From: a virus
Length of the DNA stretch: 63,263 nucleotides
IMG/VR virus record: IMGVR_UViG_3300035698_005593
Coordinates: 1 to 63,263 of that record
Strand: one strand, 5' to 3'
Shown: positions 1-63,263 of the stretch, piece by piece
How the letters are laid out: every line of letters starts with the position of its first letter
Position numbering within the stretch: position 1 is the stretch's first letter
Notes under the pieces: generated by a model
The model's database searches: none
What the model saw: only the letters and a program-made list of their open reading frames with translations
What the model was told of the DNA's origin: nothing
Translations under genes and position numbers: made by a program

Positions 1-1
1 A

Positions 2-193
2 ACTTGGAGAGATGGAACTTGGGAAGGCGGAACTTGGAGAGATGGAACTTGGGAAGGTGGGCCTTGGGAAGGTGGAACTTGGGAAGATGGAACTTGGCAA
101 TATGGAACTTGGGAAAATGGAACTTGGGAAAATGGAACTTGGAAAGGTGGAACTTGGAAAGGTGGAACTTGGGAAGATGGAACTTGGGAAGAT
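2..193 (+). repeat. 15-bp tandem repeat, about 12.8 copies
   Basis: The unit is GGAACTTGG followed by six variable bases (for example GAAGAT, AAAGGT, CAATAT). Full units begin at 14, 29, 44, 59, 74, 89, 104, 119, 134, 149, 164 and 179, after a partial unit at 2. The first nine bases are almost invariant (one unit has GGGCCTTGG), while the last six vary. It encodes the GTWxx repeat and has no spacers, so it is not a CRISPR. Confidence 0.95.
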
Positions 194-307
194 GGATGGA
201 TTTATGATCCAAGAAAAGATGGGAATTATGAGAGTGATTGGGAATGGAAAGAAGATTCATATGTCCGTAGTCTAATCAGTCCTAAGGAATATTGGAAAGG
301 GGTGTAA
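2..307 (+). CDS. GTWxxG pentapeptide-repeat protein, C-terminal part (5' truncated by window edge)
   Basis: Reading from base 2 there is an open frame with no stop until TAA at 305-307. It encodes about 13 tandem GTWxx pentapeptides (GTWED, GTWEG, GTWEN, GTWKG), then a tail rich in Trp, Asp and Glu that ends KGV. The two other plus frames are also open through the repeats, because the 15-bp unit has no stop in any frame. Only this frame continues into non-repeat coding sequence ending 10 bp before the next SD and start, and it resembles the GxW/GxF repeats of the amidoligase gene at 5403-7631. The function is unknown. Such Gly-aromatic repeats form MORN-like beta structures in other proteins. 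It could be the end of a second amidoligase-type gene. Confidence 0.7.
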   Translation, partial: TWRDGTWEGGTWRDGTWEGGPWEGGTWEDGTWQYGTWENGTWENGTWKGGTWKGGTWEDGTWEDGWIYDPRKDGNYESDWEWKEDSYVRSLISPKEYWKGV

Positions 308-316
308 CAGGAGGAT

Positions 317-700
317 ATGAAACTGTATAAACCACTATTTGAAAGACGCATGGAGGAATACAAGGCATGGTTCCACCCTGAGCACCACGACTTCAAACAG
401 TTTGGGTCTAACGGGTTACATTGTGAACAGGCAGAGGAACTAGGTTTTAAAGATGAGATTGATGCCCTTAAAAATGGTTACTACAGAATATATGTAGGTC
501 ATGAAGTAAACATAGACTCATGGGAATACCCGAGTGACTTACAATTTAATGCAACCAAGTATATAATAGAAGATAATTCATATAAGAAGTTTAACGCAAC
601 CCGTTGGGACATATATAATGAAAGAGGTTTTTATTTTTTTAAAAATCAGAGTTTTCTTTTTTCAGACAGTTTGAAAGACGGAGATCACAAGAGGTTTTAA
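317..700 (+). CDS. Hypothetical protein with YKPLFE N-terminus
   Basis: 127 aa. The start is supported by AGGAGG five bases upstream, ten bases after the preceding stop. I do not recognise the fold. The N-terminus MKLYKPLFE resembles those of the next gene (MERYRSLFE) and of two minus-strand genes nearby. LFE fits the L/I-x-E pattern cleaved by T4-type prohead proteases, so this may be a protein packaged in the capsid (inference). The rest is rich in aromatic residues, Asn and Asp, with no membrane segment. The stop codon overlaps the next start by one base, so the two are probably co-translated. Confidence 0.75.
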   Translation: MKLYKPLFERRMEEYKAWFHPEHHDFKQFGSNGLHCEQAEELGFKDEIDALKNGYYRIYVGHEVNIDSWEYPSDLQFNATKYIIEDNSYKKFNATRWDIYNERGFYFFKNQSFLFSDSLKDGDHKRF

Positions 701-1122
701 TGGAAAGGTATCGTTCTCTGTTTGAAGCAGACTATCAAAATATTTTTAAAAAGTTTGGCACACCTCTTACTCAAGGTTACTTACAGAATTGTTTTGAAAA
801 TGCTAGAATAGAGTATTGGGAACAGAAGAAAAAAGGGAAAGAGGTCGAGTACTGGGTAGGACATGTGCAAGGATTAGAGCATCAATACAATAAGTTTGAT
901 GGACATACATATAGTAAGATGTATTCTGATCTACACCATGCTTGGGTTGTAGTTGGTAATCTAATTATCGACCCAACTCCTTTTGTCTATGGTGTAGGAA
1001 ACATAGATGAATTACCAACCGAGACTGCTAAAAAACATTTTAAGAATTATAAGTATATAGGGTTATATAGAGTAGAAGATGAGAGTAAATTAGAAAGTAA
1101 ATTAACCTACTTTCCAAAATGA
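700..1122 (+). CDS. Putative papain/transglutaminase-like Cys-His-Asp protein
   Basis: 140 aa. It begins MERYRSLFE, the same leader-like N-terminus as its upstream neighbour. Residues 30-35 read NCFENA and residues 79-93 read HHAW, then a hydrophobic strand, then IIDPT. Cys31, His80 and Asp91 are spaced like the catalytic triad of transglutaminase-like or papain-like folds, and the pair CxxNA plus HAW-IDPT recurs in small phage-associated proteins of that type. No substrate can be named. It may act inside the capsid or after injection if the leader is a capsid-targeting signal. The fold assignment is an inference from motifs alone. Confidence 0.7.
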   Translation: MERYRSLFEADYQNIFKKFGTPLTQGYLQNCFENARIEYWEQKKKGKEVEYWVGHVQGLEHQYNKFDGHTYSKMYSDLHHAWVVVGNLIIDPTPFVYGVGNIDELPTETAKKHFKNYKYIGLYRVEDESKLESKLTYFPK

Positions 1123-1132
1123 GAGGTTTTAA

Positions 1133-1681
1133 ATGGCTAGAAAAATTTCGATAAACGATATAATAGCAAGTAAGCTTTCACCTGTTATTCGTACACTTGG
1201 TGATCTAGGTGTATCCTTAATGGGCTCTGAATGTGAGGTACTTAGAATCACTCAAACCACTGCAGACATGATGGGGCAAACAAAAGAGAGCTTAGAATCA
1301 GAAGTAATAGGTAATGTAATAGTTAACTATCCTTCTGGTGATATAAGAATGGAAACCTCTATCTCAGGAGGTTCAGTAGACACTGAGTCATTTGATATAT
1401 GGGACATTCTACCTATTACAATCACACCAAAATTCTCTGATGCAGATGGGTATGCAGAAAAACCCGTGTCAATTAAAGAAGGAGATATTATTGTTCATGT
1501 TATGTTTGATGAAACAGGTGGAGCGATTCCAATTATAATGAGAGTTACCAAGACTATAGGAAAGTTTATGACTCGGTTTCTCGTGAACAGACGTTACGAA
1601 GCCACTCTATATCGTGGGAGTCTTTCAACAGAGATGAAAGCAGAGATTGATGAATACGTGACTCAACTAACTTTCGATTAA
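1133..1681 (+). CDS. Hypothetical protein, probably virion-associated
   Basis: 182 aa, start preceded by GAGAGG. The middle is beta-rich (alternating hydrophobic strands around residues 60-145) and lacks Cys clusters or membrane helices. No family is recognised. Its place between the LFE-leader proteins and the 1691 gene, in a tight plus-strand run, suggests a structural or packaging role (inference). Confidence 0.7.
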   Translation: MARKISINDIIASKLSPVIRTLGDLGVSLMGSECEVLRITQTTADMMGQTKESLESEVIGNVIVNYPSGDIRMETSISGGSVDTESFDIWDILPITITPKFSDADGYAEKPVSIKEGDIIVHVMFDETGGAIPIIMRVTKTIGKFMTRFLVNRRYEATLYRGSLSTEMKAEIDEYVTQLTFD

Positions 1682-1690
1682 GGAGACAAT

Positions 1691-2362
1691 ATGCCAAGAA
1701 CAAGATTAGCACGTGGTGATATATCACTAAGAGAAATTTTTCAGTTATCAAATAGGGCCTACAGTAGCGAGGTAGATAATAAGGCTAAGCGTGCAGACAT
1801 AGATGTACTAGGTGCTAAACAGACCCACAGAAATAATCTAGAGAGAAAGGAGGGTCGTTGGGTACAGACAGGTAGGGAAGTCAAACTTACTTTTATGATT
1901 AGAACTAATCCTACAAGCTATAAAAAAACTGATAGTATCGTTCCTCACGTCTTCCCAGTAGTCTTTTTATTAAAGAGTATAAACTTAGGAGCTGATACAC
2001 CATTTAGATGGAGAACAGGAAGCAATGCTAAACCTAAGTTTCCAGATAAAAAAGTTTCTGATGGAAGAAGTGAGAGTGAGAAAGATAAAATAAGAGCAAA
2101 GAATAAAAGAATATCAGAGGGGAACATCAAGGCAAGAATTCAAATGCAATTTTTCTTTGACTTAATGCAGGTGCTAGATATGTACTCTCTCTTATATGGT
2201 CCAAACACTACCAACAGAAAACTACCTAAGAAAGCTAACCCAAAGTTAATTCCTTTCTTTGACAAACATGCGTATTTTATAGCTGAGAAATTAGTCATAC
2301 CTCTACTCACTACTCACAGGCACTTGCTTGGAGATGATAGTAACACTGCTTCAGATGATTAG
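1691..2362 (+). CDS. Hypothetical basic protein
   Basis: 223 aa, start preceded by AAGGAGA. The first 60 residues and the stretch 115-150 are strongly basic and charged, and the C-terminal third is more hydrophobic and helical. It ends in an acidic tail (GDDSNTASDD). No motif identifies a function. It is the last plus-strand gene before a block of minus-strand genes, and the two strands converge here within 17 bp. Confidence 0.7.
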   Translation: MPRTRLARGDISLREIFQLSNRAYSSEVDNKAKRADIDVLGAKQTHRNNLERKEGRWVQTGREVKLTFMIRTNPTSYKKTDSIVPHVFPVVFLLKSINLGADTPFRWRTGSNAKPKFPDKKVSDGRSESEKDKIRAKNKRISEGNIKARIQMQFFFDLMQVLDMYSLLYGPNTTNRKLPKKANPKLIPFFDKHAYFIAEKLVIPLLTTHRHLLGDDSNTASDD

Positions 2363-2378
2363 GAGGTTGGTTGGGTAC

Positions 2379-2606
2379 TCACCGTAGGTTTGCTGCATCA
2401 ATGAATCTAGATGATTCAGGTTTACTTAGACCCTTAGAAGCAAGAAAGCCAGATAGAACTCTTGCGTTAGCTTTACCATCTATTAAGTTTCTAAGCTGAA
2501 GAAAGTCATTACGCCTCAGCTTATAAAGCGACTTGAGGTAGTCTATCCCATTTTCTATGTCGTCATGAAACTTACTTTCCTCAAATTTACTTTGGTATGT
2601 GTCCAT
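2379..2606 (-). CDS. Small helical protein with MDTYQSKFEE N-terminus
   Basis: 75 aa on the minus strand with AGAGG upstream of the ATG. MDTYQSKFEE closely resembles the T4 internal-protein leader MKTYQEFIAE (known to direct proteins into the prohead) and the local YxxLFE leaders. The rest is mostly charged amphipathic helix. It could be a small packaged protein. Function unknown. Confidence 0.65.
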   Translation of the reverse strand: MDTYQSKFEESKFHDDIENGIDYLKSLYKLRRNDFLQLRNLIDGKANARVLSGFLASKGLSKPESSRFIDAANLR

Positions 2607-2619
2607 GTTACCTCTTTGT

Positions 2620-2653
2620 GAGGGGAGACACAGTTAAGCATCTCCCCTCTTTT
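2620..2653 (+). terminator. Inverted repeat, probable plus-strand terminator
   Basis: A perfect 9-bp stem, GAGGGGAGA / TCTCCCCTC, with a 12-base loop is followed on the plus strand by TTTT. On the minus strand no T-run follows. It would end transcription from the plus-strand genes after reading antisense through the 75-aa minus gene. Confidence 0.5.
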
Positions 2654-2697
2654 AACTATGATGAGCCCAAGATAGCGAAATGGGCACAAAGTTCTTA

Positions 2698-2868
2698 TTA
2701 AAACTTCTTCTTAAAAGTAAGCTTCGCAGAGATGCTACTAAATAATCTTTTTCCAAACTTAGGTTTTACTGACCACTCAACAGAAGTTGTTTCGTCAATA
2801 TCTACAGAGTTGTTTAGTGGATTAACGTCTTGTACATTAGCAAAGAACTCTTCTATCTCGTTTGACAT
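2698..2868 (-). CDS. Short acidic/basic protein, 56 aa
   Basis: Minus-strand frame starting MSNEIEEFFANV and ending KLTFKKKF, preceded by AAAGGTAA. The first half is acidic, with FANVQDVNP and a run of Asp/Glu, and the second half is basic. It fills an otherwise unexplained gap between 2606 and 2973 in the minus-strand run. No family recognised. Confidence 0.6.
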   Translation of the reverse strand: MSNEIEEFFANVQDVNPLNNSVDIDETTSVEWSVKPKFGKRLFSSISAKLTFKKKF

Positions 2869-2876
2869 ATTTACCT

Positions 2877-2960
2877 TTATAGATACTGGTACATGTATTT
2901 TAGAAATCTTTTAAAGACCTTATCTCTTACTGTAAACATTTGGTAATACTGCCAGTTCAT
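2877..2960 (-). CDS. Possible 27-aa micro-protein
   Basis: Minus-strand ATG preceded by AGAGGAATAGAAA. It encodes MNWQYYQMFTVRDKVF and eleven further basic and aromatic residues, stopping nine bases before the next minus-strand start at 2868. It is supported only by its ribosome binding site and exact packing between neighbours, and may be a leader peptide. Confidence 0.4.
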   Translation of the reverse strand: MNWQYYQMFTVRDKVFKRFLKYMYQYL

Positions 2961-2972
2961 TTTCTATTCCTC

Positions 2973-4025
2973 TTATGCTGTTGTAAATGTAAATTCATAA
3001 TCTTCATCGATGTTATTATTCATACAACTTTTTGCTGTGTCTGCAATTTCAATAGTATATTCAGTTGCTGCATCTAAGTCTACTACTGGATCAATTATTA
3101 GTTGCTTAGAATCCGAACTCCAGTTTAATTCAGCTGATATAAACGGATATACGTCTAACGAATTTTCAACAGAAGTTTCATCCATTGCAATGCTGAAGTT
3201 AATAATTATATTAGTAACAGATGCATCAGTATCAACATCCTCCTCCTCGTCTGTTGGTGAAGTACTTGAAATCTCAGGTTGATCAGTTAACAGCACCATT
3301 TTATCAAGTGTAGATTCAGAGTAGCTTATCTCAGATAAATTACTCAGTGACAACTCAAAATCAACAACAGGTAAGACCTCTGCTTCCTCTATTAGAAGAT
3401 AATGAATATATATTTGTGCTGTATGAAATATCTCATACAATCCACCATAGGTTCTTCTTTGTTCATCGTCCCAAGCAAGTCCTCCTTTAGATATCTCCAT
3501 ATCTACGTCGACAGTGAATGAGTCCAGTACACCATTAATCGTTATAGGAACAACTAACCTTTGGAGTTTACTATTAAGACCTTCTAAAATAGTTTTAGCC
3601 ACCCAGTAGTCTGATGGTTGAGTATAGAATGTTGCCATCTGCACTTCCCATAACATAGGCAGTGAAGACACTCGCCTAGAAAATACGTTAGAGTAATACA
3701 TACCTGATCTTTCTAAGTGATTAGTTTTTTCATCTAGTGCTGTTGATTCACCTGTAAGAGAGTAGGCAGTAAAAGGAAACTCACCTTTTACTGTATCAAA
3801 CTGTTCTATACTCTCTCGAATAGCATTCTCAGTCCCATTTTCAAAATTTGCTAAAAGGAATCTCTTCTCAGATTCATTGGTATATGTCTCACCTGGATAG
3901 AGGTTTGTGCACACCCAATATTTTAAAGCCTGTAGAGTAGCAAGCTGCACATAGGGATAGTTGTCATCTCTATCAACTCCTGCTGTTACTAAGAGCGGAT
4001 CACCATAATAAGTTTCACCAGCCAT
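2973..4025 (-). CDS. Virion-type protein with C-terminal Ig-like (Big_5-like) domain
   Basis: 350 aa. Residues 1-245 form an unrecognised domain with many aromatic residues. An acidic linker (around 255-268, DEEEDVDTDASV) leads into a C-terminal domain of about 95 residues. This domain carries the pattern of bacterial Ig-like domains: P..G/T..D.. then I.I.FS.AMD, then L.WSSDSK..I, then L...T.YT.EI.. and FTFTT. Ig-like domains of this type decorate phage capsids and tails and bind surfaces. The gene leads directly from the KOW-like gene at 4032, six bases away. Probably a structural or fibre-associated protein. Confidence 0.75.
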   Translation of the reverse strand: MAGETYYGDPLLVTAGVDRDDNYPYVQLATLQALKYWVCTNLYPGETYTNESEKRFLLANFENGTENAIRESIEQFDTVKGEFPFTAYSLTGESTALDEKTNHLERSGMYYSNVFSRRVSSLPMLWEVQMATFYTQPSDYWVAKTILEGLNSKLQRLVVPITINGVLDSFTVDVDMEISKGGLAWDDEQRRTYGGLYEIFHTAQIYIHYLLIEEAEVLPVVDFELSLSNLSEISYSESTLDKMVLLTDQPEISSTSPTDEEEDVDTDASVTNIIINFSIAMDETSVENSLDVYPFISAELNWSSDSKQLIIDPVVDLDAATEYTIEIADTAKSCMNNNIDEDYEFTFTTA

Positions 4026-4031
4026 ATACTA

Positions 4032-4910
4032 TTACCTTAATTTTTTTATTATATTTTTAGGAGTTATCCACATCTCATCTTCACCATACTCATCAACATA
4101 ATTTACATTATATTTGACTGGACCCTTAGAATAATCCGTATCTACTATATTAATATTACCAATTAATATTTCCTTTGATTTAGGATGTTTAAATCGTATT
4201 TCATCCCCTACTTGAAGAGTTTCAAAATTAACTTCACAAAATCTACTCTCATACTTTTTCATTTTCGCCTCGTTGTCCTTCTTTCTCTTTTTTCCTATAA
4301 TCAAAGTTTCTGCAGGATTCTCTGGAACACTTCCAGCAAATCCACTGCTGGTAATTGTTTCATCAATCTCATCTTCGTCGTCTACTTTCTTTTTCTTACT
4401 ACATGCACTCTCAGATGTTTTAAGACCTTTAAGAACTTTTGGTGAGTTAGACTTCTGATCCCGTGCATCCTTGTCCTTTGTATCCTTACCTTTGATGACA
4501 TTAATACCTAATCTTTTCGCTTCCTTCTCATCGTCTGTAAATCCAGGAAGAGTTGGCCCTGTATAGTCTTTCTTATGTCCATCTGTTTTACTCTTTTTTT
4601 GTTGAGTTGATGCCATTCCATTACTATGCTTAAAACCAATAGGGTTATCAGTCGGAGTAGTTCCATTAAGAGCTGAAGCATCACCAGTAAATCCTGAAGA
4701 TGTTATTTCAGAAAATAAAGGTTTATATGAGTCTCTATGTTCTGATTCATCAAGCCCCAGCATGGTTTTTAAGATTGCTGTTATATAAGCATTGTTATTT
4801 CCTTGCCCCATACTACTCGCCTCTGCTTTAGCCTTTTTCCATAACACCTCAACTTCAGGGACAGATTTCTTACTCTTTTTTGCTAATACCTTTACTACTG
4901 CTGCTGACAT
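4032..4910 (-). CDS. Lys/Asp-rich protein with internal YKPLFSE and repeated ITSSGF motif
   Basis: 292 aa. Residues 1-55 are helical (VLAKKSKKSVPEVEVLWKKAK). Residues 62-68 read YKPLFSE, matching the leader motif of nearby genes but internal here. ITSSGFTG (69-76) recurs as ITSSGFAG near 186-193. The centre is low-complexity, Lys-, Asp- and Ser-rich. The last 70 residues look like an SH3/KOW-type barrel (VGDEIRFKHP, then IGNINIVD). It may be a scaffold-like or packaged protein processed at maturation (inference). Function unknown. Confidence 0.7.
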   Translation of the reverse strand: MSAAVVKVLAKKSKKSVPEVEVLWKKAKAEASSMGQGNNNAYITAILKTMLGLDESEHRDSYKPLFSEITSSGFTGDASALNGTTPTDNPIGFKHSNGMASTQQKKSKTDGHKKDYTGPTLPGFTDDEKEAKRLGINVIKGKDTKDKDARDQKSNSPKVLKGLKTSESACSKKKKVDDEDEIDETITSSGFAGSVPENPAETLIIGKKRKKDNEAKMKKYESRFCEVNFETLQVGDEIRFKHPKSKEILIGNINIVDTDYSKGPVKYNVNYVDEYGEDEMWITPKNIIKKLR

Positions 4911-4921
4911 AATGAGTACCT

Positions 4922-5383
4922 CTAGTTGTTAAAATCAAAATTGTATTTCTTAGGTGCCTCTGAACCTACTTCAGTTTCTTCTAGTCGTGAAACTTCTTGT
5001 TGATCACAAGCCTTTTTTTGTTCTTGTAAAATTATGTTGATAAGAAACTCATTTCTTTTCTTTACAGGATTGATATCAAAGCTTTTTGCAATTGACTCAA
5101 GTTCTTCTCTTCTCATAGTACAAAGAGAATCCCTGTTGTAAGTCAGTACTACTTTAGACTTGAACTGTTCTGCTGAACTAAATAATACTGCATCTGTATT
5201 TAAGTCTATTTCAGTGTAGTCAAGAACACCCTCTGGGTTGTTTTTGGTTTTAATAAACCTTTCAAGGTCACTTTTTCTGTCCATAAACCTAGAGCGACCT
5301 GTAATTTTAGTTCCATCTAATACTACTGCTCCACCTCTGTGGTTCTCGTTCAAACTGTAAAAATACCCTACTTGTTTTTTCAT
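4922..5383 (-). CDS. Hypothetical protein with SAP/HeH-like helix pair
   Basis: 153 aa. Residues 92-120 (RREELESIAKSFDI, a short turn, then KKRNEFLINIIL) resemble a SAP or HeH helix-extension-helix, which usually binds DNA. Residues 1-85 look beta-rich and the tail is acidic. It sits in a minus-strand run with the amidoligase upstream. A DNA-binding role is an inference. Confidence 0.7.
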   Translation of the reverse strand: MKKQVGYFYSLNENHRGGAVVLDGTKITGRSRFMDRKSDLERFIKTKNNPEGVLDYTEIDLNTDAVLFSSAEQFKSKVVLTYNRDSLCTMRREELESIAKSFDINPVKKRNEFLINIILQEQKKACDQQEVSRLEETEVGSEAPKKYNFDFNN

Positions 5384-5402
5384 AATAATCTCCTGTTATT
5401 TA

Positions 5403-7631
5403 TTAGTCCGTTGTTCTTACGTCGCTTGCATTTATTTTAATCCGTCTCCTCCCTTGTAAAGCCCCTGACACCCACTCAGGATCACCATTCGTCGGAGCTA
5501 GTATAATAACGTCATCAGATATAAGTCTTACAACCTCTCCTTCGTATACAGTACCCCTAGCTGAAAATGTAACCTCGTCACCAAGTGTTGTTGGCCAGTG
5601 TACTCCAGCTGTATCATAAATTCCTATTCTTCTAGGGTCACTGTCTTGATGTGCTAATTCGGCGTCTGTTGTTACATAAAACCCAGCATTGGGCGGTAGA
5701 GGATTAGATTCTTCATCTGCAACTGCTGTTACCTCTGCACTTGTTAAACTAGCATACACTACTCCTAGCAAAGGCCCTGCTCCAAAGGCCTCGTGTCCAT
5801 CTGGCATTATAACTACAGCTTCATCTGATTTGATTCTTGTTATAACACCTTCATAAGTTGCTCCTTCAACACTTGCTATAACCTTAGCTCCTACTTCTGC
5901 AGGGAACGTGTCTGAGTTAGTGCTAGGCAGAATGATTGTTTCTAGATCTCCTCTCTTAGGTTTTGCATCTTGTTTAGTAACTGAGTAGAAGTTATGCGTA
6001 GGATCTTCTACTTCACTCTCCGTCTGAGCTTCCCCCGACCGAACAGGCTTAGGAATTACATTTCCCCTTTTATCTTTTATCTCATCCCATGTGTTATAGG
6101 AAGTACCTCCGTCGTATGAATCACTCCACTCTCCGGTTGTGTCTATAGTAACCTTGGTCGTATCTACTGTACACTTTAAAAAGTTTCCACCATAGATAGT
6201 ACCTCCAATGAACCTAGCAAAAGTTGCATTACCTTTTCTAAACTCACCTCCTTTGAATTCACCTGCAAATTCGTAGCCAGTTAGAGGATCAACCGTGTAT
6301 ACACCGTTTTCAAAAACTCCTTTTGCTCCAAAACCACCACTTCTAAAATAACCGTCTTTCCAAGCACCCTCTATAAAGTTACCCTCTCTCCATACTAACT
6401 TGCCACTCTCTTGACCAACACCAAGATATGCGTCAACAAAGTTACAATTTCTTAACCAAGGAGCAACTTCAAAAATCTTTTGTAGATCTTCAGGATTTTG
6501 TTTCTTCCAGTTAAATCGTTTGTCTTCTTTATGTATATCAGCTACACTCTTCTTGTCTTTAGTTACAGACGATATGTCCTTAGAACCACACTCTGGACAC
6601 CTCTCACCTACGTCACCATTAGAATCCCAGTTATAACCACACGTTCTACAATAGTTAGAGAATACAAATCTCTGGGTAATACCTATTCCTCTACTCAAAC
6701 CAACTTCCTTAAAATATTCCTCTTTAGTCCATGTTTTTCCTTTTGAGTTTGTTATAGTAGTTTCATCTAGTGTTTTCATTATGAATAACACCCACTTCCA
6801 GACAACTTTAAAAAATCCTGCTATTTCTTTTCGGATACCTCTGTCTAGAAAACCTCTTGGCCCCCTCCATTCGAGTGTGCCACCAGGGTGTAATTTCATG
6901 AGTGTCTGTTTAATAGGTTGATATAGAAATCTTATAGACTCCCAGTCTTCTTTATTAAGTGCAAATGATAGATTAAGTATAAAAGACCTATGAGCTCCTG
7001 ACCAACGACCAGCTTTAGTTTCAGCTTGTCGAAATGTCTTTGGTAAGTGTCTACCAGGTGAGTCAGTATAAAATTTATAGTCTTTATAAACAGACAGGGC
7101 TTTGAACATATCTAGATCATAGGCAAGATGACTAATTACCCAAAACATGTCTTTCTCAGTCATGTCCGGCCACGATATATGAAAGTGCATACCACAACTT
7201 TCATTAGTATACATCTTATACTTCTTACACGCATCCAACACCTTAATTGTTTTTTGAATATTTCCAATGGATAGGTCTAAGACAGGAGAAGCATATTCAA
7301 AAGTCTTACCTCCTCTCACATCGTCTGGTAAGCTACCGTTGTTTTGACCTTTTAATCTTTGTATTGTATCCTTCATATCCTCTGAAACATCCTCTTGATC
7401 TGTATATACTGATGGATCCCCTTTCCAAATTGATTTAAAACCTAAGTGGCCTATAGTACCTAACTGACCGTCAACGAATTTTCTAAACTTGTCATAGTTA
7501 TTTGAAAATCCTCCAGGTCCTCCTTCCTTGTCTATTGCTTCTAATTCAAATCCATATTTAAAATCACTGCGCATATATTTCTCTTCTAAGGATTTCAAAA
7601 ATAAGGATTTGTAAGCAGAGAGTTTTCTCAT
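5403..7631 (-). CDS. Amidoligase (COOH-NH2 ligase) with zinc ribbon, GxW/GxF repeats and SH3/KOW-like repeats
   Basis: 742 aa. Residues 26-31 (YGFELE), 145-152 (SCGMHFHI) and 252-256 (TLEWR) are the signature motifs of the glutamine-synthetase-fold amidoligase family, which joins carboxylates and amines using ATP. A zinc ribbon follows, with Cys328, Cys331, Cys345 and Cys348. Residues 412-485 carry about ten Gly-aromatic repeats (EGNFIEGAWKDGYF type), related to the truncated protein at the window start. Two SH3/KOW-like units (about 585-625 and 690-735) end the protein. The N-terminus MRKLSAYKSLF belongs to the YxxLF leader group. It may modify a peptide, cell-wall component or virion protein. 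The substrate is unknown. Confidence 0.8.
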   Translation of the reverse strand: MRKLSAYKSLFLKSLEEKYMRSDFKYGFELEAIDKEGGPGGFSNNYDKFRKFVDGQLGTIGHLGFKSIWKGDPSVYTDQEDVSEDMKDTIQRLKGQNNGSLPDDVRGGKTFEYASPVLDLSIGNIQKTIKVLDACKKYKMYTNESCGMHFHISWPDMTEKDMFWVISHLAYDLDMFKALSVYKDYKFYTDSPGRHLPKTFRQAETKAGRWSGAHRSFILNLSFALNKEDWESIRFLYQPIKQTLMKLHPGGTLEWRGPRGFLDRGIRKEIAGFFKVVWKWVLFIMKTLDETTITNSKGKTWTKEEYFKEVGLSRGIGITQRFVFSNYCRTCGYNWDSNGDVGERCPECGSKDISSVTKDKKSVADIHKEDKRFNWKKQNPEDLQKIFEVAPWLRNCNFVDAYLGVGQESGKLVWREGNFIEGAWKDGYFRSGGFGAKGVFENGVYTVDPLTGYEFAGEFKGGEFRKGNATFARFIGGTIYGGNFLKCTVDTTKVTIDTTGEWSDSYDGGTSYNTWDEIKDKRGNVIPKPVRSGEAQTESEVEDPTHNFYSVTKQDAKPKRGDLETIILPSTNSDTFPAEVGAKVIASVEGATYEGVITRIKSDEAVVIMPDGHEAFGAGPLLGVVYASLTSAEVTAVADEESNPLPPNAGFYVTTDAELAHQDSDPRRIGIYDTAGVHWPTTLGDEVTFSARGTVYEGEVVRLISDDVIILAPTNGDPEWVSGALQGRRRIKINASDVRTTD

Positions 7632-7694
7632 ATTAAAGCACCTTTTACATAAATTTTGTTCTTGTTTATTAGTAAGTCTAAATCGGAAACATAG

Positions 7695-9248
7695 TTATGT
7701 TGGTTGATAGTAGATCTTTCCTCCAAATACATTCAAAAATTTAAAATCTCCTAAAAAATCTTTTAACATAATTTGAATGATTTTGTGTTTCTTATTATTT
7801 AAGTAGTTAATATTATTATATATTAAACTATTATATAATGTATTTATATATCTATAATACTCAATTATAGAGTCTTTTGTTATCAACTTTGAATCAATAA
7901 ATCTTAGAGTAAACTGCTTACAGTAGCTAAATTTACCATAACTATAACCTAGTTCATTATGCTTGTACTGTTCAAATAATATTTCTGTAATTGCCTTATA
8001 AATACGTCTCATTCCTATATTGTTCCAACCATAGACATCTTTCATTTTCATAAGAGTGTTAAAATCAAACTGTACTCCAATACACATATCCTTTTTCTTA
8101 GATTCAGATAACAGTATTTCAGGTCGAACTTTTCTTGGGTTCTCACCCTCATAAATCATCTTGCCGTATATCTGTTCTATGACTGTTCGAATAACAACTC
8201 TTGCTTGATTTTTCTTATTTGGCTTAATAATACCTGTTGCATTAAGTACTCTTTCTATCTCATTTTTTGTAATCAGACTTTTGATTTCGTTTGGTACAGG
8301 AGATTCAATATACTTATCTGGGGTTCCCGAAGTGATATTCTTATTATACTTATCTTCTACATTATTTCTAGCCCAAGACATTATTTCTTCAATCTGACCT
8401 TTTAACCAAGTTTTACCTTTACTTGCAATATCTCTACTCCCTATGTCAGAAGCCATAGCAAAATCTGTAAGTTCTTCTACAGTAAATGGTTCACCAAAAG
8501 TTTGATTTACAGCACATAGGTATTTACAGGGTAAATGTCTATATCCTGCTTTAATGATAAAGTCAGAAAGTAGTGTCATCATATTCTGTTTGTTATTCCC
8601 ATGTCCACCTGACTCTCTTTCATAAGCACTAGTCTTTGGAATAACAACAGGTTGCGTTTCGACTGTCTTAATAGTAGGAAGTAGGTTGTTTATAAACTCA
8701 AGGGTTAAAGATCTAGGTGAGGTACGCATAGCAATTCGTTTGTACTTATAACTCATAGGGAGTCTTACATTATACGTTTTTATTTCAATACTAAGTTTAT
8801 ATTCTCTGTTGATATGTTTTTCTAATCTGTTAAGTACGTCTTTGTGTATTGGTTCACATCTGTAGAAGTAATGAAACCCCCAATCTTTTATAGAGTTTTC
8901 TGCATAACTTGGTTTTCCAAGAATCTCTTGTATATCGTCTTTAGCATGTAGTCTGTCATAACTACTCATTTCACTATTATGATCATCAAAGTCTACCATA
9001 AACCCATGGCAATAACTACTGTTATCCCTAAATGACATACTTGAAGAATACATAGTAGAAAGGTGTTCAGTTACCCTTTTCTGGTGGGTATCTACGCCGT
9101 GGTACTCAGACCACACCCATTTACTTGACTTACCAGTTGATAGATTGTATCCTTTGCTTTCACTTGTTTTATAAAACTTTCCTACATGTTTATTTGTGAA
9201 ACCAAGTAAACTGACCAGTTTATCAAACTGCTCTATTCTTGTGTCCAT
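7695..9248 (-). CDS. Candidate archaeo-eukaryotic-type primase (PrimPol-like) or replication initiator
   Basis: 517 aa. Residues 83-90 (FMVDFDDH) match the metal-binding DxD motif of AEP primases, residues 124-129 (GFHYFY) match their GxH motif, and residues 161-170 (VRLPMSYKYK) match the R-L-P-x-S...K motif III region. The C-terminal 300 residues are helical, basic and Asn/Tyr/Ile-rich, and not recognised. The gene is alone on the minus strand behind its own promoter of the replication-gene class (9289-9322). No DnaG-type primase is visible in the window, so this would fill a missing function. A plasmid-type Rep protein is the main alternative. Confidence 0.6.
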   Translation of the reverse strand: MDTRIEQFDKLVSLLGFTNKHVGKFYKTSESKGYNLSTGKSSKWVWSEYHGVDTHQKRVTEHLSTMYSSSMSFRDNSSYCHGFMVDFDDHNSEMSSYDRLHAKDDIQEILGKPSYAENSIKDWGFHYFYRCEPIHKDVLNRLEKHINREYKLSIEIKTYNVRLPMSYKYKRIAMRTSPRSLTLEFINNLLPTIKTVETQPVVIPKTSAYERESGGHGNNKQNMMTLLSDFIIKAGYRHLPCKYLCAVNQTFGEPFTVEELTDFAMASDIGSRDIASKGKTWLKGQIEEIMSWARNNVEDKYNKNITSGTPDKYIESPVPNEIKSLITKNEIERVLNATGIIKPNKKNQARVVIRTVIEQIYGKMIYEGENPRKVRPEILLSESKKKDMCIGVQFDFNTLMKMKDVYGWNNIGMRRIYKAITEILFEQYKHNELGYSYGKFSYCKQFTLRFIDSKLITKDSIIEYYRYINTLYNSLIYNNINYLNNKKHKIIQIMLKDFLGDFKFLNVFGGKIYYQPT

Positions 9249-9288
9249 ATAAAACTCCTTACTTATTAGTGAACAGAGTATTCACTTA

Positions 9289-9322
9289 CTTATATTATAA
9301 ATAACTTATTTTAACCTTAAAC
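9289..9322 (-). promoter_or_regulatory. Phage promoter element (minus strand)
   Basis: On the minus strand GTTTAAGG, 12 bases, then ATTTATAATATAAG. It matches the bipartite element seen at 13 other sites and lies 41 bp upstream of the minus-strand primase-like gene. Confidence 0.7.
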
Positions 9323-9364
9323 TTTTTTATTTAAAATGAGAGAGCTCGTGTTTTTACGTTTTTA

Positions 9365-9398
9365 TTTTAAGTAAACTCGTTTCAGTTTATATTATAAT
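9365..9398 (+). promoter_or_regulatory. Phage promoter element
   Basis: TTTTAAGT, 12 bases, GTTTATATTATAAT, about 100 bp upstream of the ssDNA-binding-protein-like gene. It is divergent from the minus-strand element at 9289-9322. The 9249-9498 gap contains these two promoters and a TTACTAATA motif at 9417-9425. Confidence 0.75.
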
Positions 9399-9498
9399 TA
9401 GGTAAGGAGGAAACAGTTACTAATAAAAGTCACATGGTTGACACCCAACTAATAAATTAAATTTTAGTTAATATTTAACACCAAAAGAGGTACGACAA

Positions 9499-10872
9499 AT
9501 GGCTAAGGTAAAAAACCCGGCTTTTGAAAAAGCTGCACAAGAAGCTGAAAGAATGAAACAGGAGAAGGATGCTGCTTCCATAGGTGGAGGTGATTTTGAT
9601 TTCGAAGAAATTAACTATTTTGGACTTGAGAATAATGTAGAGAGAGTCTTCAGAATTCTTGGTAATCCAATACTTGCACGTGAAAATGTAGACGATCCAA
9701 AACTTATTCTTCAATCACAAGTTGTTAAAGATGATAAGAAAGGTTACATTCGTGTTAACTGGCCTTTCGTTGAAAAAAATGGGAAACATGTTCCAGACCC
9801 TGATTGGATCCTTACTCGTTTATATAACGAAGTAATGGACGGTGACTGGAAAAAACTTCCTGATGGAGAAAAGAATCAGTGGGGTAGAGACTTCTATAAG
9901 GAATATCACCATAAGCATACTGATGTCTTTAATCGTATTGATTCTAACCGTAAGACTGACGAAAAAGGTTTTGATAAAAACTTTTTCCCTGGTAAAAGAG
10001 TTTTAATGAACATTATTGACAGACACGATGACTGGTGTAAAGGAAGTAAACACTCAAAGCTTCTTTCATCAGGTGTAGGTTCAAAGGATTATGAGAAGGA
10101 AGGCAAAACAGTAACTATCTATTTTCCTCAAATTGGTATCCCACTGGGATTGTATGAAAAGATTTTTAGTCATTTTCAAAGGTTCCATGGTGATTGGGAT
10201 ATAGATGCAGTAGTTACTAAAAAGTCAGAAGCAAAAGAGTATGAAGTTTTTGATGGAACAGACGAGAAGTATGTATCTAAGGAAGCAAGAGGGTTTTGTG
10301 ACATTGATGAACTATCAGCAGACGAACAAGCTTACGAAACATATGATCTTGACAAACTGTTTAAGGTTACTTCGTATCAAAAAATGGTTAAATGGCTCCA
10401 AGGTCTATTTAAGCTCTGTGATGAAAATCTAAACACTAGGTTTTATGATGAACTTGTAGCACTTGCTGCTAAAGAAAAAGCAGAGGCAAATGCTAACAGA
10501 CCTGAAGTAAGTGAAGAAACTAAAGCTGTTGAAGAACCAAAGACAGAACCTGTACAAGAGCCAACTGAGAGTAAAGGAAGACGTAGATCGGCTCCTGAAA
10601 CTCATGTAGCAGAAGTTGAGGTCGAAGCAGAGAATGGGCTTACTGTAGAAAACTATTTTCCAAAGTTTAGTGTTCTTAGTGAGGAAGAACAATCTGTTCT
10701 TAAAGAAACTGTCTCAGGTTTTGAAGATGGTCTTCCTATTTACACTAAAGACGCAGATGACCTTGTTTGTTCAATTGACACCTGTGTATTTCCAAATTCA
10801 GGTGAACAGACTACTTTTCCTTCAGCAATTCTAACATGTCCCGTGTGTGGTGTGGTTGAATCTGGAGAGTAA
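9499..10872 (+). CDS. Probable single-stranded DNA-binding protein
   Basis: 457 aa. The first 300 residues form a globular domain (VFRILGNPILAR..., then KGYIRVNWPFVE) of a kind found in long phage SSB proteins. It is followed by a low-complexity Glu/Pro/Ala linker (about 325-380), an acidic stretch, and a C-terminal putative zinc knuckle with Cys424, Cys429, Cys447 and Cys450 (TCPVCG). Its position next to RecA and recombination genes, its own promoter and a strong terminator directly downstream fit an abundant gp32-like protein. The identification is by context and general resemblance, not by a diagnostic motif. Confidence 0.6.
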   Translation: MAKVKNPAFEKAAQEAERMKQEKDAASIGGGDFDFEEINYFGLENNVERVFRILGNPILARENVDDPKLILQSQVVKDDKKGYIRVNWPFVEKNGKHVPDPDWILTRLYNEVMDGDWKKLPDGEKNQWGRDFYKEYHHKHTDVFNRIDSNRKTDEKGFDKNFFPGKRVLMNIIDRHDDWCKGSKHSKLLSSGVGSKDYEKEGKTVTIYFPQIGIPLGLYEKIFSHFQRFHGDWDIDAVVTKKSEAKEYEVFDGTDEKYVSKEARGFCDIDELSADEQAYETYDLDKLFKVTSYQKMVKWLQGLFKLCDENLNTRFYDELVALAAKEKAEANANRPEVSEETKAVEEPKTEPVQEPTESKGRRRSAPETHVAEVEVEAENGLTVENYFPKFSVLSEEEQSVLKETVSGFEDGLPIYTKDADDLVCSIDTCVFPNSGEQTTFPSAILTCPVCGVVESGE

Positions 10873-10880
10873 ACATTAAA

Positions 10881-10909
10881 AGAGGGGGCTTAGGCTCCCT
10901 CTTTATTTT
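10881..10909 (+). terminator. Rho-independent terminator
   Basis: AGAGGGGGC, loop TTAG, GCTCCCTCT, then TTATTTT, eight bases after the SSB-like stop. Nine-base-pair stem with one G-T pair. Confidence 0.85.
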
Positions 10910-10943
10910 GTTTATAAAACTAAGTAGAAGGTGAAGAATAGAG

Positions 10944-11432
10944 ATAAAAGATTTAGAAGAATTTAAGGCTGATTGTAATAAAGGCAAATGCAATCGTAAC
11001 ACTATGAAGTCTAAAAACTGTTTAAAAGAAGGTAAGCAAACAAGGTGTTACGATAAGTATATATCTCAGACTCTAAAAGATAATGATAAGATGTTTACTA
11101 TTGACTTAGAGTGGGAGACTCTAAAAGAAGAGGTTAAGAAGAGAGACAACGATGAGTGTCAAGTGTGGAAGAGTTTTTCAAGTGAAGAAAGAAAATTTGT
11201 ACTCAACAACTTTTTTGATGAGTATAGACATTTATCTAAAACTCTTGATTGCGCTCATATACTCTCTCGTGGTTCTAATCCAGACTTGAGATACGACCTT
11301 GACAATGTCGTTTTATGCTCGAGATACCTACACGGGTTACTTGATAGTTATAAGCACCCAGTTACACAAGAGAACATCACAGTAGAGGAACGAGAAGAGT
11401 GGTTTAGGAAGGCAATGAATGACCATAGCTGA
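10944..11432 (+). CDS. HNH-type protein with N-terminal Cys cluster; probable AUA start
   Basis: From the first ATG (11004) it is 142 aa. However, the in-frame upstream sequence encodes IKDLEEFKADCNKGKCNRN, which completes a Cys4 cluster (CNKGKC, then KNC and TRC) typical of small phage HNH-associated proteins. The nearest suitable start is ATA at 10944, nine bases after GAAGGTGA; an in-frame stop lies at 10932. The C-terminal half has CAHILSRG, then NVVLC, then LH, which fits a degenerate HNH nuclease fold. The start is either a non-standard AUA or a sequencing error. The role may be a homing or recombination nuclease. Confidence 0.6.
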   Translation: MKDLEEFKADCNKGKCNRNTMKSKNCLKEGKQTRCYDKYISQTLKDNDKMFTIDLEWETLKEEVKKRDNDECQVWKSFSSEERKFVLNNFFDEYRHLSKTLDCAHILSRGSNPDLRYDLDNVVLCSRYLHGLLDSYKHPVTQENITVEEREEWFRKAMNDHS

Positions 11433-11673
11433 TGTTATACTAACTGAAGTAATTGATATAATAGAAGAGTACATGAGTGATCCTTATATCTATGGACGCC
11501 TCGATAAAATACATCCTGACTTACAAATTGCGCAAGGCTTACTACTACAAGAAGTACTATGTCAGGTGTATGGAAAATATTGTGATAAGGGTATAAAATT
11601 TCCAGAGATTCGTTTTGAAGTAAAACCAAACGGGTCATTTAATTATGCATTTAAAAAATTAGGAGGAACATAA
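11419..11673 (+). CDS. Hypothetical small protein
   Basis: 84 aa, overlapping the HNH gene by 14 bases and the next gene by one. An N-terminal helix is followed by a short beta-rich C-terminal half (FPEIRFEVKPNGSF). Its strand pattern resembles the next gene (KLPEIKLHFNW), so the two may be distant duplicates. Function unknown. Confidence 0.65.
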   Translation: MTIADVILTEVIDIIEEYMSDPYIYGRLDKIHPDLQIAQGLLLQEVLCQVYGKYCDKGIKFPEIRFEVKPNGSFNYAFKKLGGT

Positions 11674-11924
11674 TGAGTGAAGAGAAAAAAGAAGACCTTA
11701 TTGAAGAAGATTTTACTGAAGAAGAGATGAGTGAAATAAAAAAAATGGTAAGGGGTGTTAGAAGATTATGTGAAGATTACATAAAAACTACTAGCATGGC
11801 CGAGTTTAAGCTACCTGAAATTAAACTTCACTTTAATTGGTCTGAGGAGAGACAAAACATTTTCACCATACTGTCAGAGACTAAGACTATTAAGGAACAC
11901 CTGGAGGACAAAGATGTCACTTGA
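11673..11924 (+). CDS. Hypothetical small acidic protein
   Basis: 83 aa, preceded by AGGAGGAACA, overlapping RecA by 11 bases. It has an acidic N-terminal helix and a FKLPEIKLHFNW strand. Co-translated with RecA, so a recombination accessory role is possible but not shown. Confidence 0.65.
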   Translation: MSEEKKEDLIEEDFTEEEMSEIKKMVRGVRRLCEDYIKTTSMAEFKLPEIKLHFNWSEERQNIFTILSETKTIKEHLEDKDVT

Positions 11925-13101
11925 TCAAACCATGTTGGAGATTCAAAAGAAACACGGTAAAAAAGTTATAAAGATGGGCAGTGATATCTCATATCAAATC
12001 CCTATTCATTGTAGTACAGGTAGTATCAGTCTTGACCTAATTCTTGGTTGTGGTGGAATACCCAAGGGTCGTATTATTGAAACTTACGGCCCTGCGTCAG
12101 GTGGGAAAACAACTATGACAATTATTATGATGAAAGAGATACAGCAAATAGAGGTTAAAACTAAAGAAGGTAAACGTAAAGGAGTTGTAGCATTTATTGA
12201 TGTTGAGAACTCATTCGATAGAAAGTGGGCTGAAAAACAAGGTGTTAAGACAGAGGATATTTTGTATATTCAACCTGAAACTGGTGATGAAGTTCTTGAT
12301 ATTACAGAGACGCTTGTAAGATCAGGTGAAGTAGACCTTGTTATAATAGACTCAGTTTCAGCGATGGCTACACGAGCAGAACTTGAGGGGGAGTATGGTG
12401 ATGCACATATTGGTCAACTTGCAAGACTCATGTCACAGGGTATGAAAAAACTTAATGCGGCAATGACAGGCAATGATTGTACTATAGTGTTCATCAATCA
12501 GGTTCGGGATAAAATTGGTGGTTATGGAAGTCCTGAAACAACCAGTGGTGGTCGTGCACTAGGTTTTTATTCTTCAATTAGACTATCTGTTCGTAGAAGG
12601 GATGTCATTGGACTTAGAGAAGAACCTATTGGTTTCATTACAAAGGTAAAAGCTGAAAAGAATAAATGTGGTCCTCCTTTTAGACATGTTGAAGTATCAT
12701 TGTATATTGGAGGAGACGATGGTAAGACTTTTGGTATAGACAATGATGTAGAGATTATTGACTTAGCTGTATCTCAAGAGATTATCCACAAAGGTGGTGC
12801 TTGGTTTAAGTACGAGATCAACGGTGAAGAGGAAAGATGGCAAGGCAAAGCTAAGCTTGCAGCTTTTCTTAAAGAAAATCAAACTGTCTTTGAAGAGATA
12901 AAAGCAAAAGTGTATGCAAAGGTATTAGAAGACGACTCTCCAGCCTCTGGCTCGTTTGAAGAAGAAGTCAGGGAAGAGGAAGTTAAAGCCGAGATTGAAA
13001 AACTTGCAGCAGAACCGGAAGTTAAAAAATCAAAAGGTAAAAAAGAATCAGTAGAAGAACTGGTTACTGAGATGCCTGTTGCAGAAGAACAAGGTGAGTA
13101 A
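11914..13101 (+). CDS. recA: RecA-family recombinase
   Basis: 395 aa. Walker A GPASGGKTT at 59-67, then VVAFIDVENSFDRKWA, IIDSVSAM (Walker B), FINQVRDKIG and TSGGRALGFYSS are the ordered motifs of bacterial-type RecA rather than of T4 UvsX. The C-terminal 50 residues are a long Glu/Lys tail. It forms filaments on ssDNA for strand exchange during phage recombination-dependent replication. It lies in an operon after the SSB-like gene and just before the SbcC/gp46 gene, a classical recombination module. Confidence 0.95.
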   Translation: MSLDQTMLEIQKKHGKKVIKMGSDISYQIPIHCSTGSISLDLILGCGGIPKGRIIETYGPASGGKTTMTIIMMKEIQQIEVKTKEGKRKGVVAFIDVENSFDRKWAEKQGVKTEDILYIQPETGDEVLDITETLVRSGEVDLVIIDSVSAMATRAELEGEYGDAHIGQLARLMSQGMKKLNAAMTGNDCTIVFINQVRDKIGGYGSPETTSGGRALGFYSSIRLSVRRRDVIGLREEPIGFITKVKAEKNKCGPPFRHVEVSLYIGGDDGKTFGIDNDVEIIDLAVSQEIIHKGGAWFKYEINGEEERWQGKAKLAAFLKENQTVFEEIKAKVYAKVLEDDSPASGSFEEEVREEEVKAEIEKLAAEPEVKKSKGKKESVEELVTEMPVAEEQGE

Positions 13102-13102
13102 G

Positions 13103-13531
13103 ATGAAAGTAACGTATGAGATATTTGAGGATTTTTGTGAAGACGCATTTAAAGAAATTAAAGACCCAGAATCTTATACGGGAATCGTATGTCCGCTGAA
13201 AGGCGGATATATGTTTTCTTACTTTTTAAGTAATAGGTTGAACATTCCCATTCATTTTATTGAAATTGCGTCCTACGATAAGAAAGAGAGACACGAAGTA
13301 AAGTTTCTGACCAAGCTAAAAGCTGTATGTATGGATGGAAACTATTTATTTGTTGATGATATATATGATTCAGGTAGTACTTGGAAGGCTTTCGAGAACA
13401 AATACTACTGGTACAACTTGACCCCAATCTTTCTTGTCTCTAAATCATATGAAGTAGCTGCTGGGTTTTATGTTTCACCAGAGATATGGGTGGACTTTTT
13501 CTGGGAAGAAATTGGTTTAAGAAATGAATAA
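13103..13531 (+). CDS. Phosphoribosyltransferase-like protein
   Basis: 142 aa from ATG 13103 (AAGGTGAG upstream). An earlier in-frame ATG at 13079 lies inside recA and has no SD. NYLFVDDIYDSGST is the PRPP-binding motif of type I phosphoribosyltransferases, and IVCPLKGGYMF fits the preceding PPi loop. The likely reaction is base plus PRPP to a nucleotide, or a regulatory PRPP-binding role. The substrate-binding hood is too divergent to name the base. Its 3' end overlaps the promoter box at 13515. Confidence 0.8.
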   Translation: MKVTYEIFEDFCEDAFKEIKDPESYTGIVCPLKGGYMFSYFLSNRLNIPIHFIEIASYDKKERHEVKFLTKLKAVCMDGNYLFVDDIYDSGSTWKAFENKYYWYNLTPIFLVSKSYEVAAGFYVSPEIWVDFFWEEIGLRNE

Positions 13532-13548
13532 CTAGTTTATAGTATATA
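13515..13548 (+). promoter_or_regulatory. Phage promoter element
   Basis: GTTTAAGA, 12 bases, GTTTATAGTATATA. The upstream box lies within the last codons of the phosphoribosyltransferase gene. It serves the SbcC/gp46 gene 15 bp downstream. Confidence 0.75.
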
Positions 13549-13562
13549 ATAAAGGAGATTAA

Positions 13563-15725
13563 ATGAGAATCACAAGTCTTTATCTTAAAAACTTTAAAAA
13601 TGTAAAAGAACAAAGTCTTAACTTTGATAAGATAAATCTTATTACAGGATTGCCAGGTGAAGGTAAGACAGCCATTGTAGAAGCAATTACTTTCGCACTA
13701 TGTAATGAACTTAAAGACAACATATCAGAGTATGTAAGATGGGGAACACCTGGGTTTAAAATTCAGATCTTATTCGAACACTTGTCTAGAAACTATGATT
13801 ACACTATTGAGGGGTCAGTTAAATCATCTACATCTAGAACTCTTATCGTTGACGGAAACAGAGAAGATGCGTTTATTAACTCAGATGCAGTTAAGGAGCT
13901 ATCTTCTGTTATTGACCCTGTCCTTACTTTATACAGTAACATATCTATGCAACATCAATCTACGTCACTACTTGAGGAGAAGCCAGCCCCCAGGTTGGAA
14001 AAACTTAAGAAGATTCTTAAGGTAGATCAAATTGATAAATGTACAGAAGCAATGACGGAGGATAAAGATTTAATTAAAGAAAATATAGTTGCATCTGATG
14101 CCGTGCTTGCAACACTGAATGCAAAGACTTTTCAATACGAAGATGTACCTGTACTGCCTAATGTAGATGTCATAGAACTCAAGACTCAATTACAACAGCT
14201 TTCTAAAGATAAAGAAACACACGATGAAGAAGTAATTGAATTTGAAAAGAACAAGATGAGTAAGAAACAGTATGATGATGCACAAGAAAAAATCAGTAGT
14301 GCAACTATAATGCTTAAATCAGTTGATAAAAGTATTTCAAGTATCAAAGAAAATAAAATAGTTGTACCTGAGTTTGATGAAGACTGTATCACAAGTATAT
14401 CAAACGATATAAATACTTTACAACTAACTGCAAAGGATCAGGAAGTTGAGTTAAAGAATTATGAGTCTGCTGTTAAGGACATTGAAATTAAAAAGACTGA
14501 GTTAGCAGAACTACCCAAGCAGGTAAGAATTGGTATTTGTTCTGTGACCGACCAACACTTGGAGCTTATACAAGATGCAGTTTCAGATGCAAAGTCTGAT
14601 TACAATTTTTATGTTAAACAGTTAAAGGCAATTGAATCAGGCCAGTGCCCAACCTGTGGAGCAGACTATACTACTGAGGACATCCAAGGTCATGAAAAGC
14701 AAAGAGATGATTGTAAGAAGTTATGGGACGAGTCAAAAGTAGAGCTTGGTAAAATGACTGAACAGGTTGAAGCTTATGCTACGAAAGTAGTAAGTAACAA
14801 CGAAATTAGAATTACAAGGGAAGCAGTTGAAAAAAGCATTAAGGAGCTAGAAGCAAAACTTCCAGAAGAAAAACCTGATACTAATACAGACTCACTTACT
14901 AAGATTGAAGAGTTAAAAGCTACACTCAATGAGTTAAAAGATATTAAAGTTGGTGTAGATAAAATTAAGGAAGGTAACTCTATAATAGAAAAAGAACTAA
15001 GTACTTTCTTACAGGAGCGATCAAAGCACGAGGTTATTATAGCAGAGTATAGTAAAGTTAGTGAGCCCAAGACTTTTGTGTTTAGTGTAGAGTTTGACCA
15101 AGCATTGTTTAGTGATCTTAAAATTCAAGTGTCAGAATACAATGATGCAGAATTAGAACACGATAGAATTATTCAATTTAATAAGAGAGTAAAAAAGGAG
15201 GAGGGAAACAGAGACAGTGAGGTAACGGAACAAGAGAATGTTTTAATGGAACATAGGAAAAAACAGACTCTGTTGAAGGAAGTAGAAAGAATATTAAATA
15301 AGGATTTTGTATCTTATTTAATTGAGAAAGGTACGACACACATTCAAACTAAAATGAATGAGTTCTTCCAAAGAGGCTATGGTAAGTATACAGTTGCTTT
15401 TCAACAGAAGAAGCGTGGCGTAGAATACTACTATAGTGAGAACAACGAGGATATGCATTCTGTTACGACACTCAGTGGATTTGAACAACAGATTCTTGGA
15501 ACAGCTCAAAGGGTTGCATTGACTTCTTTACAGAACCTAGGTATTTTTATAGCCGATGAGATAGATAGTGACGCACCATCAGCAAAAAGCATTCAGTTAT
15601 ATGATACTATCCTTAAAGAGGATTTTAGTCAATACTTTTGCATTACTCATAATGCTGAAACACAGGAGTTTATTTCAACAAATCCAGGATGCAGGACAAT
15701 CGAAATATCAGATAAAAAAGTTTAA
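13563..15725 (+). CDS. SbcC/Rad50/T4 gp46-like ATPase subunit of recombination nuclease
   Basis: 720 aa. Walker A GLPGEGKT at 29-36, long coiled coils on either side of a zinc hook CPTC (362-365), then the LSGFEQQ signature and a Walker B region IFIADEID near 660. This is the ABC-ATPase that partners a Mre11-type nuclease to process DNA ends. Its probable partner is encoded 46 kb away at 62211. D-loop and signature residues look intact, so it should be active. Confidence 0.93.
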   Translation: MRITSLYLKNFKNVKEQSLNFDKINLITGLPGEGKTAIVEAITFALCNELKDNISEYVRWGTPGFKIQILFEHLSRNYDYTIEGSVKSSTSRTLIVDGNREDAFINSDAVKELSSVIDPVLTLYSNISMQHQSTSLLEEKPAPRLEKLKKILKVDQIDKCTEAMTEDKDLIKENIVASDAVLATLNAKTFQYEDVPVLPNVDVIELKTQLQQLSKDKETHDEEVIEFEKNKMSKKQYDDAQEKISSATIMLKSVDKSISSIKENKIVVPEFDEDCITSISNDINTLQLTAKDQEVELKNYESAVKDIEIKKTELAELPKQVRIGICSVTDQHLELIQDAVSDAKSDYNFYVKQLKAIESGQCPTCGADYTTEDIQGHEKQRDDCKKLWDESKVELGKMTEQVEAYATKVVSNNEIRITREAVEKSIKELEAKLPEEKPDTNTDSLTKIEELKATLNELKDIKVGVDKIKEGNSIIEKELSTFLQERSKHEVIIAEYSKVSEPKTFVFSVEFDQALFSDLKIQVSEYNDAELEHDRIIQFNKRVKKEEGNRDSEVTEQENVLMEHRKKQTLLKEVERILNKDFVSYLIEKGTTHIQTKMNEFFQRGYGKYTVAFQQKKRGVEYYYSENNEDMHSVTTLSGFEQQILGTAQRVALTSLQNLGIFIADEIDSDAPSAKSIQLYDTILKEDFSQYFCITHNAETQEFISTNPGCRTIEISDKKV

Positions 15726-15753
15726 GAAAACGAAATTCAGTTTATATTACAAG
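15720..15753 (+). promoter_or_regulatory. Phage promoter element
   Basis: GTTTAAGA, 12 bases, GTTTATATTACAAG, beginning at the gp46-like stop codon and 21 bp upstream of the clamp gene. Confidence 0.7.
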
Positions 15754-15773
15754 TATAAAAGGAGAAAAACTAA

Positions 15774-16853
15774 ATGAAAATTTTAAAAGAAGATCTAAGG
15801 TTTCTTGATCTTTACGTACTCGGTGCAGATAACAAAAACATTATGCACGATAAAGTACAGATCAAAACAGACTCAAAGAACTCAAAAGTAAGGATTGCTC
15901 AACAAAGTAGGGATGCCTCTTTTGTTACAGAATTAGTAGCAAAGTCAGAGGAAGATTTTGAACTCATCCTACCTACCGTACAATTTAATCAACTTATTAA
16001 ACTGAGTGCAGATGATTCAGTTGAACTAACTAAGGATGGTATAAAGTTTACATCAGGTAAGTACGAACTTGAGCAGTATGATTTTGATTACTCACCAATA
16101 GAACATATCTGTAGTGTGCTTTCTGGTGACGGTGTGTGTGAGGTTATCAACATTCAGAATCTTGATAAGATTACTTCTGTAAAATCATTCGTAGGACAAG
16201 AGACGTTTGCAACCGTGGCTCTGATGAATGGTTACTTTGTAGCTTCTAATAAAAAGGATGCGACAGGTGCTATTAAGACAGACAACGATAGTGAGGAAGA
16301 ACTTTACTTGTCTGAGCTTACTGCATCAATTTGCTTACAGTCAGAGATCAAAGAACTTGATATTAGTTTTAATGAAGAGGAAGCGTTTTACTCTTTTAAG
16401 ATAGGATCAACAACTTGTATTATTCCTATTAGAGAGTATGCCCTCCCGAACATCTTTTATCCTGAGATTATCTCTTCGTTTATGCATGAGTCTAAGGTTA
16501 GAGTTGCTAAGTTAGACCTAGTTAAGGCACTCCAAAGAATAGGTATCATTGCATCACAGAACTTGGAAGGAAGAATACACCTGACTCTTGACGATAAACA
16601 GATTGTCATTGAGAGTAAGGAAGACAGCACAGGGTATGCATCTGAAACAGTAGCTGCTTCCATAGATTCAAAGGTAAAAGGACAAACACTTGTTGTATCT
16701 GTTTCTTATCTTAGCAATATTATTGGTTCGCTAACTGGTGACGAAGCTATCATACTTGTTGACTCAGATGCTGAGGAAGCTGTTGCTATAACAGTAACAG
16801 ATGAAACAGACGAAAGATTTTACATTCACGTTCTGTATGAGAGTCTAGGTTAA
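15774..16853 (+). CDS. dnaN: Beta sliding clamp (DnaN-like)
   Basis: 359 aa, close to the 360-370 residues of bacterial DnaN. Three successive alpha-beta units of about 120 residues can be traced. In the first, LPTVQFNQLIKLSADDSVELT followed by FTSGKYEL matches the usual clamp domain, and later KLDLVKALQRIGIIAS begins domain 3. It should ring DNA and tether polymerase I (39658), loaded by the DnaX-like protein (60340). Sequence identity to known clamps looks low, so the call rests on length, repeat pattern and context. Confidence 0.7.
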   Translation: MKILKEDLRFLDLYVLGADNKNIMHDKVQIKTDSKNSKVRIAQQSRDASFVTELVAKSEEDFELILPTVQFNQLIKLSADDSVELTKDGIKFTSGKYELEQYDFDYSPIEHICSVLSGDGVCEVINIQNLDKITSVKSFVGQETFATVALMNGYFVASNKKDATGAIKTDNDSEEELYLSELTASICLQSEIKELDISFNEEEAFYSFKIGSTTCIIPIREYALPNIFYPEIISSFMHESKVRVAKLDLVKALQRIGIIASQNLEGRIHLTLDDKQIVIESKEDSTGYASETVAASIDSKVKGQTLVVSVSYLSNIIGSLTGDEAIILVDSDAEEAVAITVTDETDERFYIHVLYESLG

Positions 16854-17680
16854 TGGAAGGTAAACTAAAATCTAATGAGTGGCTAGAGAATAAGAATGAA
16901 TTTATCACTAAGTCTAACTTTGGTGATAAATATTATTTAGAAACACTTGGAAGACACATTTCAAACTTTCTAAAAAACATTCCTATCCCTGTTCTAAGTA
17001 CTTATGATCCAAAGCATCAGAGAATCTACTTTACAGTAGGAACTGATTCTAAGTCTTTTGCTTTGGATACGAATATGGCTTACTTTGATTTTATCACTCT
17101 GGTGAAAAGATATCTTATTCAGTTTTTTCCTCAGTTTAATTTTAAAGTAGTCAAAGAAATTCATCTTACAGAAGATGAGATTTTAGAAATGAGAAGGGTA
17201 GCAATTGATAAGGGTGACTCGTTCGATATCAACGATGCTCTTCTTATGACTAAAGAAGTTGAAGTAGTCGACTATGGGGTTATTGAAAAGATCACCTTAA
17301 AGTCAGACGAGTTTGTTCTTAACTACAATGGTGCTAGGGCAATAAGGATTACAGGGAGTCTTGAAAACCCCTTACCCTTATCTGTTTTTCTTAAGGAACT
17401 TAGGGCATTGAAAGAACAAGATTCGCCTGGTGTAGTAATAAGAGGGACCATCTTAAACAATAGTAGGGAAATAAAAAAGCTAACCGGAAGTAGAAAAGTT
17501 ATTCCGATTAACTATCCAGGTGTGATGATGCTTAACTTTTTTAAAGTCAATCTGCCTGACCTTGTAGACTTTGGTCTCAATAAAGTTGATAACTATCTTT
17601 ATCAGTGGAACAATTATGAGATTAAGTTTGAGTCAGAGTCTTTAAGAAACGACTGTCTAGATTATTACAAGACACATTAA
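16853..17680 (+). CDS. Hypothetical protein between clamp and helicase
   Basis: 275 aa, start overlapping the clamp stop (TAATGG). Mixed alpha/beta with no recognisable motif; residues 100-135 are acidic. Its fixed place between the clamp and the SNF2-type helicase suggests a replication or repair accessory role, but nothing in the sequence proves it. Confidence 0.7.
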   Translation: MEGKLKSNEWLENKNEFITKSNFGDKYYLETLGRHISNFLKNIPIPVLSTYDPKHQRIYFTVGTDSKSFALDTNMAYFDFITLVKRYLIQFFPQFNFKVVKEIHLTEDEILEMRRVAIDKGDSFDINDALLMTKEVEVVDYGVIEKITLKSDEFVLNYNGARAIRITGSLENPLPLSVFLKELRALKEQDSPGVVIRGTILNNSREIKKLTGSRKVIPINYPGVMMLNFFKVNLPDLVDFGLNKVDNYLYQWNNYEIKFESESLRNDCLDYYKTH

Positions 17681-17691
17681 GGAGAAATAGT

Positions 17692-19527
17692 TTGGTTACT
17701 TTTATTGTTGATCATAAAGAAGAGTTTTTCATTAAATTCCTATACGAGGAAGACATAGACGATTATGTTTTTCATGACTCAGTTAGCTACATGAAAAGTT
17801 TTTACTTGAGTTTTAACCCAACAAAGAAAACTTGGAAAGTACCTGAGAACATGGTTGAAGAAATTCTTATGTGGTTTGATCGTAATAATAATAGCTACAC
17901 TATAACTCTAGAAGCAAGCAAAGCCCTTCTGGATCTTAAAGAAAGGTTATACGGAAAAGAACTTATAACTACAAGATCCAGAGGGTTCGAGGGTGATGTA
18001 CTCAACAAAGGTATAACACTTTTTGATTATCAGAAGGATGCCATTTCATGGGCGTTAAAAAGGAATGCTTACTTGAACGCATATGATGCTGGGTTAGGAA
18101 AGAGCTGTATCAACATCTGCGTTTTAGCAACTCTTCTTAAAAGACAGGAGATAGATTCTGTATTGTTAATAGCTCCTCCTTCTCTTGGTTACCACTGGAA
18201 ACGTGAGATTACCTATTTTGTAAATAATATAAATGAGGAAGACATTGTCATAATAGATAATAAGAACAAGATTCAACCTTTTCAAGACTTGACAGAATAT
18301 AAGGTTATGATTATTCCTCACCACCTACTACACCATGTTTTGTTATCTTATAAGGATGGACATAAACCTGGGAAGTCAGCAAAGAAAATTAGGTGGAAAA
18401 AGTACGTTGATATAAAAGAAGCTTGGAATAAAAAGAGTATGGCTTTGCTAGTTGATGAAAGTCACAATTTTAAAAGCACGACTTCTATTAGGTCTAAGGC
18501 GTTGCTCTCTATTAAAGAACAGTTTGATTTTAGGTTTCTACTATCAGCAACTCCTTCTATAAACAGACTTGAAGATATTTATGGTCAACTACACTTAATA
18601 GATAAATCAGTCATCCCTATGTCTGAGAATGCTTTTAAAATTTGGTTATCTCTTGATATAGGAGACAAGTGGAACAGGTATAAAATAAACAGTTACAATA
18701 TAGATCATGTTGATACACTTAAAGACTCTTACTCATCTGTTCTTACTCAAAAGTTAAAAGAAGACTTACCTGAAATGAAAGCTAAAAGAATTATTCGACC
18801 TTATTACCTAACTATGGACAAAACTCAAAAAGACTTGTATGAGTTAGTAGCACAAGAGGAACTTTTAAAATTAGAGGAAGAGTATGATGAACTTACATGG
18901 ACTATGGTGTTTAATAAGTTACCATACATCTGTCATACAATTGATAATGCTGATCTTCTTAAAGAAAAAACTTGGGCGAATGAGAAGATCAATAAAATAC
19001 TTGGTTCTTGGAAAATAGAAAAGGATCCTAAGTATCAGTTACTTAAATCACGACTCGAAGAGTATGTAGATGAAAGAGGAGAAAAAGTGATAGTGTGGGA
19101 TTGGCACCCTTCTACATTAAACACTCTTGCAACGCAATTTGAAAAGTATAAGCCATTGGTTATTCACGGGGGAGTGAGCGGAGAGGAGGAGCGACAACGA
19201 TTAGTAGATTTGTTCAACCAGGACAACGACCACAAAGTCTTCTTCCTCTCCGCTCTAACTAGTTCAGCAGGCTTAAACTTACAGCGTCAGTGTAGAAGGG
19301 CTATCATTTACAGCATGCCTTGGTCAGCTACACTTTATCGTCAGCTACAGGATCGTACTCATAGGATTACGAGCACTCTAAATACTATTGTAGAGATTTT
19401 TGTAGTTGACCATACTATAGATAATCTACGAGTTAATAGAAACTTAGGTCGTGTAGAATACAACGATAAACTAAGCGAAACAATACCAAAAGTTCAGCTA
19501 AAAAATCTTTTACTAGGGATGGTATAA
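17692..19527 (+). CDS. SNF2-type superfamily 2 helicase
   Basis: 611 aa from a TTG start preceded by AAGGAGA. Motif I DAGLGKS near 132, motif II VDESHN near 254, motif III LLSATP near 284, then SSAGLNLQ and QDRTHRI (motifs V and VI) near 520-555 place it in the SNF2/UvsW-like DNA translocases. These remodel forks and Holliday junctions or replace origin R-loops in phages. The first 100 residues are a separate unrecognised domain. All helicase motifs are present. Confidence 0.9.
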   Translation: MVTFIVDHKEEFFIKFLYEEDIDDYVFHDSVSYMKSFYLSFNPTKKTWKVPENMVEEILMWFDRNNNSYTITLEASKALLDLKERLYGKELITTRSRGFEGDVLNKGITLFDYQKDAISWALKRNAYLNAYDAGLGKSCINICVLATLLKRQEIDSVLLIAPPSLGYHWKREITYFVNNINEEDIVIIDNKNKIQPFQDLTEYKVMIIPHHLLHHVLLSYKDGHKPGKSAKKIRWKKYVDIKEAWNKKSMALLVDESHNFKSTTSIRSKALLSIKEQFDFRFLLSATPSINRLEDIYGQLHLIDKSVIPMSENAFKIWLSLDIGDKWNRYKINSYNIDHVDTLKDSYSSVLTQKLKEDLPEMKAKRIIRPYYLTMDKTQKDLYELVAQEELLKLEEEYDELTWTMVFNKLPYICHTIDNADLLKEKTWANEKINKILGSWKIEKDPKYQLLKSRLEEYVDERGEKVIVWDWHPSTLNTLATQFEKYKPLVIHGGVSGEEERQRLVDLFNQDNDHKVFFLSALTSSAGLNLQRQCRRAIIYSMPWSATLYRQLQDRTHRITSTLNTIVEIFVVDHTIDNLRVNRNLGRVEYNDKLSETIPKVQLKNLLLGMV

Positions 19528-19528
19528 C

Positions 19529-19678
19529 ATGACTATAGATAGAGAAAGAGTGATTTACTATATAGTAGCGACAGTACTAAATATCGTTGTATTCTTTACA
19601 ACTCCTATAGGTAAGTTTTTTCTTGGACTATTTATTGGAATCGTTGGCATGGGTATGATAGAGATAATCTTTAATTAA
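19529..19678 (+). CDS. Small membrane protein, two predicted helices
   Basis: 49 aa, starting MTIDRERVIYYIVATVL two bases after the helicase stop. Two hydrophobic stretches (about 9-24 and 30-47) are separated by a short TTPIGK turn. No family recognised. Confidence 0.6.
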   Translation: MTIDRERVIYYIVATVLNIVVFFTTPIGKFFLGLFIGIVGMGMIEIIFN

Positions 19679-19688
19679 GGAGAATAGT

Positions 19689-19955
19689 ATGGACCAAGAA
19701 ACTTTTAAGAAAGCAAAGATACTTAATGAACGAGTAGACAAGTTACTTATTCTAGTTAGAGACCTAAGACCTAAGTTTTGTCATGGAGTAGGAGTTAGTC
19801 GTACACATCCTAATTCATATAAATACAATTTTTGGGTGACGCATGACTCAAACACAGATGATGGATCACTTTTAATGAAGGCTGGAATACAAGCAATGTA
19901 TGACAAAGCATGTATCCTACTTGGTGAAGCTAAAAAAGAATTGGAGGAGCTATAA
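19689..19955 (+). CDS. Hypothetical protein
   Basis: 88 aa, AAGGAG upstream. Two helical segments flank a central beta stretch (YKYNFWVTHDSNTDDG). The stop overlaps the next ATG by one base. Function unknown. Confidence 0.65.
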   Translation: MDQETFKKAKILNERVDKLLILVRDLRPKFCHGVGVSRTHPNSYKYNFWVTHDSNTDDGSLLMKAGIQAMYDKACILLGEAKKELEEL

Positions 19956-20200
19956 TGACTGATATAACCTTATACACACTAGACAAGGTTAAAAACGAGG
20001 AGACTGCTTACCCTGCAGAACTCTATATATCTTTGGAAAAAATACCTAACCTTGGGATGTTTGTTGACTGTGACAACTACTTTTGGAAGGCATGGGATAT
20101 GGAAGCACTAGTCCCTGTACACAGTGTTGATCGGATGCTATGGGATATAGCACGAGCAGATTTTACGCAAAGAAGTAGAAACGAATTAAGTGATTACTAA
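19955..20200 (+). CDS. Hypothetical protein
   Basis: 81 aa, AGGAG upstream. Acidic, Trp-containing, with no membrane segment or metal cluster. It ends the operon before the regulated leader of the 20326 gene. Confidence 0.65.
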   Translation: MTDITLYTLDKVKNEETAYPAELYISLEKIPNLGMFVDCDNYFWKAWDMEALVPVHSVDRMLWDIARADFTQRSRNELSDY

Positions 20201-20250
20201 AATAGTTTATAGGGAAGGTATCTTTTCTATTACATGTTACTAATACATAA

Positions 20251-20313
20251 TAGTAAAAGGTATTTTTACTAAATAAAAATCTACGGACCTTTGAGAAAAG
20301 GTTTAGTAAAAAT
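20251..20313 (+). promoter_or_regulatory. Leader RNA with mutually exclusive hairpins
   Basis: TAGTAAAA (20251-20258) can pair with TTTTACTA (20264-20271), or the overlapping ATTTTTACTAAA (20262-20273) can pair with TTTAGTAAAAAT (20302-20313). The second stem encloses an inner hairpin ACCTTT-GAGA-AAAGGT (20287-20302). The structure ends immediately before the GAGG ribosome binding site of the next gene. It may control translation or stabilise the mRNA. The 125-bp gap also holds TTACTAATA at 20237-20245 and a weak promoter-like match near 20184-20212. Confidence 0.5.
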
Positions 20314-20325
20314 GAGGTAAGATTT

Positions 20326-21432
20326 ATGGCTAAAACTTTATGTTCTCGTAGAGGACGAACAAAACAAATGGTTGTAGAAGTAGAAGGTGCTACTTCTGGT
20401 TATCAAAAAATTAACTCGTATCCGCTAACTTTTATAGGTGCTACTGTACCTGCAATTGTAAACGCAACTTACGATCTTGATTTTACTATTGATAATGCAG
20501 CAGTAACTCAAGTAGCAATTGCTCTTCTGGCAACAGACACTTGGACAGGTGTTTGTACTAAGATTCAAGCCGCACTTAGAACAGCATCTTCTTCAACTGA
20601 AACTTTTGCAATTGATTCAACTGATGGTACTCTTAAAGCAACTTCTGCTACTACTGGAGTTAATTCAGCAATGGTAATTAGTGCTGGAACTACTGGATCA
20701 GGTGGTGGAGATCTTCTTGCTTATATTGATACTCTCACTAACCATACCACTGTTCTTTCTACTACTGTAGATGGAATAGATGGAGACATTGACTCAATTG
20801 CTTACCAGGACATTTCTAATACTGGATCAGTTGGTTCTTTTCCTTCTGCAACTGCAACTGGGCTTACTAACGCAACATACGACATTGACATTACTGTTGA
20901 TGGAGCTGCTACTGATAAGATAGCAGTTGCATTACTTGCAGCAGACACTTGGACAGGAACATGTGTTAAGATCCAAGCAGCTCTTAGAACTTCAACTAGT
21001 TCAACTGAGTTTGTCCAAATTAAAGATGGAGTTATTAGAGTAACTTCTGCAACGACTGATGGAACTGGTTCTATCGATATTGTAGCAGGTACTACAGGAT
21101 CTGGTGGTGGTGATTTACTCGCAGCAATTGATGCACTTGGTGCAGGAACTACTTATATCACTGACGTAGCAACAGCAGTTGCTGGTGCAGAAGGTAGTGT
21201 TACATTCGATGTTGGTGTTCCACGTTCACCTAATGACTCAATAGGTTGTATTGTTCAAGTAATGACGAGCGCTGGAAATATTAAAACAAGTTCTAACTTT
21301 GACGTTGATATTTCTACTACTCTTGGAACTATTATTGTTAACGATGTCTCATCAGCTGGTGACATGGTAGACGGAGACTTAGTCCATCTAATTACCTGGC
21401 AGTATATTGACAAGGGTGATCAAGCTAGCTAG
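20326..21432 (+). CDS. Tandem-domain protein, probable virion decoration/structural protein
   Basis: 368 aa, built of two similar domains of about 130 residues. Both contain ATYD-D-T-D-A, then A-ALLA-DTWTG-C-KIQAALRT, then SSTE, then TSATT, then AGTTGSGGGDLLA-ID, at about 43-150 and 178-290. A short C-terminal beta domain follows. Ala/Thr/Gly-rich composition, a dedicated leader and a strong terminator suggest high expression and a capsid or tail role. This is inference, as no named family was recognised. Confidence 0.75.
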   Translation: MAKTLCSRRGRTKQMVVEVEGATSGYQKINSYPLTFIGATVPAIVNATYDLDFTIDNAAVTQVAIALLATDTWTGVCTKIQAALRTASSSTETFAIDSTDGTLKATSATTGVNSAMVISAGTTGSGGGDLLAYIDTLTNHTTVLSTTVDGIDGDIDSIAYQDISNTGSVGSFPSATATGLTNATYDIDITVDGAATDKIAVALLAADTWTGTCVKIQAALRTSTSSTEFVQIKDGVIRVTSATTDGTGSIDIVAGTTGSGGGDLLAAIDALGAGTTYITDVATAVAGAEGSVTFDVGVPRSPNDSIGCIVQVMTSAGNIKTSSNFDVDISTTLGTIIVNDVSSAGDMVDGDLVHLITWQYIDKGDQAS

Positions 21433-21443
21433 AGTGGCTTAAT

Positions 21444-21475
21444 AAAAGAGGGTAGTTAATTCAACCCTCTTTTTT
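21444..21475 (+). terminator. Rho-independent terminator
   Basis: AAAAGAGGGT, 10-base loop, ACCCTCTTTT with T-run to 21475, just after the tandem-domain gene. The 10-bp stem is perfect. Confidence 0.9.
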
Positions 21476-21479
21476 AAAT

Positions 21480-21495
21480 CTTACTAATAAGTAAG
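21480..21495 (+). promoter_or_regulatory. CTTACT-AATA-AGTAAG inverted repeat
   Basis: Perfect 6-bp inverted repeat around AATA, 24 bp upstream of the DHH gene start. It contains the TTACTAATA motif found in several other gaps. Confidence 0.4.
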
Positions 21496-21518
21496 ACAAA
21501 GGAACATAGGAGACTTTA

Positions 21519-22478
21519 ATGAGTATTGAACTTTTCAGAGACAAAGCAGTTTATGCAGTAATTGACAACGATTTAGATGGAAACGGAGCCAGAGTGGTGT
21601 TCGATTATTTTCTATCACCTATAGTAGATCAAGTTTGTATGTATGTTACAAATGATCGATCACTTCCAGACTTTGATTGGAATCTAGCAGAAGCCGCAGA
21701 TGTGGTTTTGTTCGCAGACATCGCACCCAGTGATATTGAGATGCTAGAAAAACTTCAGAAGATAACAAAGGTTATCGTGTGTGACCATCATGTTTCAAGC
21801 AGAGTTGAGCTAGGTGACTTTGAAGGGTACTACTACACGAATGAAAAGTGTGGTGCTAAAATACTCTTCGATCTTGTCGCTCCTAAAAGAGTTAAAAAAT
21901 CAATCTTACAGTTTGTAACACTTGTTGATACATATGATAGGTGGCAGGTAGATAACCCACTATTCGATGCCGCCCACGATCTTCACAACGCACTTTATGG
22001 AACAATTGATTGGCGTATCCAACACATGCAGACAGATTATGAGAAATATGAAAAGTTTGTTTTAAATCAACTGTTTAAGATAAGACAGCATCCTAACTTT
22101 TTTCTTACTGAGAATGAGAAGGCTATTGCTGAGAGAGCTCGTAAGAAAGAAAGAGATAATTACAACCAAGCTAAAAAGTCTTTGTCCATCAGGGAAGACG
22201 GTTCACATAATAAGTATGCATATTGCTCATGTACAAGTAAGGTTTCTTGGGTGTGTCATCTAATACTAAATGAGTTTGAAGACCTTGACTATATTGTATG
22301 TAAGAGTCTATTTAATAAAGGAGAAACAAAGATGTCTATTAGAAGTAGGAACGGACACGATGTAAGTGTTATTGCTGAAAAGTGGGGTGGAGGCGGTCAC
22401 CCTGGTGCTGCAGGGTTTGATTTCAAAGATCATGAAGAACATACTAGATTTATTGAGGGTGATATACACTTGATTTAA
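21519..22478 (+). CDS. DHH-family phosphoesterase
   Basis: 319 aa. DNDLDGNG (16-23) is the first metal motif, VLFADIAP the second, VCDHHV near 88-93 the DHH motif, and GGGGHPGAAGF near 289 the DHHA1 C-terminal signature. RecJ/NrnA-type enzymes use Mn to degrade ssDNA or short oligonucleotides. At 319 aa it is nearer NrnA/short-RNase size than RecJ, so nucleotide recycling of small oligos or a phage exonuclease role are both possible. Confidence 0.9.
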   Translation: MSIELFRDKAVYAVIDNDLDGNGARVVFDYFLSPIVDQVCMYVTNDRSLPDFDWNLAEAADVVLFADIAPSDIEMLEKLQKITKVIVCDHHVSSRVELGDFEGYYYTNEKCGAKILFDLVAPKRVKKSILQFVTLVDTYDRWQVDNPLFDAAHDLHNALYGTIDWRIQHMQTDYEKYEKFVLNQLFKIRQHPNFFLTENEKAIAERARKKERDNYNQAKKSLSIREDGSHNKYAYCSCTSKVSWVCHLILNEFEDLDYIVCKSLFNKGETKMSIRSRNGHDVSVIAEKWGGGGHPGAAGFDFKDHEEHTRFIEGDIHLI

Positions 22479-22480
22479 AA

Positions 22481-22514
22481 TTTTAAGTTTCTCACTTTGA
22501 GTTTATAGTATAAT
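22481..22514 (+). promoter_or_regulatory. Phage promoter element
   Basis: TTTTAAGT, 12 bases, GTTTATAGTATAAT, 14 bp upstream of the 22529 gene; one of the best matches to the consensus. Confidence 0.8.
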
Positions 22515-22528
22515 AAAGGAGTAGTACT

Positions 22529-22999
22529 ATGGAAGAGATCAAGCTATTAGGCAATATAACTAATTTTGACCCAGTTACCAACGAAGTAACACTTAAATTA
22601 GATTTTCTTAATATTACCAAACAAGAAGTGATTGAACAGATACTTGAACAAAAACTTCCTATCGCCTTTAGATTTACAAAACCTGGTCGAAGGATGAAAA
22701 CTCATGCACAATTAAAAAGATACTTTTGGATGCTAAAACTTATTTTACAGGTTAAGAAAGTTTTTCCATCAGCGAAGGCGTTAAAGACGTTAGACGAGTA
22801 CGTTAAAAAATCATTGATTGAGTGTGAACACCTGGAGTTTCAGGAAGGAGAAGAGTTGATTAGAATTCCTATTCTACCTTCTAAAGCAGACATGAGTATT
22901 GATGAGTTAAATAGTTTGATGCAGGCTATTGAAGACCACTATACATATCTAAAGATAGATTGGAGTACAGGTAAAGTGGCAGGGAGGTTTAATGAGTAA
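22529..22999 (+). CDS. Hypothetical protein, weakly NinB-like
   Basis: 156 aa. KTHAQLKRYFWMLKLIL in the centre and PSKADMSIDELNSLMQ near the end recall the layout of phage NinB/recombination-mediator proteins (R-x-Q-x(5)-W, then a C-terminal helix with Trp). The match is loose. A beta-rich N-terminus precedes it. It overlaps the following ClpP-like gene by eight bases. Confidence 0.6.
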   Translation: MEEIKLLGNITNFDPVTNEVTLKLDFLNITKQEVIEQILEQKLPIAFRFTKPGRRMKTHAQLKRYFWMLKLILQVKKVFPSAKALKTLDEYVKKSLIECEHLEFQEGEELIRIPILPSKADMSIDELNSLMQAIEDHYTYLKIDWSTGKVAGRFNE

Positions 23000-23580
23000 A
23001 GACGATAGTCAAATCTTAGACCTGGATTTTGATGCTAACACTGATAACAATTCTGATGAGATTACTTATACAATGACTAAGACTATAAAGAGTCACGTTG
23101 TATATCTAGACGAAGAGATAGGGGATGCAAGCAACTATAGAAAAGTTTGTAAGTTATTGAAAGAGGCAAAGGCTGGAGAAGAGGTAAGATTCATTGTTAA
23201 CTCCCCCTGGTGGTTATCTTTCAACCTTCTCACAGTTATACCACCATATGATATACACTAAGGCAAAGACAGTTGCAGAAGTGTATGATGCTTTTTCTGC
23301 GGCATGTTTTATTTGTCTAAGTTGTGACGAGATAGAAATTACAGAGTTTTCAAACTTTATGATTCACTCAATATCATTTGGTGCAGAAGGTAAGAGTGGT
23401 GAGGTTGTGGCCCAATCAAGTCATGTTGACAAACTTACTAAAAAATTGATTAGTACTGTTTGTCATACCTTTCTTACTAACGATGAAATTAGTAAGGTGG
23501 TAGATGGTAAAGATTTTTGGTTTACATCAGAAGAAATTAAACGAAAGTTGAAAAACTGGGTACCAATTAGAAAGAGGTAG
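22992..23580 (+). pseudogene. ClpP-like serine protease, split by +1 frameshift at a C5 run
   Basis: Frame one (22992-23261) ends ...VRFIVNSP then goes out of frame. Frame two resumes GGYLSTFSQLYHHM and runs to 23580. NSP plus GG is the conserved NSPGG of ClpP, and the downstream AFSAACF (catalytic Ser) and FMIHS (catalytic His) keep the ClpP order. Joined by removing one C from CCCCC (23203-23207), the product is 195 aa, the usual ClpP length. So either the gene uses programmed +1 slippage (CCC to CCT at 23205-23208), carries a real mutation, or contains a one-base sequence error. Phage ClpP-like proteases may process proheads or host proteins. Confidence 0.75.
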
Positions 23581-23581
23581 T

Positions 23582-23713
23582 ATGGCAAAGAACCCTGTTA
23601 AAGCAATTGATCATGTTTGTGAGAAGTGTAAACATAGTTGGTTAAGCAAAAAAGAAAGTTACACTTGTCCTGAGTGTGGACACACATTCCTTATAATAGA
23701 AAGATTAAGTTAG
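23582..23713 (+). CDS. Small zinc-ribbon protein
   Basis: 43 aa beginning MAKNPVKAIDHVCEKC. CEKCK and CPECGH give a CxxC...CxxC ribbon. It starts one base after the ClpP-like stop. Its role is unknown; such ribbons often bind nucleic acid or polymerase subunits. Confidence 0.65.
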   Translation: MAKNPVKAIDHVCEKCKHSWLSKKESYTCPECGHTFLIIERLS

Positions 23714-23722
23714 AGGTGAGTT

Positions 23723-23899
23723 ATGAAATACGCTAGGTGTAGATACTGTGATTCAAGTTTTAATATTAAACATCTATTTCATGAGGACATAGAAAAGGAA
23801 GAGGGTATAGAACACGATAGGATACGATGGGTATGTCTAGTTTGTGCACAAAGCAATAAAAGTTTTATCTTTATCGAAGATGATATTAAGGAGGAGTAA
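23723..23899 (+). CDS. Small CxxC...CxxC protein
   Basis: 58 aa, MKYARCRYCDSSFNI..., with CRYC near the start and CLVC near residue 41. Start preceded by GAGGTGAG. It runs exactly up to the loader gene. Probably zinc-binding. Confidence 0.65.
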   Translation: MKYARCRYCDSSFNIKHLFHEDIEKEEGIEHDRIRWVCLVCAQSNKSFIFIEDDIKEE

Positions 23900-24622
23900 A
23901 TGACAAAACAGTTTATTATTAGAACAGAGAGTGGTGAAGAAGTAGCTACTCTTAACCCTAAGTGGGAAGCCGAGATGGTTAAGAAAAAATATGATCTATT
24001 TCTTAAACAATCTGACATACCTACATTTTATTATGACATCGAGTTTGGTCATTACAAAGGTAAAAAGACTAAAGAGTTTAAGTCAGTAGTTTACTATGCA
24101 GAGAATCTTGATAATCCAGATCTTGACCATGCTCATCTTTACTTATATGGAGTTAACAGTAGTCAAAAGACCGCACTGGCTATTAACATTTTAAAAGAAG
24201 GGATTAGAAAAGGGCTTAGAGCTAAGTTCGTTCTTGCAGGATCATTGATAGACAAGCTCATGAAAGTACAAGGGTTTAAGCAAGATCCAGATATCATGTC
24301 GTATTTAAAAGGTATTAAAGAGTGTGACATAATTTGTATAGACGATGCCTTTGATCCTGACAAGGCTTTAATGTGGAAAAACTCTGATAATAAAAATATG
24401 ATTGTAGGTGAATGGGATTCATTTCTAAGAGAACTCCTTTCATCTAACACTAAAATAATATTCACAAGTAATTACAATCTTGATATCATTGAACAGTATT
24501 ATTCAAAGAGTCTTCATGAACTAGTAGACAGAAATTGTGCATTACTTGAGTTTAATGAAAGTATTAAGCTAGAAAGAAAGAGTATGGTAAAAGATATTTT
24601 TAAAGATATAAAAGGGGAGTAA
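23900..24622 (+). CDS. DnaC/IstB-like AAA+ ATPase, possible helicase loader
   Basis: 240 aa. LYLYGVNSSQKT (about 82-93) sits where Walker A should be, but the usual GKT is QKT. CDIICIDDAFD is a Walker B, and KIIFTSN a sensor I. The overall order matches DnaC-type helicase loaders, which deliver DnaB-type helicases (here 53715). Replacement of the P-loop Gly by Gln may weaken nucleotide binding. Confidence 0.75.
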   Translation: MTKQFIIRTESGEEVATLNPKWEAEMVKKKYDLFLKQSDIPTFYYDIEFGHYKGKKTKEFKSVVYYAENLDNPDLDHAHLYLYGVNSSQKTALAINILKEGIRKGLRAKFVLAGSLIDKLMKVQGFKQDPDIMSYLKGIKECDIICIDDAFDPDKALMWKNSDNKNMIVGEWDSFLRELLSSNTKIIFTSNYNLDIIEQYYSKSLHELVDRNCALLEFNESIKLERKSMVKDIFKDIKGE

Positions 24623-24623
24623 C

Positions 24624-25160
24624 TTGAGATCAAAACTATTTGCTACTATTGACTCATATGTAACACACACTTGGATAGACTACCCAGATAATGAATCATG
24701 GGCGTTGTCATTTTACATGTATGGATGCAGTCACAACTGTCCAGGGTGTCATAGCAAGGGCTTACAGAACTATGCACAACAGAATGATCATTCAGAAACT
24801 TTGTACCTACATCAATTTATAGAAACACTTCGTGAGGAAGTTAAAAAACATAGGACAAATAAAATTGTCTTGATGGGAGGTGACCCATTACACCCTGTTA
24901 ATAGGGATTTTACGAGAGAGTTTTGTAAACAAATGAAAGACGAATTGGATATATGTATATATACAGGATATCTTTTTTGTGAAGTAGTTGATTTTAATAT
25001 AACAGGTTATAAGTTTCTTAAGACAGGCACGTACATGGAGACTGAGAAACAGACTGTTTTAAAACTAGATGAAAAAATGGTTTTTGCAAGTACTAACCAA
25101 AAACTATATGATGAAAAAAATACTATACTAACTCTATCGGGGGTATATAAATATGATTAG
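24624..25160 (+). CDS. nrdG: Anaerobic ribonucleotide reductase activating protein
   Basis: 178 aa from TTG (GGGGAG upstream). Cys35, Cys39 and Cys42 in GCSHNCPGCHS are the radical SAM CxxxCxxC cluster, with LMGGDPL as the GGDP motif. NrdG uses SAM to create the glycyl radical on NrdD, encoded two genes downstream. Length and motif spacing fit the family. Confidence 0.9.
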   Translation: MRSKLFATIDSYVTHTWIDYPDNESWALSFYMYGCSHNCPGCHSKGLQNYAQQNDHSETLYLHQFIETLREEVKKHRTNKIVLMGGDPLHPVNRDFTREFCKQMKDELDICIYTGYLFCEVVDFNITGYKFLKTGTYMETEKQTVLKLDEKMVFASTNQKLYDEKNTILTLSGVYKYD

Positions 25161-25401
25161 TAGAGATTTGACTTGCCCAGATTGTGGACAAATAGTAAAG
25201 GGTTTCAAACCAGTTGCATCATTATTTCAAAAAACAGAATGGCAATGTAGTTTTTGTAACTGTAGATTTTCTACTAATAAAAGTGGGGAGAGTTTAAGAA
25301 GTGACTCATCAAAACCAAACATGGCTAATACGCCAAAGAGCAGTGTGATTAACTATTTGAATAGACAAGAGGTAAGAGAATGTTCGAAAGAGGAACTATA
25401 G
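25153..25401 (+). CDS. Zinc-ribbon protein between nrdG and nrdD
   Basis: 82 aa. CPDCGQ near residue 8 and CSFCNC near 33 form a ribbon, followed by a Ser/Asn-rich tail. It overlaps both neighbours (8 and 22 bases), so it is translated with the reductase. It may be an accessory factor. Unnamed. Confidence 0.65.
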   Translation: MISRDLTCPDCGQIVKGFKPVASLFQKTEWQCSFCNCRFSTNKSGESLRSDSSKPNMANTPKSSVINYLNRQEVRECSKEEL

Positions 25402-27389
25402 TACAAGCAGTGAATAGTGTTTACAAGACTTTAAAGGATCAGATTAAAACATATAAACACGTTAAGGAGGAAGATGTAGATGATATAGTAGAAAAAATAT
25501 TGAAAACACACGGTTTAAGTAGGGACGATTTTGATTTTGTTAACAAAGTAGAAGAGATTATGGAGTCTAAGTTAAATGATGTCAGTATAGATGATAACTC
25601 GAATAAAAACGAGAAAACGATTAAAGGTATAATGAAGGAGTCTGTAGGAGCAGTAGATAAAATTGTAGGTTACAGATATCTGTATAGAATGCTTGATGAT
25701 ATGTATGGTAAGCAGGAAGCAAAGAGACTAACTGGTTTAATGTATGACTACTCTTTAGGACTATCAGATAGTACAAATATTATGATTCCTTACTGTTGGG
25801 CGATGGATGCTAGTAAACTCGTTACAATAGGAAAAGAGTTTGGACCTCTTAAATCTAAACCTGCAAAGAGACTTGACAGTTATGTGTCAGTACTTAATGA
25901 AGTTATTCATCATATGAGTAGTCACCTTGCTGGGGCCATAGCAGTAGGAACATTTTTTCTTGACGTAGCTCACTTGCTTATTTATAAAGAGAATAAGAGT
26001 TTTGAAACTTTAAAGAGTGATAAGGATTTTAGAAAGAGTATTCAAAACCAATTCCAAAGACTCGTACACGGAGTAAACTCTTTATCTCGTAATGCAGTTG
26101 AAAGCCCTTTTACCAATGTATCACTATTTGATAGAACAAAGGTCAGAACACTAATTGGAGAAGGTAACTATGATTGGTATTTCCCTATTCCTAAGGGCTA
26201 TACTATAGACAAGTTTCCAGATCAACTTTGGCAAGAGTATGTAGTTGAGTATATTATGGAACTTCAGAAGATTTATATGGACTTCTTTGATAAGGGTGAC
26301 CCTAGTAACGATGGCATGCCTTATAGGTTTCCAATATCTACTATTAACTTATCAAAGTCACCAACTGAAGAAGGGTGGGAATTGGATGATAAGAAATTTG
26401 TAAAGGAAATATGTAAAAAAGATATATACCGATATAATATTTATGCCAGTGAAGGAACCAAGGTAGCCTCTTGTTGTAGACTCATCAACAACGAAGAGTT
26501 ACTTGAACTCGCTGGGCAGTCAAACAGTTTTGGTGGTGGTAGTTCTGTATCACTTGGTAGTCATAGAGTAATTACAATTAACTTTGCAAGAATAGCATAT
26601 CAAGCTGAATCAGTAGAAGAGTTTTACAAGTTACTTGACCAAAGAGTAACGGATACAGGAAAACTTCTTAAGTCTCATAAACAGCTCTTACAAATACTCA
26701 CTGATAAGGGGCTTCAGTCTTTTGTTAGCCACGGTTGGATTCAACTAAATAGGTTATTTTCAACTTTCGGTATTCTTGGCATTGTAGAGTGTGAAGAAAC
26801 ACTAAAGCAAAAGTTCAAAGCAGAACTTAAAGATACAGATATAATGGGAGACGTGCTTACTAAATTTAACTCACTTGTGAATGATGTGTCAAAGGAACTT
26901 GGTATATCAGGAAACATAGAACAAATTCCAGCTGAGTCTATGTGTCATAGACTTGCAACTGTTGACAAACTCTTGTATGATCATAAATTTAATATTTACG
27001 CTAATCAGTTTATACCATTATGGGACACTAAAGCTTCTATATGGGAACGAATGGAGAAGGATGGAAAGTATAACTCATTGCTCACCGGAGGTGGTATAGT
27101 ACACATTAACACGGGAGAGCATATTACAGGAAAACAGGCTGAGAAGCTAATTGCTTTTTCAGTTGACAGTGGTTGTGAGCATTTTGCTATTACAGGTACT
27201 TTTTGTAAATGTGAGGATGGTCATGTATCATTAGGTAATTCAGATAAGTGTCATTGTGGATTAGCTATTGTAAGTAAGGTAGCAAGGACAGTTGGTTTCT
27301 TCACTCCTGTTGAAGACTGGTCAAAACCAAAGGTTGAGTATGATCACAAAAGACGTAAAGAGTATAAGAATGGAGACTTTGAACAATAA
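25380..27389 (+). CDS. nrdD: Anaerobic ribonucleoside-triphosphate reductase (class III)
   Basis: 669 aa. ASCCRL near 363, GGIVHIN near 575, a C-terminal Cys4 site (CKCEDGH then CHCG) and RTVGFFT with the predicted radical Gly639 match NrdD. It converts NTPs to dNTPs without oxygen. NrdG at 24624 is its activase. The ATP-cone at the N-terminus appears short or divergent. It shows that the phage makes DNA precursors in an anaerobic phase of its host. Confidence 0.9.
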   Translation: MFERGTIVQAVNSVYKTLKDQIKTYKHVKEEDVDDIVEKILKTHGLSRDDFDFVNKVEEIMESKLNDVSIDDNSNKNEKTIKGIMKESVGAVDKIVGYRYLYRMLDDMYGKQEAKRLTGLMYDYSLGLSDSTNIMIPYCWAMDASKLVTIGKEFGPLKSKPAKRLDSYVSVLNEVIHHMSSHLAGAIAVGTFFLDVAHLLIYKENKSFETLKSDKDFRKSIQNQFQRLVHGVNSLSRNAVESPFTNVSLFDRTKVRTLIGEGNYDWYFPIPKGYTIDKFPDQLWQEYVVEYIMELQKIYMDFFDKGDPSNDGMPYRFPISTINLSKSPTEEGWELDDKKFVKEICKKDIYRYNIYASEGTKVASCCRLINNEELLELAGQSNSFGGGSSVSLGSHRVITINFARIAYQAESVEEFYKLLDQRVTDTGKLLKSHKQLLQILTDKGLQSFVSHGWIQLNRLFSTFGILGIVECEETLKQKFKAELKDTDIMGDVLTKFNSLVNDVSKELGISGNIEQIPAESMCHRLATVDKLLYDHKFNIYANQFIPLWDTKASIWERMEKDGKYNSLLTGGGIVHINTGEHITGKQAEKLIAFSVDSGCEHFAITGTFCKCEDGHVSLGNSDKCHCGLAIVSKVARTVGFFTPVEDWSKPKVEYDHKRRKEYKNGDFEQ

Positions 27390-27406
27390 TATAAAGGAGA
27401 TTTATT

Positions 27407-27715
27407 ATGAACGAAGCAGGAAGCTCAAGAGAAACAGCAACAGCAACACCAAAGACAACAGCACCAGAGCCTATTAGTACTGAGATAAGTTATGTAACAG
27501 ATGAGATGAGCAATCTCATCAATGCTATTGAAGTATCTGCAGAAGGATTGTATGATAAAGTAGGAAGAATTAAATTTTCAAACGGCAGCGAAGTCTGTGA
27601 AAAAGAAAGAGAGCCAGACACCTTTATCTCAAACCACCTATCTCGCCTGTATCGTTTGAAAAGACAGCTATATGATTTAGAAGTTAAGCTTAATCAGTTA
27701 AACATAGAATTCTAA
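27407..27715 (+). CDS. Hypothetical coiled-coil protein
   Basis: 102 aa, AAAGGAG upstream. The first 25 residues are Thr/Ala/Pro-rich, and the C-terminal half (RLYRLKRQLYDLEVKLNQL) is a probable coiled coil. Unknown role. Confidence 0.65.
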   Translation: MNEAGSSRETATATPKTTAPEPISTEISYVTDEMSNLINAIEVSAEGLYDKVGRIKFSNGSEVCEKEREPDTFISNHLSRLYRLKRQLYDLEVKLNQLNIEF

Positions 27716-27741
27716 CTTTTTTGAAAAAACAGTAAAAAAAT

Positions 27742-27775
27742 CTTTAAGTTTTCTCCTTTTTGTTTATAGTATAAG
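27742..27775 (+). promoter_or_regulatory. Phage promoter element
   Basis: CTTTAAGT, 12 bases, GTTTATAGTATAAG, 21 bp upstream of the 27797 gene. Confidence 0.8.
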
Positions 27776-27796
27776 AAAGACATAAAGGAGAAAACA

Positions 27797-28780
27797 ATGG
27801 AATTAAACTTTAAAGAGTTTATTCAAGGACATTGGTACATATATCTTGGTGAAGGAAAATACTTACACCCAGAGCTAATTAGCCATAGGCCAATTCAAGC
27901 TGCCCAGGTATATAGTCAAAAGGATGTTCATTTTGCTGTTGTCGGTTCATTGCGCCCAACCTCTTATATGAAAAACTTTATTGAAATTGTAGATCCTTGT
28001 AATCTCCTAGTTGAAGTTACTAGGGGAGACAAGTACTATGATTCAGATATAAACTCTGTAGTAACAATGAATTCACCTGGTACATGGCGTCCTAGACTGC
28101 AAGATAAGGGTAAGTATGTTTTAAAGAAAGCACCACACCAACTGCTTACCCAGGACTCACAAGAATTTGCTATAGGTGATACTGTTGAAGTAACAAGGAA
28201 GGGTCTGCTAAGCTCAGGTGAAAAGGGTCGTGTGATAGAGATTGATTTCAAGAAAGAAAGAGCGAGAGTTAAACTTTTTAGTAGAAGAATTGAAGAGTAT
28301 ACGTTTAAGTGGTCTTCACTTACTTTGATTAGGCCTTCAGAAGACGTAGAGCATGAAAAACCTAAGAATGGGGAATGTACTGACCCTCAGTTTTTTGTAG
28401 GACAGCATGTAATGGTCACTTGTAAAAATCAGTTGTCTAATCTTTTTAATACGTTCGGTCAGTCATTTGAAAAAGTAGCAGGGAAAATAACAAAAATTAA
28501 TCGTCACGATGACAAACAATATTACTGTGCCGTTGACTTTCTTAACGGGAGGAAAGGAGATGTGGTTGCATGGACCTTTGAGTTTGGTGAGGTTAGAAAA
28601 GCAACAGTCGAAGAGAGATACAATGAATTCAGTGTAGAAGTAGTAAAGTACAGATCTAATCTTACTTTAAAGGTAAAAAAGAATGGAACAGTAGTTGTAC
28701 CAGATGTTAAGTCTTTTAGACTAACTAAAAGAAGAACACAAGAAATAAAGACTTTTAAAAAGCCTATAATTAAATTTTAA
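27797..28780 (+). CDS. Protein with two SH3/KOW-like domains
   Basis: 327 aa. After a basic N-terminal domain, residues 122-160 (IGDTVEVTRKG, then KGRVIEID) and 200-250 (VGQHVMVTCKN, then KITKINRH) look like KOW/SH3 barrels. The C-terminus is very basic (LTKRRTQEIKTFKK). Transcription- or translation-linked RNA binding is possible. It has its own promoter of the replication-gene class. Confidence 0.7.
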   Translation: MELNFKEFIQGHWYIYLGEGKYLHPELISHRPIQAAQVYSQKDVHFAVVGSLRPTSYMKNFIEIVDPCNLLVEVTRGDKYYDSDINSVVTMNSPGTWRPRLQDKGKYVLKKAPHQLLTQDSQEFAIGDTVEVTRKGLLSSGEKGRVIEIDFKKERARVKLFSRRIEEYTFKWSSLTLIRPSEDVEHEKPKNGECTDPQFFVGQHVMVTCKNQLSNLFNTFGQSFEKVAGKITKINRHDDKQYYCAVDFLNGRKGDVVAWTFEFGEVRKATVEERYNEFSVEVVKYRSNLTLKVKKNGTVVVPDVKSFRLTKRRTQEIKTFKKPIIKF

Positions 28781-28791
28781 GGAGATATAGT

Positions 28792-29100
28792 ATGTTAAAA
28801 ATTGAAAAACTTTTACTTGATGTAGGAGAAAGTTACGACGAGCAGATGGTTCCTCTTATTATAGAGGGAGTTAAGGCAGACTTTGCAGATGCAATTCGTC
28901 AGGCAAAACGTCTTATCATTATGGAAGAAAAAAAGATTGTCGAAATTATCCATGATGTAGAGAATCTTGATATCAACGAGATTGCAGATGCTAAGCTTAC
29001 TATTAAAGCAATCAAAGAGAAACTTAATGTCATCGAGGAAACAAAGAAAGAACTTTTTGCAGCAGTAGATGAGCCAGACAGAAATGAAACAGTAGGTTAG
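28792..29100 (+). CDS. Hypothetical helical protein
   Basis: 102 aa, AAGGAG upstream. Almost wholly helical, alternating acidic and Lys-rich heptads, probably a coiled coil. The last protein gene before the tRNA cluster. Confidence 0.65.
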   Translation: MLKIEKLLLDVGESYDEQMVPLIIEGVKADFADAIRQAKRLIIMEEKKIVEIIHDVENLDINEIADAKLTIKAIKEKLNVIEETKKELFAAVDEPDRNETVG

Positions 29101-29121
29101 GTGTTACTAATATGTAAGAAA

Positions 29122-29194
29122 GGGGCTGTGGTGTAGTGGTTAGCACAACTGGTTTTCATCCAGTAGTTCGCCGGTTCGAACCCGGTCAGCCCTT
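29122..29194 (+). tRNA. tRNA-Glu (TTC)
   Basis: Acceptor GGGGCTG / CAGCCCT with one G-T pair, anticodon loop TTTTCAT, T-arm TTCGAAC. Reads GAA/GAG. No CCA encoded. A TTACTAATA motif lies at 29104-29112, just upstream of this first tRNA. Confidence 0.9.
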
Positions 29195-29199
29195 CTTAT

Positions 29200-29271
29200 T
29201 GCAGGATAGAGTACTGGCAACTCAGGGGTCTCATAAGCCCCGACATGGCGGTTCGATTCCGCCTCCTGCAA
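29200..29271 (+). tRNA. tRNA with CAT anticodon (Met or lysidine-modified Ile2)
   Basis: Acceptor TGCAGGA / TCCTGCA, D-arm GAGT...ACTC, anticodon loop CTCATAA on a GGGGT/GCCCC stem, T-loop TTCGATT. Elongator Met and Ile2 (which reads AUA after lysidine modification) cannot be separated by eye. Confidence 0.9.
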
Positions 29272-29282
29272 ATAGTTTTAAT

Positions 29283-29366
29283 GGGTATGCTGCAGAGATT
29301 GGTGCACTGGACTGTAAATCCAGTCTCAACGAGTTAACATTGTAGGTTCGAGTCCTACCGTGCCCA
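29283..29366 (+). tRNA. tRNA-Tyr (GTA)
   Basis: Acceptor GGGTATG / CGTGCCC with A73, anticodon loop CTGTAAA and a long class II variable arm, as expected of bacterial tRNA-Tyr. A queuosine-type (GUN) tRNA. Confidence 0.92.
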
Positions 29367-29372
29367 CAGTTT

Positions 29373-29445
29373 AGACCCTTAGTTCAGTTGGTAGAACATC
29401 GGGTTTTGATCCCGTAGCTCGCTGGTTCAAGTCCAGCAGGGTCTT
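29373..29445 (+). tRNA. tRNA-Gln (TTG)
   Basis: Acceptor AGACCCT / AGGGTCT, anticodon loop TTTTGAT, T-loop TTCAAGT. Top pair of the anticodon stem is a T-T mismatch. Confidence 0.9.
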
Positions 29446-29473
29446 CATTTAATATAGGATAAGGGAGTAGGTG

Positions 29474-29554
29474 ATGATGATGTTACTGGTAGTGGTTATA
29501 TCTTTTGTTGTTGGTTTTCAAGTAGGTAGACTTGTTGCACGGCATTGTGAGTAA
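29474..29554 (+). CDS. 26-aa membrane micro-protein within the tRNA cluster
   Basis: MMMLLVVVISFVVGFQVGRL then VARHCE, preceded by AAGGGAG. One hydrophobic helix, fitted between tRNA-Gln and tRNA-Asp. No family known. Confidence 0.45.
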   Translation: MMMLLVVVISFVVGFQVGRLVARHCE

Positions 29555-29562
29555 GATTTTGA

Positions 29563-29636
29563 GCCCCATTAACTCAGTCTGGTAGAGTGGTGCGTTGTCA
29601 GCGCACAAGCCGTCGGTTCAAATCCGGCATGGGGCG
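29563..29636 (+). tRNA. tRNA-Asp (GTC)
   Basis: Acceptor GCCCCAT / ATGGGGC with G73, anticodon loop TTGTCAG, T-loop TTCAAAT. A queuosine-type tRNA. Confidence 0.93.
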
Positions 29637-29642
29637 CTTCAT

Positions 29643-29715
29643 TGTATAGTAGCTCAGTTGGTAGAGCAACTCCCTGTTAAGGAGAAGGTCGAAGGTTCGA
29701 GTCCTTCCTGTACAG
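29643..29715 (+). tRNA. tRNA-Asn (GTT)
   Basis: Acceptor TGTATAG / CTGTACA with G73, anticodon loop CTGTTAA, T-loop TTCGAGT. A queuosine-type tRNA. Confidence 0.93.
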
Positions 29716-29743
29716 ATCTGTACAGATTAAAAGGAGGCATTGT

Positions 29744-29830
29744 ATGTGTGATATACTACTATCTGTCGTAGCTGTGCTAATGATAGTGTCATTAGTTGGG
29801 GGTCTGTTATTCTTTATGAGGGACAGCTGA
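29744..29830 (+). CDS. 28-aa membrane micro-protein within the tRNA cluster
   Basis: Starts MCDILLSVVAVLMIVSLVGG and ends FFMRDS, with AAAGGAGG upstream. A single membrane helix. With the 29474 micro-protein it makes two tiny membrane ORFs interleaved with tRNAs. Confidence 0.5.
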   Translation: MCDILLSVVAVLMIVSLVGGLLFFMRDS

Positions 29831-29841
29831 TTTAACTACTT

Positions 29842-29915
29842 GCCCTTGTAGCTCAGCTGGATAGAGCAAAGGTTTTCTAAACCTTAGGCAACAGGTTCGA
29901 GTCCTGTCAAGGGTA
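29842..29915 (+). tRNA. tRNA-Arg (TCT)
   Basis: Acceptor GCCCTTG / CAAGGGT with A73, anticodon stem AAGGT/ACCTT, loop TTTCTAA. Reads AGA/AGG, common in this AT-rich genome. Confidence 0.93.
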
Positions 29916-29918
29916 TTT

Positions 29919-29991
29919 GGGAGTATGATTGTAAGTGGCAACGGCCGGGCCTCCAACCCGTGTCTTGTGGTTTCGATTACCACTACTCTCT
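29919..29991 (+). tRNA. tRNA-Gly (TCC), unusual C33
   Basis: Acceptor GGGAGTA / TACTCTC, anticodon loop CCTCCAA, T-loop TTCGATT. Position 33 is C instead of the near-universal U, and the D-arm is weak, so it may be poorly functional or specially adapted. Confidence 0.75.
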
Positions 29992-30006
29992 CATTAACTG
30001 TTTTAC

Positions 30007-30079
30007 GCCACTATAGCTCACTTGGTAGAGCAAGAGTCTTGTAAACTCTAGGTACTCAGTTCGATTCTGAGTGGTGGCT
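30007..30079 (+). tRNA. tRNA-Thr (TGT)
   Basis: Acceptor GCCACTA / TGGTGGC, anticodon stem AGAGT/ACTCT, loop CTTGTAA. Confidence 0.93.
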
Positions 30080-30115
30080 CATAACTTAGCCCCTATATAG
30101 AAGATTAGTAGTTAA

Positions 30116-30189
30116 GGACCGGTGGCGCAGTCTGGTAGCGCAACAGCCTTTTAAGCTGTATGCCCTGGGTTCAAATCCCAGCCGGTTCA
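30116..30189 (+). tRNA. tRNA-Lys (TTT)
   Basis: Acceptor GGACCGG / CCGGTTC with A73, anticodon stem ACAGC/GCTGT, loop CTTTTAA. Confidence 0.93.
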
Positions 30190-30194
30190 CGTAT

Positions 30195-30268
30195 GGTAAT
30201 TATATCTCAGTTGGTTAGAGACCCGGACTGTGAATCCGGTTACATGGGTTCGAGCCCCATTAGTTACC
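30195..30268 (+). tRNA. tRNA-His (GTG)
   Basis: Genome-encoded G(-1) opposite C73, the His identity pair. Acceptor GTAATTA / TAGTTAC, anticodon loop CTGTGAA. A queuosine-type tRNA. Confidence 0.93.
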
Positions 30269-30334
30269 CATTCCTTGGAAGCCTCTTTTCATTCTGACGT
30301 AGAGTGGATAAGCTCAAATGTCCGAGGCGTTTAT
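30269..30334 (+). other. Unassigned spacer, possible structured RNA
   Basis: 66 bp between tRNA-His and the terminator with no ORF or tRNA T-loop. A GCCTC/GAGGC pairing (30281-30285 with 30324-30328) could fold it. Nothing firmer can be said. Confidence 0.25.
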
Positions 30335-30371
30335 GTGTAGAAGGACCTGCAGGTCCTCTTACACACTTTTT
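30335..30371 (+). terminator. Rho-independent terminator inside the tRNA cluster
   Basis: GTGTAGAAGGACC, loop TGCA, GGTCCTCTTACAC, then AC and TTTTT. The long stem has two adjacent non-Watson-Crick positions. It ends directly at the first base of the last tRNA, which must be made by read-through or a separate start. Confidence 0.75.
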
Positions 30372-30445
30372 GGCCATCTAAGCTAGTTGGTAAAGCTATG
30401 GGACTTAAAATCGCATGTTGCTGGGTTCAACTCCCAGGGTGGCTA
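30372..30445 (+). tRNA. tRNA-Leu-like (TAA) with short variable loop
   Basis: Acceptor GGCCATC / GGTGGCT with A73, D-arm AGCT...AGCT, anticodon loop CTTAAAA, T-loop TTCAACT. The anticodon arm is Leu-like, but the variable loop is only about five bases, whereas bacterial tRNA-Leu has a long arm. One G-G mismatch in the anticodon stem. Confidence 0.75.
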
Positions 30446-30470
30446 ATTTAAAATTATAAGGAGAATCAGA

Positions 30471-30695
30471 ATGGAACAATTTCTATTAAGTCTAACACCA
30501 GGTAACCTGTTTGTAGGTTGGGCTGTCTACTACTTTATAGCTCTTACTGGTTTTTCATTTTATGTTAACGACTGCGATTTTGATGTATTCATTTTTGATG
30601 AGATGCGTGAAATTGCTGCGGTTGTGTTTTTTACCACTGCATTCTCATATATTCTTTTTGTTGCTGTACTGCTTGGAGTATACAGTGTATGGTAA
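30471..30695 (+). CDS. Membrane protein, two helices
   Basis: 74 aa, AAGGAG upstream. Hydrophobic stretches at about 13-31 and 48-72 flank an acidic loop (NDCDFDVFIFDEMRE). No family recognised. It overlaps the methyltransferase gene by seven bases. Confidence 0.65.
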   Translation: MEQFLLSLTPGNLFVGWAVYYFIALTGFSFYVNDCDFDVFIFDEMREIAAVVFFTTAFSYILFVAVLLGVYSVW

Positions 30696-31255
30696 GGTAT
30701 GACATACATAGTATGACAACACAAAGGGCTTCAACTATTTCTACTTATAGAAAAGTAGCAGAGTATGTTAATACCCTCCCTGAAGTAAACACTATACTAG
30801 ACTTCGGGGCTGGATTAGGGCACGGGACAGAGTGTCTTAGACGTATGACAGATAAGGAAGTACTGTCATATGAACCTTTTGCTAAAAACTACACTGCAGA
30901 CTATCACTTATTACAAGACATAGATAGAAACTTTGATGTTATAGTTTGTCTTAATGTTTTGAATGTGCTACGAAAATCTGTGAGAGATGAAGTGGTTAGG
31001 TTTATAGACTCACACACTAATAAAATAGCAATTATAGGTACAAGGGGTTGGAAGAATGATATTGAGAATACTAAAAACTTTGTTCCTGTACAAGATGAAG
31101 ATAAAGCTATTTTAGTAAGAGGGAAGGTGTTTCAAAAAGGATTTGACGATTTCGAGTTAGTCAGCTATGTTAGCACTATATCAGAGAGTCCAGTTGTAAA
31201 AACAAATATGTTTTGTAGAACCGGAGTACTTATATTAAAGGGGGACTTAAAATGA
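30689..31255 (+). CDS. SAM-dependent methyltransferase-like protein
   Basis: 188 aa. ILDFGAGLGHGTECL (about 36-50) is the SAM-binding motif I of class I methyltransferases, VLSYEPF fits motif II and FDVIVCLNVLNVL motif IV/post-I. The substrate is unknown; no DNA-methylase DPPY/NPPF motif is present. It lies in a nucleotide- and accessory-gene operon. Confidence 0.75.
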   Translation: MVRYDIHSMTTQRASTISTYRKVAEYVNTLPEVNTILDFGAGLGHGTECLRRMTDKEVLSYEPFAKNYTADYHLLQDIDRNFDVIVCLNVLNVLRKSVRDEVVRFIDSHTNKIAIIGTRGWKNDIENTKNFVPVQDEDKAILVRGKVFQKGFDDFELVSYVSTISESPVVKTNMFCRTGVLILKGDLK

Positions 31256-31404
31256 AATTGCTAATGCTTGGTTGTACATGTCTCGTGTTACTACTCAACT
31301 TCCTATCTTATGTCCAAGGCGACAGTGCTTCATGGTTAACACTTTTTATAGGTTGGGGTTTGATTTTTCTACGTGACATTGAAAGACTAATTTTTGGAGA
31401 CTAA
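31252..31404 (+). CDS. Small membrane protein
   Basis: 50 aa starting MKLLMLGCTCLVLLLNFLSY at an ATGA overlap with the methyltransferase stop. Two hydrophobic helices with a short polar loop (VQGDSAS). Unknown. Confidence 0.6.
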   Translation: MKLLMLGCTCLVLLLNFLSYVQGDSASWLTLFIGWGLIFLRDIERLIFGD

Positions 31405-31405
31405 A

Positions 31406-31618
31406 TTGGTAAAAAGAATAAACGAGATATTAATTAAGTCTACTGACTCTTTATCATATGTTGCTAAAGACGATATTTATTTAGAACTGGTAAAGACACA
31501 AGCACTACTTTGTGTTGCAGCAGACATACTAACTGAAAACAGTCTGATAAAGGAGTTTAATGAAAAATCGTACATTTTAAAAACATTAATGGAAGCACAT
31601 AAACAGGAGGTTCAGTAA
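31406..31618 (+). CDS. Hypothetical helical protein
   Basis: 70 aa from TTG at 31406, seven bases after GGAG. An in-frame TTG at 31394 is possible but lies inside the upstream gene. Helical, with a hydrophobic centre (ALLCVAADIL). Unknown. Confidence 0.55.
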   Translation: MVKRINEILIKSTDSLSYVAKDDIYLELVKTQALLCVAADILTENSLIKEFNEKSYILKTLMEAHKQEVQ

Positions 31619-32089
31619 GTGAAAAATCTAATTTTGTTAATGGGGAGATCAGGGAGTGGGAAAAACTACTTTGCTGAACAGACTGGATTGGACCCAGTTA
31701 TATCATATACTACAAGACCTAAGAGACCAGGTGAAGTAGAGGGTGTAGAACACTATTTTGTAGATGACAAATTTTACCAGGAGTTTTCTAAACACTATAT
31801 AGTTGCTTACACTCACTTTAATGGTTATCACTACTGGGCTTCAATGAAAGAGTGTAATGAAAAACAAGTTTATATTATTGACCCAGCAGGTGTAAGGTAT
31901 TTAAAAAGTACCCACCCTGAAATTCAAGTAGTAGTTTGGTATTTGGACGTACCTGTAGAAACATGTATTGAGCACATGAGGAAACGAGGAGATTCAAACG
32001 AGGATATTAAAAAACGAGCACTTCATGACGAAAGTGCTTTTAGGGGGGCCAAGAGTTTAGCCGACGTGGTTTTAACTTGGAACAAATAA
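31619..32089 (+). CDS. Guanylate-kinase-like dNMP kinase
   Basis: 156 aa from GTG (AGGAGG upstream). P-loop GRSGSGKN at 9-16, then SYTTRPKRPGEVEGVEHYF, the GMP-binding motif of guanylate kinases, and a lid helix (MRKRGDSNEDIKKR). It probably phosphorylates dGMP or a modified nucleotide, feeding dNTP supply. It is shorter than bacterial Gmk (about 205 aa). Confidence 0.85.
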   Translation: MKNLILLMGRSGSGKNYFAEQTGLDPVISYTTRPKRPGEVEGVEHYFVDDKFYQEFSKHYIVAYTHFNGYHYWASMKECNEKQVYIIDPAGVRYLKSTHPEIQVVVWYLDVPVETCIEHMRKRGDSNEDIKKRALHDESAFRGAKSLADVVLTWNK

Positions 32090-32090
32090 T

Positions 32091-32828
32091 ATGAGAAAAG
32101 AAACAGATATTATGGTGCTTGGAGATGTTCATGGATTTTGGGGGGATCTTAATAACCTTGTGAATAAGCAAAAACCAAGTGTTATTTTACAGGCAGGTGA
32201 CTTTGGTTACTTTCCCAGGTTTGACGAGCAAAATCCTAAGGCGTCTATTAAGAATGTTAAACCAAAGGATTCTAAAATTTACTGGTGCGATGGAAATCAT
32301 GAGGACCACTGGACATTAAGAGATAGATATAACAATAGAGGTGAGAACATAATTGCTCCAAACATCTACTATATGCCACGTGGGGAAGTGTTAACTCTTC
32401 CTGATGGCAGAGTAGCTATGTTCATTGGAGGAGCTGATTCAATTGATAAAGCCCAGCGTATAGTAGGACATGATTGGTTTCCTGAAGAGATTATTAACCA
32501 AGGTAATATCGACGACTGCTTAGCTTATAAAGGTAAAGTAGATATTATCATTAGTCATACTTGCCCTACTTACTTTGACATTCAAGCAAGAAAGCAGTGG
32601 CTAGAAGGAAGAGGTAGAGATTTACAAGGTTTTAGATATAGAAAAGATACTGACCCTTCAAGAAAAGCATTGGATATTATTTATGATCACTTTAAACCTA
32701 GTCTATGGTACTTTGCACACTGGCATATATGGACTGGTGGAACTTATGAAAACACAAAGTGGACATGTCTAAACATGTTACCAAATACAGGGGCTTGGGA
32801 ATGGCTTCCTAAGCGGGGGATCGAATAA
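32091..32828 (+). CDS. Calcineurin-like metallophosphoesterase
   Basis: 245 aa. LGDVHG, LQAGDFGYF, CDGNHED, ISHTCP and AHWHIW are the five metal-binding blocks of the family, in order. The phage version may act on proteins or nucleotides. It overlaps its neighbour by one base. Confidence 0.85.
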   Translation: MRKETDIMVLGDVHGFWGDLNNLVNKQKPSVILQAGDFGYFPRFDEQNPKASIKNVKPKDSKIYWCDGNHEDHWTLRDRYNNRGENIIAPNIYYMPRGEVLTLPDGRVAMFIGGADSIDKAQRIVGHDWFPEEIINQGNIDDCLAYKGKVDIIISHTCPTYFDIQARKQWLEGRGRDLQGFRYRKDTDPSRKALDIIYDHFKPSLWYFAHWHIWTGGTYENTKWTCLNMLPNTGAWEWLPKRGIE

Positions 32829-33058
32829 TGGATATAGAATTAAAAGAAAACATTGAATACGCAATAAAGGGCATTGAACAAAAAGAAGTAGCAGATAAGA
32901 TTCTAAAAATATGGGAAGCTTGTGATATTAGAGATAACTATACAGGTGATCTTCTATTATACTTGGATGATATTTTAAAGACAATAGAAACTCTACGTCA
33001 ATCAGAAAGAGATTTTAAAGAGGGGATTGAAAAAGCACTAGATGAAATAGGAGCATGA
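32828..33058 (+). CDS. Hypothetical helical protein
   Basis: 76 aa, almost entirely charged helix. TAATG overlap with the phosphoesterase. Unknown. Confidence 0.6.
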   Translation: MDIELKENIEYAIKGIEQKEVADKILKIWEACDIRDNYTGDLLLYLDDILKTIETLRQSERDFKEGIEKALDEIGA

Positions 33059-33059
33059 T

Positions 33060-33311
33060 ATGGTACAGTATATTGAAGCACTAGCAACGGTTTTAAGTCT
33101 TATTGGAATACTCCTTAATATTAAAAAGAGTAAGTGGGGCTGGATAGTATGGACAGTTTCTAATGGTATATGGATTCCACTTGATATTTATCTGGGTCTC
33201 TACTATCAGGCAGTTATGTTTGCTGTCTTTACAGTATTCAACATAGTTGGGTTTCACCAGTGGCATAAGGAGGAGAAAGAGGAGAAGAATGAAAAAGGAA
33301 AAGAAGTTTAA
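33060..33311 (+). CDS. Small PnuC-like membrane protein
   Basis: 83 aa with three hydrophobic segments. WGWIVWTVSNGIWIPLD and FNIVGFHQW resemble half of the PnuC (nicotinamide riboside transporter) fold, but the protein is much shorter than PnuC and may be only a fragment-like relative. Confidence 0.6.
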   Translation: MVQYIEALATVLSLIGILLNIKKSKWGWIVWTVSNGIWIPLDIYLGLYYQAVMFAVFTVFNIVGFHQWHKEEKEEKNEKGKEV

Positions 33312-33669
33312 TAAAGTTTTTGTTTACGGAACACTAAGATCAGAATACAAAGGTACACACTGGGACGTGTCTGCTATTGGAACTATCAGAGGTAGTTTAT
33401 ATGACTTAGGTGCTTTTCCAGGGGTTAAGCTAGATGACAGTGGTACTGTTCGTGGAGAAGTCATTCTTGTTGATGACAAGGATCTTGAAATGTTAGATAG
33501 GTATGAATATGTTCCTTTACTTTATACAAGAGAAAAAACAATTTGCACAACCAGTTTCGGTGACGAACTAGAAGTGTTTGTTTACGTATATCAAAATGCT
33601 TTTAACGAAGAAGATAGACTCCCACACGGTGACTGGACTCTGGTAGACAGACTTCATAACCTTTACTAA
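33289..33669 (+). CDS. Gamma-glutamylcyclotransferase-like (AIG2/BtrG) protein
   Basis: 126 aa from ATG 33289, preceded by GAGGAGAAG. VFVYGTLRSEY is the signature substrate loop and LDRYEYVP fits the catalytic-Glu region of the GGCT fold. These enzymes release pyroglutamate from gamma-glutamyl amines. Phages often pair them with amidoligases and ATP-grasp ligases, both of which occur in this window. Confidence 0.85.
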   Translation: MKKEKKFNKVFVYGTLRSEYKGTHWDVSAIGTIRGSLYDLGAFPGVKLDDSGTVRGEVILVDDKDLEMLDRYEYVPLLYTREKTICTTSFGDELEVFVYVYQNAFNEEDRLPHGDWTLVDRLHNLY

Positions 33670-33699
33670 TATACATACTAGGTAGAAGGAGATGGGTAT

Positions 33700-33951
33700 A
33701 TGATTTTAACTGATTTCAAATGCAAAAAATGTGGGGATGTTTTTACAGTTAGTAAGGAAAGTATTATGGATGATTTTCCAAAGCAAGCCTGTTCATGTGG
33801 ATGTGAGGACGTACAAAGAGTCTGGAGTCCTGTTAAGTATGACGTTGCAAAAGGAAAAGTTGGTAATTCTGAAACTGGTTATAAGACTCAAGTAGTATAC
33901 CACTCTAGTCAACTTGGTAAATATAATGGTACTAAGGTGGTTAAGTCATAG
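33700..33951 (+). CDS. FmdB-like zinc-ribbon protein
   Basis: 83 aa. CKKCG near residue 8 and CSCGC near 32 form a ribbon, followed by VQRVWSPV, typical of FmdB-type regulatory proteins. AAGGAG upstream. A TTACTAATA motif lies at 33663-33671, across the end of the preceding gene. Confidence 0.7.
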   Translation: MILTDFKCKKCGDVFTVSKESIMDDFPKQACSCGCEDVQRVWSPVKYDVAKGKVGNSETGYKTQVVYHSSQLGKYNGTKVVKS

Positions 33952-33969
33952 CCATCTGGGAGAAGTATT

Positions 33970-34305
33970 ATGGCTAAAGCGGACAAAGTTAGACAGGAGG
34001 TTTTAGGAGAGAAACCTAAGTGTACAGAGAAATGGTACAAAAAACTTTTTAAAACCTTGTTTTACGATGCAGAAACTAGAACACTTTTAAGTCGTCCTGC
34101 ACTGATGAATTTTATCTTCTTCATCATGGCAGTAAGTTTATTTGTAGTAGGTGTGATATTAGCTTTCAAAGGTAAAGCTGTTCCACCAGCACTATATGGA
34201 TATGTAGGCGGTCTTACAGGAGGTGGATTTTTACAATACACTTTTGGTAAGAAACTAAATAGGGACCTGCCCCCTAAATCTGTGAACCATAAGAAAAAAG
34301 AGTAA
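33970..34305 (+). CDS. Membrane protein, two helices
   Basis: 111 aa. A basic N-terminal tail, helices at about 45-65 and 73-90 with a Gly-rich second (GYVGGLTGGGFLQY), and a basic C-terminus. No holin family is recognisable, although size and topology would allow one. Confidence 0.65.
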   Translation: MAKADKVRQEVLGEKPKCTEKWYKKLFKTLFYDAETRTLLSRPALMNFIFFIMAVSLFVVGVILAFKGKAVPPALYGYVGGLTGGGFLQYTFGKKLNRDLPPKSVNHKKKE

Positions 34306-34346
34306 CACTGAAAGGAGATTATGTGTTACTCTCCCCACATTTTTTG
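34301..34346 (+). other. Hairpin presenting a SD and ATG, with an 8-codon ORF
   Basis: AGTAACAC (34301-34308) pairs with GTGTTACT (34323-34330). The loop holds AAAGGAGATT followed by an ATG, which encodes MCYSPHIF and then TGA. A TTTTTT run follows 10 bases after the stem. It could be a weak terminator or a translated leader peptide. Confidence 0.35.
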
Positions 34347-34363
34347 ATATAAAGTTAAAAAAT

Positions 34364-34397
34364 CTTTAAGTATTTTAAATTTTGTTTATAGTATAAG
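34364..34397 (+). promoter_or_regulatory. Phage promoter element
   Basis: CTTTAAGT, 12 bases, GTTTATAGTATAAG, 18 bp upstream of the 34416 gene and of the SNSSSSSF array beyond it. Confidence 0.8.
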
Positions 34398-34415
34398 TAA
34401 ACAAAGGAGCCTACA

Positions 34416-34631
34416 ATGAAAGTAGATGATAATGTTCTTGATTATTTCGCAGTAATGTATACTAAATTTTTAAGTAGTAAAGAGAAAGGCTTATACAAGT
34501 CTTTCCATCACTATCTTAAAGTAAGGATAAACGAACTAAAAATCTTTGAAAAGGAGTTACTTAATGATAGTAGAACTATTATCAGTTACCTCCAACTTGA
34601 TATCATAGGAAAATATTATGAGGAAAAATGA
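34416..34631 (+). CDS. Hypothetical helical protein
   Basis: 71 aa, AAAGGAG upstream. Helical, Lys- and Tyr-rich. First gene of the promoter-led operon that contains the SNSSSSSF paralogues. Unknown. Confidence 0.6.
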   Translation: MKVDDNVLDYFAVMYTKFLSSKEKGLYKSFHHYLKVRINELKIFEKELLNDSRTIISYLQLDIIGKYYEEK

Positions 34632-34707
34632 AACTGACGTTTTAATGAATGTCTTACTATATGTTACATGGATTTTTACTTCCTATTTTAATTTCATCAA
34701 AGAGTGA
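34618..34707 (+). CDS. Possible 29-aa membrane micro-protein
   Basis: MRKNETDVLMNVLLYVTWIF then TSYFNFIKE; AGGA lies eight bases upstream. It overlaps the 34649 frame for most of its length, so at most one of the two is likely to be the main product. Confidence 0.3.
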   Translation: MRKNETDVLMNVLLYVTWIFTSYFNFIKE

Positions 34708-34837
34708 TGAACAAGTAATATTTGGTTTTATAATAGGGATTGTTTACTTGTGGTTACCTTTTAACTTAATCAAGGTAAAGGTACAAGCACTTATACAAAA
34801 AAGAAAAAAGAAAAAAGGAGAGTACTATGAAAATTAG
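34649..34837 (+). CDS. Small membrane protein with basic tail
   Basis: 62 aa. Two hydrophobic stretches, then a KRKKKKGEYYEN tail that overlaps the next start by 11 bases. No strong SD precedes its ATG. An internal start is possible. Confidence 0.45.
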   Translation: MSYYMLHGFLLPILISSKSDEQVIFGFIIGIVYLWLPFNLIKVKVQALIQKRKKKKGEYYEN

Positions 34838-35123
34838 AACTGGTTTTGTATCAAACAGCAGTAGCAGTAGCTTTTGTATCTTAGGAGTAGAAGTAGACTA
34901 TGGCATAAACTACTATGGTATACTGGGTGACTCTAAGCTTACCCAAGAGTATGGTCTTGAAAACTACTATGATATGCAGTTTGTTGGAATCTATCCTGAA
35001 TCCATTCCTGAAGACATGACTATTGCAGAGGCAAAGGTTATGGTTAAAGAAGAGCTTGTAAAGGTGGGTATTAAAACCGATAAAACCCCCTCTTGGTATA
35101 CTGATGGAGGTCGTGACGGATGA
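34827..35123 (+). CDS. SNSSSSSF-family protein, paralogue 1
   Basis: 98 aa. The first 16 residues are MKIRTGFVSNSSSSSF, shared almost exactly by the next four genes; the remaining 82 residues are unrelated and acidic. AAAGGAG upstream. I know of this N-terminal motif from many uncharacterised phage and bacterial proteins, but no function is established. It could be a recognition leader or targeting peptide. It overlaps paralogue 2 by ATGA. Confidence 0.85.
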   Translation: MKIRTGFVSNSSSSSFCILGVEVDYGINYYGILGDSKLTQEYGLENYYDMQFVGIYPESIPEDMTIAEAKVMVKEELVKVGIKTDKTPSWYTDGGRDG

Positions 35124-35545
35124 AAATAAGAACTGGTTTTGTAAGCAACAGCAGCAGCAGTAGTTTTATTATTGCTACACCAAAGAGGGAGAAAGAGGTT
35201 ATTATTACTGTGAAGATGAATATCTCTTCTCTTATATCTAAAAGTGCTTCTACTCCTATGGAGTTAATGGAAGCTATTGATGAACAGTATTATCTCTTCG
35301 GTAGTTATGGGAAAGATAAAGAAGATTTCACAGCAGAGCAGTTTATGGAAGTACTTGTCAAAGAAGGTGACTGGGCTGTAAAAGAATTCAATGAGTGTCT
35401 GGCAATGATTGAAAAAGGTATGACTATTCATTTCGGAAGGGCTTCCAATGAAGGTGATGCCTCAGAAGACGGTTATGTGTATAATAATGGGTTGGATGAG
35501 AACGAGCTTTCAGATAGTTGTGTAGTAATCAGGGCAGGTGACTGA
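35120..35545 (+). CDS. SNSSSSSF-family protein, paralogue 2
   Basis: 141 aa. N-terminus MKIRTGFVSNSSSSSFIIAT, then an alpha/beta domain with a helical centre (ASTPMELMEAIDEQYY) and an acidic C-terminus. The Ser codons (AGC AGC AGC AGT AGT) differ from those of its neighbours while the peptide is kept. It shares one base with the start of paralogue 3. Confidence 0.85.
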   Translation: MKIRTGFVSNSSSSSFIIATPKREKEVIITVKMNISSLISKSASTPMELMEAIDEQYYLFGSYGKDKEDFTAEQFMEVLVKEGDWAVKEFNECLAMIEKGMTIHFGRASNEGDASEDGYVYNNGLDENELSDSCVVIRAGD

Positions 35546-35997
35546 TGAAGATTCGAAGAGGTTTTGTAAGCAATAGTAGTTCATCAAGTTTTATTATTGG
35601 CTATGGTGTTATTAAAGACAGAAACAAGTTTGATAAATACTGTAAGGAGAATAAAATTGAAGTGTCTACTGATGTTGATGGTTATGGTCAAGTAAAGGTA
35701 ACTAGGGCATGGGGTATAGGGAAGGAAAACAGAGTTTTGTCTATGACTAATGATACGGAACTAATTATCCCAAAGAAAATTACAGATCTTAGTCAAGATG
35801 TAGTTGTTGTTGAACTTGGTAATGATGAAGGTGATAGTGAGTTTTATATTCAAGATAATGAGTACGAACTCGAGTGGGATAAGGCAAAGAGTAAATCATA
35901 CTGGACCGGATATCAAAGAGCCATTATTGATTTGTTCGAGGAGAAGGGGATCATAAAAGATTCAGAGGTGATCTTCGGAGCGGAACGAAATGGCTAA
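35545..35997 (+). CDS. SNSSSSSF-family protein, paralogue 3
   Basis: 150 aa. N-terminus MKIRRGFVSNSSSSSFIIGY (Thr5 to Arg), then a beta-rich acidic domain. Ser codons AGT AGT TCA TCA AGT. It overlaps paralogue 4 by eight bases. Unknown. Confidence 0.85.
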   Translation: MKIRRGFVSNSSSSSFIIGYGVIKDRNKFDKYCKENKIEVSTDVDGYGQVKVTRAWGIGKENRVLSMTNDTELIIPKKITDLSQDVVVVELGNDEGDSEFYIQDNEYELEWDKAKSKSYWTGYQRAIIDLFEEKGIIKDSEVIFGAERNG

Positions 35998-36289
35998 AAT
36001 AAGAACAGGGTTTGTCAGTAATAGTTCAAGTAGCTCATTTATAGTACGTAGAAATGAATGTTCTAATGATTACTGGTACATTCTAACTATGTGGTCAATT
36101 ACAGAGTGGGTTAAGATACACGAGGATATTCTTAACGAAAGGGGAGTTGACTATAAGCTATATAACACTTGCCCATGGCAGATGGAGGGCGATTACTATT
36201 CTGATAGTGTAAAATTTTCAACAAGCATGGACAATTTTAAAATGACTAATATACTTGATTACTTAAAAATACCATATCACGCGGAGTAG
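35990..36289 (+). CDS. SNSSSSSF-family protein, paralogue 4
   Basis: 99 aa. N-terminus MAKIRTGFVSNSSSSSFIVR, with one inserted residue after Met. The body is Trp- and Tyr-rich and unrelated to the others. Ser codons AGT TCA AGT AGC TCA. Confidence 0.83.
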   Translation: MAKIRTGFVSNSSSSSFIVRRNECSNDYWYILTMWSITEWVKIHEDILNERGVDYKLYNTCPWQMEGDYYSDSVKFSTSMDNFKMTNILDYLKIPYHAE

Positions 36290-36293
36290 AGAA

Positions 36294-36665
36294 ATGAAAA
36301 TAAGAACAGGGTTTGTAAGTAACAGTAGTTCATCTTCCTTTGTGATTATTGGAAAAGATGTTAGTTTCAATAGAATAGATAAAGTAGAGGGTGATGTTTG
36401 GTTTCTTGGAAAATGGTTTTCAAATGGAAGGGATATTTTTAAGTTGACGAACGCCCATAAAGACATTATATTAGATAAGGGGGTAGATGGAGAGTTTGTT
36501 CATGCGTACCTCGTCTGTGATGAGTATGCAGAAATAGAAAAATTTCCTGATATACCGAAGGAAGAAAAAGTTATTATTAGAGTACTGGAAAGAGATCAAC
36601 ATTCATGTGTAGATGTTAAAGATTTTATTCGCCACTATGTTGAAGGTGGTTCAGATGAATATTAA
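36294..36665 (+). CDS. SNSSSSSF-family protein, paralogue 5
   Basis: 123 aa. N-terminus MKIRTGFVSNSSSSSFVIIG. The body is acidic, alpha/beta (VDGEFVHAYLVCDEY). Ser codons AGT AGT TCA TCT TCC. It is the last of the array, overlapping the next gene by 11 bases. Confidence 0.85.
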   Translation: MKIRTGFVSNSSSSSFVIIGKDVSFNRIDKVEGDVWFLGKWFSNGRDIFKLTNAHKDIILDKGVDGEFVHAYLVCDEYAEIEKFPDIPKEEKVIIRVLERDQHSCVDVKDFIRHYVEGGSDEY

Positions 36666-36900
36666 AGAATTAAAAGAGGCCATTGCTAACCTACCAGATG
36701 ACATGGAAGTAACTCTTCAAGACGACCCAGAAGGTAACGGGTATCGTTTTGCCAGAGGCGTTGAGGAAGTCGTTTATCAAGACATGGAGTATATAGATTG
36801 TGCTTACTCTCTTGACAACACGGCTGATGACAATTGTATGACTGAGGAAGAGTGGGAAGAGGTAAAAAGTTATCCTCATTCAATAGTAATTTACCCATAA
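36655..36900 (+). CDS. Hypothetical acidic protein
   Basis: 81 aa from ATG 36655 with GAAGGTGG upstream; an ATG at 36613 lies inside the upstream gene. IKELKEAIANLPDDMEV is an N-terminal motif common in small phage proteins of unknown role. Strongly acidic C-terminus. Confidence 0.65.
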   Translation: MNIKELKEAIANLPDDMEVTLQDDPEGNGYRFARGVEEVVYQDMEYIDCAYSLDNTADDNCMTEEEWEEVKSYPHSIVIYP

Positions 36901-36918
36901 TTAAACAAGGAGACATTT

Positions 36919-38007
36919 ATGAATCATGTAGAAGTTAAAGAGAATGATGTTTTTAAAACAGTAAGAAGCAAGTATTACAACTACAATTTCGATAAGGTGA
37001 CTGGAGTGTTTGCCAGATGGGGTGAGACAATTGAAGATGATCCACAAATCGCTCCTTACGGTCCAGAGATTCTTGATATCGAGATCAGTACCTCTATTCA
37101 TCCTGAAAAACAACTAACACTAGATAGAAATAGACTTTCTAATGTCGGTGGTTGTAAAGGCTCATGTGATTTTTGTTATAAGTCTAATAAGCATAACTTA
37201 CCTACTTATAACATGACTTTCGAAGAGTTCAAAACAATCTTTGATTTGATTCCAAAGACGCTGACTCAGATAGCGTTTGGTATCATGAACATAGATACTA
37301 ACCCAGACTTTTTTAAAATGATGGACTATGCAAAGGAAAATGGAGTTGTTCCTAACTTTACTTGTCATGGACTTGATGACATGACAGACGAACTTGCTAA
37401 ACGAATTAGCGAAACATGTGGTGCAGTTGCAGTCAGTGTTTACAATAAGGAAAAGTCATATGATACAATTAAAAAACTAACTGATGCTGGAATGACTCAA
37501 GTAAATATTCATTTTATGATTTGTGAAGAGACATTTAAAAAAGCAGCTGAGGTTATGGATGATATCGTAACTGATCCAAGACTTAGAAAACTTAATGCAA
37601 TGGTACTATTAAGTCTTAAACAAAAAGGTGGAGGTGAAGGATACACTCCACTTAGTTTTGAAAAGTTCTGCACACTAATTAGGCATGCTGAAGTAATTGG
37701 TATTAGATACGGAATGGATAGTTGTACTGCAACTAAATACACAAAGTATCTTAAAGAAGTTAAGAAAGACGAATCAATGCTTCAGTATGTTGAACCATGT
37801 GAGTCTTCGTTAATGAGTTCTTACATTAATGCACAAGGAGATTATTACGCCTGTTCATTTGCAGAGGGTGAAGGCATGTGGAAAAATGGTCTTAGTGTAC
37901 TAGAGTGTTCGAACTTTCTTGAAGACATATGGTTCAACGATATTAACCAATTATTTAGAACAAACTTACTTCACAATAACAGAGCTTGTCCACTATTTAA
38001 AATATAG
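36919..38007 (+). CDS. Radical SAM enzyme with SPASM-like C-terminal cysteines
   Basis: 362 aa. Cys79, Cys83 and Cys86 in GGCKGSCDFCYK bind the radical SAM 4Fe-4S cluster. Downstream the body continues the partial TIM barrel. The last 100 residues contain spaced cysteines (PCESS, YACSF, LECSN, NRACPLF) like those of SPASM/twitch domains, which hold auxiliary clusters in peptide-modifying enzymes. The substrate is unknown. It lies 254 bp after the SNSSSSSF array, so one of those proteins is a conceivable substrate (inference). AAGGAG upstream. Confidence 0.85.
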   Translation: MNHVEVKENDVFKTVRSKYYNYNFDKVTGVFARWGETIEDDPQIAPYGPEILDIEISTSIHPEKQLTLDRNRLSNVGGCKGSCDFCYKSNKHNLPTYNMTFEEFKTIFDLIPKTLTQIAFGIMNIDTNPDFFKMMDYAKENGVVPNFTCHGLDDMTDELAKRISETCGAVAVSVYNKEKSYDTIKKLTDAGMTQVNIHFMICEETFKKAAEVMDDIVTDPRLRKLNAMVLLSLKQKGGGEGYTPLSFEKFCTLIRHAEVIGIRYGMDSCTATKYTKYLKEVKKDESMLQYVEPCESSLMSSYINAQGDYYACSFAEGEGMWKNGLSVLECSNFLEDIWFNDINQLFRTNLLHNNRACPLFKI

Positions 38008-38016
38008 GAGAAATAA

Positions 38017-38157
38017 ATGTATAAATTTAATTGTGGCGAGTATGTCGTAGACTTAGTAACTGGCTTTGAAGGAATTATTACAGCAAGGTATACTTATCTT
38101 GTTGGTGGAGTTATTGCTGCTATTCTGTTTATACTAATGATGATAGTGGTCAATTAA
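38017..38157 (+). CDS. Small single-helix membrane protein
   Basis: 46 aa, starting MYKFNCGEYVVDLVTGFEG. The C-terminal 22 residues form a membrane helix. TAGGAG upstream. Unknown. Confidence 0.6.
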   Translation: MYKFNCGEYVVDLVTGFEGIITARYTYLVGGVIAAILFILMMIVVN

Positions 38158-38173
38158 GATAAGAGGAGGTAGT

Positions 38174-38296
38174 ATGACAAATTTTATACTAGCACTTGAA
38201 ACATGGTCTTGGAGTACTTGGGTGTGGACTTTCGTATTGACATGTCTTTTATGTGGCACCTTTCTTGAACTTGCAAAAATAAGTAGAGGAGAGTAG
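38174..38296 (+). CDS. Small membrane protein
   Basis: 40 aa, Trp-rich N-terminal half (TWSWSTWVWTF) and one hydrophobic helix. AGGAGG upstream. Unknown. Confidence 0.6.
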   Translation: MTNFILALETWSWSTWVWTFVLTCLLCGTFLELAKISRGE

Positions 38297-38297
38297 A

Positions 38298-38984
38298 GTG
38301 GAGCTAGATCTTAAAGGCTATAAAGGATTTGCTCTTCGCTCAGGCGACACATCTTTGGAAGCACAAAGATTACAGATGCAAAGTGCTGTACATGATATCA
38401 ATGTATGTGTCGTTAAAGACAACTGTCCAGACGACTATGTACCTTGTGGTAGTGTTGAATGGTGCGAGGCTTCGTTAGGTTATAAACCTATTCCTGATTA
38501 TTATCCTACATGGTTAGGCTACTATTTATATAGAAAAGTCTGGAGAAAGGATAAGTGGATACTAGGTAGAAAGCTATTTGTAAAACCAGCAGACAGGTAT
38601 AAAAGATTTACTGGATTTGTAACGACTGGAACGTATAAGAAGAAAAAGAAAGGCCCTCTTATATGGTCAGAGGTAGTAAGGTTTACTAACGAATGGCGTT
38701 ATTATGTTGCTAATGGAAAAATACTTTGTGGCGAATGGTATTGGGGTGATGAAGTAAACACACCTGATGCCCCAGAGTTACCAATAGACATACCTGAAGA
38801 ATTTTGTGGAGCTATTGACTTCGGAGAAATAGTAGGTAGTTCAGAAACATTCGACGGTGGCTTAGCTTTAGTTGAAGTACAGCATCCTTTTGCATGTGGC
38901 TGGTATGGTCCACAAGAAAGAGATTACTTGTATCTTCAGTGGCTTGTTGACGGATGGATTTACATGAAGAAGGAGATAGCATGA
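38298..38984 (+). CDS. ATP-grasp protein, R2K-clade-like
   Basis: 228 aa from GTG (AGGAGAG upstream). FVKPADRYKRFTG, then VVRFTNEWRYYVANGKIL, and an acidic metal-binding end (LALVEVQHPFACGWYG) match the layout of the short R2K ATP-grasp family found in phages. These are thought to ligate amino acids or amines to carboxylates. With the amidoligase and GGCT-like genes it forms an amide-bond-making and -breaking set. Substrate unknown. Confidence 0.7.
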   Translation: MELDLKGYKGFALRSGDTSLEAQRLQMQSAVHDINVCVVKDNCPDDYVPCGSVEWCEASLGYKPIPDYYPTWLGYYLYRKVWRKDKWILGRKLFVKPADRYKRFTGFVTTGTYKKKKKGPLIWSEVVRFTNEWRYYVANGKILCGEWYWGDEVNTPDAPELPIDIPEEFCGAIDFGEIVGSSETFDGGLALVEVQHPFACGWYGPQERDYLYLQWLVDGWIYMKKEIA

Positions 38985-39169
38985 AACATATCCTTCTTTA
39001 TTGCGTGTGGTTGGAATACCAACCTAATCCAAAGTCTAGTGACACTATAAACAAAAGAGAGATTGGTTATATTAGTAAAGAACATGCTCAGACAAGAGCT
39101 GATGCACTATTAAAACTTCACTATGTCGTTAATACAAATATTAAACCTTATAAAAGGAGAGCCGTATGA
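38981..39169 (+). CDS. Hypothetical protein
   Basis: 62 aa from ATG 38981 (AAGGAGA upstream), overlapping the ATP-grasp stop by four bases. YISKEHAQTRADALLKLHYV looks helical. Overlaps dut by ATGA. Unknown. Confidence 0.6.
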   Translation: MKHILLYCVWLEYQPNPKSSDTINKREIGYISKEHAQTRADALLKLHYVVNTNIKPYKRRAV

Positions 39170-39603
39170 ATGTAAAGATTTATGTAGAAAAAGGATGCGA
39201 AGCACCAGCGTATAAACATGATGGTGATGCCGGGATGGACGTAAGAGCAAAAATTACGACAGCACTTAGGGTTGGGGAAACTGCAATGATTCATACGGGT
39301 ATTTATATGGAACTTCCAATTGGTATAGAATGTCAGGTTCGACCTAGAAGTGGACTTGCATTAAAGTATGGTGTAACTGTATTGAACAGCCCCGGTACTA
39401 TTGACAGCAATTATCGTGGAGAGTGTAATGTCATTCTTATTAACCACAGTGATGAAGACTTAGTTATAGAGAAAGGGGACAGAATAGCACAATTTGTATT
39501 TGCAGAACACTTGACAGCAGATTTTATTCATGTTGATACAATTGAAGAACTTTCAGACACGAACAGAGGAGCTACTGGATTCGGAGACTCTGGTATTAAA
39601 TAA
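39166..39603 (+). CDS. dut: dUTP diphosphatase
   Basis: 145 aa. DAGMDVRA, RPRSGLALKYG, GTIDSNYRGE, RIAQFVF and RGATGFGDSG are motifs I to V of trimeric dUTPases, all intact. It hydrolyses dUTP to dUMP, keeping uracil out of phage DNA. It lies just upstream of DNA polymerase, which carries a UDG-like domain. Confidence 0.96.
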   Translation: MNVKIYVEKGCEAPAYKHDGDAGMDVRAKITTALRVGETAMIHTGIYMELPIGIECQVRPRSGLALKYGVTVLNSPGTIDSNYRGECNVILINHSDEDLVIEKGDRIAQFVFAEHLTADFIHVDTIEELSDTNRGATGFGDSGIK

Positions 39604-39606
39604 AAA

Positions 39607-39640
39607 GTTTAAGTTTTTACTATTTTATTTATAATATAAT
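39607..39640 (+). promoter_or_regulatory. Phage promoter element
   Basis: GTTTAAGT, 12 bases, ATTTATAATATAAT, 17 bp upstream of the polymerase gene. Confidence 0.8.
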
Positions 39641-39657
39641 AAAAAGGAGTTTTGTGA

Positions 39658-42294
39658 ATGAGTGGTTTCCTACAGAAAAAAGTAGTATCTACAAAGTGCA
39701 GTAACTGTGCATTAAAGAAAAAGAAACTTATAGAAACAGAAAATGTTGACACACTACTATATCAGTCAGGGAGGCCTGATGTTTTGGTTGTGTGTGAAAT
39801 GCCTGAGCCAGAAGTCTATATAGGAGAATTTGTCAAGTTTCTTACTCAAAAAGGTATTGAAAACTTCGTCATTAAATCTGCTCTTGGGTGTAAGGCTCTA
39901 GACTTTGAACTACCAAAACCTAACTATAAACTTTTTAAAAATTGCAATTGCATACATGAAACTAAGACCCCATACAAAGCAATCATTACAGTAGGGAGAT
40001 CAATTAGTGCAGTTACTAAAACCAATGATCAAAATTCTTGGCAAGAGTTTACAGAGATAAATTTTAATCCTACTTACTTCTATACAGGAGTTGACTGGGA
40101 TAGAAAAATAAGAGTGTATCCTATTTCAGGATTCACAGGTTGGCTGTTCAAAGATAACTTTGATAAATACCATGCAGTTAAACAGATTGGATTTCTAAAG
40201 AAACACTTGGAAGAGTTTAAAGAAAGTGACACTCAAATTGACAAACCAATAGTCGTAGTAGTAGAAGATACATCTGCTTTCTTTAACGATCACATTGACG
40301 AACCAGAGTTAGCAATTGATACAGAGACCACTGGATTTGATATGTTTGCAAACGACTTTGAATGTAGATGTGTCACTATTTCTTTTGATGGCATTACAGG
40401 CTACTATCTTAAATTTGATGACATCAACAAGAGATTGTTCAGTAGATTTCTTAAAGGTAAAAAACAGTACTATGCCAATGGAAAGTTTGACTGTAAAGTG
40501 TTGCAACAAAGTGGAGTAAGAAATGCTCTTGTAGATGAAGACATAATTATTTTGTTTCATGTTCTTTCAACAGTTAGAATGCAAAATGGTTTGAAGATAC
40601 TTGCTTGGTTTACTGGTCTCGGTGGGTATGACGAAGAATTAGGTGAGTATTGGGAAAAGAATACTGGTATTACTTGGAAGAACGTCCCTCATAAAGCTTT
40701 ATACAACTATGCAACACTTGACGCTATCGTAACATATAGGGTTACGAAATTAGGGCTTAACCTTGCTAAGTTGCAACCCGCAGTATATAGAGATTATAAA
40801 GACCTTGTCATACCTGTCATACCTGTCTTTCAAGCTATGGAAACGAACGGGTTAGAGGTTGATTTAGACTACACCAACAACCTACACGTTACTCTTTCTA
40901 AAGAAAAAGCTGAGTTAGAAAAGAAAATTAAGGAACAGATCAAGATAGATAAGATTACTTCTCCTGAACAACTTGGTAAGGCACTTGAACTTGCTGGTTG
41001 GCCTTCACATGGAACAGGGGTTAAAAAATGGACAGACGAAGAGGGTGTAGAGCATGGTTTTTATAAAGTAGGAGAGCCTCAGTTATCTAGATGGTTGAAG
41101 CAAGGGTATACACTAGCACAAGACATACTAGATTTTAGAGGAGTTGATATTCTTGATAAAACCTTTGTTGGTAGTAGAGAGGACGAGGGTGAGCATAGCA
41201 ACACCTTCTTTGATAGAAGTATCACCGCAGTAAAAGAAAAGCTCAGAGGTTTAATGCAGTATATAGCTGATGATGGGAAGGTACATGGTACTCTAAATCC
41301 AGCACGTACTGATACCTGGAGAACGTCAAGTGCTGGCCCTAATCTTCAAAACTTTCCTAAGCAAGGAGTCAGTGGAAAGAGGTTTCGACCTTGCTTTGCT
41401 TGTCCAGAGGGTTACTTAATTGGAGAAGCTGACTATAGTGGGTTTCAGTTAAGAATAGGTGGCATTTACTCTGGTGATGAAGTTATGAAGGACTTGTTTA
41501 TTAACAAGGGTGGAGACATGCACTCTATTACAGCACAGTCTGTATTTAAGAGAAGCGTTTCTGTTGAGGACTTTATAGCACAAAAGGATAAAGAGCCGTA
41601 CAAAGGTCTAAGATTTAAAGCAAAGGAAGTAAACTTTGGATTCCTATTTGGAATGGTAGCACCTACTTTCAAAGGGGTGTTGGAAAAAAGTTGGGCAGAT
41701 AGTGATATAGATAATTATATAGAAGAAAACGATCTGAGTATTAAGCAGAATAAAGAAGGGTACGCTGATGCATATCTTACAGTAGCAGAGGACATGAGAA
41801 ATAAGTTCTTCGATACATACAGAGCTCTGTTACCTTGGATAGCCGGGCAACACGATTATGCTAAACAACACGGGTATATAGATAGCATTCATGGAGTAAG
41901 GAGACACTTACCAGAACTTCTGTATGGAGGTAGGGATGTTAATTTTAAAATTATAGCTAACTTACTTAATATATCTGTTAATGCACCGGTTCAGGGCTTC
42001 GAAGCAATTGAGTTGTATAAGGCACTTGTAAAAATATATGAGCTGTTTATAGAAAGGAGACTGAAGTCAAAACTGGTTGCTACTGTTCATGATTCAATTG
42101 TTTCGTATATACATGTAGATGAGATTAAGGAAGTAGCACTCATATTCTATGACTGTATGACAAGCCATGAGTTTGATATACCAATTACAATGGAACTTGA
42201 GATTGGGCGTGTCTGGGGCTTTGGTACGGAACTTGACTACAAAAATATTGATGAGTCTATTGAAAAAATTAAAGAAAAATATTTAAGTAATTAA
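39658..42294 (+). CDS. polA: Family A DNA polymerase with N-terminal UDG-like domain
   Basis: 878 aa. Residues 1-190 contain Cys14, Cys17 and a later Cys pair (GCKAL, then NCNC), plus a Rossmann-like VLVVCEMP and IITVGRS, resembling family-4/5 uracil-DNA glycosylase fold domains fused to SPO1-type phage polymerases. The 3'-5' exonuclease begins with IDTETTG near 220. Polymerase motifs: ADYSGFQLRIGG near 591 (A), RFKAKEVNFGFLFGM (B) and VHDSIV near 811 (C). Motif C has Ser where E. coli Pol I has Glu. This is the replicative polymerase of the phage. Confidence 0.93.
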   Translation: MSGFLQKKVVSTKCSNCALKKKKLIETENVDTLLYQSGRPDVLVVCEMPEPEVYIGEFVKFLTQKGIENFVIKSALGCKALDFELPKPNYKLFKNCNCIHETKTPYKAIITVGRSISAVTKTNDQNSWQEFTEINFNPTYFYTGVDWDRKIRVYPISGFTGWLFKDNFDKYHAVKQIGFLKKHLEEFKESDTQIDKPIVVVVEDTSAFFNDHIDEPELAIDTETTGFDMFANDFECRCVTISFDGITGYYLKFDDINKRLFSRFLKGKKQYYANGKFDCKVLQQSGVRNALVDEDIIILFHVLSTVRMQNGLKILAWFTGLGGYDEELGEYWEKNTGITWKNVPHKALYNYATLDAIVTYRVTKLGLNLAKLQPAVYRDYKDLVIPVIPVFQAMETNGLEVDLDYTNNLHVTLSKEKAELEKKIKEQIKIDKITSPEQLGKALELAGWPSHGTGVKKWTDEEGVEHGFYKVGEPQLSRWLKQGYTLAQDILDFRGVDILDKTFVGSREDEGEHSNTFFDRSITAVKEKLRGLMQYIADDGKVHGTLNPARTDTWRTSSAGPNLQNFPKQGVSGKRFRPCFACPEGYLIGEADYSGFQLRIGGIYSGDEVMKDLFINKGGDMHSITAQSVFKRSVSVEDFIAQKDKEPYKGLRFKAKEVNFGFLFGMVAPTFKGVLEKSWADSDIDNYIEENDLSIKQNKEGYADAYLTVAEDMRNKFFDTYRALLPWIAGQHDYAKQHGYIDSIHGVRRHLPELLYGGRDVNFKIIANLLNISVNAPVQGFEAIELYKALVKIYELFIERRLKSKLVATVHDSIVSYIHVDEIKEVALIFYDCMTSHEFDIPITMELEIGRVWGFGTELDYKNIDESIEKIKEKYLSN

Positions 42295-42314
42295 AAAAAG
42301 TTTTATAGTATAAT
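42281..42314 (+). promoter_or_regulatory. Phage promoter element
   Basis: ATTTAAGT, 12 bases, TTTTATAGTATAAT. It begins in the last codons of the polymerase gene, 13 bp upstream of queD. Confidence 0.75.
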
Positions 42315-42327
42315 AAAGATAAGGAGT

Positions 42328-42801
42328 ATGTTTATGATAATAAAGAAGAAGTTCACCTCGGAGACGAGTCATATAGTGAGGAACGCTATATCAACCCGAT
42401 GCAAATTCAACATTCACGGACACTCGTATAAGTGGTATGTTTATATTAAAGGGGATGTGGGCGAAGAAACAGGAATGGTTTTAGATTTTAAAGAGCTCAA
42501 ACCAGTTAAAGAGTTTATTGACTTATTTGATCACTCAACTATCTTATGGAGAGAAGAGTCAGAGGAGTTTCGCAATTTCTTTCTTACAGAGTGTAAAAGG
42601 GTGCTTATAATGAGAAAAAACACTACTGCAGAAAACATGGCGAGAGTAGTTTTAAAGTTTACACAAGACTGGCTCGATTCGATCGGCAGTAAATGTAAGG
42701 CCCATCAAGTCGATGTATGGGAAACTGAAACTGGGTGTGCAATTGCAAACTGTTTTGATGAGAGTGACAATCTTATTCATCAACATAAGAATGACGACTG
42801 A
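42328..42801 (+). CDS. queD: 6-carboxytetrahydropterin synthase
   Basis: 157 aa (an ATG at 42334 is an alternative start). Cys25, His30 and His32 in RCKFNIHGHSYK, MVLDFKELK, NTTAENMARV and the VWETETGCA end match QueD, with zinc-binding His15/30/32. It converts dihydroneopterin triphosphate to 6-carboxytetrahydropterin, step two of the 7-deazaguanine pathway. It is followed by queE and folE. Confidence 0.9.
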   Translation: MFMIIKKKFTSETSHIVRNAISTRCKFNIHGHSYKWYVYIKGDVGEETGMVLDFKELKPVKEFIDLFDHSTILWREESEEFRNFFLTECKRVLIMRKNTTAENMARVVLKFTQDWLDSIGSKCKAHQVDVWETETGCAIANCFDESDNLIHQHKNDD

Positions 42802-42811
42802 AGGAGACATT

Positions 42812-43543
42812 ATGATAACTCTAACTGAAAAACCACATATCGTTATACAAGGAGAAGGACCTAATGTAAACAAGAAAATGATTGTTCTACGCTTCTCTGG
42901 ATGTGACGTCAAGTGTCCTAGTTGCGATTCTAAGCACACATGGCAAAAGGATAGTGACGGAGTAATTCCGGGTTTTAAGTACAGCGTTTCAGAGCTCAAA
43001 AGAGAAGTAACCGGCATGATAGAGAAACACCAGATAGACTGTATCATGCTTACAGGCGGAGAACCAATGCTCCAGAAAGTTGACATTGTAGATTTTATGG
43101 AGGCTATGAAAGCAAAACCTTTGGGCATTAAAAGACCTTTAATGTATGAGATTGAAACAGCGGGACATCACTCGTGGCGACCATGGTTTAGAAAACATGT
43201 AGTTGACATGCACATTAACTTTTCACCAAAGATTGGTTCTTTAACACCTAGTGCTAAGGATCTTGATTACATAGGTATTGCTGAAGCAGTCACTTCATAT
43301 ATACCAAGGTACTCAGTTAAAATTGTTATTGACCCCAGTGATGAAAGTGTTATAGAAACAATTAAGAACTTTAGAATTGACTATAACATACCTAGATATA
43401 ACATTTACCTTATGCCACTAGGAGCTACAAGGGAAGAGATAATTAAAAACTCAGTACTTGTTGAAGAACTAGCGATCAAATACAATTATCAATTTACAAG
43501 TAGGCAACACATTTTAATTCATGATAATAAAAAATTAGTTTAA
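42812..43543 (+). CDS. queE: 7-carboxy-7-deazaguanine synthase
   Basis: 243 aa from ATG 42812 (AAGGAG upstream); longer in-frame readings overlap queD and lack a ribosome binding site. IQGEGPNVNK, the radical SAM cluster GCDVKCPSC (Cys31, Cys35, Cys38), and LTGGEPM are QueE features. It makes 7-carboxy-7-deazaguanine (CDG) from the QueD product. Confidence 0.92.
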   Translation: MITLTEKPHIVIQGEGPNVNKKMIVLRFSGCDVKCPSCDSKHTWQKDSDGVIPGFKYSVSELKREVTGMIEKHQIDCIMLTGGEPMLQKVDIVDFMEAMKAKPLGIKRPLMYEIETAGHHSWRPWFRKHVVDMHINFSPKIGSLTPSAKDLDYIGIAEAVTSYIPRYSVKIVIDPSDESVIETIKNFRIDYNIPRYNIYLMPLGATREEIIKNSVLVEELAIKYNYQFTSRQHILIHDNKKLV

Positions 43544-43571
43544 GTAACTAAAAATACTTTTATAGTATATT
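43538..43571 (+). promoter_or_regulatory. Phage promoter element
   Basis: GTTTAAGT, 12 bases, TTTTATAGTATATT, starting at the queE stop and 15 bp upstream of folE. Confidence 0.75.
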
Positions 43572-43586
43572 AAAAGAGGAGACAAG

Positions 43587-44204
43587 ATGGATAAGATACT
43601 TAGTAACGGAAACAAGATACTAACTGATTCAGAACGAAGAAGAATGCTAAAAAAAGCAGAGACTGCTTACAAGAAGTTCCTTGAAACACTCGACTTTGAC
43701 ATTGATAATGATCAACAGCTTTTTGGTACTCCAGAAAGAGTAGCAAGAATGTATGTTAATGAGCTGTTTGCTGGTTGTTATACTGAAGAACCAAAGATGA
43801 CTGTTTTTGATAATACAGAAGAGTACGATGAAATGGTGGTGCTGGGTCCTATCAGTATCAAGTCAACATGTAGTCATCATATTATTCCTTTTATTGGAGA
43901 AGCATACATTGCTTACATACCAGATAAGAAGGTAGTTGGTATTTCTAAACTTGCTCGTATAACTAAATGGTTTATGAGGAGACCACAGATACAAGAGGAA
44001 CTTACTAAGCAGATTTCAAACTATGTTCAAGAGCACCTGAATCCCTTAGGTGTTGGTGTCTATATTAAAGCACAACACCTTTGTATGATAGCAAGAGGGG
44101 TGGAAGAGTATAATTCAAGTATGGTAACTTCGTCGTTGAGAGGGGTGTTTAAGGAATCAGAGGCAACACGAAAAGAGTTTTTTGATATTATTAAAGGAGA
44201 CTAA
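43587..44204 (+). CDS. folE: GTP cyclohydrolase I
   Basis: 205 aa. FGTPERVARMY, STCSHHIIPF (zinc ligands Cys95, His98; catalytic His97) and QHLCM (Cys166) are the active-site blocks of FolE. It converts GTP to dihydroneopterin triphosphate, the first step toward CDG. With queD and queE the phage has the complete route from GTP to CDG. Confidence 0.93.
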   Translation: MDKILSNGNKILTDSERRRMLKKAETAYKKFLETLDFDIDNDQQLFGTPERVARMYVNELFAGCYTEEPKMTVFDNTEEYDEMVVLGPISIKSTCSHHIIPFIGEAYIAYIPDKKVVGISKLARITKWFMRRPQIQEELTKQISNYVQEHLNPLGVGVYIKAQHLCMIARGVEEYNSSMVTSSLRGVFKESEATRKEFFDIIKGD

Positions 44205-44205
44205 A

Positions 44206-44541
44206 TTGAATAAAAGATATATTTGGGTCACTTCCTCATTTATTGGATTTCATCTTTACCCTGAGGCACCAGATGAAGTAAAGTTTCTTAGGAACGAACA
44301 CCGACATAAGTTTGGAGTAAAAGTGACTATAGAAGTTTTTGACAATAATAGGGACATAGAATTTTTCATGTTCCAGAGTTTTATAAACTCATTGCTTGAT
44401 AAAAACGACTTAGACTTTATGTCATGTGAGATGATTGCAGAGTCTTTGTATGTTAGGATAACTGAGAAATACTCAGATAGATCAATCATTATAGAAGTGG
44501 ACGAAGACAAAGAGAATGGCTGTAGACTAGAGTGGATATAG
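44206..44541 (+). CDS. Possible T-fold (QueD-like) small protein
   Basis: 111 aa from TTG 44206, nine bases after GGAGA. FIGFHLYPEAPDEVKFL, NEHRHKFGVKVTIEV and SCEMIAESLY match a phage family that resembles the pterin-binding T-fold in its His-rich strand and AE helix. It may be a pathway accessory or a diverged QueD relative. Resemblance by eye only. Confidence 0.6.
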   Translation: MNKRYIWVTSSFIGFHLYPEAPDEVKFLRNEHRHKFGVKVTIEVFDNNRDIEFFMFQSFINSLLDKNDLDFMSCEMIAESLYVRITEKYSDRSIIIEVDEDKENGCRLEWI

Positions 44542-44551
44542 AGGAGATAAC

Positions 44552-45484
44552 ATGGGTAAAGATGTTTTAATATGTGGCATGGGTATTGGAAATGTTTATA
44601 AGGGTCAGTGCGAGAGACTCGGGTTTTCTTACGACACACTTGACAACAACCCAAGTCTCGATACCACATTTAATGATATTGAAGAGGTGACTGAACAGTA
44701 CAGACTAGCTATTATTTGTGTGCCTAACTATCTACATAAACCTTTTGCTCTTAAGCTAATAGATCATGCTAAAGTAGTTATGGTAGAGAAACCTGGATTT
44801 AGAACTCAGGTAGAATGGAGTTTACTTAGAGAGTTATATGTAGAGCAAGATAAACTTTTAACAATGGTAAAGAACAATATTTATAGACATCGTAATAACT
44901 ACCTTCGACACCTTTTAGAAAGCGATCATTATCATGTTACTGAGGTGAATCTAACTTGGTTTAATGACAACAGGGTTCCACACCCGGGCAGTTGGTTTAC
45001 CAATAAGGAGTTAGCATACGGAGGTGTGTCAAGAGATTTAATGCCTCACTTATTAAATTTTCTTTACTCTATTTATCAAACAGATTTTAATGTTAAGTTT
45101 AAGTCAGTAGAAAAACATCAACATCACTCTCTAACTGATTTTAAAGATAGAACTTCTAATTATGGCAAGGTAAATCTTGATGGAGTGTATAATGTAGACG
45201 ATGAAGCAAAGTGTGTCTTTGAACACCAGATGGGTTACCCTATTTCATTATGTGCTAATTGGGATGCAGGAGTAGATGTACAGGTTATAGAAGTATTCTT
45301 TGATGACGATACCAGTTTTGCTTACTCTTTTGGTCTTTGTCCTGATGACGTATATGGTACAATGATCACCAACTATCTAATGAACTCTGATAAGTGTGAT
45401 TTTAATCTACGTCATAACGATGCGTTGATAGACGACTTTACACTCACAATTCTAGATAAGTTCGAGGATGTTTGTGATGAGTAA
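44552..45484 (+). CDS. Gfo/Idh/MocA-type oxidoreductase
   Basis: 310 aa. VLICGMGIGNVYKG is a dinucleotide-binding GxGxxG-like start. AIICVPNYLHKPFALKLI followed by VMVEKP is the hallmark EKP motif. These NAD(P)-dependent enzymes oxidise or reduce sugars. Its place between folE and a glycosyltransferase suggests it makes the sugar donor or alters a sugar on the modified base (inference). Confidence 0.8.
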   Translation: MGKDVLICGMGIGNVYKGQCERLGFSYDTLDNNPSLDTTFNDIEEVTEQYRLAIICVPNYLHKPFALKLIDHAKVVMVEKPGFRTQVEWSLLRELYVEQDKLLTMVKNNIYRHRNNYLRHLLESDHYHVTEVNLTWFNDNRVPHPGSWFTNKELAYGGVSRDLMPHLLNFLYSIYQTDFNVKFKSVEKHQHHSLTDFKDRTSNYGKVNLDGVYNVDDEAKCVFEHQMGYPISLCANWDAGVDVQVIEVFFDDDTSFAYSFGLCPDDVYGTMITNYLMNSDKCDFNLRHNDALIDDFTLTILDKFEDVCDE

Positions 45485-46871
45485 TAAGAATATAGCTATT
45501 CTAATAAACTCTAGGTTTATTAGCAAAAGTGGGATAGGACTTTTTGTTAAATCTGTTGTTGATATTTTTAGTGACAAAGGTTGGAATATCACTTTTGTCA
45601 CTAACTCACCTGTGACACCAGAGAAATTTGAGGAGCTTGAAATAAACCCATTAGAAATTGAGGTATTCTATACTAGCACTGGAATATCTGTAACAAATCA
45701 TAGTTATATAAATCAGTTCAAAGAGGCAGTACAGTACGAAACAGTGCTTAACTATAGAGACTCTTTTCTCAAAGCAATGAAGTTTAATATATTTGATTTT
45801 GTTCTTTGTAATGACGTTGAGTCTCTACTTGCTGTGCAGAACACAGGTCTACAGGAATTTTTTCCTGTTATGTACTACACCCATTGTCACAGTATAATAC
45901 CTTATACAGACGTTGACAACTCTAAATTTGACGTATTCTCTAGACAGTTCATCGACTTCCTCTTGAGTGCAGTTAAGATGAAGAATGTTTTAGTTGGCAC
46001 GCAGAGTCAGTACAACAAAGAGCTATTGGGTAACACTGATAATATAAAAGTACTACCCATAGTATCTGACTTCTTTTTAAATCAGAAAGAGAAAATAGTG
46101 CATGACCCTACGGTTGAGAAGGATGGTTTACTTTTTATAGGCAGATACGAGCCAAGAAAAAATGTTATATTCTTGCATAAGACGATGAAGTTGTTAAAGG
46201 AAGCAGGCAACGAGATTAAGATTAAAGTAATAGCACCGAAGTCTCACAAAGCAAAGTTTGAAAAAGATTTTGCTAAAATTGATTACACTAATTATGAGAT
46301 CTTCACTGGGGTTAGTGAAGCAGATAAACTTGAGATAGTGAAATCATCGAAACTCTTCTTCTTCCCCTCCTTGCTAGAAGCATATGGTATAGTTATTAAA
46401 GAGACTCTTCCTTTTATGCCCACACTTGCAATAGAAAAATATAACTGGTGTAAAATGTGGGGAGAACACATAGAGGTTGCTACTGAAGATAATATTGTTG
46501 ACGTAATAAGAGAAATCTATGACAGAGATGAGGATCCTAATGAACGTATCAAAAAGTACTTAGAATTTGAACAAGGTGATTACGATATATGGACAAATTT
46601 TATAGACTATGTAGAGAACTTCCAAGACGATGGACACGTTATTTCAAAAAAGAACAAAAATTTGCTTAAGTATTTGGAAAGTGCTTTATATATAAAGTTG
46701 AGTAGCTTCTATACCAGGTTAGACAGGAAACCTTATATATCTGATTATGTAGCAATTCATAAATACAGAGATTGTTTCGACTACTATTATAAGACTACTA
46801 AAAACCCTCTCTTAGGAACTAAGAAAAGAGAGTTAATGATTAAGTTAAAAGAGGAGAGAGTACATGAGTAA
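45477..46871 (+). CDS. GT-B glycosyltransferase (GT4-like)
   Basis: 464 aa from ATG 45477 (GAGG ten bases upstream; ATG 45468 is an alternative). NSRFISKSGIGLFVKSV, then LLFIGRYEPRKN at the second Rossmann domain, and SLLEAYGIVIKE (the EX7E motif) define a GT4-like retaining enzyme. The extra C-terminal 90 residues are helical. It probably transfers a sugar within the 7-deazaguanine cluster. Confidence 0.85.
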   Translation: MSNKNIAILINSRFISKSGIGLFVKSVVDIFSDKGWNITFVTNSPVTPEKFEELEINPLEIEVFYTSTGISVTNHSYINQFKEAVQYETVLNYRDSFLKAMKFNIFDFVLCNDVESLLAVQNTGLQEFFPVMYYTHCHSIIPYTDVDNSKFDVFSRQFIDFLLSAVKMKNVLVGTQSQYNKELLGNTDNIKVLPIVSDFFLNQKEKIVHDPTVEKDGLLFIGRYEPRKNVIFLHKTMKLLKEAGNEIKIKVIAPKSHKAKFEKDFAKIDYTNYEIFTGVSEADKLEIVKSSKLFFFPSLLEAYGIVIKETLPFMPTLAIEKYNWCKMWGEHIEVATEDNIVDVIREIYDRDEDPNERIKKYLEFEQGDYDIWTNFIDYVENFQDDGHVISKKNKNLLKYLESALYIKLSSFYTRLDRKPYISDYVAIHKYRDCFDYYYKTTKNPLLGTKKRELMIKLKEERVHE

Positions 46872-47775
46872 TAAGCTATTACATACAACAGGTAAAAGTG
46901 ATATCAAAATACTAGAGTGGGAAAAACCAGATATCACAGATACTCAGATAGAGATAAAAACAGTATTCTGTGGTATTTGTAGATCAGATATTGCTGCATA
47001 CAAGGGTTGGGAAGATTTTATGCCCTTTGGAATGCAGGGCCACGAAGGACTTGGTGTAGTTACAAAAATTGGAAATAGCATACAAGACGTTAAGGTTGGT
47101 GATTTTGTAGCTACTATTTCAGACCCTGCTTATTGCGAAACATATAATGCAGAGGAGTATCAGTATATTAAAGTTCCTGAACTTGACCCTAAGTATATTA
47201 TTCAACCCACAGCTTGTGCAATGAACATTATTTATAAGACACTAGCTAATTCAAAACAAGGGGACAACATACTCCTCATAGGTACTGGTTTTATGTCAGT
47301 AATCATAGGACAGTATCTACAATCAAAGGGTGTAAGCATTGACGTATACGGGTCTTCACATAAAGATATATGGGACAATCTAGGACATAACTTAATGCAG
47401 AGAGAACAGTTGGGTAGGTATGATATTGTTATTGACTTATCTTCTAAAGAAGAGAACTTCTATCTAGCTCCTGATATTCTAAATGACGAAGGTTTGCTAT
47501 GCTATGCAGCAACCCCTTTTACAGAGGTAAAGACAAACTTTTTCGATCTTTGCTGGAAGTGTGTTACTATTATAATGCCAAGCCCTAGGAATTCAGACTT
47601 TAAAAAGGTAATGAAACAGACTGTAGAACTTATAGACTCTGGTGATATTGATCCCTCGATACTATGGACAAAGGGGTATGATGCGTTCACTGAGTACGTT
47701 GAGGCTTTTGAAGAGGGTGTAAATAGAACTAAAAATTACATCAGGGGATACTTTTTTTACGATAAAAATCTTTAA
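46864..47775 (+). CDS. Medium-chain zinc dehydrogenase (MDR family)
   Basis: 303 aa. FCGICRSD (Cys36), GHEGLG (His60-Glu61) supply the catalytic zinc, and ILLIGTGFMSVIIG is the NAD(P) fold. The four-Cys structural zinc lobe is missing, and the protein is about 40 residues shorter than typical MDR enzymes. It may oxidise a sugar alcohol or nucleotide-sugar. It overlaps the glycosyltransferase by eight bases. Confidence 0.82.
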   Translation: MSNKLLHTTGKSDIKILEWEKPDITDTQIEIKTVFCGICRSDIAAYKGWEDFMPFGMQGHEGLGVVTKIGNSIQDVKVGDFVATISDPAYCETYNAEEYQYIKVPELDPKYIIQPTACAMNIIYKTLANSKQGDNILLIGTGFMSVIIGQYLQSKGVSIDVYGSSHKDIWDNLGHNLMQREQLGRYDIVIDLSSKEENFYLAPDILNDEGLLCYAATPFTEVKTNFFDLCWKCVTIIMPSPRNSDFKKVMKQTVELIDSGDIDPSILWTKGYDAFTEYVEAFEEGVNRTKNYIRGYFFYDKNL

Positions 47776-47803
47776 GAAAATGAAAGATATCTTATAGCAT
47801 GTA
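47770..47803 (+). promoter_or_regulatory. Phage promoter element (divergent)
   Basis: CTTTAAGA, 12 bases, TCTTATAGCATGTA; the downstream half is the weakest of the set. It lies 16 bp before the second glycosyltransferase. Confidence 0.5.
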
Positions 47804-47819
47804 TATAAGGAGATACATA

Positions 47820-48863
47820 ATGCACAACTTAATTTTAGTATCACTCGAAAGGCTAGACACAAGATATACTGGTCAATGGTCAGAATGGATTCCAAGAGCA
47901 TTTGAAGAGTCCATTACAATAGTGGACATACCTGGAACAACTCTTTCTACTTCAACAGACAACAAGAGTTTTCTTAACTGGTCTCATACAAATATATGGA
48001 AGAGCGAGCAGATAATACAAATTGCTAAAATGTTTGAAGACGGAAGTATCAAACCGGGTGACAAGTTTTTACACTATGACGCATGGAACTATGCTGTTGT
48101 AGCAATTAAGTACATGTCCACCCTACTAGATATTCCTGTTAAACAGTACGGCCTCTGGCACGCTGGTTCATATGACGAAGCTGATTTGCTTGGTAGTTCA
48201 GGGCTTCACCCTTTCTTTAAAGGTTTTGAAGAAAGCTGTTTTAACTGTTTAGACAAATCGTTTGTTGCAACAGAGTATCATAAGAAACTTATACTTAAAA
48301 AGTTTCCAACTATTGATGGTAGCAAGATAATCGTAACTGGCTTTCCTTACTCTTTTAGTCACTTAGACGATTATAAGAAAGTTGCAAAAGAGAATGTAAT
48401 TGTTTTTCCACATAGACTGTCTGATGAGAAGCAACCTAACATTTTAAAGGACTTAGTGCCTGATTTACACGAAGCCGGATATACTTGTATATTCTGTCAG
48501 GAAGCTAAGTTGAGTAAGCATCAATATCAGACCATACTTAGTATAAGTAAGATGGTGTTTTCAGCGAGTTTACAGGAGACATGGGGAATAGGCACGTTCG
48601 AAGGCATGTATGTAAATGCAATACCCTATTTACCAACAAGGCTTAGCTACGAAGAAATGTATGGGTCAGCTTACTTATATCCTAGTATGTGGACAGAGTC
48701 ATTCGAGAGCTTTAAGGTGTATAGAAAACTCTTACTCGACGACATGTTATTTAAGTTAAAAAACTATGATGAAATTGCATCAAAGATACATGTTGGAATG
48801 AAAGTGGTGAAAGATAATTTTTGTGATATTACAAACATTGTAGAGGAGACTTTGAATGATTAA
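47820..48863 (+). CDS. Second GT-B glycosyltransferase, QTMAN/DUF3524-like end
   Basis: 347 aa from ATG 47820 (AAGGAG upstream). SLQETWGIGTFEGMY contains the EX7E motif and is followed by LPTRLSYEEMY. That layout resembles GT4 enzymes of the DUF3524 group, which includes the tRNA-queuosine mannosyltransferase. IVTGFPYS and VIVFPHRLSDEKQP form the second Rossmann start. It overlaps the transglycosylase gene by eight bases, so the two are probably coupled. A role in glycosylating a 7-deazaguanine is plausible but inferred. Confidence 0.8.
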   Translation: MHNLILVSLERLDTRYTGQWSEWIPRAFEESITIVDIPGTTLSTSTDNKSFLNWSHTNIWKSEQIIQIAKMFEDGSIKPGDKFLHYDAWNYAVVAIKYMSTLLDIPVKQYGLWHAGSYDEADLLGSSGLHPFFKGFEESCFNCLDKSFVATEYHKKLILKKFPTIDGSKIIVTGFPYSFSHLDDYKKVAKENVIVFPHRLSDEKQPNILKDLVPDLHEAGYTCIFCQEAKLSKHQYQTILSISKMVFSASLQETWGIGTFEGMYVNAIPYLPTRLSYEEMYGSAYLYPSMWTESFESFKVYRKLLLDDMLFKLKNYDEIASKIHVGMKVVKDNFCDITNIVEETLND

Positions 48864-50058
48864 CAATAAAACATTTTATTTTCCAGCTATCTCTGCTGGG
48901 ACGCAAGCAACCGCTTTGGACAAGGATGCAAAACACCCGATAACAGGTAAAGACTACAGGTTCTACGGCGACAACCCAGTATTTAAGTATAATGGTTTTC
49001 TTATTAGTGCTGGTCATCAGTATAAAAAAGACACAAGCACTCTATGGGAATATCCACTAGATAAAAACCTTATACTTGGAGACTCTGGTGGCTACCAAAT
49101 TGCGACAGGCGTCCTAGATTTTACACCAGAGATTGTGAGTATAATTTTTAACTGGCTCGAGAAGCATTCTAACTATGCACTAAATCTTGATTTACCTCCT
49201 TACGTATCAGGAAACAGTAAATCTTCTGGGCAGTTTAATGAGCGACTAGAGACTTCTCTAGAAAATTTTAAGTACTTTCAAGAACATCAATCGGGTAGTA
49301 CTAAGTATCTTAACGTATTACATGGAAGAAAGATAGACGAGCTTAGAGCTTGGTACGACGCAGTTAAGGATTTTAAGTTTGACGGAGGTTGGGCAGTAGG
49401 CTCTGCTTCTTCAAACTTTTTTTATATTCTTCAATCTTTCTTTCTCCTATTTGAGAAAGGAGAGCTAGAAAAGTGTAGTGGTAAAAAACAGTTGGTTCAT
49501 ATTCTTGGGTTTTCAAAGTCTAATCAAATTTATATTCTAATCTATCTACAACAGAAGCTTAATCAACTGGGTATAGATATTACTATTACCTATGACAGCT
49601 CGTCTCCATTCTTACAGGCAGCATTTGGAGGCTATAGTTTGTTTACAAAGAAAGAGGGAATATTCTACTTAAATATTTCTAACTCCATAGTTAAAGACAA
49701 TGCTAAGATAGAACTAAGCTCTCAACTACCGTGTACTTGTCCAGTGTGTAAAGGTGTTACATGGAATGATATGTTTGCAATGTCTACTGATACAGGGTTT
49801 AAGTCAGAGTACTACTACCTAGTGATGTGGCACAACTTGTATAGATTTCTAGATTACAAAGATAGTATGGAGAGTATTATCTCCACTCAATCTGATCTAA
49901 TTTTTGAAAGCATATTTAATAAAGACGAGCTCGGTATTTTAAAGTTGATTGACAGGTGTTTCGAAGCTGAGAGTCCAACTATTCTTTTACAGAAGCACCG
50001 CTATCTACTTGGAGCACTTTTAAAGGATTCTACAGTTAGTAAGAAAACACTATTTTAA
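48856..50058 (+). CDS. Tgt/DpdA-like 7-deazaguanine transglycosylase
   Basis: 400 aa. AISAGTQATA (11-20), GDSGGYQ (75-81, with Asp76), NVLHG (153-157), an ITYDSSSP segment (Asp247 as possible nucleophile), and the zinc site CxCxxC (Cys293, 295, 298) with His326 follow the tRNA-guanine transglycosylase scheme. Phage relatives (DpdA) insert 7-deazaguanines into DNA. The gene ends the modification cluster. Whether DNA or tRNA is the target cannot be fixed by sequence; DNA is favoured by phage context. Confidence 0.85.
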   Translation: MINNKTFYFPAISAGTQATALDKDAKHPITGKDYRFYGDNPVFKYNGFLISAGHQYKKDTSTLWEYPLDKNLILGDSGGYQIATGVLDFTPEIVSIIFNWLEKHSNYALNLDLPPYVSGNSKSSGQFNERLETSLENFKYFQEHQSGSTKYLNVLHGRKIDELRAWYDAVKDFKFDGGWAVGSASSNFFYILQSFFLLFEKGELEKCSGKKQLVHILGFSKSNQIYILIYLQQKLNQLGIDITITYDSSSPFLQAAFGGYSLFTKKEGIFYLNISNSIVKDNAKIELSSQLPCTCPVCKGVTWNDMFAMSTDTGFKSEYYYLVMWHNLYRFLDYKDSMESIISTQSDLIFESIFNKDELGILKLIDRCFEAESPTILLQKHRYLLGALLKDSTVSKKTLF

Positions 50059-50083
50059 AATATCTACTAATAAAGGAGAAAAC

Positions 50084-50395
50084 ATGGTACATTGTGATAA
50101 AGAGTTTTTCAAGAAAGAACACTCGCTTATAGCTGGACATTTTCCAAGAGGTATATGGGACGAAGAGAAATTTGAGTTTATTGTTAAAGGACTATGTAAG
50201 GATTTTATTCAGAGCGATGCAAGTGAAGCAAAAATAGCATATGAAGTAGAAACCACTTTTTATCAGGAGAAAGGGTTATACGAGTATTGTGGTAAGGATA
50301 GAGAAGTTTTTGATAGAATTATTACAAAGACAATGAAGGAGTTACATGGAGTAGATATTGATATATCAGAAGTAGTTACATTCTGGCCCTGTTAA
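50084..50395 (+). CDS. Hypothetical protein
   Basis: 103 aa, AAAGGAG upstream, with CTACTAATA at 50064-50072 in the short gap. Helical, acidic, three Cys. Unknown. Confidence 0.65.
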   Translation: MVHCDKEFFKKEHSLIAGHFPRGIWDEEKFEFIVKGLCKDFIQSDASEAKIAYEVETTFYQEKGLYEYCGKDREVFDRIITKTMKELHGVDIDISEVVTFWPC

Positions 50396-50430
50396 TAAGG
50401 ACTTATAAAAAAATTTTAAAGGAGATTTAT

Positions 50431-50664
50431 ATGGCCAAAGCACAGACTTACAAAGGAAAAACAGCATTGAAAGGTGGACGACTTTATGTATGGTGTAGTT
50501 TTATGCAAAAGTATCTTCCTGAGCGCATGTTCTCAAAAAACTCTGCAGGACCTGATGGCTACCAAAGAGAGTGTAAGGTAGTTAATAGAATGCGTGGTTC
50601 AAACAGCTCACTAGGTGAAGTTGTTTCTACCCTGCCTAAGAAAGAACAAAAGATGTTTGCATAG
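50431..50664 (+). CDS. Hypothetical small basic protein
   Basis: 77 aa, AAAGGAG upstream. Basic and Gly/Ser-rich, no known motif. Immediately followed by a strong terminator, so it may be well expressed. Confidence 0.65.
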   Translation: MAKAQTYKGKTALKGGRLYVWCSFMQKYLPERMFSKNSAGPDGYQRECKVVNRMRGSNSSLGEVVSTLPKKEQKMFA

Positions 50665-50672
50665 TTTCTAAT

Positions 50673-50700
50673 GGGGGGCTTCGGCCCCCTATACTTTTTT
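50673..50700 (+). terminator. Rho-independent terminator with TTCG tetraloop
   Basis: GGGGGGC-TTCG-GCCCCCT followed by ATAC and TTTTTT. The C-TTCG-G loop is exceptionally stable. Confidence 0.93.
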
Positions 50701-50710
50701 GGAGGTAAGC

Positions 50711-50962
50711 GTGATAGAGAAAAAGGAATGTCCACTATGTTTGAATGGTACGATAACGTTCACAGAGCATGATAAACCATTGCGTTATGGGTTCTATTGT
50801 AACAATATAGCTTGTGGTGTTATGGCAATGAATTTTAGGAAAGAGGAAGCAGTAATTGATCAGTACTCTCAACTAGCAGAAATTGCAAGAGAACGAGACT
50901 TATCTATCGAAGAAGAAAAGAAAGCCAAAGAAAAAACAGAGGCGTTAAAGGATGGAGAATAG
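50711..50962 (+). CDS. Zinc-ribbon protein
   Basis: 83 aa from GTG 50711 (GGAGG nine bases upstream). CPLCLNG near residue 6 and CNNIAC near 29 form a Cys4 ribbon, then a long acidic helix. It overlaps the sigma-like gene by 11 bases; a transcription-related partner is conceivable. Confidence 0.65.
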   Translation: MIEKKECPLCLNGTITFTEHDKPLRYGFYCNNIACGVMAMNFRKEEAVIDQYSQLAEIARERDLSIEEEKKAKEKTEALKDGE

Positions 50963-51788
50963 TATTGTAACAGAAAGCTCCGATATAAAGGTTAAGGGCA
51001 AGTGGATAACCTGTAAAATATGTGAAAAGAAGTTTAAGTTTATAGACGATGGTGCTAAAGAAAAATGGCAGGGTGTCAATTTTCTTTGCCCATTTTGTAA
51101 AGAAGAGTACTGCGTTATGCCTGAATCAGAAAGAAAGCTAAGGTCTTTGCAAGACCTATATTTTATAGAAGGAAGAAATCAAAAGTATCTAACTGAAATG
51201 TTTCTTATCTTAGTCAGTTACGCCGAATCACTTATTAAGAAAAAGTACGGATCTAAGATGTCTTTTGTTCATGGTCAACTTGAAACCTATGCTTCAGATG
51301 CTGCTTCATTGCTAATTGAAAAATATACTGATCCAACCTTTGAAATCAGCTTATCTTTTGGTGGCTACCTAGGTTGGAAAATACGTGAGGCAATGTTCCA
51401 AAAGAAAAATAAATCTTGTGCACCACTAACCTTGCACTACAAATATCCAGATGGAAATGTAGTAGAACAAGAGGATGTTTTAAAAAGAGAATTCGATGAT
51501 ATGGTTGACCTTGAAGGTAAACAGTTTATTATAGACGAGCTCATGGGTCTTATCGAAGCAATAGAGTGTAGGACTGATAGTAGAAGAGAAAACTATGTAA
51601 GACTACTAACTACTCTCGTCTTTCTCCAAAGAGGTGAGAGAGAGTTCACACGATTTTTTAGAGTGTATCCAAGACACTTTGGTAAAGCAATTTCAGAAAG
51701 AACTATTGATATACTAAGAGCTGAGCTTCTTCACATGTGTGGAGAAAGACACACCAGTAAGATTCAGGAGAGTGTAGCAAATGAGTAG
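50952..51788 (+). CDS. Zinc-ribbon/sigma-factor-like protein
   Basis: 278 aa. Residues 20-52 carry CKICEK and CPFCKE, a Cys4 zinc site. The following helices (LTEMFLILVSYAESLIKKKY, then ASDAASLLIEKY, then GGYLGWKIREAMF) follow the spacing of sigma-70 region 2 in divergent ECF and phage late sigma factors. The C-terminal part has helices that could be region 4 (HFGKAISERTIDILRAEL). It is the best in-window candidate to recognise a phage promoter class. The match is by helix pattern, so moderate confidence. Confidence 0.65.
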   Translation: MENSIVTESSDIKVKGKWITCKICEKKFKFIDDGAKEKWQGVNFLCPFCKEEYCVMPESERKLRSLQDLYFIEGRNQKYLTEMFLILVSYAESLIKKKYGSKMSFVHGQLETYASDAASLLIEKYTDPTFEISLSFGGYLGWKIREAMFQKKNKSCAPLTLHYKYPDGNVVEQEDVLKREFDDMVDLEGKQFIIDELMGLIEAIECRTDSRRENYVRLLTTLVFLQRGEREFTRFFRVYPRHFGKAISERTIDILRAELLHMCGERHTSKIQESVANE

Positions 51789-51824
51789 CCTCTACTAATA
51801 ACTATATTAGACGGAGGTTATTAT

Positions 51825-52292
51825 ATGCAAGCACAGGTTCTTAAAGAAAAACTGGACAAGTATTTTGCTAATGAGCAACAGAATAATCAGAAGTTATTTT
51901 CTGAATTAGCTCTATATATTTATCAACTTGAATCACCCGATTCAGATTTATATATGTTAGCGAACTTACTATCTGAGGAGTCACTCACAAAGTTGATCTC
52001 ATACTATGACGGTGACACATTAAGTCTTCCAGATAGAGAGAAGTATAGAGAGTGTATTTTTATTGCAGTATGCTTTTATTTAAAGGAGGTGAAAAATTTT
52101 GACTGGGAGAAGATTAAAAATTTTATTAACCTTCCTGAACAGAACTCAGACTTGTTTAGCCCTATAACGATTGGTAGGAAAATCAATCACATTAAAGTTG
52201 AGATGTCAAAGTATCTAGAACGTTCACTTAATTCAATAGAGTGGGATGAACAAGGCATACTTAATTTTCTTGAGGACAAGAAAAATGACTGA
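51825..52292 (+). CDS. Hypothetical helical protein
   Basis: 155 aa, CGGAGG upstream. All-helical, acidic, with TIGRKINHIKVEMSKYLE as a possible helix-turn-helix. CTACTAATA lies at 51792-51800. It follows the sigma-like gene and may be linked to transcription, but there is no proof. Confidence 0.65.
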   Translation: MQAQVLKEKLDKYFANEQQNNQKLFSELALYIYQLESPDSDLYMLANLLSEESLTKLISYYDGDTLSLPDREKYRECIFIAVCFYLKEVKNFDWEKIKNFINLPEQNSDLFSPITIGRKINHIKVEMSKYLERSLNSIEWDEQGILNFLEDKKND

Positions 52293-52740
52293 ACAAAAAT
52301 TCATAGATAAAATTGAAAACATAGACAATCTTTCAGAGTCAGAGCAAGATAGACTTAATATGCAATCTCGGAGTTACGAGCTTCTTATCAATTTTCTTAC
52401 TACCTATGTAACTCAAATCAGTGCACAAGAGGGTCTAACGGCGACAGTAGAAGCAGAACTTAATGCCAGAGTAAACGACGAAAATGAGAAAATATCTACA
52501 AGTGCCCTCATTGCCTTGTTGAAAGTTTTAAAGGATAGTAATGTACAAGGAGCCAATGGTCTACTTGGTGTGTTAAAAGAATCAACCAAGGTCATTATAG
52601 AGAACAATATAACACCAGCTCATAAGAGTAATAACATTGATTTGTCTCTTAAACAAGTTAACGAGATAAAAAGCCTTGTTGAATTGGTAAAGGATCTTGC
52701 ACACACAGAGGCCAGCATTGATGAGGTAGAAGAAAAATAG
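52285..52740 (+). CDS. Hypothetical helical protein
   Basis: 151 aa from ATG 52285 (TGAGGA upstream), overlapping the previous gene by eight bases. Helical, acidic, with no known motif. Its stop abuts the promoter box at 52740. Confidence 0.65.
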   Translation: MTEQKFIDKIENIDNLSESEQDRLNMQSRSYELLINFLTTYVTQISAQEGLTATVEAELNARVNDENEKISTSALIALLKVLKDSNVQGANGLLGVLKESTKVIIENNITPAHKSNNIDLSLKQVNEIKSLVELVKDLAHTEASIDEVEEK

Positions 52741-52773
52741 TTTAAGTTCTTCAATTCTTGTTTATAGTATAAA
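52740..52773 (+). promoter_or_regulatory. Phage promoter element
   Basis: GTTTAAGT, 12 bases, GTTTATAGTATAAA, 16 bp upstream of the exonuclease gene. Confidence 0.8.
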
Positions 52774-52789
52774 TAAAAAGGAGTCTTAC

Positions 52790-53704
52790 ATGAATAAGTT
52801 TCCTGCATTAATGATTGACGCCAGTAACCTTTTCTGGAGGTCAATCTCTATGTCTTTTAAAAATCAACTAGACTCTAAACAAGACGTCATATACTCATAT
52901 GCTATTATGGATACCTTTAATAGAATAAGGGGTTTAGTAGATAGTTTCGGATATGAAGACTCTGAAGTGTACTTACTATTTGATAACCCAACCAGTGCTT
53001 TCGATGTTAGACGGGATTTATCAGACGGAAAATATAAGCATACACGAGAAAAAGGCCCACAGGCTCTTTGGCATACTTTAAGTATATTTCAAGAGCTATG
53101 CTTGTTATACTCAGATACTTTCAGAGTTGTAAGAGCTGATTCATTAGAAGCAGATGATCTTACTATAATTATACAAAATAGTATAGAGGGAGACATACTC
53201 TATATATCTGCTGACTTGGATTGGGCAAGGAACATCGACAATGGACATCGTTGGTGGAACTTTTCAAAACTGTATGACATCAAAACATTTAAGGAGAAAT
53301 ATGGCTTTTCACCGGAGGGTAATAAGATACAACTGTATAAAGCAATACATGGTGATAACTCAGATTGTATTGAAAATGCAGTACCAAGATTACCTACGAA
53401 GATACTCTTCAACTTAGTTGAAACCTGTGATACCCTTGATCAGCTGTTTGATATGGTTGATGATGAGAGAGTTGATTGTAAGTGGCATCAAAAAGTATGG
53501 GAGGCTAAGAAACAGATCGCCATCAACTATAAACTTGTAGACTTTATTGAAGTAGATTTAACTTATGCAGACATAGTTACTAAGTGCAAGACAAACATAC
53601 CAGCTCTTAAAAAATGGTTTGAACTATTGGACTTACCACTTGAACCTAGAATGTGTAAGAAAACAGATTCGTTCTTTATTAAGAAAAAAATGCCAAGAAA
53701 ATAA
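52790..53704 (+). CDS. FEN/T4 RNase H-like 5'-3' exonuclease
   Basis: 304 aa. LMIDASNLFWRS, SLEADDL, ISADLDWARNI and IHGDNSDCI match the metal-binding and H3TH region of the 5'-nuclease superfamily. It removes RNA primers and flaps on the lagging strand. This compensates for the phage polymerase, which lacks a 5'-nuclease domain. Confidence 0.9.
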   Translation: MNKFPALMIDASNLFWRSISMSFKNQLDSKQDVIYSYAIMDTFNRIRGLVDSFGYEDSEVYLLFDNPTSAFDVRRDLSDGKYKHTREKGPQALWHTLSIFQELCLLYSDTFRVVRADSLEADDLTIIIQNSIEGDILYISADLDWARNIDNGHRWWNFSKLYDIKTFKEKYGFSPEGNKIQLYKAIHGDNSDCIENAVPRLPTKILFNLVETCDTLDQLFDMVDDERVDCKWHQKVWEAKKQIAINYKLVDFIEVDLTYADIVTKCKTNIPALKKWFELLDLPLEPRMCKKTDSFFIKKKMPRK

Positions 53705-53714
53705 AGAGGATTAT

Positions 53715-55124
53715 ATGAGCGAAGGATTTGCGAGTCTTATTCCATTAAACAGCGATAATGAAAAACATTTTATATCCTACATACTACAGAATCCAGACGA
53801 AAGAGCGTCTCTTAACCCAGATCTGTTAGGTAATGAGAATCAACTTATTTACTATGCTATTGAAGAAGTAGAAGACAAAGGGTTAAAAGTTGAACCTGCT
53901 GTAATATACGATATTATCTCTAAGATTGCTCCATCTTTTGAAAAGTCCTACATCACTTCAGTCATCGAAGAGTTCACAGATTTTTCTAATATTGAAAGAG
54001 TAGTAACTGCAATTAAAGATCACGCTGTTAAGATTAAAGTGGCTAAAGAGATAGACGAACTTGGGAAAGACTTACTTGTTAAAGGCGACTTGGATAAGAG
54101 TAAGTTAAGGGATCTTGGTGATAATCTTAATGATAAGCTCTACTTACTAGAGGATGATTCTGTTCTTAAAGATGGTAACGATTTAATGGATGCTTATCAA
54201 AAAACTATGGACGAAAGGCAAACAGGACTTGTAGAACGTTCACTAGGTTATCTGGAACTAGATAAGTATGTTACAAGACCTGCTGCTGCTGGTGAGATGA
54301 CAGGGCTTGTTGGTCAAAAGGGTAGTGGTAAAAGTATATATGCTAAGTGTATAGAGAATGCTTTAATTAACAGAGGAACATGCGTGTTATCTGTTAACTT
54401 AGAAATGGCTGAAGACAGTACTATGGACAGACTGTTTTGTGTACGTGAGGGGTTTAGTTTACAAGACCTAATAAAGAAAGATAAGTCGTCAAGATTCTTA
54501 TCAAAGATTCAAAGAGCTATGAAACGATTTAGAAAGCTAAGCAATTACAACTACTATCCTGAAGCTGACATGAGTCTTGTAAAACTCGATTCTCTTATAC
54601 ACAAAGCAAAGCAAAAGTTTAAAGCAGCAGCAGTGCTTCCTGACGATGAGTATATGTTAATTGTTATTGATTTACTAGACATGGTTGAAGAGTTTTCTGG
54701 AGCAGATCCAGCAGGAATTAAAAAGGCGATTAACAAGTTGCACAAAGTAGTTCGTAAGCACAAAGTACATGCAATGCTAATACTACAGGCCAATGAGAAT
54801 AAGTTTAGAGGTGGCAAGATGTTTAAGAACCCTGATGAGCTTGACTACTATAAGATTGGCTTGGAAGACGTCGAGGGTGGCTCTGCGTATGGTGCAAGAT
54901 GTAGAGTTATGTTATCACTCAATCGTCCGGTGCAGATGAAGAAACACTTTTTTCCAGAAAAAATGGAAGAGTGGGAGACTGAGGTGGATGTGATAAATGT
55001 TAACGTGATAAAACAAAATGATGGACATTTGGCACACATACCATTCGTATTTGGTGATAATTTTAGAATATACCCATTTGGAAAAGCAACGATAGCTAGA
55101 ATGAAAAAGGGAGAGGAAGATTGA
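53715..55124 (+). CDS. DnaB-like replicative helicase
   Basis: 469 aa from ATG 53715 (AGAGGATT upstream; longer readings run into the exonuclease gene). An N-terminal helical domain, Walker A GLVGQKGSGKS near 197-207, NLEMAE, Walker B IVIDLLDM and LQANEN fit the hexameric DnaB/gp41 RecA-like fold. It unwinds the fork, and the DnaC-like protein (23900) is its possible loader. Confidence 0.92.
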   Translation: MSEGFASLIPLNSDNEKHFISYILQNPDERASLNPDLLGNENQLIYYAIEEVEDKGLKVEPAVIYDIISKIAPSFEKSYITSVIEEFTDFSNIERVVTAIKDHAVKIKVAKEIDELGKDLLVKGDLDKSKLRDLGDNLNDKLYLLEDDSVLKDGNDLMDAYQKTMDERQTGLVERSLGYLELDKYVTRPAAAGEMTGLVGQKGSGKSIYAKCIENALINRGTCVLSVNLEMAEDSTMDRLFCVREGFSLQDLIKKDKSSRFLSKIQRAMKRFRKLSNYNYYPEADMSLVKLDSLIHKAKQKFKAAAVLPDDEYMLIVIDLLDMVEEFSGADPAGIKKAINKLHKVVRKHKVHAMLILQANENKFRGGKMFKNPDELDYYKIGLEDVEGGSAYGARCRVMLSLNRPVQMKKHFFPEKMEEWETEVDVINVNVIKQNDGHLAHIPFVFGDNFRIYPFGKATIARMKKGEED

Positions 55125-55669
55125 AAGAGGAGTGGAAAGAACATAATGGAATGCTAGTGAGTAGCTATGGAAAAGTATTTATTCCAGGTGACCTAGGGTG
55201 GAACGAGATGAAAAAAGATAGACTTGTTGAGTCAGAAGGTCCATATGCAACAGTCAGAAAAAACGGTGCGTGGAGTCTACATAACCTGGTAGCTACTGTT
55301 TTCGTTCCTAACCCAGACAACAAAGAGATTGTTCATCATATAAATGAAGATCCTTCAAATAATAGAGCTGATAATCTCATGTGGGTTACAAGAGCAGAGC
55401 ATTGTAAGATGCATATGAAAGACAGAAAGAAAAGTAAGCACATGAGAGAGAAGCTTTCTAAAACTGTTATGAGTGCTGGTAACCATAAAGCCAAAACAGT
55501 TTTGCAATACACATTAGAAGGTGAGTTTATTAAAGAGTGGGGTTCAGGCTCAGAAGCGTCACGTCATGTAGGTGTGGCACCTCAACAGATTTTACGGGCT
55601 TGTCACGGCGATTCCCGTAGAACATCTGCTGGATATAAGTGGAGATTCAAGGAGAAAGAAGATGAGTGA
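55121..55669 (+). CDS. HNH homing endonuclease with NUMOD-type domains
   Basis: 182 aa from TTG overlapping the helicase stop. KVHH-type core: IVHHINEDPSNNRADNLMWV is the HNH motif, with a NUMOD4-like start (YGKVFIPGDLG) and a NUMOD1-like DNA-binding end (GSGSEASRHVGVAPQQI). Free-standing homing endonucleases move between related phage genomes, and this one is inserted between replication genes. Confidence 0.9.
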   Translation: MKEEWKEHNGMLVSSYGKVFIPGDLGWNEMKKDRLVESEGPYATVRKNGAWSLHNLVATVFVPNPDNKEIVHHINEDPSNNRADNLMWVTRAEHCKMHMKDRKKSKHMREKLSKTVMSAGNHKAKTVLQYTLEGEFIKEWGSGSEASRHVGVAPQQILRACHGDSRRTSAGYKWRFKEKEDE

Positions 55670-55796
55670 AAAAATTTCTAATGAAGAAGATATGTTTTTT
55701 CAACTATGGTTGGAAGAACTGGGGAAGGAGCTTGGTAGGATAGAAGATCTTAAGTGTGTGGAAATTTTAAGAAAAATATGTAAGGAGGAGAGATGA
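55662..55796 (+). CDS. Small acidic protein
   Basis: 44 aa from ATG 55662, AAGGAG upstream, overlapping the homing endonuclease. MSEKISNEEDMFFQLW. Acidic helix. Unknown. Confidence 0.5.
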   Translation: MSEKISNEEDMFFQLWLEELGKELGRIEDLKCVEILRKICKEER

Positions 55797-55981
55797 GTGA
55801 AAAAACCGTAACTATATCTACTAAGATTCTCAGCCAACTCGTTGCCCGTGTTAACAGAGTTACAGCATATCATAGGCATGGGACTGTTATACCTAAGCAA
55901 GCTCTGGATGATTTAGCTAATGTCCAGATAGATGTAGAGAAGGCTCTGCGTGAAGAAGTAAAGGAGAAAAACAATGAGTAA
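55793..55981 (+). CDS. Hypothetical helical protein
   Basis: 62 aa, AAGGAGG upstream, ATGA overlaps on both sides. Helical. Starts with MSEKTVTIS, similar to its upstream neighbour only at the first four residues. Unknown. Confidence 0.6.
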   Translation: MSEKTVTISTKILSQLVARVNRVTAYHRHGTVIPKQALDDLANVQIDVEKALREEVKEKNNE

Positions 55982-56360
55982 AAAATATGCTGACTTCTAT
56001 GAAGCTTGGTGGTACTTAAATGAAACACCTGTATTTGAAGACCCTACTGTGTCTGACGCAGTTAAAGATATTGGAGGGTTCATAAGCACCTTTACTAATA
56101 GTCTTTGTATCGAGGTTCAAAAAGTAAACCCTATAACTTGTATAATCGATGACAATGAAATTTTGAATACGAAGGTTGAGGTATGGCTTGAATGTGGTGA
56201 GCCTTATGTTGATGAAACTAATGTTATTGGGCACTACCATAACATAGAATATGATTGCGGAGGTGATACTTTTGAAGAAGCGATAATTGAACTTGCTAAC
56301 TTAGTGTATGAACATAACAATAAGGAGGAAGACAGTGTTTTTAAGAAGAAGAACAGTTAA
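55974..56360 (+). CDS. Hypothetical protein
   Basis: 128 aa, AAGGAG upstream. Acidic and beta-rich (KVEVWLECGEPY, then CGGDTFEEAIIELA), the last part like the C-terminal helix of small phage antirestriction-type proteins, but no family is recognised. Confidence 0.65.
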   Translation: MSKKYADFYEAWWYLNETPVFEDPTVSDAVKDIGGFISTFTNSLCIEVQKVNPITCIIDDNEILNTKVEVWLECGEPYVDETNVIGHYHNIEYDCGGDTFEEAIIELANLVYEHNNKEEDSVFKKKNS

Positions 56361-56709
56361 ACACTATGACAGAATGATTAAATGGGCAGAGACTCAAAAG
56401 CCAACTGCAAGACATTATGATTACATAATGCTTAAAGAGTTAGGGGTAAATTGGGGGGCTTTATATTGTCCATACTGTAAGCAATACGGTCTCTTTTATG
56501 GGGTGGAGAAATGTCGTAAGTGTCCCCTAATGGGAGATATGAACGATGACAATCCGAGTTGTTGTAGTGGTTTGTGGAGTAATATGCAGATGTCAATGAA
56601 TTGGGCGCAGTGGGTCGATCATGCTGGTCGTGTCAGAAACTATATTAAAAATAAAGAATGGAAGAAGGAGAAAACATGGACTATCAAAACGCTTTGCAAA
56701 AAACACTAA
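56335..56709 (+). CDS. Putative zinc protein
   Basis: 124 aa from GTG 56335 (AAGGAGG upstream). CPYCKQY and KCRKCPL give a Cys4 zinc site near residues 44-62, with another Cys pair (CC) after. Basic ends. Unknown. Confidence 0.65.
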   Translation: MFLRRRTVKHYDRMIKWAETQKPTARHYDYIMLKELGVNWGALYCPYCKQYGLFYGVEKCRKCPLMGDMNDDNPSCCSGLWSNMQMSMNWAQWVDHAGRVRNYIKNKEWKKEKTWTIKTLCKKH

Positions 56710-56849
56710 GAAAGAAAGATCTACTTGATGAATGGCAGTTAAAGTTTATCACCTCTGTACAAGACATTATTATGAACGATGAGAAGTTGTCAGATAGGCA
56801 AGATGCATCGTTTAGAAAGATCTATAAGATAATCAAGGCAGGTGGCTAA
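56676..56849 (+). CDS. Hypothetical small helical protein
   Basis: 57 aa from ATG 56676 (AAGGAG upstream). LDEWQLKFITSVQDIIMNDE then RKIYKIIKAGG recurs in small phage proteins thought to bind DNA ends or primase partners, but no name is secure. It overlaps its downstream neighbour by one base. Confidence 0.6.
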   Translation: MDYQNALQKTLRKKDLLDEWQLKFITSVQDIIMNDEKLSDRQDASFRKIYKIIKAGG

Positions 56850-57064
56850 TGTACAAGATTATACTGGTACTGGTGTTGCTCGTGGGGTGTAGTAATCCTG
56901 AATGGATGACTGCTCCTTTAAACTACACTTGCTCTGTAGAAGAAATGGAACGAGTTATAAAAGAAACTAAGACGTGTAAAGACTCAACAGATTTTAGAAG
57001 TGCGTATTGTTTCGGTTCTGCTATAATGAGAATATGTACTAGAAGAAAGTTGGAGGTAGAATGA
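56849..57064 (+). CDS. Putative lipoprotein
   Basis: 71 aa. A short hydrophobic signal (KIILVLVLLVGC) ends in a lipobox, LVGC, with Cys14 as the lipidation site. The mature 58 residues hold further Cys that could form disulfides. It may be a superinfection-exclusion or lysis-related envelope protein (inference). It implies a host with a lipoprotein pathway. Confidence 0.75.
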   Translation: MYKIILVLVLLVGCSNPEWMTAPLNYTCSVEEMERVIKETKTCKDSTDFRSAYCFGSAIMRICTRRKLEVE

Positions 57065-57561
57065 ACTTTGAAACTACAATCGAAATGGAGGTAGCGCTTT
57101 CAAAGTTCTTTGGAATACGTGAGAACCTTATAGTTCCTAATATAAGCTGGGGCATGTTTAATCACGAACTTGACCTTTGCGTAGTATCAAAAGCAGGTTA
57201 TGCTACTGAGGTAGAGATTAAAGTTAGTCGTTCTGATTTAAAAAAGGATAAAGAAAAATTACATGAACATAGAGACGACAGGATTAAGAATTTCTATTTT
57301 GCCATTCCTGAAAAACTTGGAAAGGAGTTTGCGTTAGAACACATACCAGAAAGAGCTGGTCTTATAGTAGTTAATAAAAAAGGCTGGTCTAGTATAGTAA
57401 AGCAATGTGTTTCTTCTTTAAAGCCATATAAGTTTTCAGAGGAGGAGCTATTCAAAGTTGCGAGACTAGGTACAATGCGTATCTGGGGCTTAAAAGAGAA
57501 GGTGATAAAGTTTAAAGAAGATCTAAAAAGGAGAGAAGATTATGAAAAAAGTGTATTGTAA
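57061..57561 (+). CDS. PD-(D/E)XK nuclease-like protein (MmcB-like)
   Basis: 166 aa. HELDLCVV, then ATEVEIKVSRSD, gives the D...ExK catalytic core of the MmcB-type repair nuclease family, followed by DLKKDKEKLHEHRDD. It may act in repair or nuclease defence. ATGA overlap with the lipoprotein. Confidence 0.75.
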   Translation: MNFETTIEMEVALSKFFGIRENLIVPNISWGMFNHELDLCVVSKAGYATEVEIKVSRSDLKKDKEKLHEHRDDRIKNFYFAIPEKLGKEFALEHIPERAGLIVVNKKGWSSIVKQCVSSLKPYKFSEEELFKVARLGTMRIWGLKEKVIKFKEDLKRREDYEKSVL

Positions 57562-57766
57562 ACAATGTAAGCACCTAATAGTATGTGGATGCTACAGTAG
57601 TTATGCAAGGTGTAGAAAAGGTAAAGTAACAACAGATTATATGGGAGATAACGATTTTCATACAGGTTGCGAAGATAAAAATAGAAACTGTGATTGCAGT
57701 GACTACGAACCTATTCTCTTTACAAAAATAAAAAAATATTTTAAAGGACAAAGACATGAGTCATAA
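57542..57766 (+). CDS. Cys-rich small protein
   Basis: 74 aa, AGGAG upstream. CKQCKHL, CGCY, RCRKG, GCED and CDCSDY contain at least nine Cys, likely to bind zinc or form a compact fold. Unknown. Confidence 0.65.
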   Translation: MKKVYCKQCKHLIVCGCYSSYARCRKGKVTTDYMGDNDFHTGCEDKNRNCDCSDYEPILFTKIKKYFKGQRHES

Positions 57767-57923
57767 AGACGTATACGAACATATACTACAGACAGCAGAT
57801 GTTATGGTTGCGTGGGCAAACGAGGCCACAGCTTATGAGGTTGAAATTATAAGGTTGAAGGATTGTATAGGTAGAATACAAGGTATTGCTGAAGGAGCTT
57901 TAAACCTTGCTGACACATTTTAA
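57756..57923 (+). CDS. Small helical protein
   Basis: 55 aa beginning MSHKDVYEHILQTADVMVAW, with AAAGGAC upstream, overlapping the Cys-rich gene by 11 bases. Amphipathic helices. Unknown. Confidence 0.55.
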   Translation: MSHKDVYEHILQTADVMVAWANEATAYEVEIIRLKDCIGRIQGIAEGALNLADTF

Positions 57924-57936
57924 TTAAGAGGGACAA

Positions 57937-58170
57937 ATGAAAGCAACACTAGAATTTGATTTACCAGAGGAAGAAAATCTGTTTATAGCAGCAAGAGACG
58001 CAGAGAGGTACTGGGGTGCGTTATGGGATTTTAGACAGACCCTAATGAAGGTGGTTAAACATAATCAAGACGAACTTTCATCTGAACAGATGGAAATAGT
58101 AGAGAATCTCCTCGAGACCTTTACCAAGACTCTTATAAATTATAACGTAGATCTTGAGAGGCTAGCATGA
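57937..58170 (+). CDS. Hypothetical helical protein
   Basis: 77 aa, GAGGG upstream. EFDLPEEENLFIAARDAERYWGALWDF closely recalls a widespread small phage family of unknown function. Helical. Confidence 0.65.
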   Translation: MKATLEFDLPEEENLFIAARDAERYWGALWDFRQTLMKVVKHNQDELSSEQMEIVENLLETFTKTLINYNVDLERLA

Positions 58171-58397
58171 CCATTACACTTGACGAAGCCACCAGTAAAC
58201 TTATAATGGACATACAGGAGTCACCTGAGTTCCGTTTTTATATTGAGGCTATCACAACCAGAGCTATTCTTGATGAGATAAAAAGACTAGCTAAAGAGGA
58301 TCCGAACATGTCTGTGTATGAATCGTTTGAACTCGCCACTCGTGCGTCTAAGAGCATCGTAGACATGTATGTTGAAAAGGCTAGTAGTAAGAGGTAA
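58167..58397 (+). CDS. Hypothetical helical protein
   Basis: 76 aa, ATGA overlap with the preceding gene. Helical and acidic. Unknown. Confidence 0.62.
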   Translation: MTITLDEATSKLIMDIQESPEFRFYIEAITTRAILDEIKRLAKEDPNMSVYESFELATRASKSIVDMYVEKASSKR

Positions 58398-58411
58398 CTA
58401 CTAATAAGTAG
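58398..58411 (+). promoter_or_regulatory. CTACT-AATA-AGTAG inverted repeat
   Basis: Perfect 5-bp inverted repeat around AATA, straight after the previous stop. It contains the [TC]TACTAATA motif found in several other gaps. Confidence 0.4.
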
Positions 58412-58425
58412 AAAGAGGTTTATAG

Positions 58426-58584
58426 ATGGATTACTACTGTTTTAAGATACAAAAAGAAATAGATTTACCTGACTGTGATTCGTGTAAACATAATGGGTAT
58501 GGTGGTGATAACAAAGAAGTTAATATAAAACTTTGTCAAAACAGGAACCTTACTCCAGCTAGTCTGGTTTATAAAGAAGAATAG
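58426..58584 (+). CDS. Small Cys-containing protein
   Basis: 52 aa, starting MDYYCFKIQKEIDLPDCDSC, with AGAGG upstream. CDSC and a later LCQ could bind zinc. Unknown. Confidence 0.55.
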   Translation: MDYYCFKIQKEIDLPDCDSCKHNGYGGDNKEVNIKLCQNRNLTPASLVYKEE

Positions 58585-58613
58585 TGTGAACACTTTTAAT
58601 CTGGGGCGGATGT

Positions 58614-58784
58614 ATGAAAAACTTGAGGACATTCACAAAAAGAGAAATGAAGAAGTTAAGCACGGAAGAGTTAAATAAACATAGAGAAAACTTTCTAAAG
58701 AAATCAGAGTGTTATAAACAGACTTTACAAGACATGCTTGAAGGGAGATACAGTGGCAAAGACGAACAGCAAGAGTATAGGTAA
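58614..58784 (+). CDS. Small basic helical protein
   Basis: 56 aa starting MKNLRTFTKREMKKLSTEEL. It overlaps the next gene by 32 bases. A second frame over the same DNA (GTG 58586 to 58678, MNTFNLGRMYEKLEDI...) is also plausible, so the true product is uncertain. Confidence 0.45.
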   Translation: MKNLRTFTKREMKKLSTEELNKHRENFLKKSECYKQTLQDMLEGRYSGKDEQQEYR

Positions 58785-59307
58785 CAACTACGAGAGAGGG
58801 TTTTCAAAGGCTCTTTCACTGTGGTGTAGTGAGGGAGAAAACGATGACCTCTTTTGGAGGGATCTGTCAAGTGGTGCTCGAGCTACTACAAGAAAGAAAC
58901 AAGGCAAAGCCTCTGCAAATACCGGTGACATAGTAGCTACTGAATTAGAGTATAAACCTTTTACCGATCTATTCTTTGTCGATACAAAGAGTTATAAAGA
59001 AGTAAACCTGCTAATGATCAATCAAAACAATGTTAAATCAAACAGTATATTTCAACAATGGTTAAAAGTTAGTGACGACTGTCCTAATCATATGATTCCC
59101 TTTATGCCTTGTAAGATAAGGGATAGGAAAACTCCTGAGTTCCTCATCATACCTTCTTATGTACTACTTAATGCAGAAAATGTAATGGGGTATATTATAC
59201 TATATAATAGTGTAACTTATCACTTCTCAGTAGTTATGATGGATGAGTTCTTTAAACTAAATACCTGGACAGAGCTTATTGAAAAAAACAGAGGTAAACG
59301 ACTATAG
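58753..59307 (+). CDS. PD-(D/E)XK-like resolvase/endonuclease candidate
   Basis: 184 aa from GTG 58753 (AAGGGAG upstream; TTG 58738 is an alternative). GNNYERGFSKALSLW, then DLSSGARATTRKKQG, GDIVATELEY and FFVDTKSYKEV follow the order seen in phage PD-(D/E)XK proteins (E, then GD, then D-x-K). It may resolve branched DNA. Fold inferred from motif order. Confidence 0.65.
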   Translation: MAKTNSKSIGNNYERGFSKALSLWCSEGENDDLFWRDLSSGARATTRKKQGKASANTGDIVATELEYKPFTDLFFVDTKSYKEVNLLMINQNNVKSNSIFQQWLKVSDDCPNHMIPFMPCKIRDRKTPEFLIIPSYVLLNAENVMGYIILYNSVTYHFSVVMMDEFFKLNTWTELIEKNRGKRL

Positions 59308-59320
59308 TTACGACTTTTTT

Positions 59321-59354
59321 CTTTAAGTTTTGAGATTTTTATTTATATTATAAT
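59321..59354 (+). promoter_or_regulatory. Phage promoter element
   Basis: CTTTAAGT, 12 bases, ATTTATATTATAAT, 16 bp upstream of the 59371 gene. Confidence 0.8.
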
Positions 59355-59370
59355 AAAGGAGAAAAACTAC

Positions 59371-59553
59371 ATGTCAAACATCACAACAGAAGAAGAAATG
59401 AAAAGGCTAATTCGCAAGGCAACAGAGAATTTAAAGACAAGGAAAAAGAGTAAGACTAGAACGATGAAGCTAGTTAGTAACCTTGAAGAGGGCAAACAAT
59501 CTGGTACGCTCATTCAAGGCAAACTATCACAGAGTGTAAAAGTTGTTTCATAG
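59371..59553 (+). CDS. Small basic protein
   Basis: 60 aa, AAAGGAG upstream. An acidic first eight residues, then a very basic centre (KATENLKTRKKSKTRTMK). Possibly nucleic-acid binding. Unknown. Confidence 0.62.
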   Translation: MSNITTEEEMKRLIRKATENLKTRKKSKTRTMKLVSNLEEGKQSGTLIQGKLSQSVKVVS

Positions 59554-59562
59554 GAGATGTTA

Positions 59563-59811
59563 ATGTCGGATAAGAAAATAATTTACTTCGTAAGTTTTCG
59601 TTGGCAAGAAGCTTTTTCAAAGATAAGTGATCCTCTTAAAGGAAGACAAGAGCCTGCGATTGGAGAAGAAAACATGGTTATTGATTGGGTAGAAATTAAG
59701 TCTACTGAAGACGTAAGAACAATTGAAGCTTACTTACCTGAACTTCTTTCTTCACAAGGCAAAGTTAAAATTGCAGCAGTAAAGATTCTTAATATATGTA
59801 GACTTGATTAA
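59563..59811 (+). CDS. Hypothetical protein
   Basis: 82 aa from ATG 59563, six bases after GGAG. A beta-rich half (IIYFVSFRWQEAF) and a helical end (EAYLPELLSSQGKVKIAAVKIL). Unknown. Confidence 0.62.
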   Translation: MSDKKIIYFVSFRWQEAFSKISDPLKGRQEPAIGEENMVIDWVEIKSTEDVRTIEAYLPELLSSQGKVKIAAVKILNICRLD

Positions 59812-59829
59812 ATAAAGAGGAGACTAACT

Positions 59830-60051
59830 ATGGCTAGCCTATCAATGGACAGACTCAAACCAGGTATTGGTTTGAAAAGACTCTCGGATAACAAGGTTTA
59901 TAAAATAACCAGTATCATAGAAGTACAGAAAAATATAACGAACAGTCAAAAGTGTTTTATGTTTTATGGGTTCGTGGTAACACAAGAAGGCATGCTTAAG
60001 ATGTTTGAAACTGACTACCCTGAGTTAGTAGTGTATGAAGGAGGCGAGTAA
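59830..60051 (+). CDS. Hypothetical small beta protein
   Basis: 73 aa, GAGGAG upstream. LKPGIGLKRLSDNKVYKITSI looks like an SH3-type barrel. One-base overlap with the following gene. Unknown. Confidence 0.62.
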   Translation: MASLSMDRLKPGIGLKRLSDNKVYKITSIIEVQKNITNSQKCFMFYGFVVTQEGMLKMFETDYPELVVYEGGE

Positions 60052-60347
60052 TGACACTTGCATATACAATTATGTTCGGAATACTTTTAGTTATATGGGC
60101 AATTGAACTTGTCATTAATACGAGAACGATACGAAGCAATAAACAGAATCGAGAGCTTACTGAATCGTTCAATATACGTGTCGATCAACTTAATGAAGAA
60201 CATGAAATGAGTGTAGAGAAGCATTCAACTTATATTAAAAAACTACATTCTGAGATTCAATTTTATGAGAGGGACAGTAGCAGATCTATTGACTTCGTAA
60301 GTAAGTTGATCGACGCCCTTAAAGACAGCGGAGGCAAGAGTGAGTAA
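60051..60347 (+). CDS. Membrane-anchored coiled-coil protein
   Basis: 98 aa. An N-terminal membrane helix (about 4-23), then a long charged coiled coil. Such a layout occurs in phage spanins (Rz), but position among replication genes gives no support for lysis. It overlaps the clamp loader by eight bases. Confidence 0.65.
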   Translation: MTLAYTIMFGILLVIWAIELVINTRTIRSNKQNRELTESFNIRVDQLNEEHEMSVEKHSTYIKKLHSEIQFYERDSSRSIDFVSKLIDALKDSGGKSE

Positions 60348-61440
60348 CTTAGCTATTAAACATAGACCAAAATCACTTGAAGATGTTTATGGTCAGGATT
60401 CTGTAATTAAGGATCTTACTAAGAGATCAAAAGATAATTCGTGGCAACGAGTTATGTATTTTTCTGGAAAGTCGGGTATTGGTAAAACTACACTTGCCCG
60501 GATAGTTGCAAAGTCTATCCTTTGTAATACCAAAACACCAGAAGGAAATCCTTGTAACGAATGTAAGATTTGTAGCAGTATTGACAATGAAGTACCTAAC
60601 AATTACTACTTCGAACATAATGCATCTAACCTTAACATTGAAGCAATGAGAGAGATTGAGGTATCAGCTAAGCAACGAGTTGTTGGTGCAGCAAAGGTTA
60701 AGGTATTTGTAATTGACGAACTACAAGAACTTAATAAAAATAAAACTGCTCAAAAGAATCTGCTTAAAGTATTGGAAACTCCTAGTGAACATTCCTATTT
60801 TATACTCGGGGCGATGGACGACACCAAAGTAAATGTGGCTATTAAAAACAGAGCAACTCCTTACAAGTTGAAGCCTCTACCACTAGATGAAATTGCTAAC
60901 TGTCTAATGGGGATTTGTATAGAAGAGAAAATAGAAGTTGGGACAAAGGAAGAGGAGATTTTAATGCTTCTTGCTAATAATTGTCAACACTCTATGCGTA
61001 CTGCTATTTCATACTTGGAAAGAGTTATTTACTCTGACATGTGGGATAAGGATACAGTAGTTGAGGAGCTTGAGATTGTTGATGAAGACTCAGTTAAAAG
61101 TATCGTTAATAAAATGTTATCATGTGATATTACAGCAGTTGAAAAACAGATTAATGAAAATACACTTGATGAAATTCGCCGTAAGCTCATACTTATCTAT
61201 AAATCTAAAAATGGAATGGAGCTTAATAAATGGCAACGGGACCAAATTAACGGAACAGGGTTTAAGGAAATAAATGTAGATGTTATTGAAGGAATGCTTG
61301 TGACACTTAATAGCCTCTACCAGTATCCATATCTTACACCTGACTTGATTGAGTTTACTATTATATCTAGTCTAAGGTTAGCTAGAAGAACCTCTATACA
61401 GGAAGAACCAACGAAACGAAGAAGGAGACCTAGTGAGTAG
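60340..61440 (+). CDS. Clamp-loader ATPase (DnaX-like)
   Basis: 366 aa from GTG. RPKSLEDVYGQ, Walker A FSGKSGIGKTT (about 41-51), a zinc site CNECKIC, Walker B VFVIDELQELN and the helical lid NNCQHSMRTAISYLE follow DnaX/RfcS order. Sensor I appears as FILGAMDD. It should load the beta-type clamp (15774). Walker B has DELQ instead of the usual DExH. Confidence 0.88.
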   Translation: MSNLAIKHRPKSLEDVYGQDSVIKDLTKRSKDNSWQRVMYFSGKSGIGKTTLARIVAKSILCNTKTPEGNPCNECKICSSIDNEVPNNYYFEHNASNLNIEAMREIEVSAKQRVVGAAKVKVFVIDELQELNKNKTAQKNLLKVLETPSEHSYFILGAMDDTKVNVAIKNRATPYKLKPLPLDEIANCLMGICIEEKIEVGTKEEEILMLLANNCQHSMRTAISYLERVIYSDMWDKDTVVEELEIVDEDSVKSIVNKMLSCDITAVEKQINENTLDEIRRKLILIYKSKNGMELNKWQRDQINGTGFKEINVDVIEGMLVTLNSLYQYPYLTPDLIEFTIISSLRLARRTSIQEEPTKRRRRPSE

Positions 61441-61699
61441 AACAGACTACAGACAATTCTTAGATGAGCAGAGTATCAACAGTACACTCGACCTCTTAAA
61501 AGAATTGTCGTATAGTAGGAAATTAAAGATATTAAAATCTTTAAGAAAACAGTATTCTTCTTATAGTATAAATAGAGCGTTGAATACCTACTCACTAGAC
61601 TACATTAAACTTAATAGAGTTGACTTAAACAAGATAACAAATACACTCAAGTATCTATGTAAAAGGAGTTTACTAGATGAAGGACTTAATCCTAATTGA
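61433..61699 (+). CDS. Hypothetical small basic protein
   Basis: 88 aa from GTG, eight bases inside the clamp-loader gene. Lys/Arg/Tyr/Leu-rich helices. It could be a small loader partner like T4 gp62 by position, but no sequence supports this. It contains an internal promoter element at 61539. Confidence 0.6.
   Translation: MSRTDYRQFLDEQSINSTLDLLKELSYSRKLKILKSLRKQYSSYSINRALNTYSLDYIKLNRVDLNKITNTLKYLCKRSLLDEGLNPN
61539..61572 (+). promoter_or_regulatory. Phage promoter element inside a coding region
   Basis: CTTTAAGA, 12 bases, TCTTATAGTATAAA, within the 61433 gene and 104 bp upstream of the 61677 gene. The match in spacing is exact. Confidence 0.6.
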
Positions 61700-62192
61700 A
61701 GGAAGATATATTAACCCTGAACATATTACATCTGGATTTATTACAGAAGCTAATGGTAGTTTCACCGCTACCTTATTTCACAAGTCATTGTTTCTTATGG
61801 AAGAGCTATCTGAGAAAGTTAATAAGTGGTCAGTTCCAAAGGCGGTGGTTAAGGTAGAGTTTCAGTCCTATGAACTATTACATGATTGGGTTTCAACCCA
61901 TTTCGACCCGGTATTTTTAACAGACAATAAATTTGTATCTAAGAACTTTGTCGAAGCTGCATCAGTAGTAGAAGTTGAGAATGAACAGAATGAACAAGGC
62001 ATTCATGTTATGTTAACGGTATCAACTATAGACACCGTTGAGTATCTTACTCTGGACGGAGGAACAAGAGAGATTGAGTTTATTCCTGACTTTTTACTCT
62101 CTGAACCTTTCGAGACTGCTGACGGAGCACATAGTTGGTTGCAAGAGAATTTTTGTTCTATACCATCTCAGGTATCGTCTAACTTACACTAA
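61677..62192 (+). CDS. Hypothetical protein
   Basis: 171 aa, AAGGAG upstream, overlapping its neighbour by 23 bases. Beta-rich, acidic, aromatic, no known motif. Located between loader and Mre11-like gene. Unknown. Confidence 0.68.
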   Translation: MKDLILIEGRYINPEHITSGFITEANGSFTATLFHKSLFLMEELSEKVNKWSVPKAVVKVEFQSYELLHDWVSTHFDPVFLTDNKFVSKNFVEAASVVEVENEQNEQGIHVMLTVSTIDTVEYLTLDGGTREIEFIPDFLLSEPFETADGAHSWLQENFCSIPSQVSSNLH

Positions 62193-62210
62193 TAGAAAAA
62201 GGAGTAGTGC

Positions 62211-63110
62211 ATGATTATCGTAGGTGATTTACATGGTAAAAATAAAGAGCCTTATAGACAAGGGCTCAGAAGTTTTATGGACTGGCTTGTTTGTCATTTC
62301 GGTGATGACACTTGCATTTTTGCTGGTGATATATTTGACAGCTCGTCTCCTCACAACGACATTAAAACAGAAATGGGGGCGTTCTTCAAACGGATTAAGA
62401 GAGTAATTGTCTTAACAGGAAATCACGATAAGTCAAGACGAATGGGTAACGCACTCAAACATCTTAAGAACTTTGACAACGTGACTGTTATAGAAGATTT
62501 CACAGACCTTGAGTTGGAAGGACAACGTCTTCTTTTTCTTCCTCATAAACATGACATGTCAGGGTATGAAGAGTTAACTGGAGACTACGATTACATCATT
62601 ACTCATGTTACACCAGAGTTCGCTCAGTTTAATGACGAAGGATTAAAATTCAGTAAAGAACTTACAGGTATTTTTATTCATGGACACACTCATATAGAAG
62701 CACATAAAACTGTAGATGGTAATGAGCATTTTATTATAGGTGTTCCTATTCCAACAAGACACTTGGAGGAAAGACAAAATCATAAGATCTATAAACTAAC
62801 AGACGAAGGGATTCTTCCTGTTCTTGTTCCTCAACCTTTTACGTATGAGACTCTCAACTTTGGGGATGAGCCTACTTCTAAAAATAATATTCTTAATGTA
62901 GTAGGAGCACCGGACGTCCAATCTGTTATAGAAAGATATAAGGACTGTCACTTGCGTATCGACGGTATTGAGTTTGATAGAAAGGAGAGTGAGTTAGACA
63001 CTATTCAAGATGAGAAGTCTATACAGGAAAAGTTTATGACTTTTGCTAAACGAGAAGACTTGGACGGTGATGTAGTTGATCTTGCTTTACACTATTTAGA
63101 ATATATTTAA
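62211..63110 (+). CDS. Mre11/SbcD/T4 gp47-like nuclease subunit
   Basis: 299 aa. VGDLHG, FAGDIFD, LTGNHDK, ITHVTP and HGHTH are the five metal-binding blocks of the Mre11 family, in order. A capping domain follows. With the SbcC/gp46-like ATPase (13563) it would form the end-processing nuclease. It is unusual that the two subunits lie 46 kb apart. AAAGGAG upstream. Confidence 0.9.
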   Translation: MIIVGDLHGKNKEPYRQGLRSFMDWLVCHFGDDTCIFAGDIFDSSSPHNDIKTEMGAFFKRIKRVIVLTGNHDKSRRMGNALKHLKNFDNVTVIEDFTDLELEGQRLLFLPHKHDMSGYEELTGDYDYIITHVTPEFAQFNDEGLKFSKELTGIFIHGHTHIEAHKTVDGNEHFIIGVPIPTRHLEERQNHKIYKLTDEGILPVLVPQPFTYETLNFGDEPTSKNNILNVVGAPDVQSVIERYKDCHLRIDGIEFDRKESELDTIQDEKSIQEKFMTFAKREDLDGDVVDLALHYLEYI

Positions 63111-63120
63111 GGAGAAAATT

Positions 63121-63263
63121 ATGATACTTTTAATCGTGTCAATAGCTATTCTTACTCTCTCAGCTGCTTCTTCAGTCGTGGCTGTAGGAGCTTTTGCTAC
63201 TCTAATATTTGGTAAGTATGACAAAGAGTTCCTAATATCAGGTATTGTCTTTACTATATCTAC
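63121..63263 (+). CDS. Membrane protein, N-terminal part (3' truncated by window edge)
   Basis: At least 47 aa starting MILLIVSIAILTLSAASSVV, AAGGAG upstream. Two hydrophobic helices. No stop before the window end. Confidence 0.6.
   Translation, partial: MILLIVSIAILTLSAASSVVAVGAFATLIFGKYDKEFLISGIVFTIS

Follow-up and report, generated by a model that had tools for sequence, protein, structure and literature searches.

A tagged gene array precedes a radical-SAM enzyme gene

The window, a 63,263-nucleotide stretch of viral DNA, contains five consecutive plus-strand ORFs that open with a common 16-residue N-terminus (consensus MKIRxGFVSNSSSSSF, hereafter the tag) and then diverge. A radical-SAM enzyme gene lies 0.25 kb downstream of this array:

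34827..35123, +, tagged protein 1 (98 aa); family of 24, several members with W-x(1-3)-DG-like C-termini
34827..34874, +, 16-residue tag, copy 1; the remaining copies begin at 35120, 35545, 35993 and 36294
35120..35545, +, tagged protein 2 (141 aa); family of 34, which includes the tagged protein of bacterial STAND operons
35545..35997, +, tagged protein 3 (150 aa); family of 14 with a NEGDS-like motif and a GAxRNG-like C-terminus
35990..36289, +, tagged protein 4 (99 aa, MAKIR start); family of 20 with an (S/T)xMDNF motif
36294..36665, +, tagged protein 5 (123 aa); family of 5
36613..36900, +, small untagged ORF separating array and enzyme gene; phrog_7217 (E 4e-5), function unknown
36919..38007, +, radical-SAM/twitch (SPASM-like) enzyme (362 aa) with CxxxCxxC (C79, C83, C86) and C294-x12-G-x4-C312; phrog_7293

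The five ORFs start with MKIRTGFVSNSSSSSF, the exceptions being T5R in the third copy and the insertion that yields MAKIR in the fourth. These ORFs confirm the sequence-only reading, which had described a 16-residue start kept in five consecutive genes with one substitution and one insertion, as does a DNA-level search for GFVSNSSSSSF, in which up to three mismatches gave five matches in the window and a mean of 0.06 (maximum 1) in shuffled sequence. The array starts overlap or abut the upstream stops (−4, −1, −8 and +4 nt from the preceding stop to the next start), suggesting that the genes form a single operon. The actual start of the small ORF at 36613..36900 may lie further in.

Across copies, the tag follows a nearly invariant profile, MK[IVT]RxGFVSNSSSSSF[IV][IV], in which conservation extends beyond residue 16 to hydrophobic residues 17–18 and thus into the cargo, as we term the remainder of each protein. 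It had been argued from the sequence alone that Ser codons swap between the AGY and TCN classes from copy to copy, reflecting selection on the peptide and not recent duplication. Indeed, the window tags vary in this way and use both classes, and each of the six tag Ser positions shows all six Ser codons among 475 distinct tagged genes while the peptide remains fixed, which indicates selection on the peptide. Within a locus, the Ser codon class differs between copies at 0.35 of positions versus 0.49 expected under independence, so that tag copies of one locus are not fully independent. The earlier argument is upheld with this partial dependence, and recent duplication as the origin of the array was rejected on Ser codon use.

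The tag heads unrelated but recurring cargo families

The C-terminal parts of the five window proteins represent five separate sequence families, among which profile-profile comparison found no relationship (top probability 27%). The remainders are therefore unrelated within the window, as had been proposed, yet no cargo is an orphan, all five families recurring at other loci. Across loci, the cargoes are acidic and belong to many unrelated families; tagged proteins have a median length of 135 aa (269 proteins) and tagged genes are mostly viral. Among 337 distinct cargo-homologue hits, 318 are tagged, 4 bear a variant tag, 7 are cut off and 8 are untagged or truncated. Some of the untagged or truncated homologues adjoin an enzyme gene.

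One cargo was modelled, from the family of tagged protein 2; residues 1–10 had a mean pLDDT of 58 and residues 1–34 were predicted without secondary structure, a weak prediction from 25 sequences only. For this cargo, the low-confidence, unstructured tag speaks, if weakly, against a rigid fold element. One fold common to all members, the counter-explanation named in the sequence-only reading, finds no support at the profile level, where the cargo families are unrelated, and at the structural level the model addresses this one cargo.

No family in Pfam, NCBIfam or PADLOC matched any of the five window proteins, and PHROG phrog_7397 matched only their first 19–30 residues, apart from one chance-level match. 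For ten further tagged proteins Pfam gave nothing above cut-off, and a PDB sequence search with tagged protein 1 returned a single weak, irrelevant match. Among phage records, a zinc-finger-like tagged family had no match, nor did tagged protein 2 in tblastn, where the low-complexity filter may have masked the Ser run. In the open literature searched, neither the strings SNSSSSSF and NSSSSSF nor a description of the tag were found, and PMC3037559 and PMC10853773 held nothing bearing on it.

The enzyme carries auxiliary-cluster cysteines

The product of 36919–38007 is a member of the radical-SAM superfamily. It matches Pfam Radical_SAM at 29.8 bits (cut-off 29.5), and the cysteines of its CxxxCxxC motif are invariant in 35 of 35 aligned enzyme rows. 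C294 and C312 are likewise invariant in these 35 rows, and among the 27 phage rows G307 is nearly so (CX12GX4C). The SPASM/twitch auxiliary-cluster motif is defined as C-x(9-15)-G-x4-C, a pattern that the window enzyme contains. With the TIGR04085 SPASM domain it gave no match at E ≤ 0.1, while a bacterial relative (L139) scored 38.7 bits versus 27. The closest PDB match to an AlphaFold2 model of the enzyme (pLDDT 94.3) was SuiB with its precursor (Z 24.4, 301 aa, 3.1 Å), followed by SkfB (Z 22.4) and then by anSMEcpe (19.0) and CteB (18.7).

Tag and enzyme travel together in viruses

When viral contigs were scanned by the enzyme alone, a strict tag ORF was found at 74 of 80 loci (75 by weight matrix), although the enzyme profile was derived from tag-bearing loci and this reciprocal test is therefore not fully independent. 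All 291 strict tag copies lay on the enzyme's strand, compared with 0 in a reversed-sequence control; at five of the 80 loci the tag was absent even by weight matrix. The next commonest gene family around the enzyme occurred at 12 of the 80. As controls, a FolE-like query found 8 loci only, none with a tag, and a QueE-like query found no relatives.

Starting from the tag instead, we found the enzyme (E ≤ 1e-99) in 33 of 45 viral records examined, including 27 of the 32 that are at least 100 kb long. Fragmentation may account for the 12 tag-bearing records without it, five of which are at least 100 kb. Among 21 cellular genomes examined, 20 had the enzyme (E < 1e-36) and the remaining one a weak match only, for which fragmentation may likewise be the cause.

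R4 and S11 are present in all 289 distinct enzyme-linked tag copies, N10 in 288 and S12 in 287. Position 7 is F, Y, W or H in 289 of 289; position 9 is A in 7 copies and G in 1, and can be T in bacteria. The S/T state of position 9 requires two changes on a 42-tip enzyme tree, and tag variation largely tracks enzyme clades; D6, present in two bacterial groups that are not sisters on the enzyme tree, shows that some tag variants depart from it.

Among 50,697 isolated-phage records, 172 contain the enzyme and 174 an RB43-type tagged gene, with near-identical host-genus counts. One Vibrio record and one further record contain the enzyme; the RB43-type tag query returned no Vibrio record. In RB43 the tagged genes and the enzyme gene are about 20–24 kb apart; of two sequences of this phage, one has the enzyme gene split and the other has it unbroken. 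Pfam Radical_SAM misses the relevant RB43 enzyme and picks another protein, while the family profile detects the relevant one. The two tagged genes of RB43 flank a vWA gene, recalling the vWA systems in a passage of PMC7159879; a Pfam VWA_2 search of the window found no vWA.

Bacterial pairs often lie in STAND operons

Of 200 genomes from a single bacterial family, four contained the enzyme and the identical four a relaxed tag; three of these had not been selected by the tag. The enzyme query also found seven plasmid records, and a tagged gene lay directly upstream in 4 of the 4 inspected. In bacteria, the tag–enzyme pair is often located inside operons with Avs-like STAND NTPases, ordered STAND protein, small protein, tagged protein, radical-SAM enzyme. 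By BLAST family, 8 of 15 cellular stretches encode a STAND/NACHT NTPase, most Pfam NACHT scores being under cut-off; the hallmark NTPase of AVAST/STAND systems is thus present in operons of the bacterial relatives. The NACHT/STAND-like proteins have trypsin-like or SMEK N-termini, and some of the operons also encode an Avs1a/LmuA-like metallo-hydrolase.

Discussion

We suggest, at a probability of about 75%, that the tag is a protein-borne substrate tag of a dedicated radical-SAM/SPASM-type maturase encoded at 36919–38007. Linkage, conservation and predicted fold, all drawn from sequence, support this reading, from which we infer the modification, its chemistry and its role. The enzyme would bind an extended N-terminal segment, contacting K2, R4 and the aromatics, and a SAM-derived radical would modify the F7–S15 stretch. 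The modified N-terminus would be retained, conferring one shared property on many unrelated, acidic small proteins. Leading candidate chemistries are an aromatic-to-neighbour C–C crosslink (F7-V8-S9 being aromatic-x-Ser) or oxidation/epimerisation at N10-S11-S12. A sactipeptide thioether is unlikely, since Cys is rare in the tag (of 289 copies, position 6 in 2, 14 in 10, 15 in 2 and 16 in 1) and commoner only at positions 17 and 18 (26 and 28 copies); the Cys in the modified core that marks sactipeptides and ranthipeptides is thus generally missing from positions 6–16.

The earlier proposal of a recognition leader or modification signal with differing cargoes is well supported, the downstream radical-SAM gene probably encoding the modifier. 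Its other variant, a removable targeting or cleavage leader, fares less well, given that no other gene family exceeds 12 of 80 loci and that conservation continues through residues 17–18.

It is unlikely, though by a smaller measure than for the other alternatives, that another protein reads the tag as a degron or as a signal for binding, localisation or stability, the radical-SAM gene co-travelling for some other reason. The 12 tag-bearing viral records without the enzyme and the distance between the RB43 genes would fit such a scheme; however, linkage to the enzyme far exceeds that of any other gene and is seen in phages, plasmids and chromosomes, and tag position 9 tracks enzyme clades. Less probable still is a RiPP-like small molecule, in which the modified N-terminal peptide would be cleaved and act alone, the cargo being a disposable follower. 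RiPP maturases are indeed the nearest folds of the enzyme, and a constant peptide is joined to a variable remainder, but the cargo families recur with their own motifs, unlike spacers, and the low frequency of other gene families at enzyme loci indicates no regular protease or exporter, albeit with a trypsin-like domain in some bacterial operons. We give very little credence to a capsid-targeting sequence by which different proteins would be packaged in the phage head and injected. Most tagged genes are viral, and T4 internal proteins are a known case of different proteins with a common N-terminus, but the tag has no conserved Glu and hence no prohead-protease site, and it is also found next to STAND NTPases in operons of chromosomes and plasmids, with no capsid evident. 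Finally, a nucleic-acid element at the start codon (a recombination site or translation control) would explain the position of the motif at the very beginning of each gene but is largely refuted by the full use of Ser codons under a fixed peptide.

Under the preferred reading, a substrate tag of the radical-SAM enzyme, the occurrence of tagged arrays in phages and of the same pair in anti-phage-like STAND operons of bacteria makes phage–host conflict the most likely setting. This co-travelling suggests that the conflict involves a protein-modification system not described before. More tentatively, and with the odds against it, the radical-SAM N-terminal mark could be a shared currency of the conflict: in bacteria, short STAND NTPases without the usual long sensor region would rely on one marked protein as their sensor or adaptor, and the phage arrays of marked acidic proteins (window protein 2 falling in the host subunit's cargo family) would be decoys or inhibitors, or what the host module detects.

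Many unannotated phage proteins bear this conspicuous tag, for which the substrate-tag reading offers a candidate explanation with a named enzyme, one that is testable in RB43 and RB16, phages of laboratory E. coli. If true, a post-translational modification would have its substrate sequence spread over dozens of unrelated families of proteins, the reverse of the one-enzyme, one-precursor logic that is usual for radical-SAM peptide maturases, and radical-SAM chemistry would be tied to STAND-type bacterial immunity.

Comparison with known systems

The window enzyme resembles SuiB/StrB, SkfB, CteB, ChlB, PqqE and MftC (mycofactocin) in fold, CxxxCxxC motif and auxiliary-cluster cysteines. As with these radical-SAM/SPASM maturases, a short conserved substrate-like sequence lies near the gene (74/80 viral and 4/4 inspected plasmid loci), but the enzyme scores far under all curated NCBIfam cut-offs, and the tag heads full-size proteins of many unrelated families instead of a short precursor. 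With a median of 135 aa and no other gene family above 12/80 loci, the tagged proteins do not conform to the RiPP precursor class.

Radical-SAM enzymes that form three-residue cyclophanes act on FxS-type precursors. The tag is likewise aromatic-x-Ser (F7-V8-S9), with an aromatic residue or H at position 7 in 289/289, whereas position 9 can also be A (7 of 289), G (1 of 289) or, in bacteria, T, and the substrate context differs. The anaerobic sulfatase-maturating enzyme (anSME) is also of the radical-SAM/SPASM type (Z 19.0 to the enzyme model); it modifies a residue of a different protein, as proposed here for the window enzyme, and its substrate motif is C/S-x-P/A-x-R. The tag lacks this motif; an anSME-type substrate was rejected, there being no Pro-x-Arg behind the Ser run.

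In T4, several internal proteins share one N-terminal capsid-targeting sequence with a Glu-containing prohead-protease site. The tag is likewise one N-terminus on several different phage proteins, but its sequence differs, the protease site and conserved Glu are absent, placing it outside this class, and tagged genes occur in host operons too.

Predicted vWA-MoxR/FtsH ternary conflict systems include a radical-SAM enzyme and a peptide effector (Kaur et al. 2020, PMC7159879). In the passage concerned, a conflict-system radical-SAM enzyme is likewise proposed to modify a peptide effector from another gene, but the NTPase partner differs, and the passage mentions neither the tag nor phage arrays. 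Like AVAST/Avs anti-phage systems, the bacterial tagged operons carry STAND NTPases, and some an Avs1a/LmuA-like metallo-hydrolase. Their STAND proteins are, however, short (618–984 aa), Avs2 profiles of about 1,400–1,600 positions matching only to about 790, and the STAND gene is followed by a small-protein gene, the tagged gene and the radical-SAM gene.

A shared N-terminus on five genes beside a radical-SAM gene

Five consecutive genes at 34827-36665 on the + strand begin with MKIRxGFVSNSSSSSF and diverge afterwards, as the sequence-only reading had described. The motif occurs five times against 0.06 matches expected, far beyond chance, and none was found outside this array in the 63,263-base virus record. 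We refer to the N-terminus (about 16-18 residues, MK[IVT]RxGFVSNSSSSSF[IV][IV]) as the tag and to the rest of each protein as its cargo. The tagged genes abut or overlap one another, and a radical-SAM gene beyond the array coordinates first noted, encoding what we call the enzyme, is the key to the finding.

34827-35123, + strand: tagged gene, window protein 1
35120-35545, + strand: tagged gene, window protein 2
35545-35997, + strand: tagged gene, window protein 3
35990-36289, + strand: tagged gene, window protein 4
36294-36665, + strand: tagged gene, window protein 5
After these and before the enzyme gene: small untagged ORF, the sixth (ORF reading)
36919-38007: radical-SAM gene, 362 aa, after the array and small ORF (Pfam)

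Directly upstream of the first tagged gene, and overlapping it, lies a small predicted membrane protein (34649-34837; phrog_1130, host takeover category). Elsewhere, 11 tRNA genes cluster at 29122-30446, neighbouring genes at 42713-44541 resemble QueE, FolE and QueD of 7-deazaguanine synthesis (candidate names, assigned by eye), and an ORF near the record start (12-275) is built from a repeating MELGK-like unit.

Conservation of the tag and diversity of the cargoes

At least 120 viral contig stretches matched the N-terminal DNA pattern, against only 22 stretches in a collection of 84,980 species genomes; the tag is thus predominantly viral. In the 269 distinct closed proteins of pattern-found loci, conservation covers residues 1-18 and ends there. 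As this set had been selected by the tag pattern itself, residues were recounted in loci that the enzyme alone had identified. Across the 289 distinct copies there, R4 (289), S11 (289), N10 (288) and S12 (287) were the strictest; position 7 was F in 284 (Y 3, W 1, H 1), position 8 V in 280 and otherwise I, position 9 S in 281 (A 7, G 1) and position 16 F in 274 (Y in 13), while positions 13-14 tolerated more variation. Each Ser position uses all six Ser codons over 475 genes; selection thus acts on the tag as a peptide, as the codon differences within the window had suggested.

With the tag removed, 274 proteins (those 269 and the window's own five) formed 81 sequence clusters, 56 of them singletons, and window proteins 1-5 fell into five separate clusters (24, 34, 14, 20 and 5 members). 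When the 16 largest clusters were compared profile to profile, the best probability was 27%, from shallow alignments that leave room for distant kinship; the initial description of the remainders as unrelated holds at this level. A search of the loci (16,351 open frames) with 14 cargo profiles gave 337 distinct matches: 318 bore the tag, and the others had a variant tag (4), were cut off (7) or were truncated or tagless (8). The cargoes have a pronounced acidic character: their median pI is 4.45 and their net charge -9.8 per 100 residues (n=242), compared with 6.56 and 0 for 1,120 other ORFs, 80-250 aa long, taken from enzyme-found loci. AlphaFold2 models window protein 2 with a tag of low confidence and no secondary structure and with a mostly confident cargo. 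Many members of cargo families 2 and 5 resemble each other in a Gly-rich C-terminus (GAGRNG, WxDG), which means that these proteins are constrained at both ends.

Linkage of tag and enzyme in viruses

An enzyme relative is encoded inside 51 of 142 tag-bearing stretches of 1-15 kb. It was found at E<=1e-99 in 33 of 45 tag-bearing viral records, a selection from those listed (all but one >60 kb); among the 32 records with a length of 100 kb or more, 27 have it. A strict tag ORF was present in 74 of the 80 viral loci found by the enzyme-profile search (75 by weight matrix; 0 in the reversed-sequence control), and all 291 strict copies lay on the enzyme's strand, at a median nearest distance of 0.6 kb. 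BLAST places the tag cluster in 72 of these loci, and the most frequent other family near the enzyme occurred in 12 of the 80. Position 9 of the tag (S or T) changes twice across an enzyme tree of 42 tips; one bacterial clade has T14 throughout, though some phage tags have it too, and a D6 variant arises in two bacterial groups. Two tag-bearing viral records of 548 and 162 kb (G040 and G050; loci L045 and L071) have a single TAG codon within the frame of the enzyme, a hint of amber recoding.

Two E. coli phages, RB43 and RB16, are the culturable cases. In RB43 the tagged genes are RB43ORF116c and RB43ORF121c, and the enzyme, RB43ORF169c, is split by a frameshift in NC_007023 (locus L236:8713-9859) and in one piece in record HE858210; a split copy is also reported from a Klebsiella phage (PMC9960720). 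The RB16 gene is intact and annotated as a putative radical SAM protein. Among 50,697 phage records, 172 have the enzyme and 174 an RB43-type tagged gene, with almost equal counts per host genus; since totals rather than individual records were compared and most of these phages form one related group, we regard the agreement as supporting evidence only.

Bacterial and plasmid loci

Genome-wide search covered 21 of the 22 cellular loci and found the enzyme at E<1e-36 in 20 of them, some matches being partial. Because the enzyme profile had been built from tag-bearing loci, linkage was also tested in sets not chosen for the tag. Among 200 genomes of one bacterial family, four have the enzyme (E<=1e-45) and the same four a relaxed tag; three had not been chosen for the tag and carry the D6 variant, to which the relaxed pattern was widened after they had been seen. 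Among 61 genomes of another order, the starting genome, chosen for its tag, has both and the others neither. Seven plasmid records contain a relative of the bacterial enzyme, and in all four inspected a tagged gene starting MK[IL]K[ML]DFVSNSSSTSF lies directly upstream of it.

A large protein belonging to a single BLAST family is encoded just upstream of the tagged gene in 8 of 15 cellular stretches, which come from Acetatifactor and other Lachnospiraceae, a Clostridia MAG, Veillonella, Sulfuricurvum and Verrucomicrobia. Where tested, this protein gave mostly weak matches to NACHT or STAND, NTPase classes of Avs-like anti-phage systems; several copies have a trypsin-like or SMEK N-terminus, and Avs2 profiles are matched over part of their length. 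The order in Lachnobacterium bovis is metallo-hydrolase (LmuA, E 9e-62; Avs1a, 7e-47), trypsin-NACHT, 143-aa protein, tagged protein, enzyme and 313-aa protein, and is identical in Veillonella. All four plasmid loci combine SMEK-STAND, tagged protein and enzyme, with an annotated gene of about 121 aa in between in three. The cellular tagged proteins of this branch fall into one cargo family with window protein 2. Within the stretches examined, no such operon was seen at two further loci of the branch or at loci of the other bacterial branch. Judged by gene content, a short trypsin- or SMEK-type STAND NTPase with a protein of about 120-143 aa, a tagged protein and the enzyme (loci L254, L256 and L257, plasmid loci L258-L261) is a candidate Avs-like subtype, so far unrecorded, whose sensor-like subunits are separate.

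The enzyme and the proposed modification

Against Pfam Radical_SAM, the score of the window enzyme lies slightly over the cut-off; against NCBIfam peptide maturases its scores are far below theirs. The CxxxCxxC cysteines and four others, two of them in C-x12-G-x4-C, are invariant in 35 aligned relatives. Its AlphaFold2 model is confident (pLDDT 94.3), and the top solved structure is SuiB with bound precursor peptide (Z 24.4, 301 residues, 3.1 Å), followed by SkfB (22.4), anSMEcpe (19.0), CteB (18.7), PqqE (18.4) and ChlB (18.2), so that the best matches are mostly peptide- or protein-modifying enzymes. Viperin-like enzymes, which act on nucleotides, match as well (Z 18.4), and the fold alone is therefore no proof of a peptide substrate.

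The N-terminus had been read as a recognition leader or a targeting, cleavage or modification signal. From linkage, conservation and predicted fold, we infer, with a probability of about three in four, that the tag is the site recognized and modified by the radical-SAM enzyme. Being the strictest positions, R4, N10, S11, S12 and the aromatic residue 7 may be contacted or modified. A thioether is unlikely, as Cys is rare in the tag; the reaction might instead crosslink the aromatic residue to a neighbour or alter N10-S12.

Comparison with known systems

Given the bacterial STAND operons, phage-host conflict is our best guess for the setting; the acidic, tagged phage proteins could be decoys, inhibitors or detected products. 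Between the two tagged genes of RB43 lies the gene for RB43ORF119c (L249:3256-5475), a protein of 739 aa whose DVSGS motif resembles a vWA metal site, an arrangement that echoes published vWA conflict systems with radical-SAM enzymes. The enzyme class itself is already known, and for another conflict system it was proposed earlier that a radical-SAM enzyme modifies a peptide effector (PMC7159879). A literature search of one open library returned no description of the tag string or of its pairing with the enzyme. What appears to be new is that one putative N-terminal substrate tag is borne by many full-size proteins unrelated to one another, in arrays in phages and also in STAND operons.

What the first reader, a model, noticed from the sequence alone, without database searches (positions are those of the whole stretch)
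42281..50058. Predicted 7-deazaguanine hypermodification cluster with two glycosyltransferases and no QueC
Seen: queD, queE and folE give a complete route from GTP to 7-carboxy-7-deazaguanine (CDG). They are followed without a break by a Gfo/Idh/MocA oxidoreductase, two EX7E glycosyltransferases, an MDR dehydrogenase and a Tgt/DpdA-like transglycosylase. Known: phage DpdA enzymes place 7-deazaguanines in DNA to evade host nucleases, and QueC normally turns CDG into preQ0. Inference: no QueC is visible here, so the inserted base may be CDG itself or a derivative that is then oxidised and glycosylated, giving a sugar-bearing 7-deazaguanine. The second glycosyltransferase resembles the GT group that includes the queuosine mannosyltransferase. 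I cannot say whether this exact combination is already described.
Basis: partly seen in the sequence, partly recalled or inferred. Interest (0 to 1): 0.87.

Follow-up and report, generated by a model that had tools for sequence, protein, structure and literature searches.

The report
Phage cluster predicted to glycosylate 7-deazaguanine DNA
A widespread set of phage genes appears to swap guanine in viral DNA for a 7-deazaguanine made without the usual QueC step and then attach a sugar to it, a DNA modification I could not find described and one that can be tested at once in phages already in culture.

Summary
Window 42334-50058 encodes QueD, QueE, FolE, a Gfo/Idh/MocA enzyme, a GT4-type glycosyltransferase (GT1), an MDR dehydrogenase, a second GT (GT2) and a TGT/DpdA-like enzyme, all on one strand.

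Comparative genomics strongly supports one module. GT2 is phage-specific. Of 122 deduplicated GT2 loci, 118 carry a DpdA-like gene and 104 carry t. Loci fetched by DpdA or by MDR homology return the same genes, in many orders. MocA and MDR travel as a pair. In cultured phages, QueC and t exclude each other almost completely.

Best explanation: FolE, QueD and QueE make CDG. t, in place of QueC, converts it. DpdA inserts the base into DNA. GT2 (sometimes with GT1 and MocA/MDR) adds and tailors a sugar. Modified DNA was not shown; the base (CDG or 7-deazaguanine), the sugar and the linkage are open. The claimed likeness to the queuosine mannosyltransferase was not supported. Cultured carriers (PA5oct/Paride, ACP17, BUCT-ZZ01, Phosso) make LC-MS a direct test.

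The parts
42334..42801 (+). queD, 6-carboxytetrahydropterin synthase (catalytic Cys, HGH and Asp-His retained)
   Evidence: PF01242 E=7e-23; TIGR03367 E=4e-18; invariant C23, H28, G29, D66, H67 in alignment A10
42812..43543 (+). queE, 7-carboxy-7-deazaguanine (CDG) synthase, radical SAM
   Evidence: phrog_2076 QueE-like E=3e-35; TIGR03365 E=3e-16
43587..44204 (+). folE, GTP cyclohydrolase I
   Evidence: PF01227 E=3e-60; TIGR00063 above cut-off
44206..44541 (+). t: QueD-fold paralogue (phrog_17812) without QueD's catalytic residues; proposed CDG-converting enzyme that replaces the QueC step.
   Evidence: AF2 pLDDT 90; best PDB match E. coli QueD TM 0.74; H24, H40, H42 (residues counted from 44182) and S81-C82-E83, E108-D109 conserved in 99% or more of 156 homologues, QueD Cys and Asp-His absent; in 104 of 122 GT2 loci
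44552..45484 (+). Gfo/Idh/MocA oxidoreductase (M), EKPG and GGVSxDLxxH intact
   Evidence: PF01408, PF22725 above cut-off; closest solved relative DgpA E=2e-11; paired with MDR in 46 of 48 loci
45477..46871 (+). GT1, GT4-type glycosyltransferase, optional second GT of the module
   Evidence: PF00534 E=2e-10; all 3 IMG/VR relatives, plus cyanophage BUCT-ZZ01 and L174, lie in deazaguanine clusters
46864..47775 (+). MDR (zinc alcohol-dehydrogenase type) oxidoreductase (R), partner of M
   Evidence: PF08240 E=5e-11; C39, H60, E61 invariant; 79 loci fetched by this protein alone: 75 with MocA, 75 with DpdA, 74 with t, 68 with GT2
47820..48863 (+). GT2, core GT-B retaining-type glycosyltransferase of the module
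   Evidence: AF2 pLDDT 91.5; BshA/SPS/MshA folds Z about 25; E253 and E261 (EX7E), R199, K204 invariant; at least 581 phage relatives, 3 in bacterial genomes
48856..50058 (+). DpdA/TGT-like base-exchange enzyme
   Evidence: D76, D112, D247, H215 invariant in 15 relatives; CxCxxC..H zinc motif in the window copy; PF01702 sub-threshold; neighbour of DNA polymerase and clamp genes in relatives
13079..13531 (+). phosphoribosyltransferase, recurrent accessory in related clusters (possible salvage of guanine released by DpdA)
   Evidence: PF00156 E=9e-10; phrog_8995; homologues near the cluster in 56 of 122 GT2 loci, PA5oct and BUCT-ZZ01 (annotated xanthine-guanine PRTase)

Best explanation
The cluster is a phage DNA-hypermodification module that makes a glycosylated 7-deazaguanine. 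FolE, QueD and QueE turn GTP into CDG (established chemistry of these families; genes shown here). QueC is not used; the QueD-fold protein t converts CDG instead, most simply by decarboxylation to 7-deazaguanine (inferred). The DpdA-like enzyme exchanges guanine in phage DNA for this base (inferred from family and context), and a phosphoribosyltransferase may recycle the freed guanine (inferred). GT2 then transfers a sugar from a nucleotide-sugar donor to the inserted base, much as T4 glucosylates hydroxymethylcytosine (inferred). In this lineage GT1 may add a second sugar, and the MocA/MDR pair oxidises or reduces the sugar or its precursor (inferred). The bulky base would protect DNA from host nucleases (inferred).
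For: Association shown from three directions. Loci fetched by GT2: DpdA 79+2, t 81, FolE 66, QueE 60 of 89. Loci fetched by DpdA: GT2 in 62 of 79. Loci fetched by MDR: MocA 75, DpdA 75, t 74, GT2 68 of 79. Gene order differs greatly between lineages (window D E F t M 1 R G A; PA5oct A G t p E plus M R x 22 kb away; ACP17 D F x A G t E; T4-like group A M R x t G ... F E), so the link is not just frozen synteny. QueC: no match in complete PA5oct, Phosso, ACP17, BUCT-ZZ01; the only X1 hit (16 bits) lies in its NAD synthase; present in 5 of 5 checked DpdA phages without t. No full-length QueC in 25 IMG/VR records up to 353 kb. Real QueD and FolE are present in addition to t in PA5oct, Phosso, ACP17, X1 and BUCT-ZZ01, so t is not a stand-in for QueD. 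GT2 is a complete GT-B enzyme. M-R is gained or lost as a unit: 41 of 109 tips, at least 4 changes forced by well-supported branches.
Against: No modified nucleoside has been measured. The acceptor group is unclear: CDG offers only a carboxylate and 7-deazaguanine no hydroxyl, so an O-glycoside would need an unseen step; a retaining GT4-type enzyme making an ester or C-glycoside would be unusual. Many of the loci are related phages, so counts overstate independence. The DpdA-like proteins are divergent and some lack the zinc cysteines. A tRNA substrate is not formally excluded.
Confidence: 0.6

Rival explanations
1. The module inserts CDG itself (not decarboxylated) and GT2 attaches the sugar to the carboxylate as a glycosyl ester, or the carboxyl is first reduced to an alcohol; t has another role, such as delivering CDG to DpdA.
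For: QueC is absent so CDG is available; carboxyl handles on phage DNA bases are known for cytosine (PMC12783734); MocA/MDR oxidoreductases are present in about a third of lineages.
Against: t is nearly always present with GT2 (102 of 104 t-bearing DpdA loci have GT2), which suggests an essential chemical step; M and R are absent from most GT2 loci, so they cannot make a universal acceptor.
Confidence: 0.25
2. The pathway modifies tRNA (phage or host) rather than DNA, giving a glycosylated queuosine-like wobble base.
For: The window carries 11 tRNA genes including all four with GUN anticodons (Tyr, Asp, Asn, His); the TGT superfamily mostly acts on tRNA; sugar-bearing queuosine exists in animals (general knowledge).
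Against: In relatives the DpdA-like gene sits near DNA polymerase, clamp and other replication genes (98 of 122 GT2 loci carry the polymerase family within about 9 kb); no QueF, QueA or QueG/H was recognised in the window cluster; no PUA-domain match in the DpdA-like protein.
Confidence: 0.1
3. The DpdA part makes plain CDG or 7-deazaguanine in DNA, while the GTs and dehydrogenases serve an unrelated task such as modifying host surface polysaccharide.
For: The GT fold is shared with many carbohydrate enzymes; sugar-nucleotide genes such as UDP-glucose dehydrogenase occur near some loci.
Against: GT2 relatives occur almost only beside DpdA or t (118 of 122 loci with DpdA) and in only 3 bacterial contigs, two of them also beside DpdA; the MDR-fetched set gives the same neighbourhood.
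Confidence: 0.12

Closest known systems
Phage DpdA 7-deazaguanine DNA modification (Hutinet et al. 2019, PMC6884629)
   Same: FolE, QueD, QueE and a TGT-superfamily DpdA encoded together; base exchange in DNA
   Different: The routes shown there run through QueC or Gat-QueC to preQ0, preQ1 or G+; here QueC is absent, t takes its place, and GT2, GT1 and MocA/MDR are added
dCDG and dDG phages with DpdA3 and the CDG decarboxylase DpdL (Cui et al. 2023, NAR gkad657; paper not held, content from memory)
   Same: QueC-free deazaguanine in phage DNA; t is encoded in Cellulophaga phage phiST near folE and a short TGT-like gene related to the annotated immuto DpdA, so t may be DpdL
   Different: phiST gave no GT2, MocA or MDR match; the identity of t with DpdL could not be checked
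T4 alpha- and beta-glucosyltransferases (5hmC glucosylation)
   Same: Works like: a glycosyltransferase proposed to act on a modified base in phage DNA
   Different: Different base (deazaguanine instead of hydroxymethylcytosine); GT2 is closest in fold to GT4 BshA/MshA/SPS; no hydroxyl acceptor is evident
Queuosine mannosyl/galactosyl transferases (QTMAN, QTGAL)
   Same: Sugar placed on a 7-deazaguanine derivative in nucleic acid
   Different: No Pfam match of GT2 members to the QTMAN family; the acceptor there is the cyclopentenediol of queuosine, whose late genes were not recognised here

Membership tests
DpdA (DNA guanine transglycosylase) | TGT-superfamily sequence with the two catalytic Asp and DSGG(F/Y)Q motif | tested here: met
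   D76, S77, G78, G79, Q81, D112, D247 invariant in 15 relatives; PF01702 weak in 4 of 15 members
DpdA (DNA guanine transglycosylase) | Encoded with 7-deazaguanine synthesis genes | tested here: met
   FolE, QueD, QueE adjacent in the window; FolE in 87 and QueE in 74 of 122 GT2 loci
DpdA (DNA guanine transglycosylase) | Acts on DNA | not testable with these tools
   No biochemical data; only neighbourhood with replication genes
QueC (PF06508) pathway to preQ0 | QueC present | tested here: not met
   No match in window (a fragment); no match in complete PA5oct, Phosso, ACP17, BUCT-ZZ01, and only a NAD-synthase hit in X1
QueD (CPH4 synthase), for protein t | T-fold with zinc-binding His triad | tested here: met
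   Model TM 0.74 to E. coli QueD; H24, H40, H42 conserved in 99% or more of 156
QueD (CPH4 synthase), for protein t | Catalytic Cys before HxH and Asp-His dyad | tested here: not met
   Both missing in the profile alignment of 156 t proteins to QueD; S-C-E invariant instead
DpdL (CDG decarboxylase) | Sequence relation to the published DpdL | not testable with these tools
   Paper and sequence identifier not held; only indirect support from phiST
GT-B retaining glycosyltransferase, GT4-like (GT2) | GT-B fold with EX7E and Arg/Lys of the donor site | tested here: met
   pLDDT 91.5, Z about 25 to BshA/SPS; E253/E261, R199, K204 invariant
Queuosine mannosyltransferase QTMAN/DUF3524 | Match to its family profile or fold | tested here: inconclusive
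   No such Pfam family among matches of 21 members at E<=1; not listed among fold matches, which does not exclude it

The most novel reading that the evidence does not exclude
t decarboxylates CDG to 7-deazaguanine, DpdA installs it, and GT2 joins a sugar directly to the free C7 carbon (or forms a glycosyl ester on CDG), giving the first DNA base with a C-glycosidic or acyl-linked sugar, then tailored by the MocA/MDR pair.
Probability: 0.17. Interest if true: 0.95.

Novelty: new variant of a known kind. Interest (0 to 1): 0.8.

Why it matters
It would extend the known set of phage 7-deazaguanine DNA bases with sugar-bearing ones and explain why many phages carry FolE, QueD, QueE and a DpdA-like gene but no QueC. 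The module is common (at least 581 GT2 relatives in IMG/VR) and present in cultured jumbo phages used in phage-therapy research (PA5oct, Paride, Callisto), so nuclease resistance, sequencing bias and defence evasion in those phages may depend on it. It also gives candidate functions to several hypothetical families (phrog_17812, the GT, the MocA/MDR pair, the 176-aa protein x).

Tried and rejected
Single-protein scans of viral contigs with DpdA, GT2 and the DNA polymerase found no relatives; alignment-based scans did. The QTMAN idea was tested by Pfam on 21 members and by fold search: no support, not excluded. The idea that t simply replaces QueD was rejected because PA5oct, Phosso, ACP17, X1 and BUCT-ZZ01 also carry real QueD and t lacks QueD's catalytic residues. 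A capsule/LPS role for the GTs was rejected on neighbourhood evidence. GT1 as an unrelated insertion was rejected: its relatives also sit in deazaguanine clusters. Paper searches for glycosylated 7-deazaguanine DNA found none, but the library lacks Cui et al. 2023 and the 2024 MMBR review, so prior mention is not excluded. The papers on Paride and Callisto hold no word on deazaguanine. A guess at the accession of Cellulophaga phage phi38:2 fetched phi18:3 instead; t in phi38:2 was not tested. No random-contig background scan was run; record counts in the phage collection served as the null.
Full report
What is in the window. The record is a 63,263-base IMG/VR virus fragment. From 42334 to 50058, all on the + strand and tightly packed, lie queD, queE, folE, a small gene here called t (44206-44541), a Gfo/Idh/MocA oxidoreductase (M), a glycosyltransferase GT1, an MDR dehydrogenase (R), a second glycosyltransferase GT2 and a TGT/DpdA-like gene. 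The single-sequence matches of GT2 and DpdA are weak, but family alignments and models settle them: GT2 is a GT-B enzyme modelled at pLDDT 91.5 with EX7E and donor-site Arg/Lys, and the DpdA-like protein keeps both catalytic Asp, DSGG and a zinc motif.

A conserved module. GT2 matches 19 of 50,697 phage records, 15 of them at E<1e-20, and at least 581 places in IMG/VR, but only three in 84,980 species genomes, two of which lie beside a DpdA gene. Of 89 GT2-bearing sources, 81 have t, 81 a DpdA-like gene (79 plus 2 of the ACP17 type), 66 FolE and 60 QueE within about 9 kb, despite many cut contigs. The reverse searches agree: loci fetched by DpdA carry GT2 in 62 of 79; loci fetched by MDR carry MocA in 75, DpdA in 75, t in 74 and GT2 in 68 of 79. 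After merging overlapping contigs, GT2 has DpdA in 118 of 122 and t in 104 of 122; M and R occur together in 46 of 48. Gene order is reshuffled between lineages, and on the GT2 tree the M-R pair changes state at least 4 times on well-supported branches and 21 times by parsimony, so a single inherited block does not explain the link. Many loci remain related, so the counts should not be read as independent trials.

Cultured carriers. PA5oct and its kin (Paride, Callisto, MIJ3) hold A-G-t-PRTase-QueE at 223-228 kb and M-R-x at 251-253 kb; in PA5oct FolE and QueD lie at 168.6-169.7 kb. ACP17, X1 and Phosso hold GT2, t, FolE, QueE and a TGT-like gene. Synechococcus phage BUCT-ZZ01 holds QueE, a guanine-type PRTase, QueD, FolE, a GT1 relative, DpdA, t and a GT2 relative in one run, close to the window's own set.

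No QueC. Complete PA5oct, Phosso, ACP17 and BUCT-ZZ01 have no QueC match and X1 only a sub-threshold hit inside its NAD synthase; five checked DpdA phages without t (Motura, GR7B, Peetri, 2.275.O, Xhv-12) all have QueC. In 25 IMG/VR records of the module no full-length QueC was found; three have partial matches of 57 to 91 profile positions. Among 138 deduplicated DpdA loci t and QueC never co-occur (0 of 4 with QueC against 104 of 134 without).

What t is. The model of t is a T-fold closest to E. coli QueD (TM 0.74). Over 156 homologues the three zinc-site histidines are kept, while QueD's catalytic Cys and Asp-His dyad are missing and a new S-C-E is invariant. The checked complete genomes with GT2 and t also have true QueD, so t does something else. 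t without GT2 occurs in Cellulophaga phage phiST, where it lies beside FolE, QueD, QueE, MazG, a kinase and a short TGT-like protein related to the annotated DpdA of Flavobacterium phage immuto; QueC is absent there too. From memory, Cui et al. 2023 named a CDG decarboxylase DpdL in phages whose DNA holds plain 7-deazaguanine; t is a good candidate for it, but the paper is not held.

How it most likely works. Shown: gene content, intact catalytic motifs, tight and reciprocal association, absence of QueC. Inferred: CDG is made; t converts it; DpdA places the base in DNA; GT2 adds a sugar; GT1 adds another in some lineages; M and R oxidise or reduce the sugar or its donor (M is closest in sequence, among solved structures, to DgpA, which as I recall oxidises the sugar of glycosides); the PRTase recycles guanine. 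The linkage chemistry is the weakest point, because neither CDG nor 7-deazaguanine offers a hydroxyl.

Known or new. The DpdA principle, CDG and dDG in DNA, and sugar on cytosine in T4 are known. I found no report of a sugar on a deazaguanine in DNA, within a library that lacks the two key papers. I rate it a new variant of a known kind.

Noticed in passing
L006 1904-8704 (Xanthomonas phage PhiXhv-12, PV764601.1 118196-124996): A separate cluster with Gat-QueC, a PIG-L deacetylase, a GT distantly like GT2 and a Gfo/Idh/MocA protein: perhaps an amino-sugar version on archaeosine-type bases.
   Followed up: partly
window 35120-38007: Four tandem ORFs share the N-terminal motif KIRxGFVSNSSSSSF and are followed by a radical-SAM protein (phrog_7293); might be a leader-type or peptide-modification arrangement.
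   Followed up: no
window 29122-30446: Eleven tRNA genes, including all four with GUN anticodons that normally carry queuosine.
   Followed up: partly
window 24624-27389: NrdG-like and NrdD-like ORFs (by eye, not searched) suggest an anaerobic ribonucleotide reductase and an anaerobic host.
   Followed up: no
L076:7238-7762 and about 70 further loci; PA5oct L260:5855-6361: Unknown 176-aa protein 'x' (NPGVWT motif) is almost always next to t/GT2 in T4-like carriers and follows M-R in PA5oct; absent from the window.
   Followed up: partly
L099:8370-10215, L131:818-3779: DpdA of the same subfamily near a QueC-like gene and without t or GT2: a possible natural swap of the two branches.
   Followed up: partly
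L060:1208-2059 and 25 other loci: A UDP-glucose/GDP-mannose dehydrogenase lies near the module in part of the T4-like group, hinting at a uronic acid donor there.
   Followed up: no
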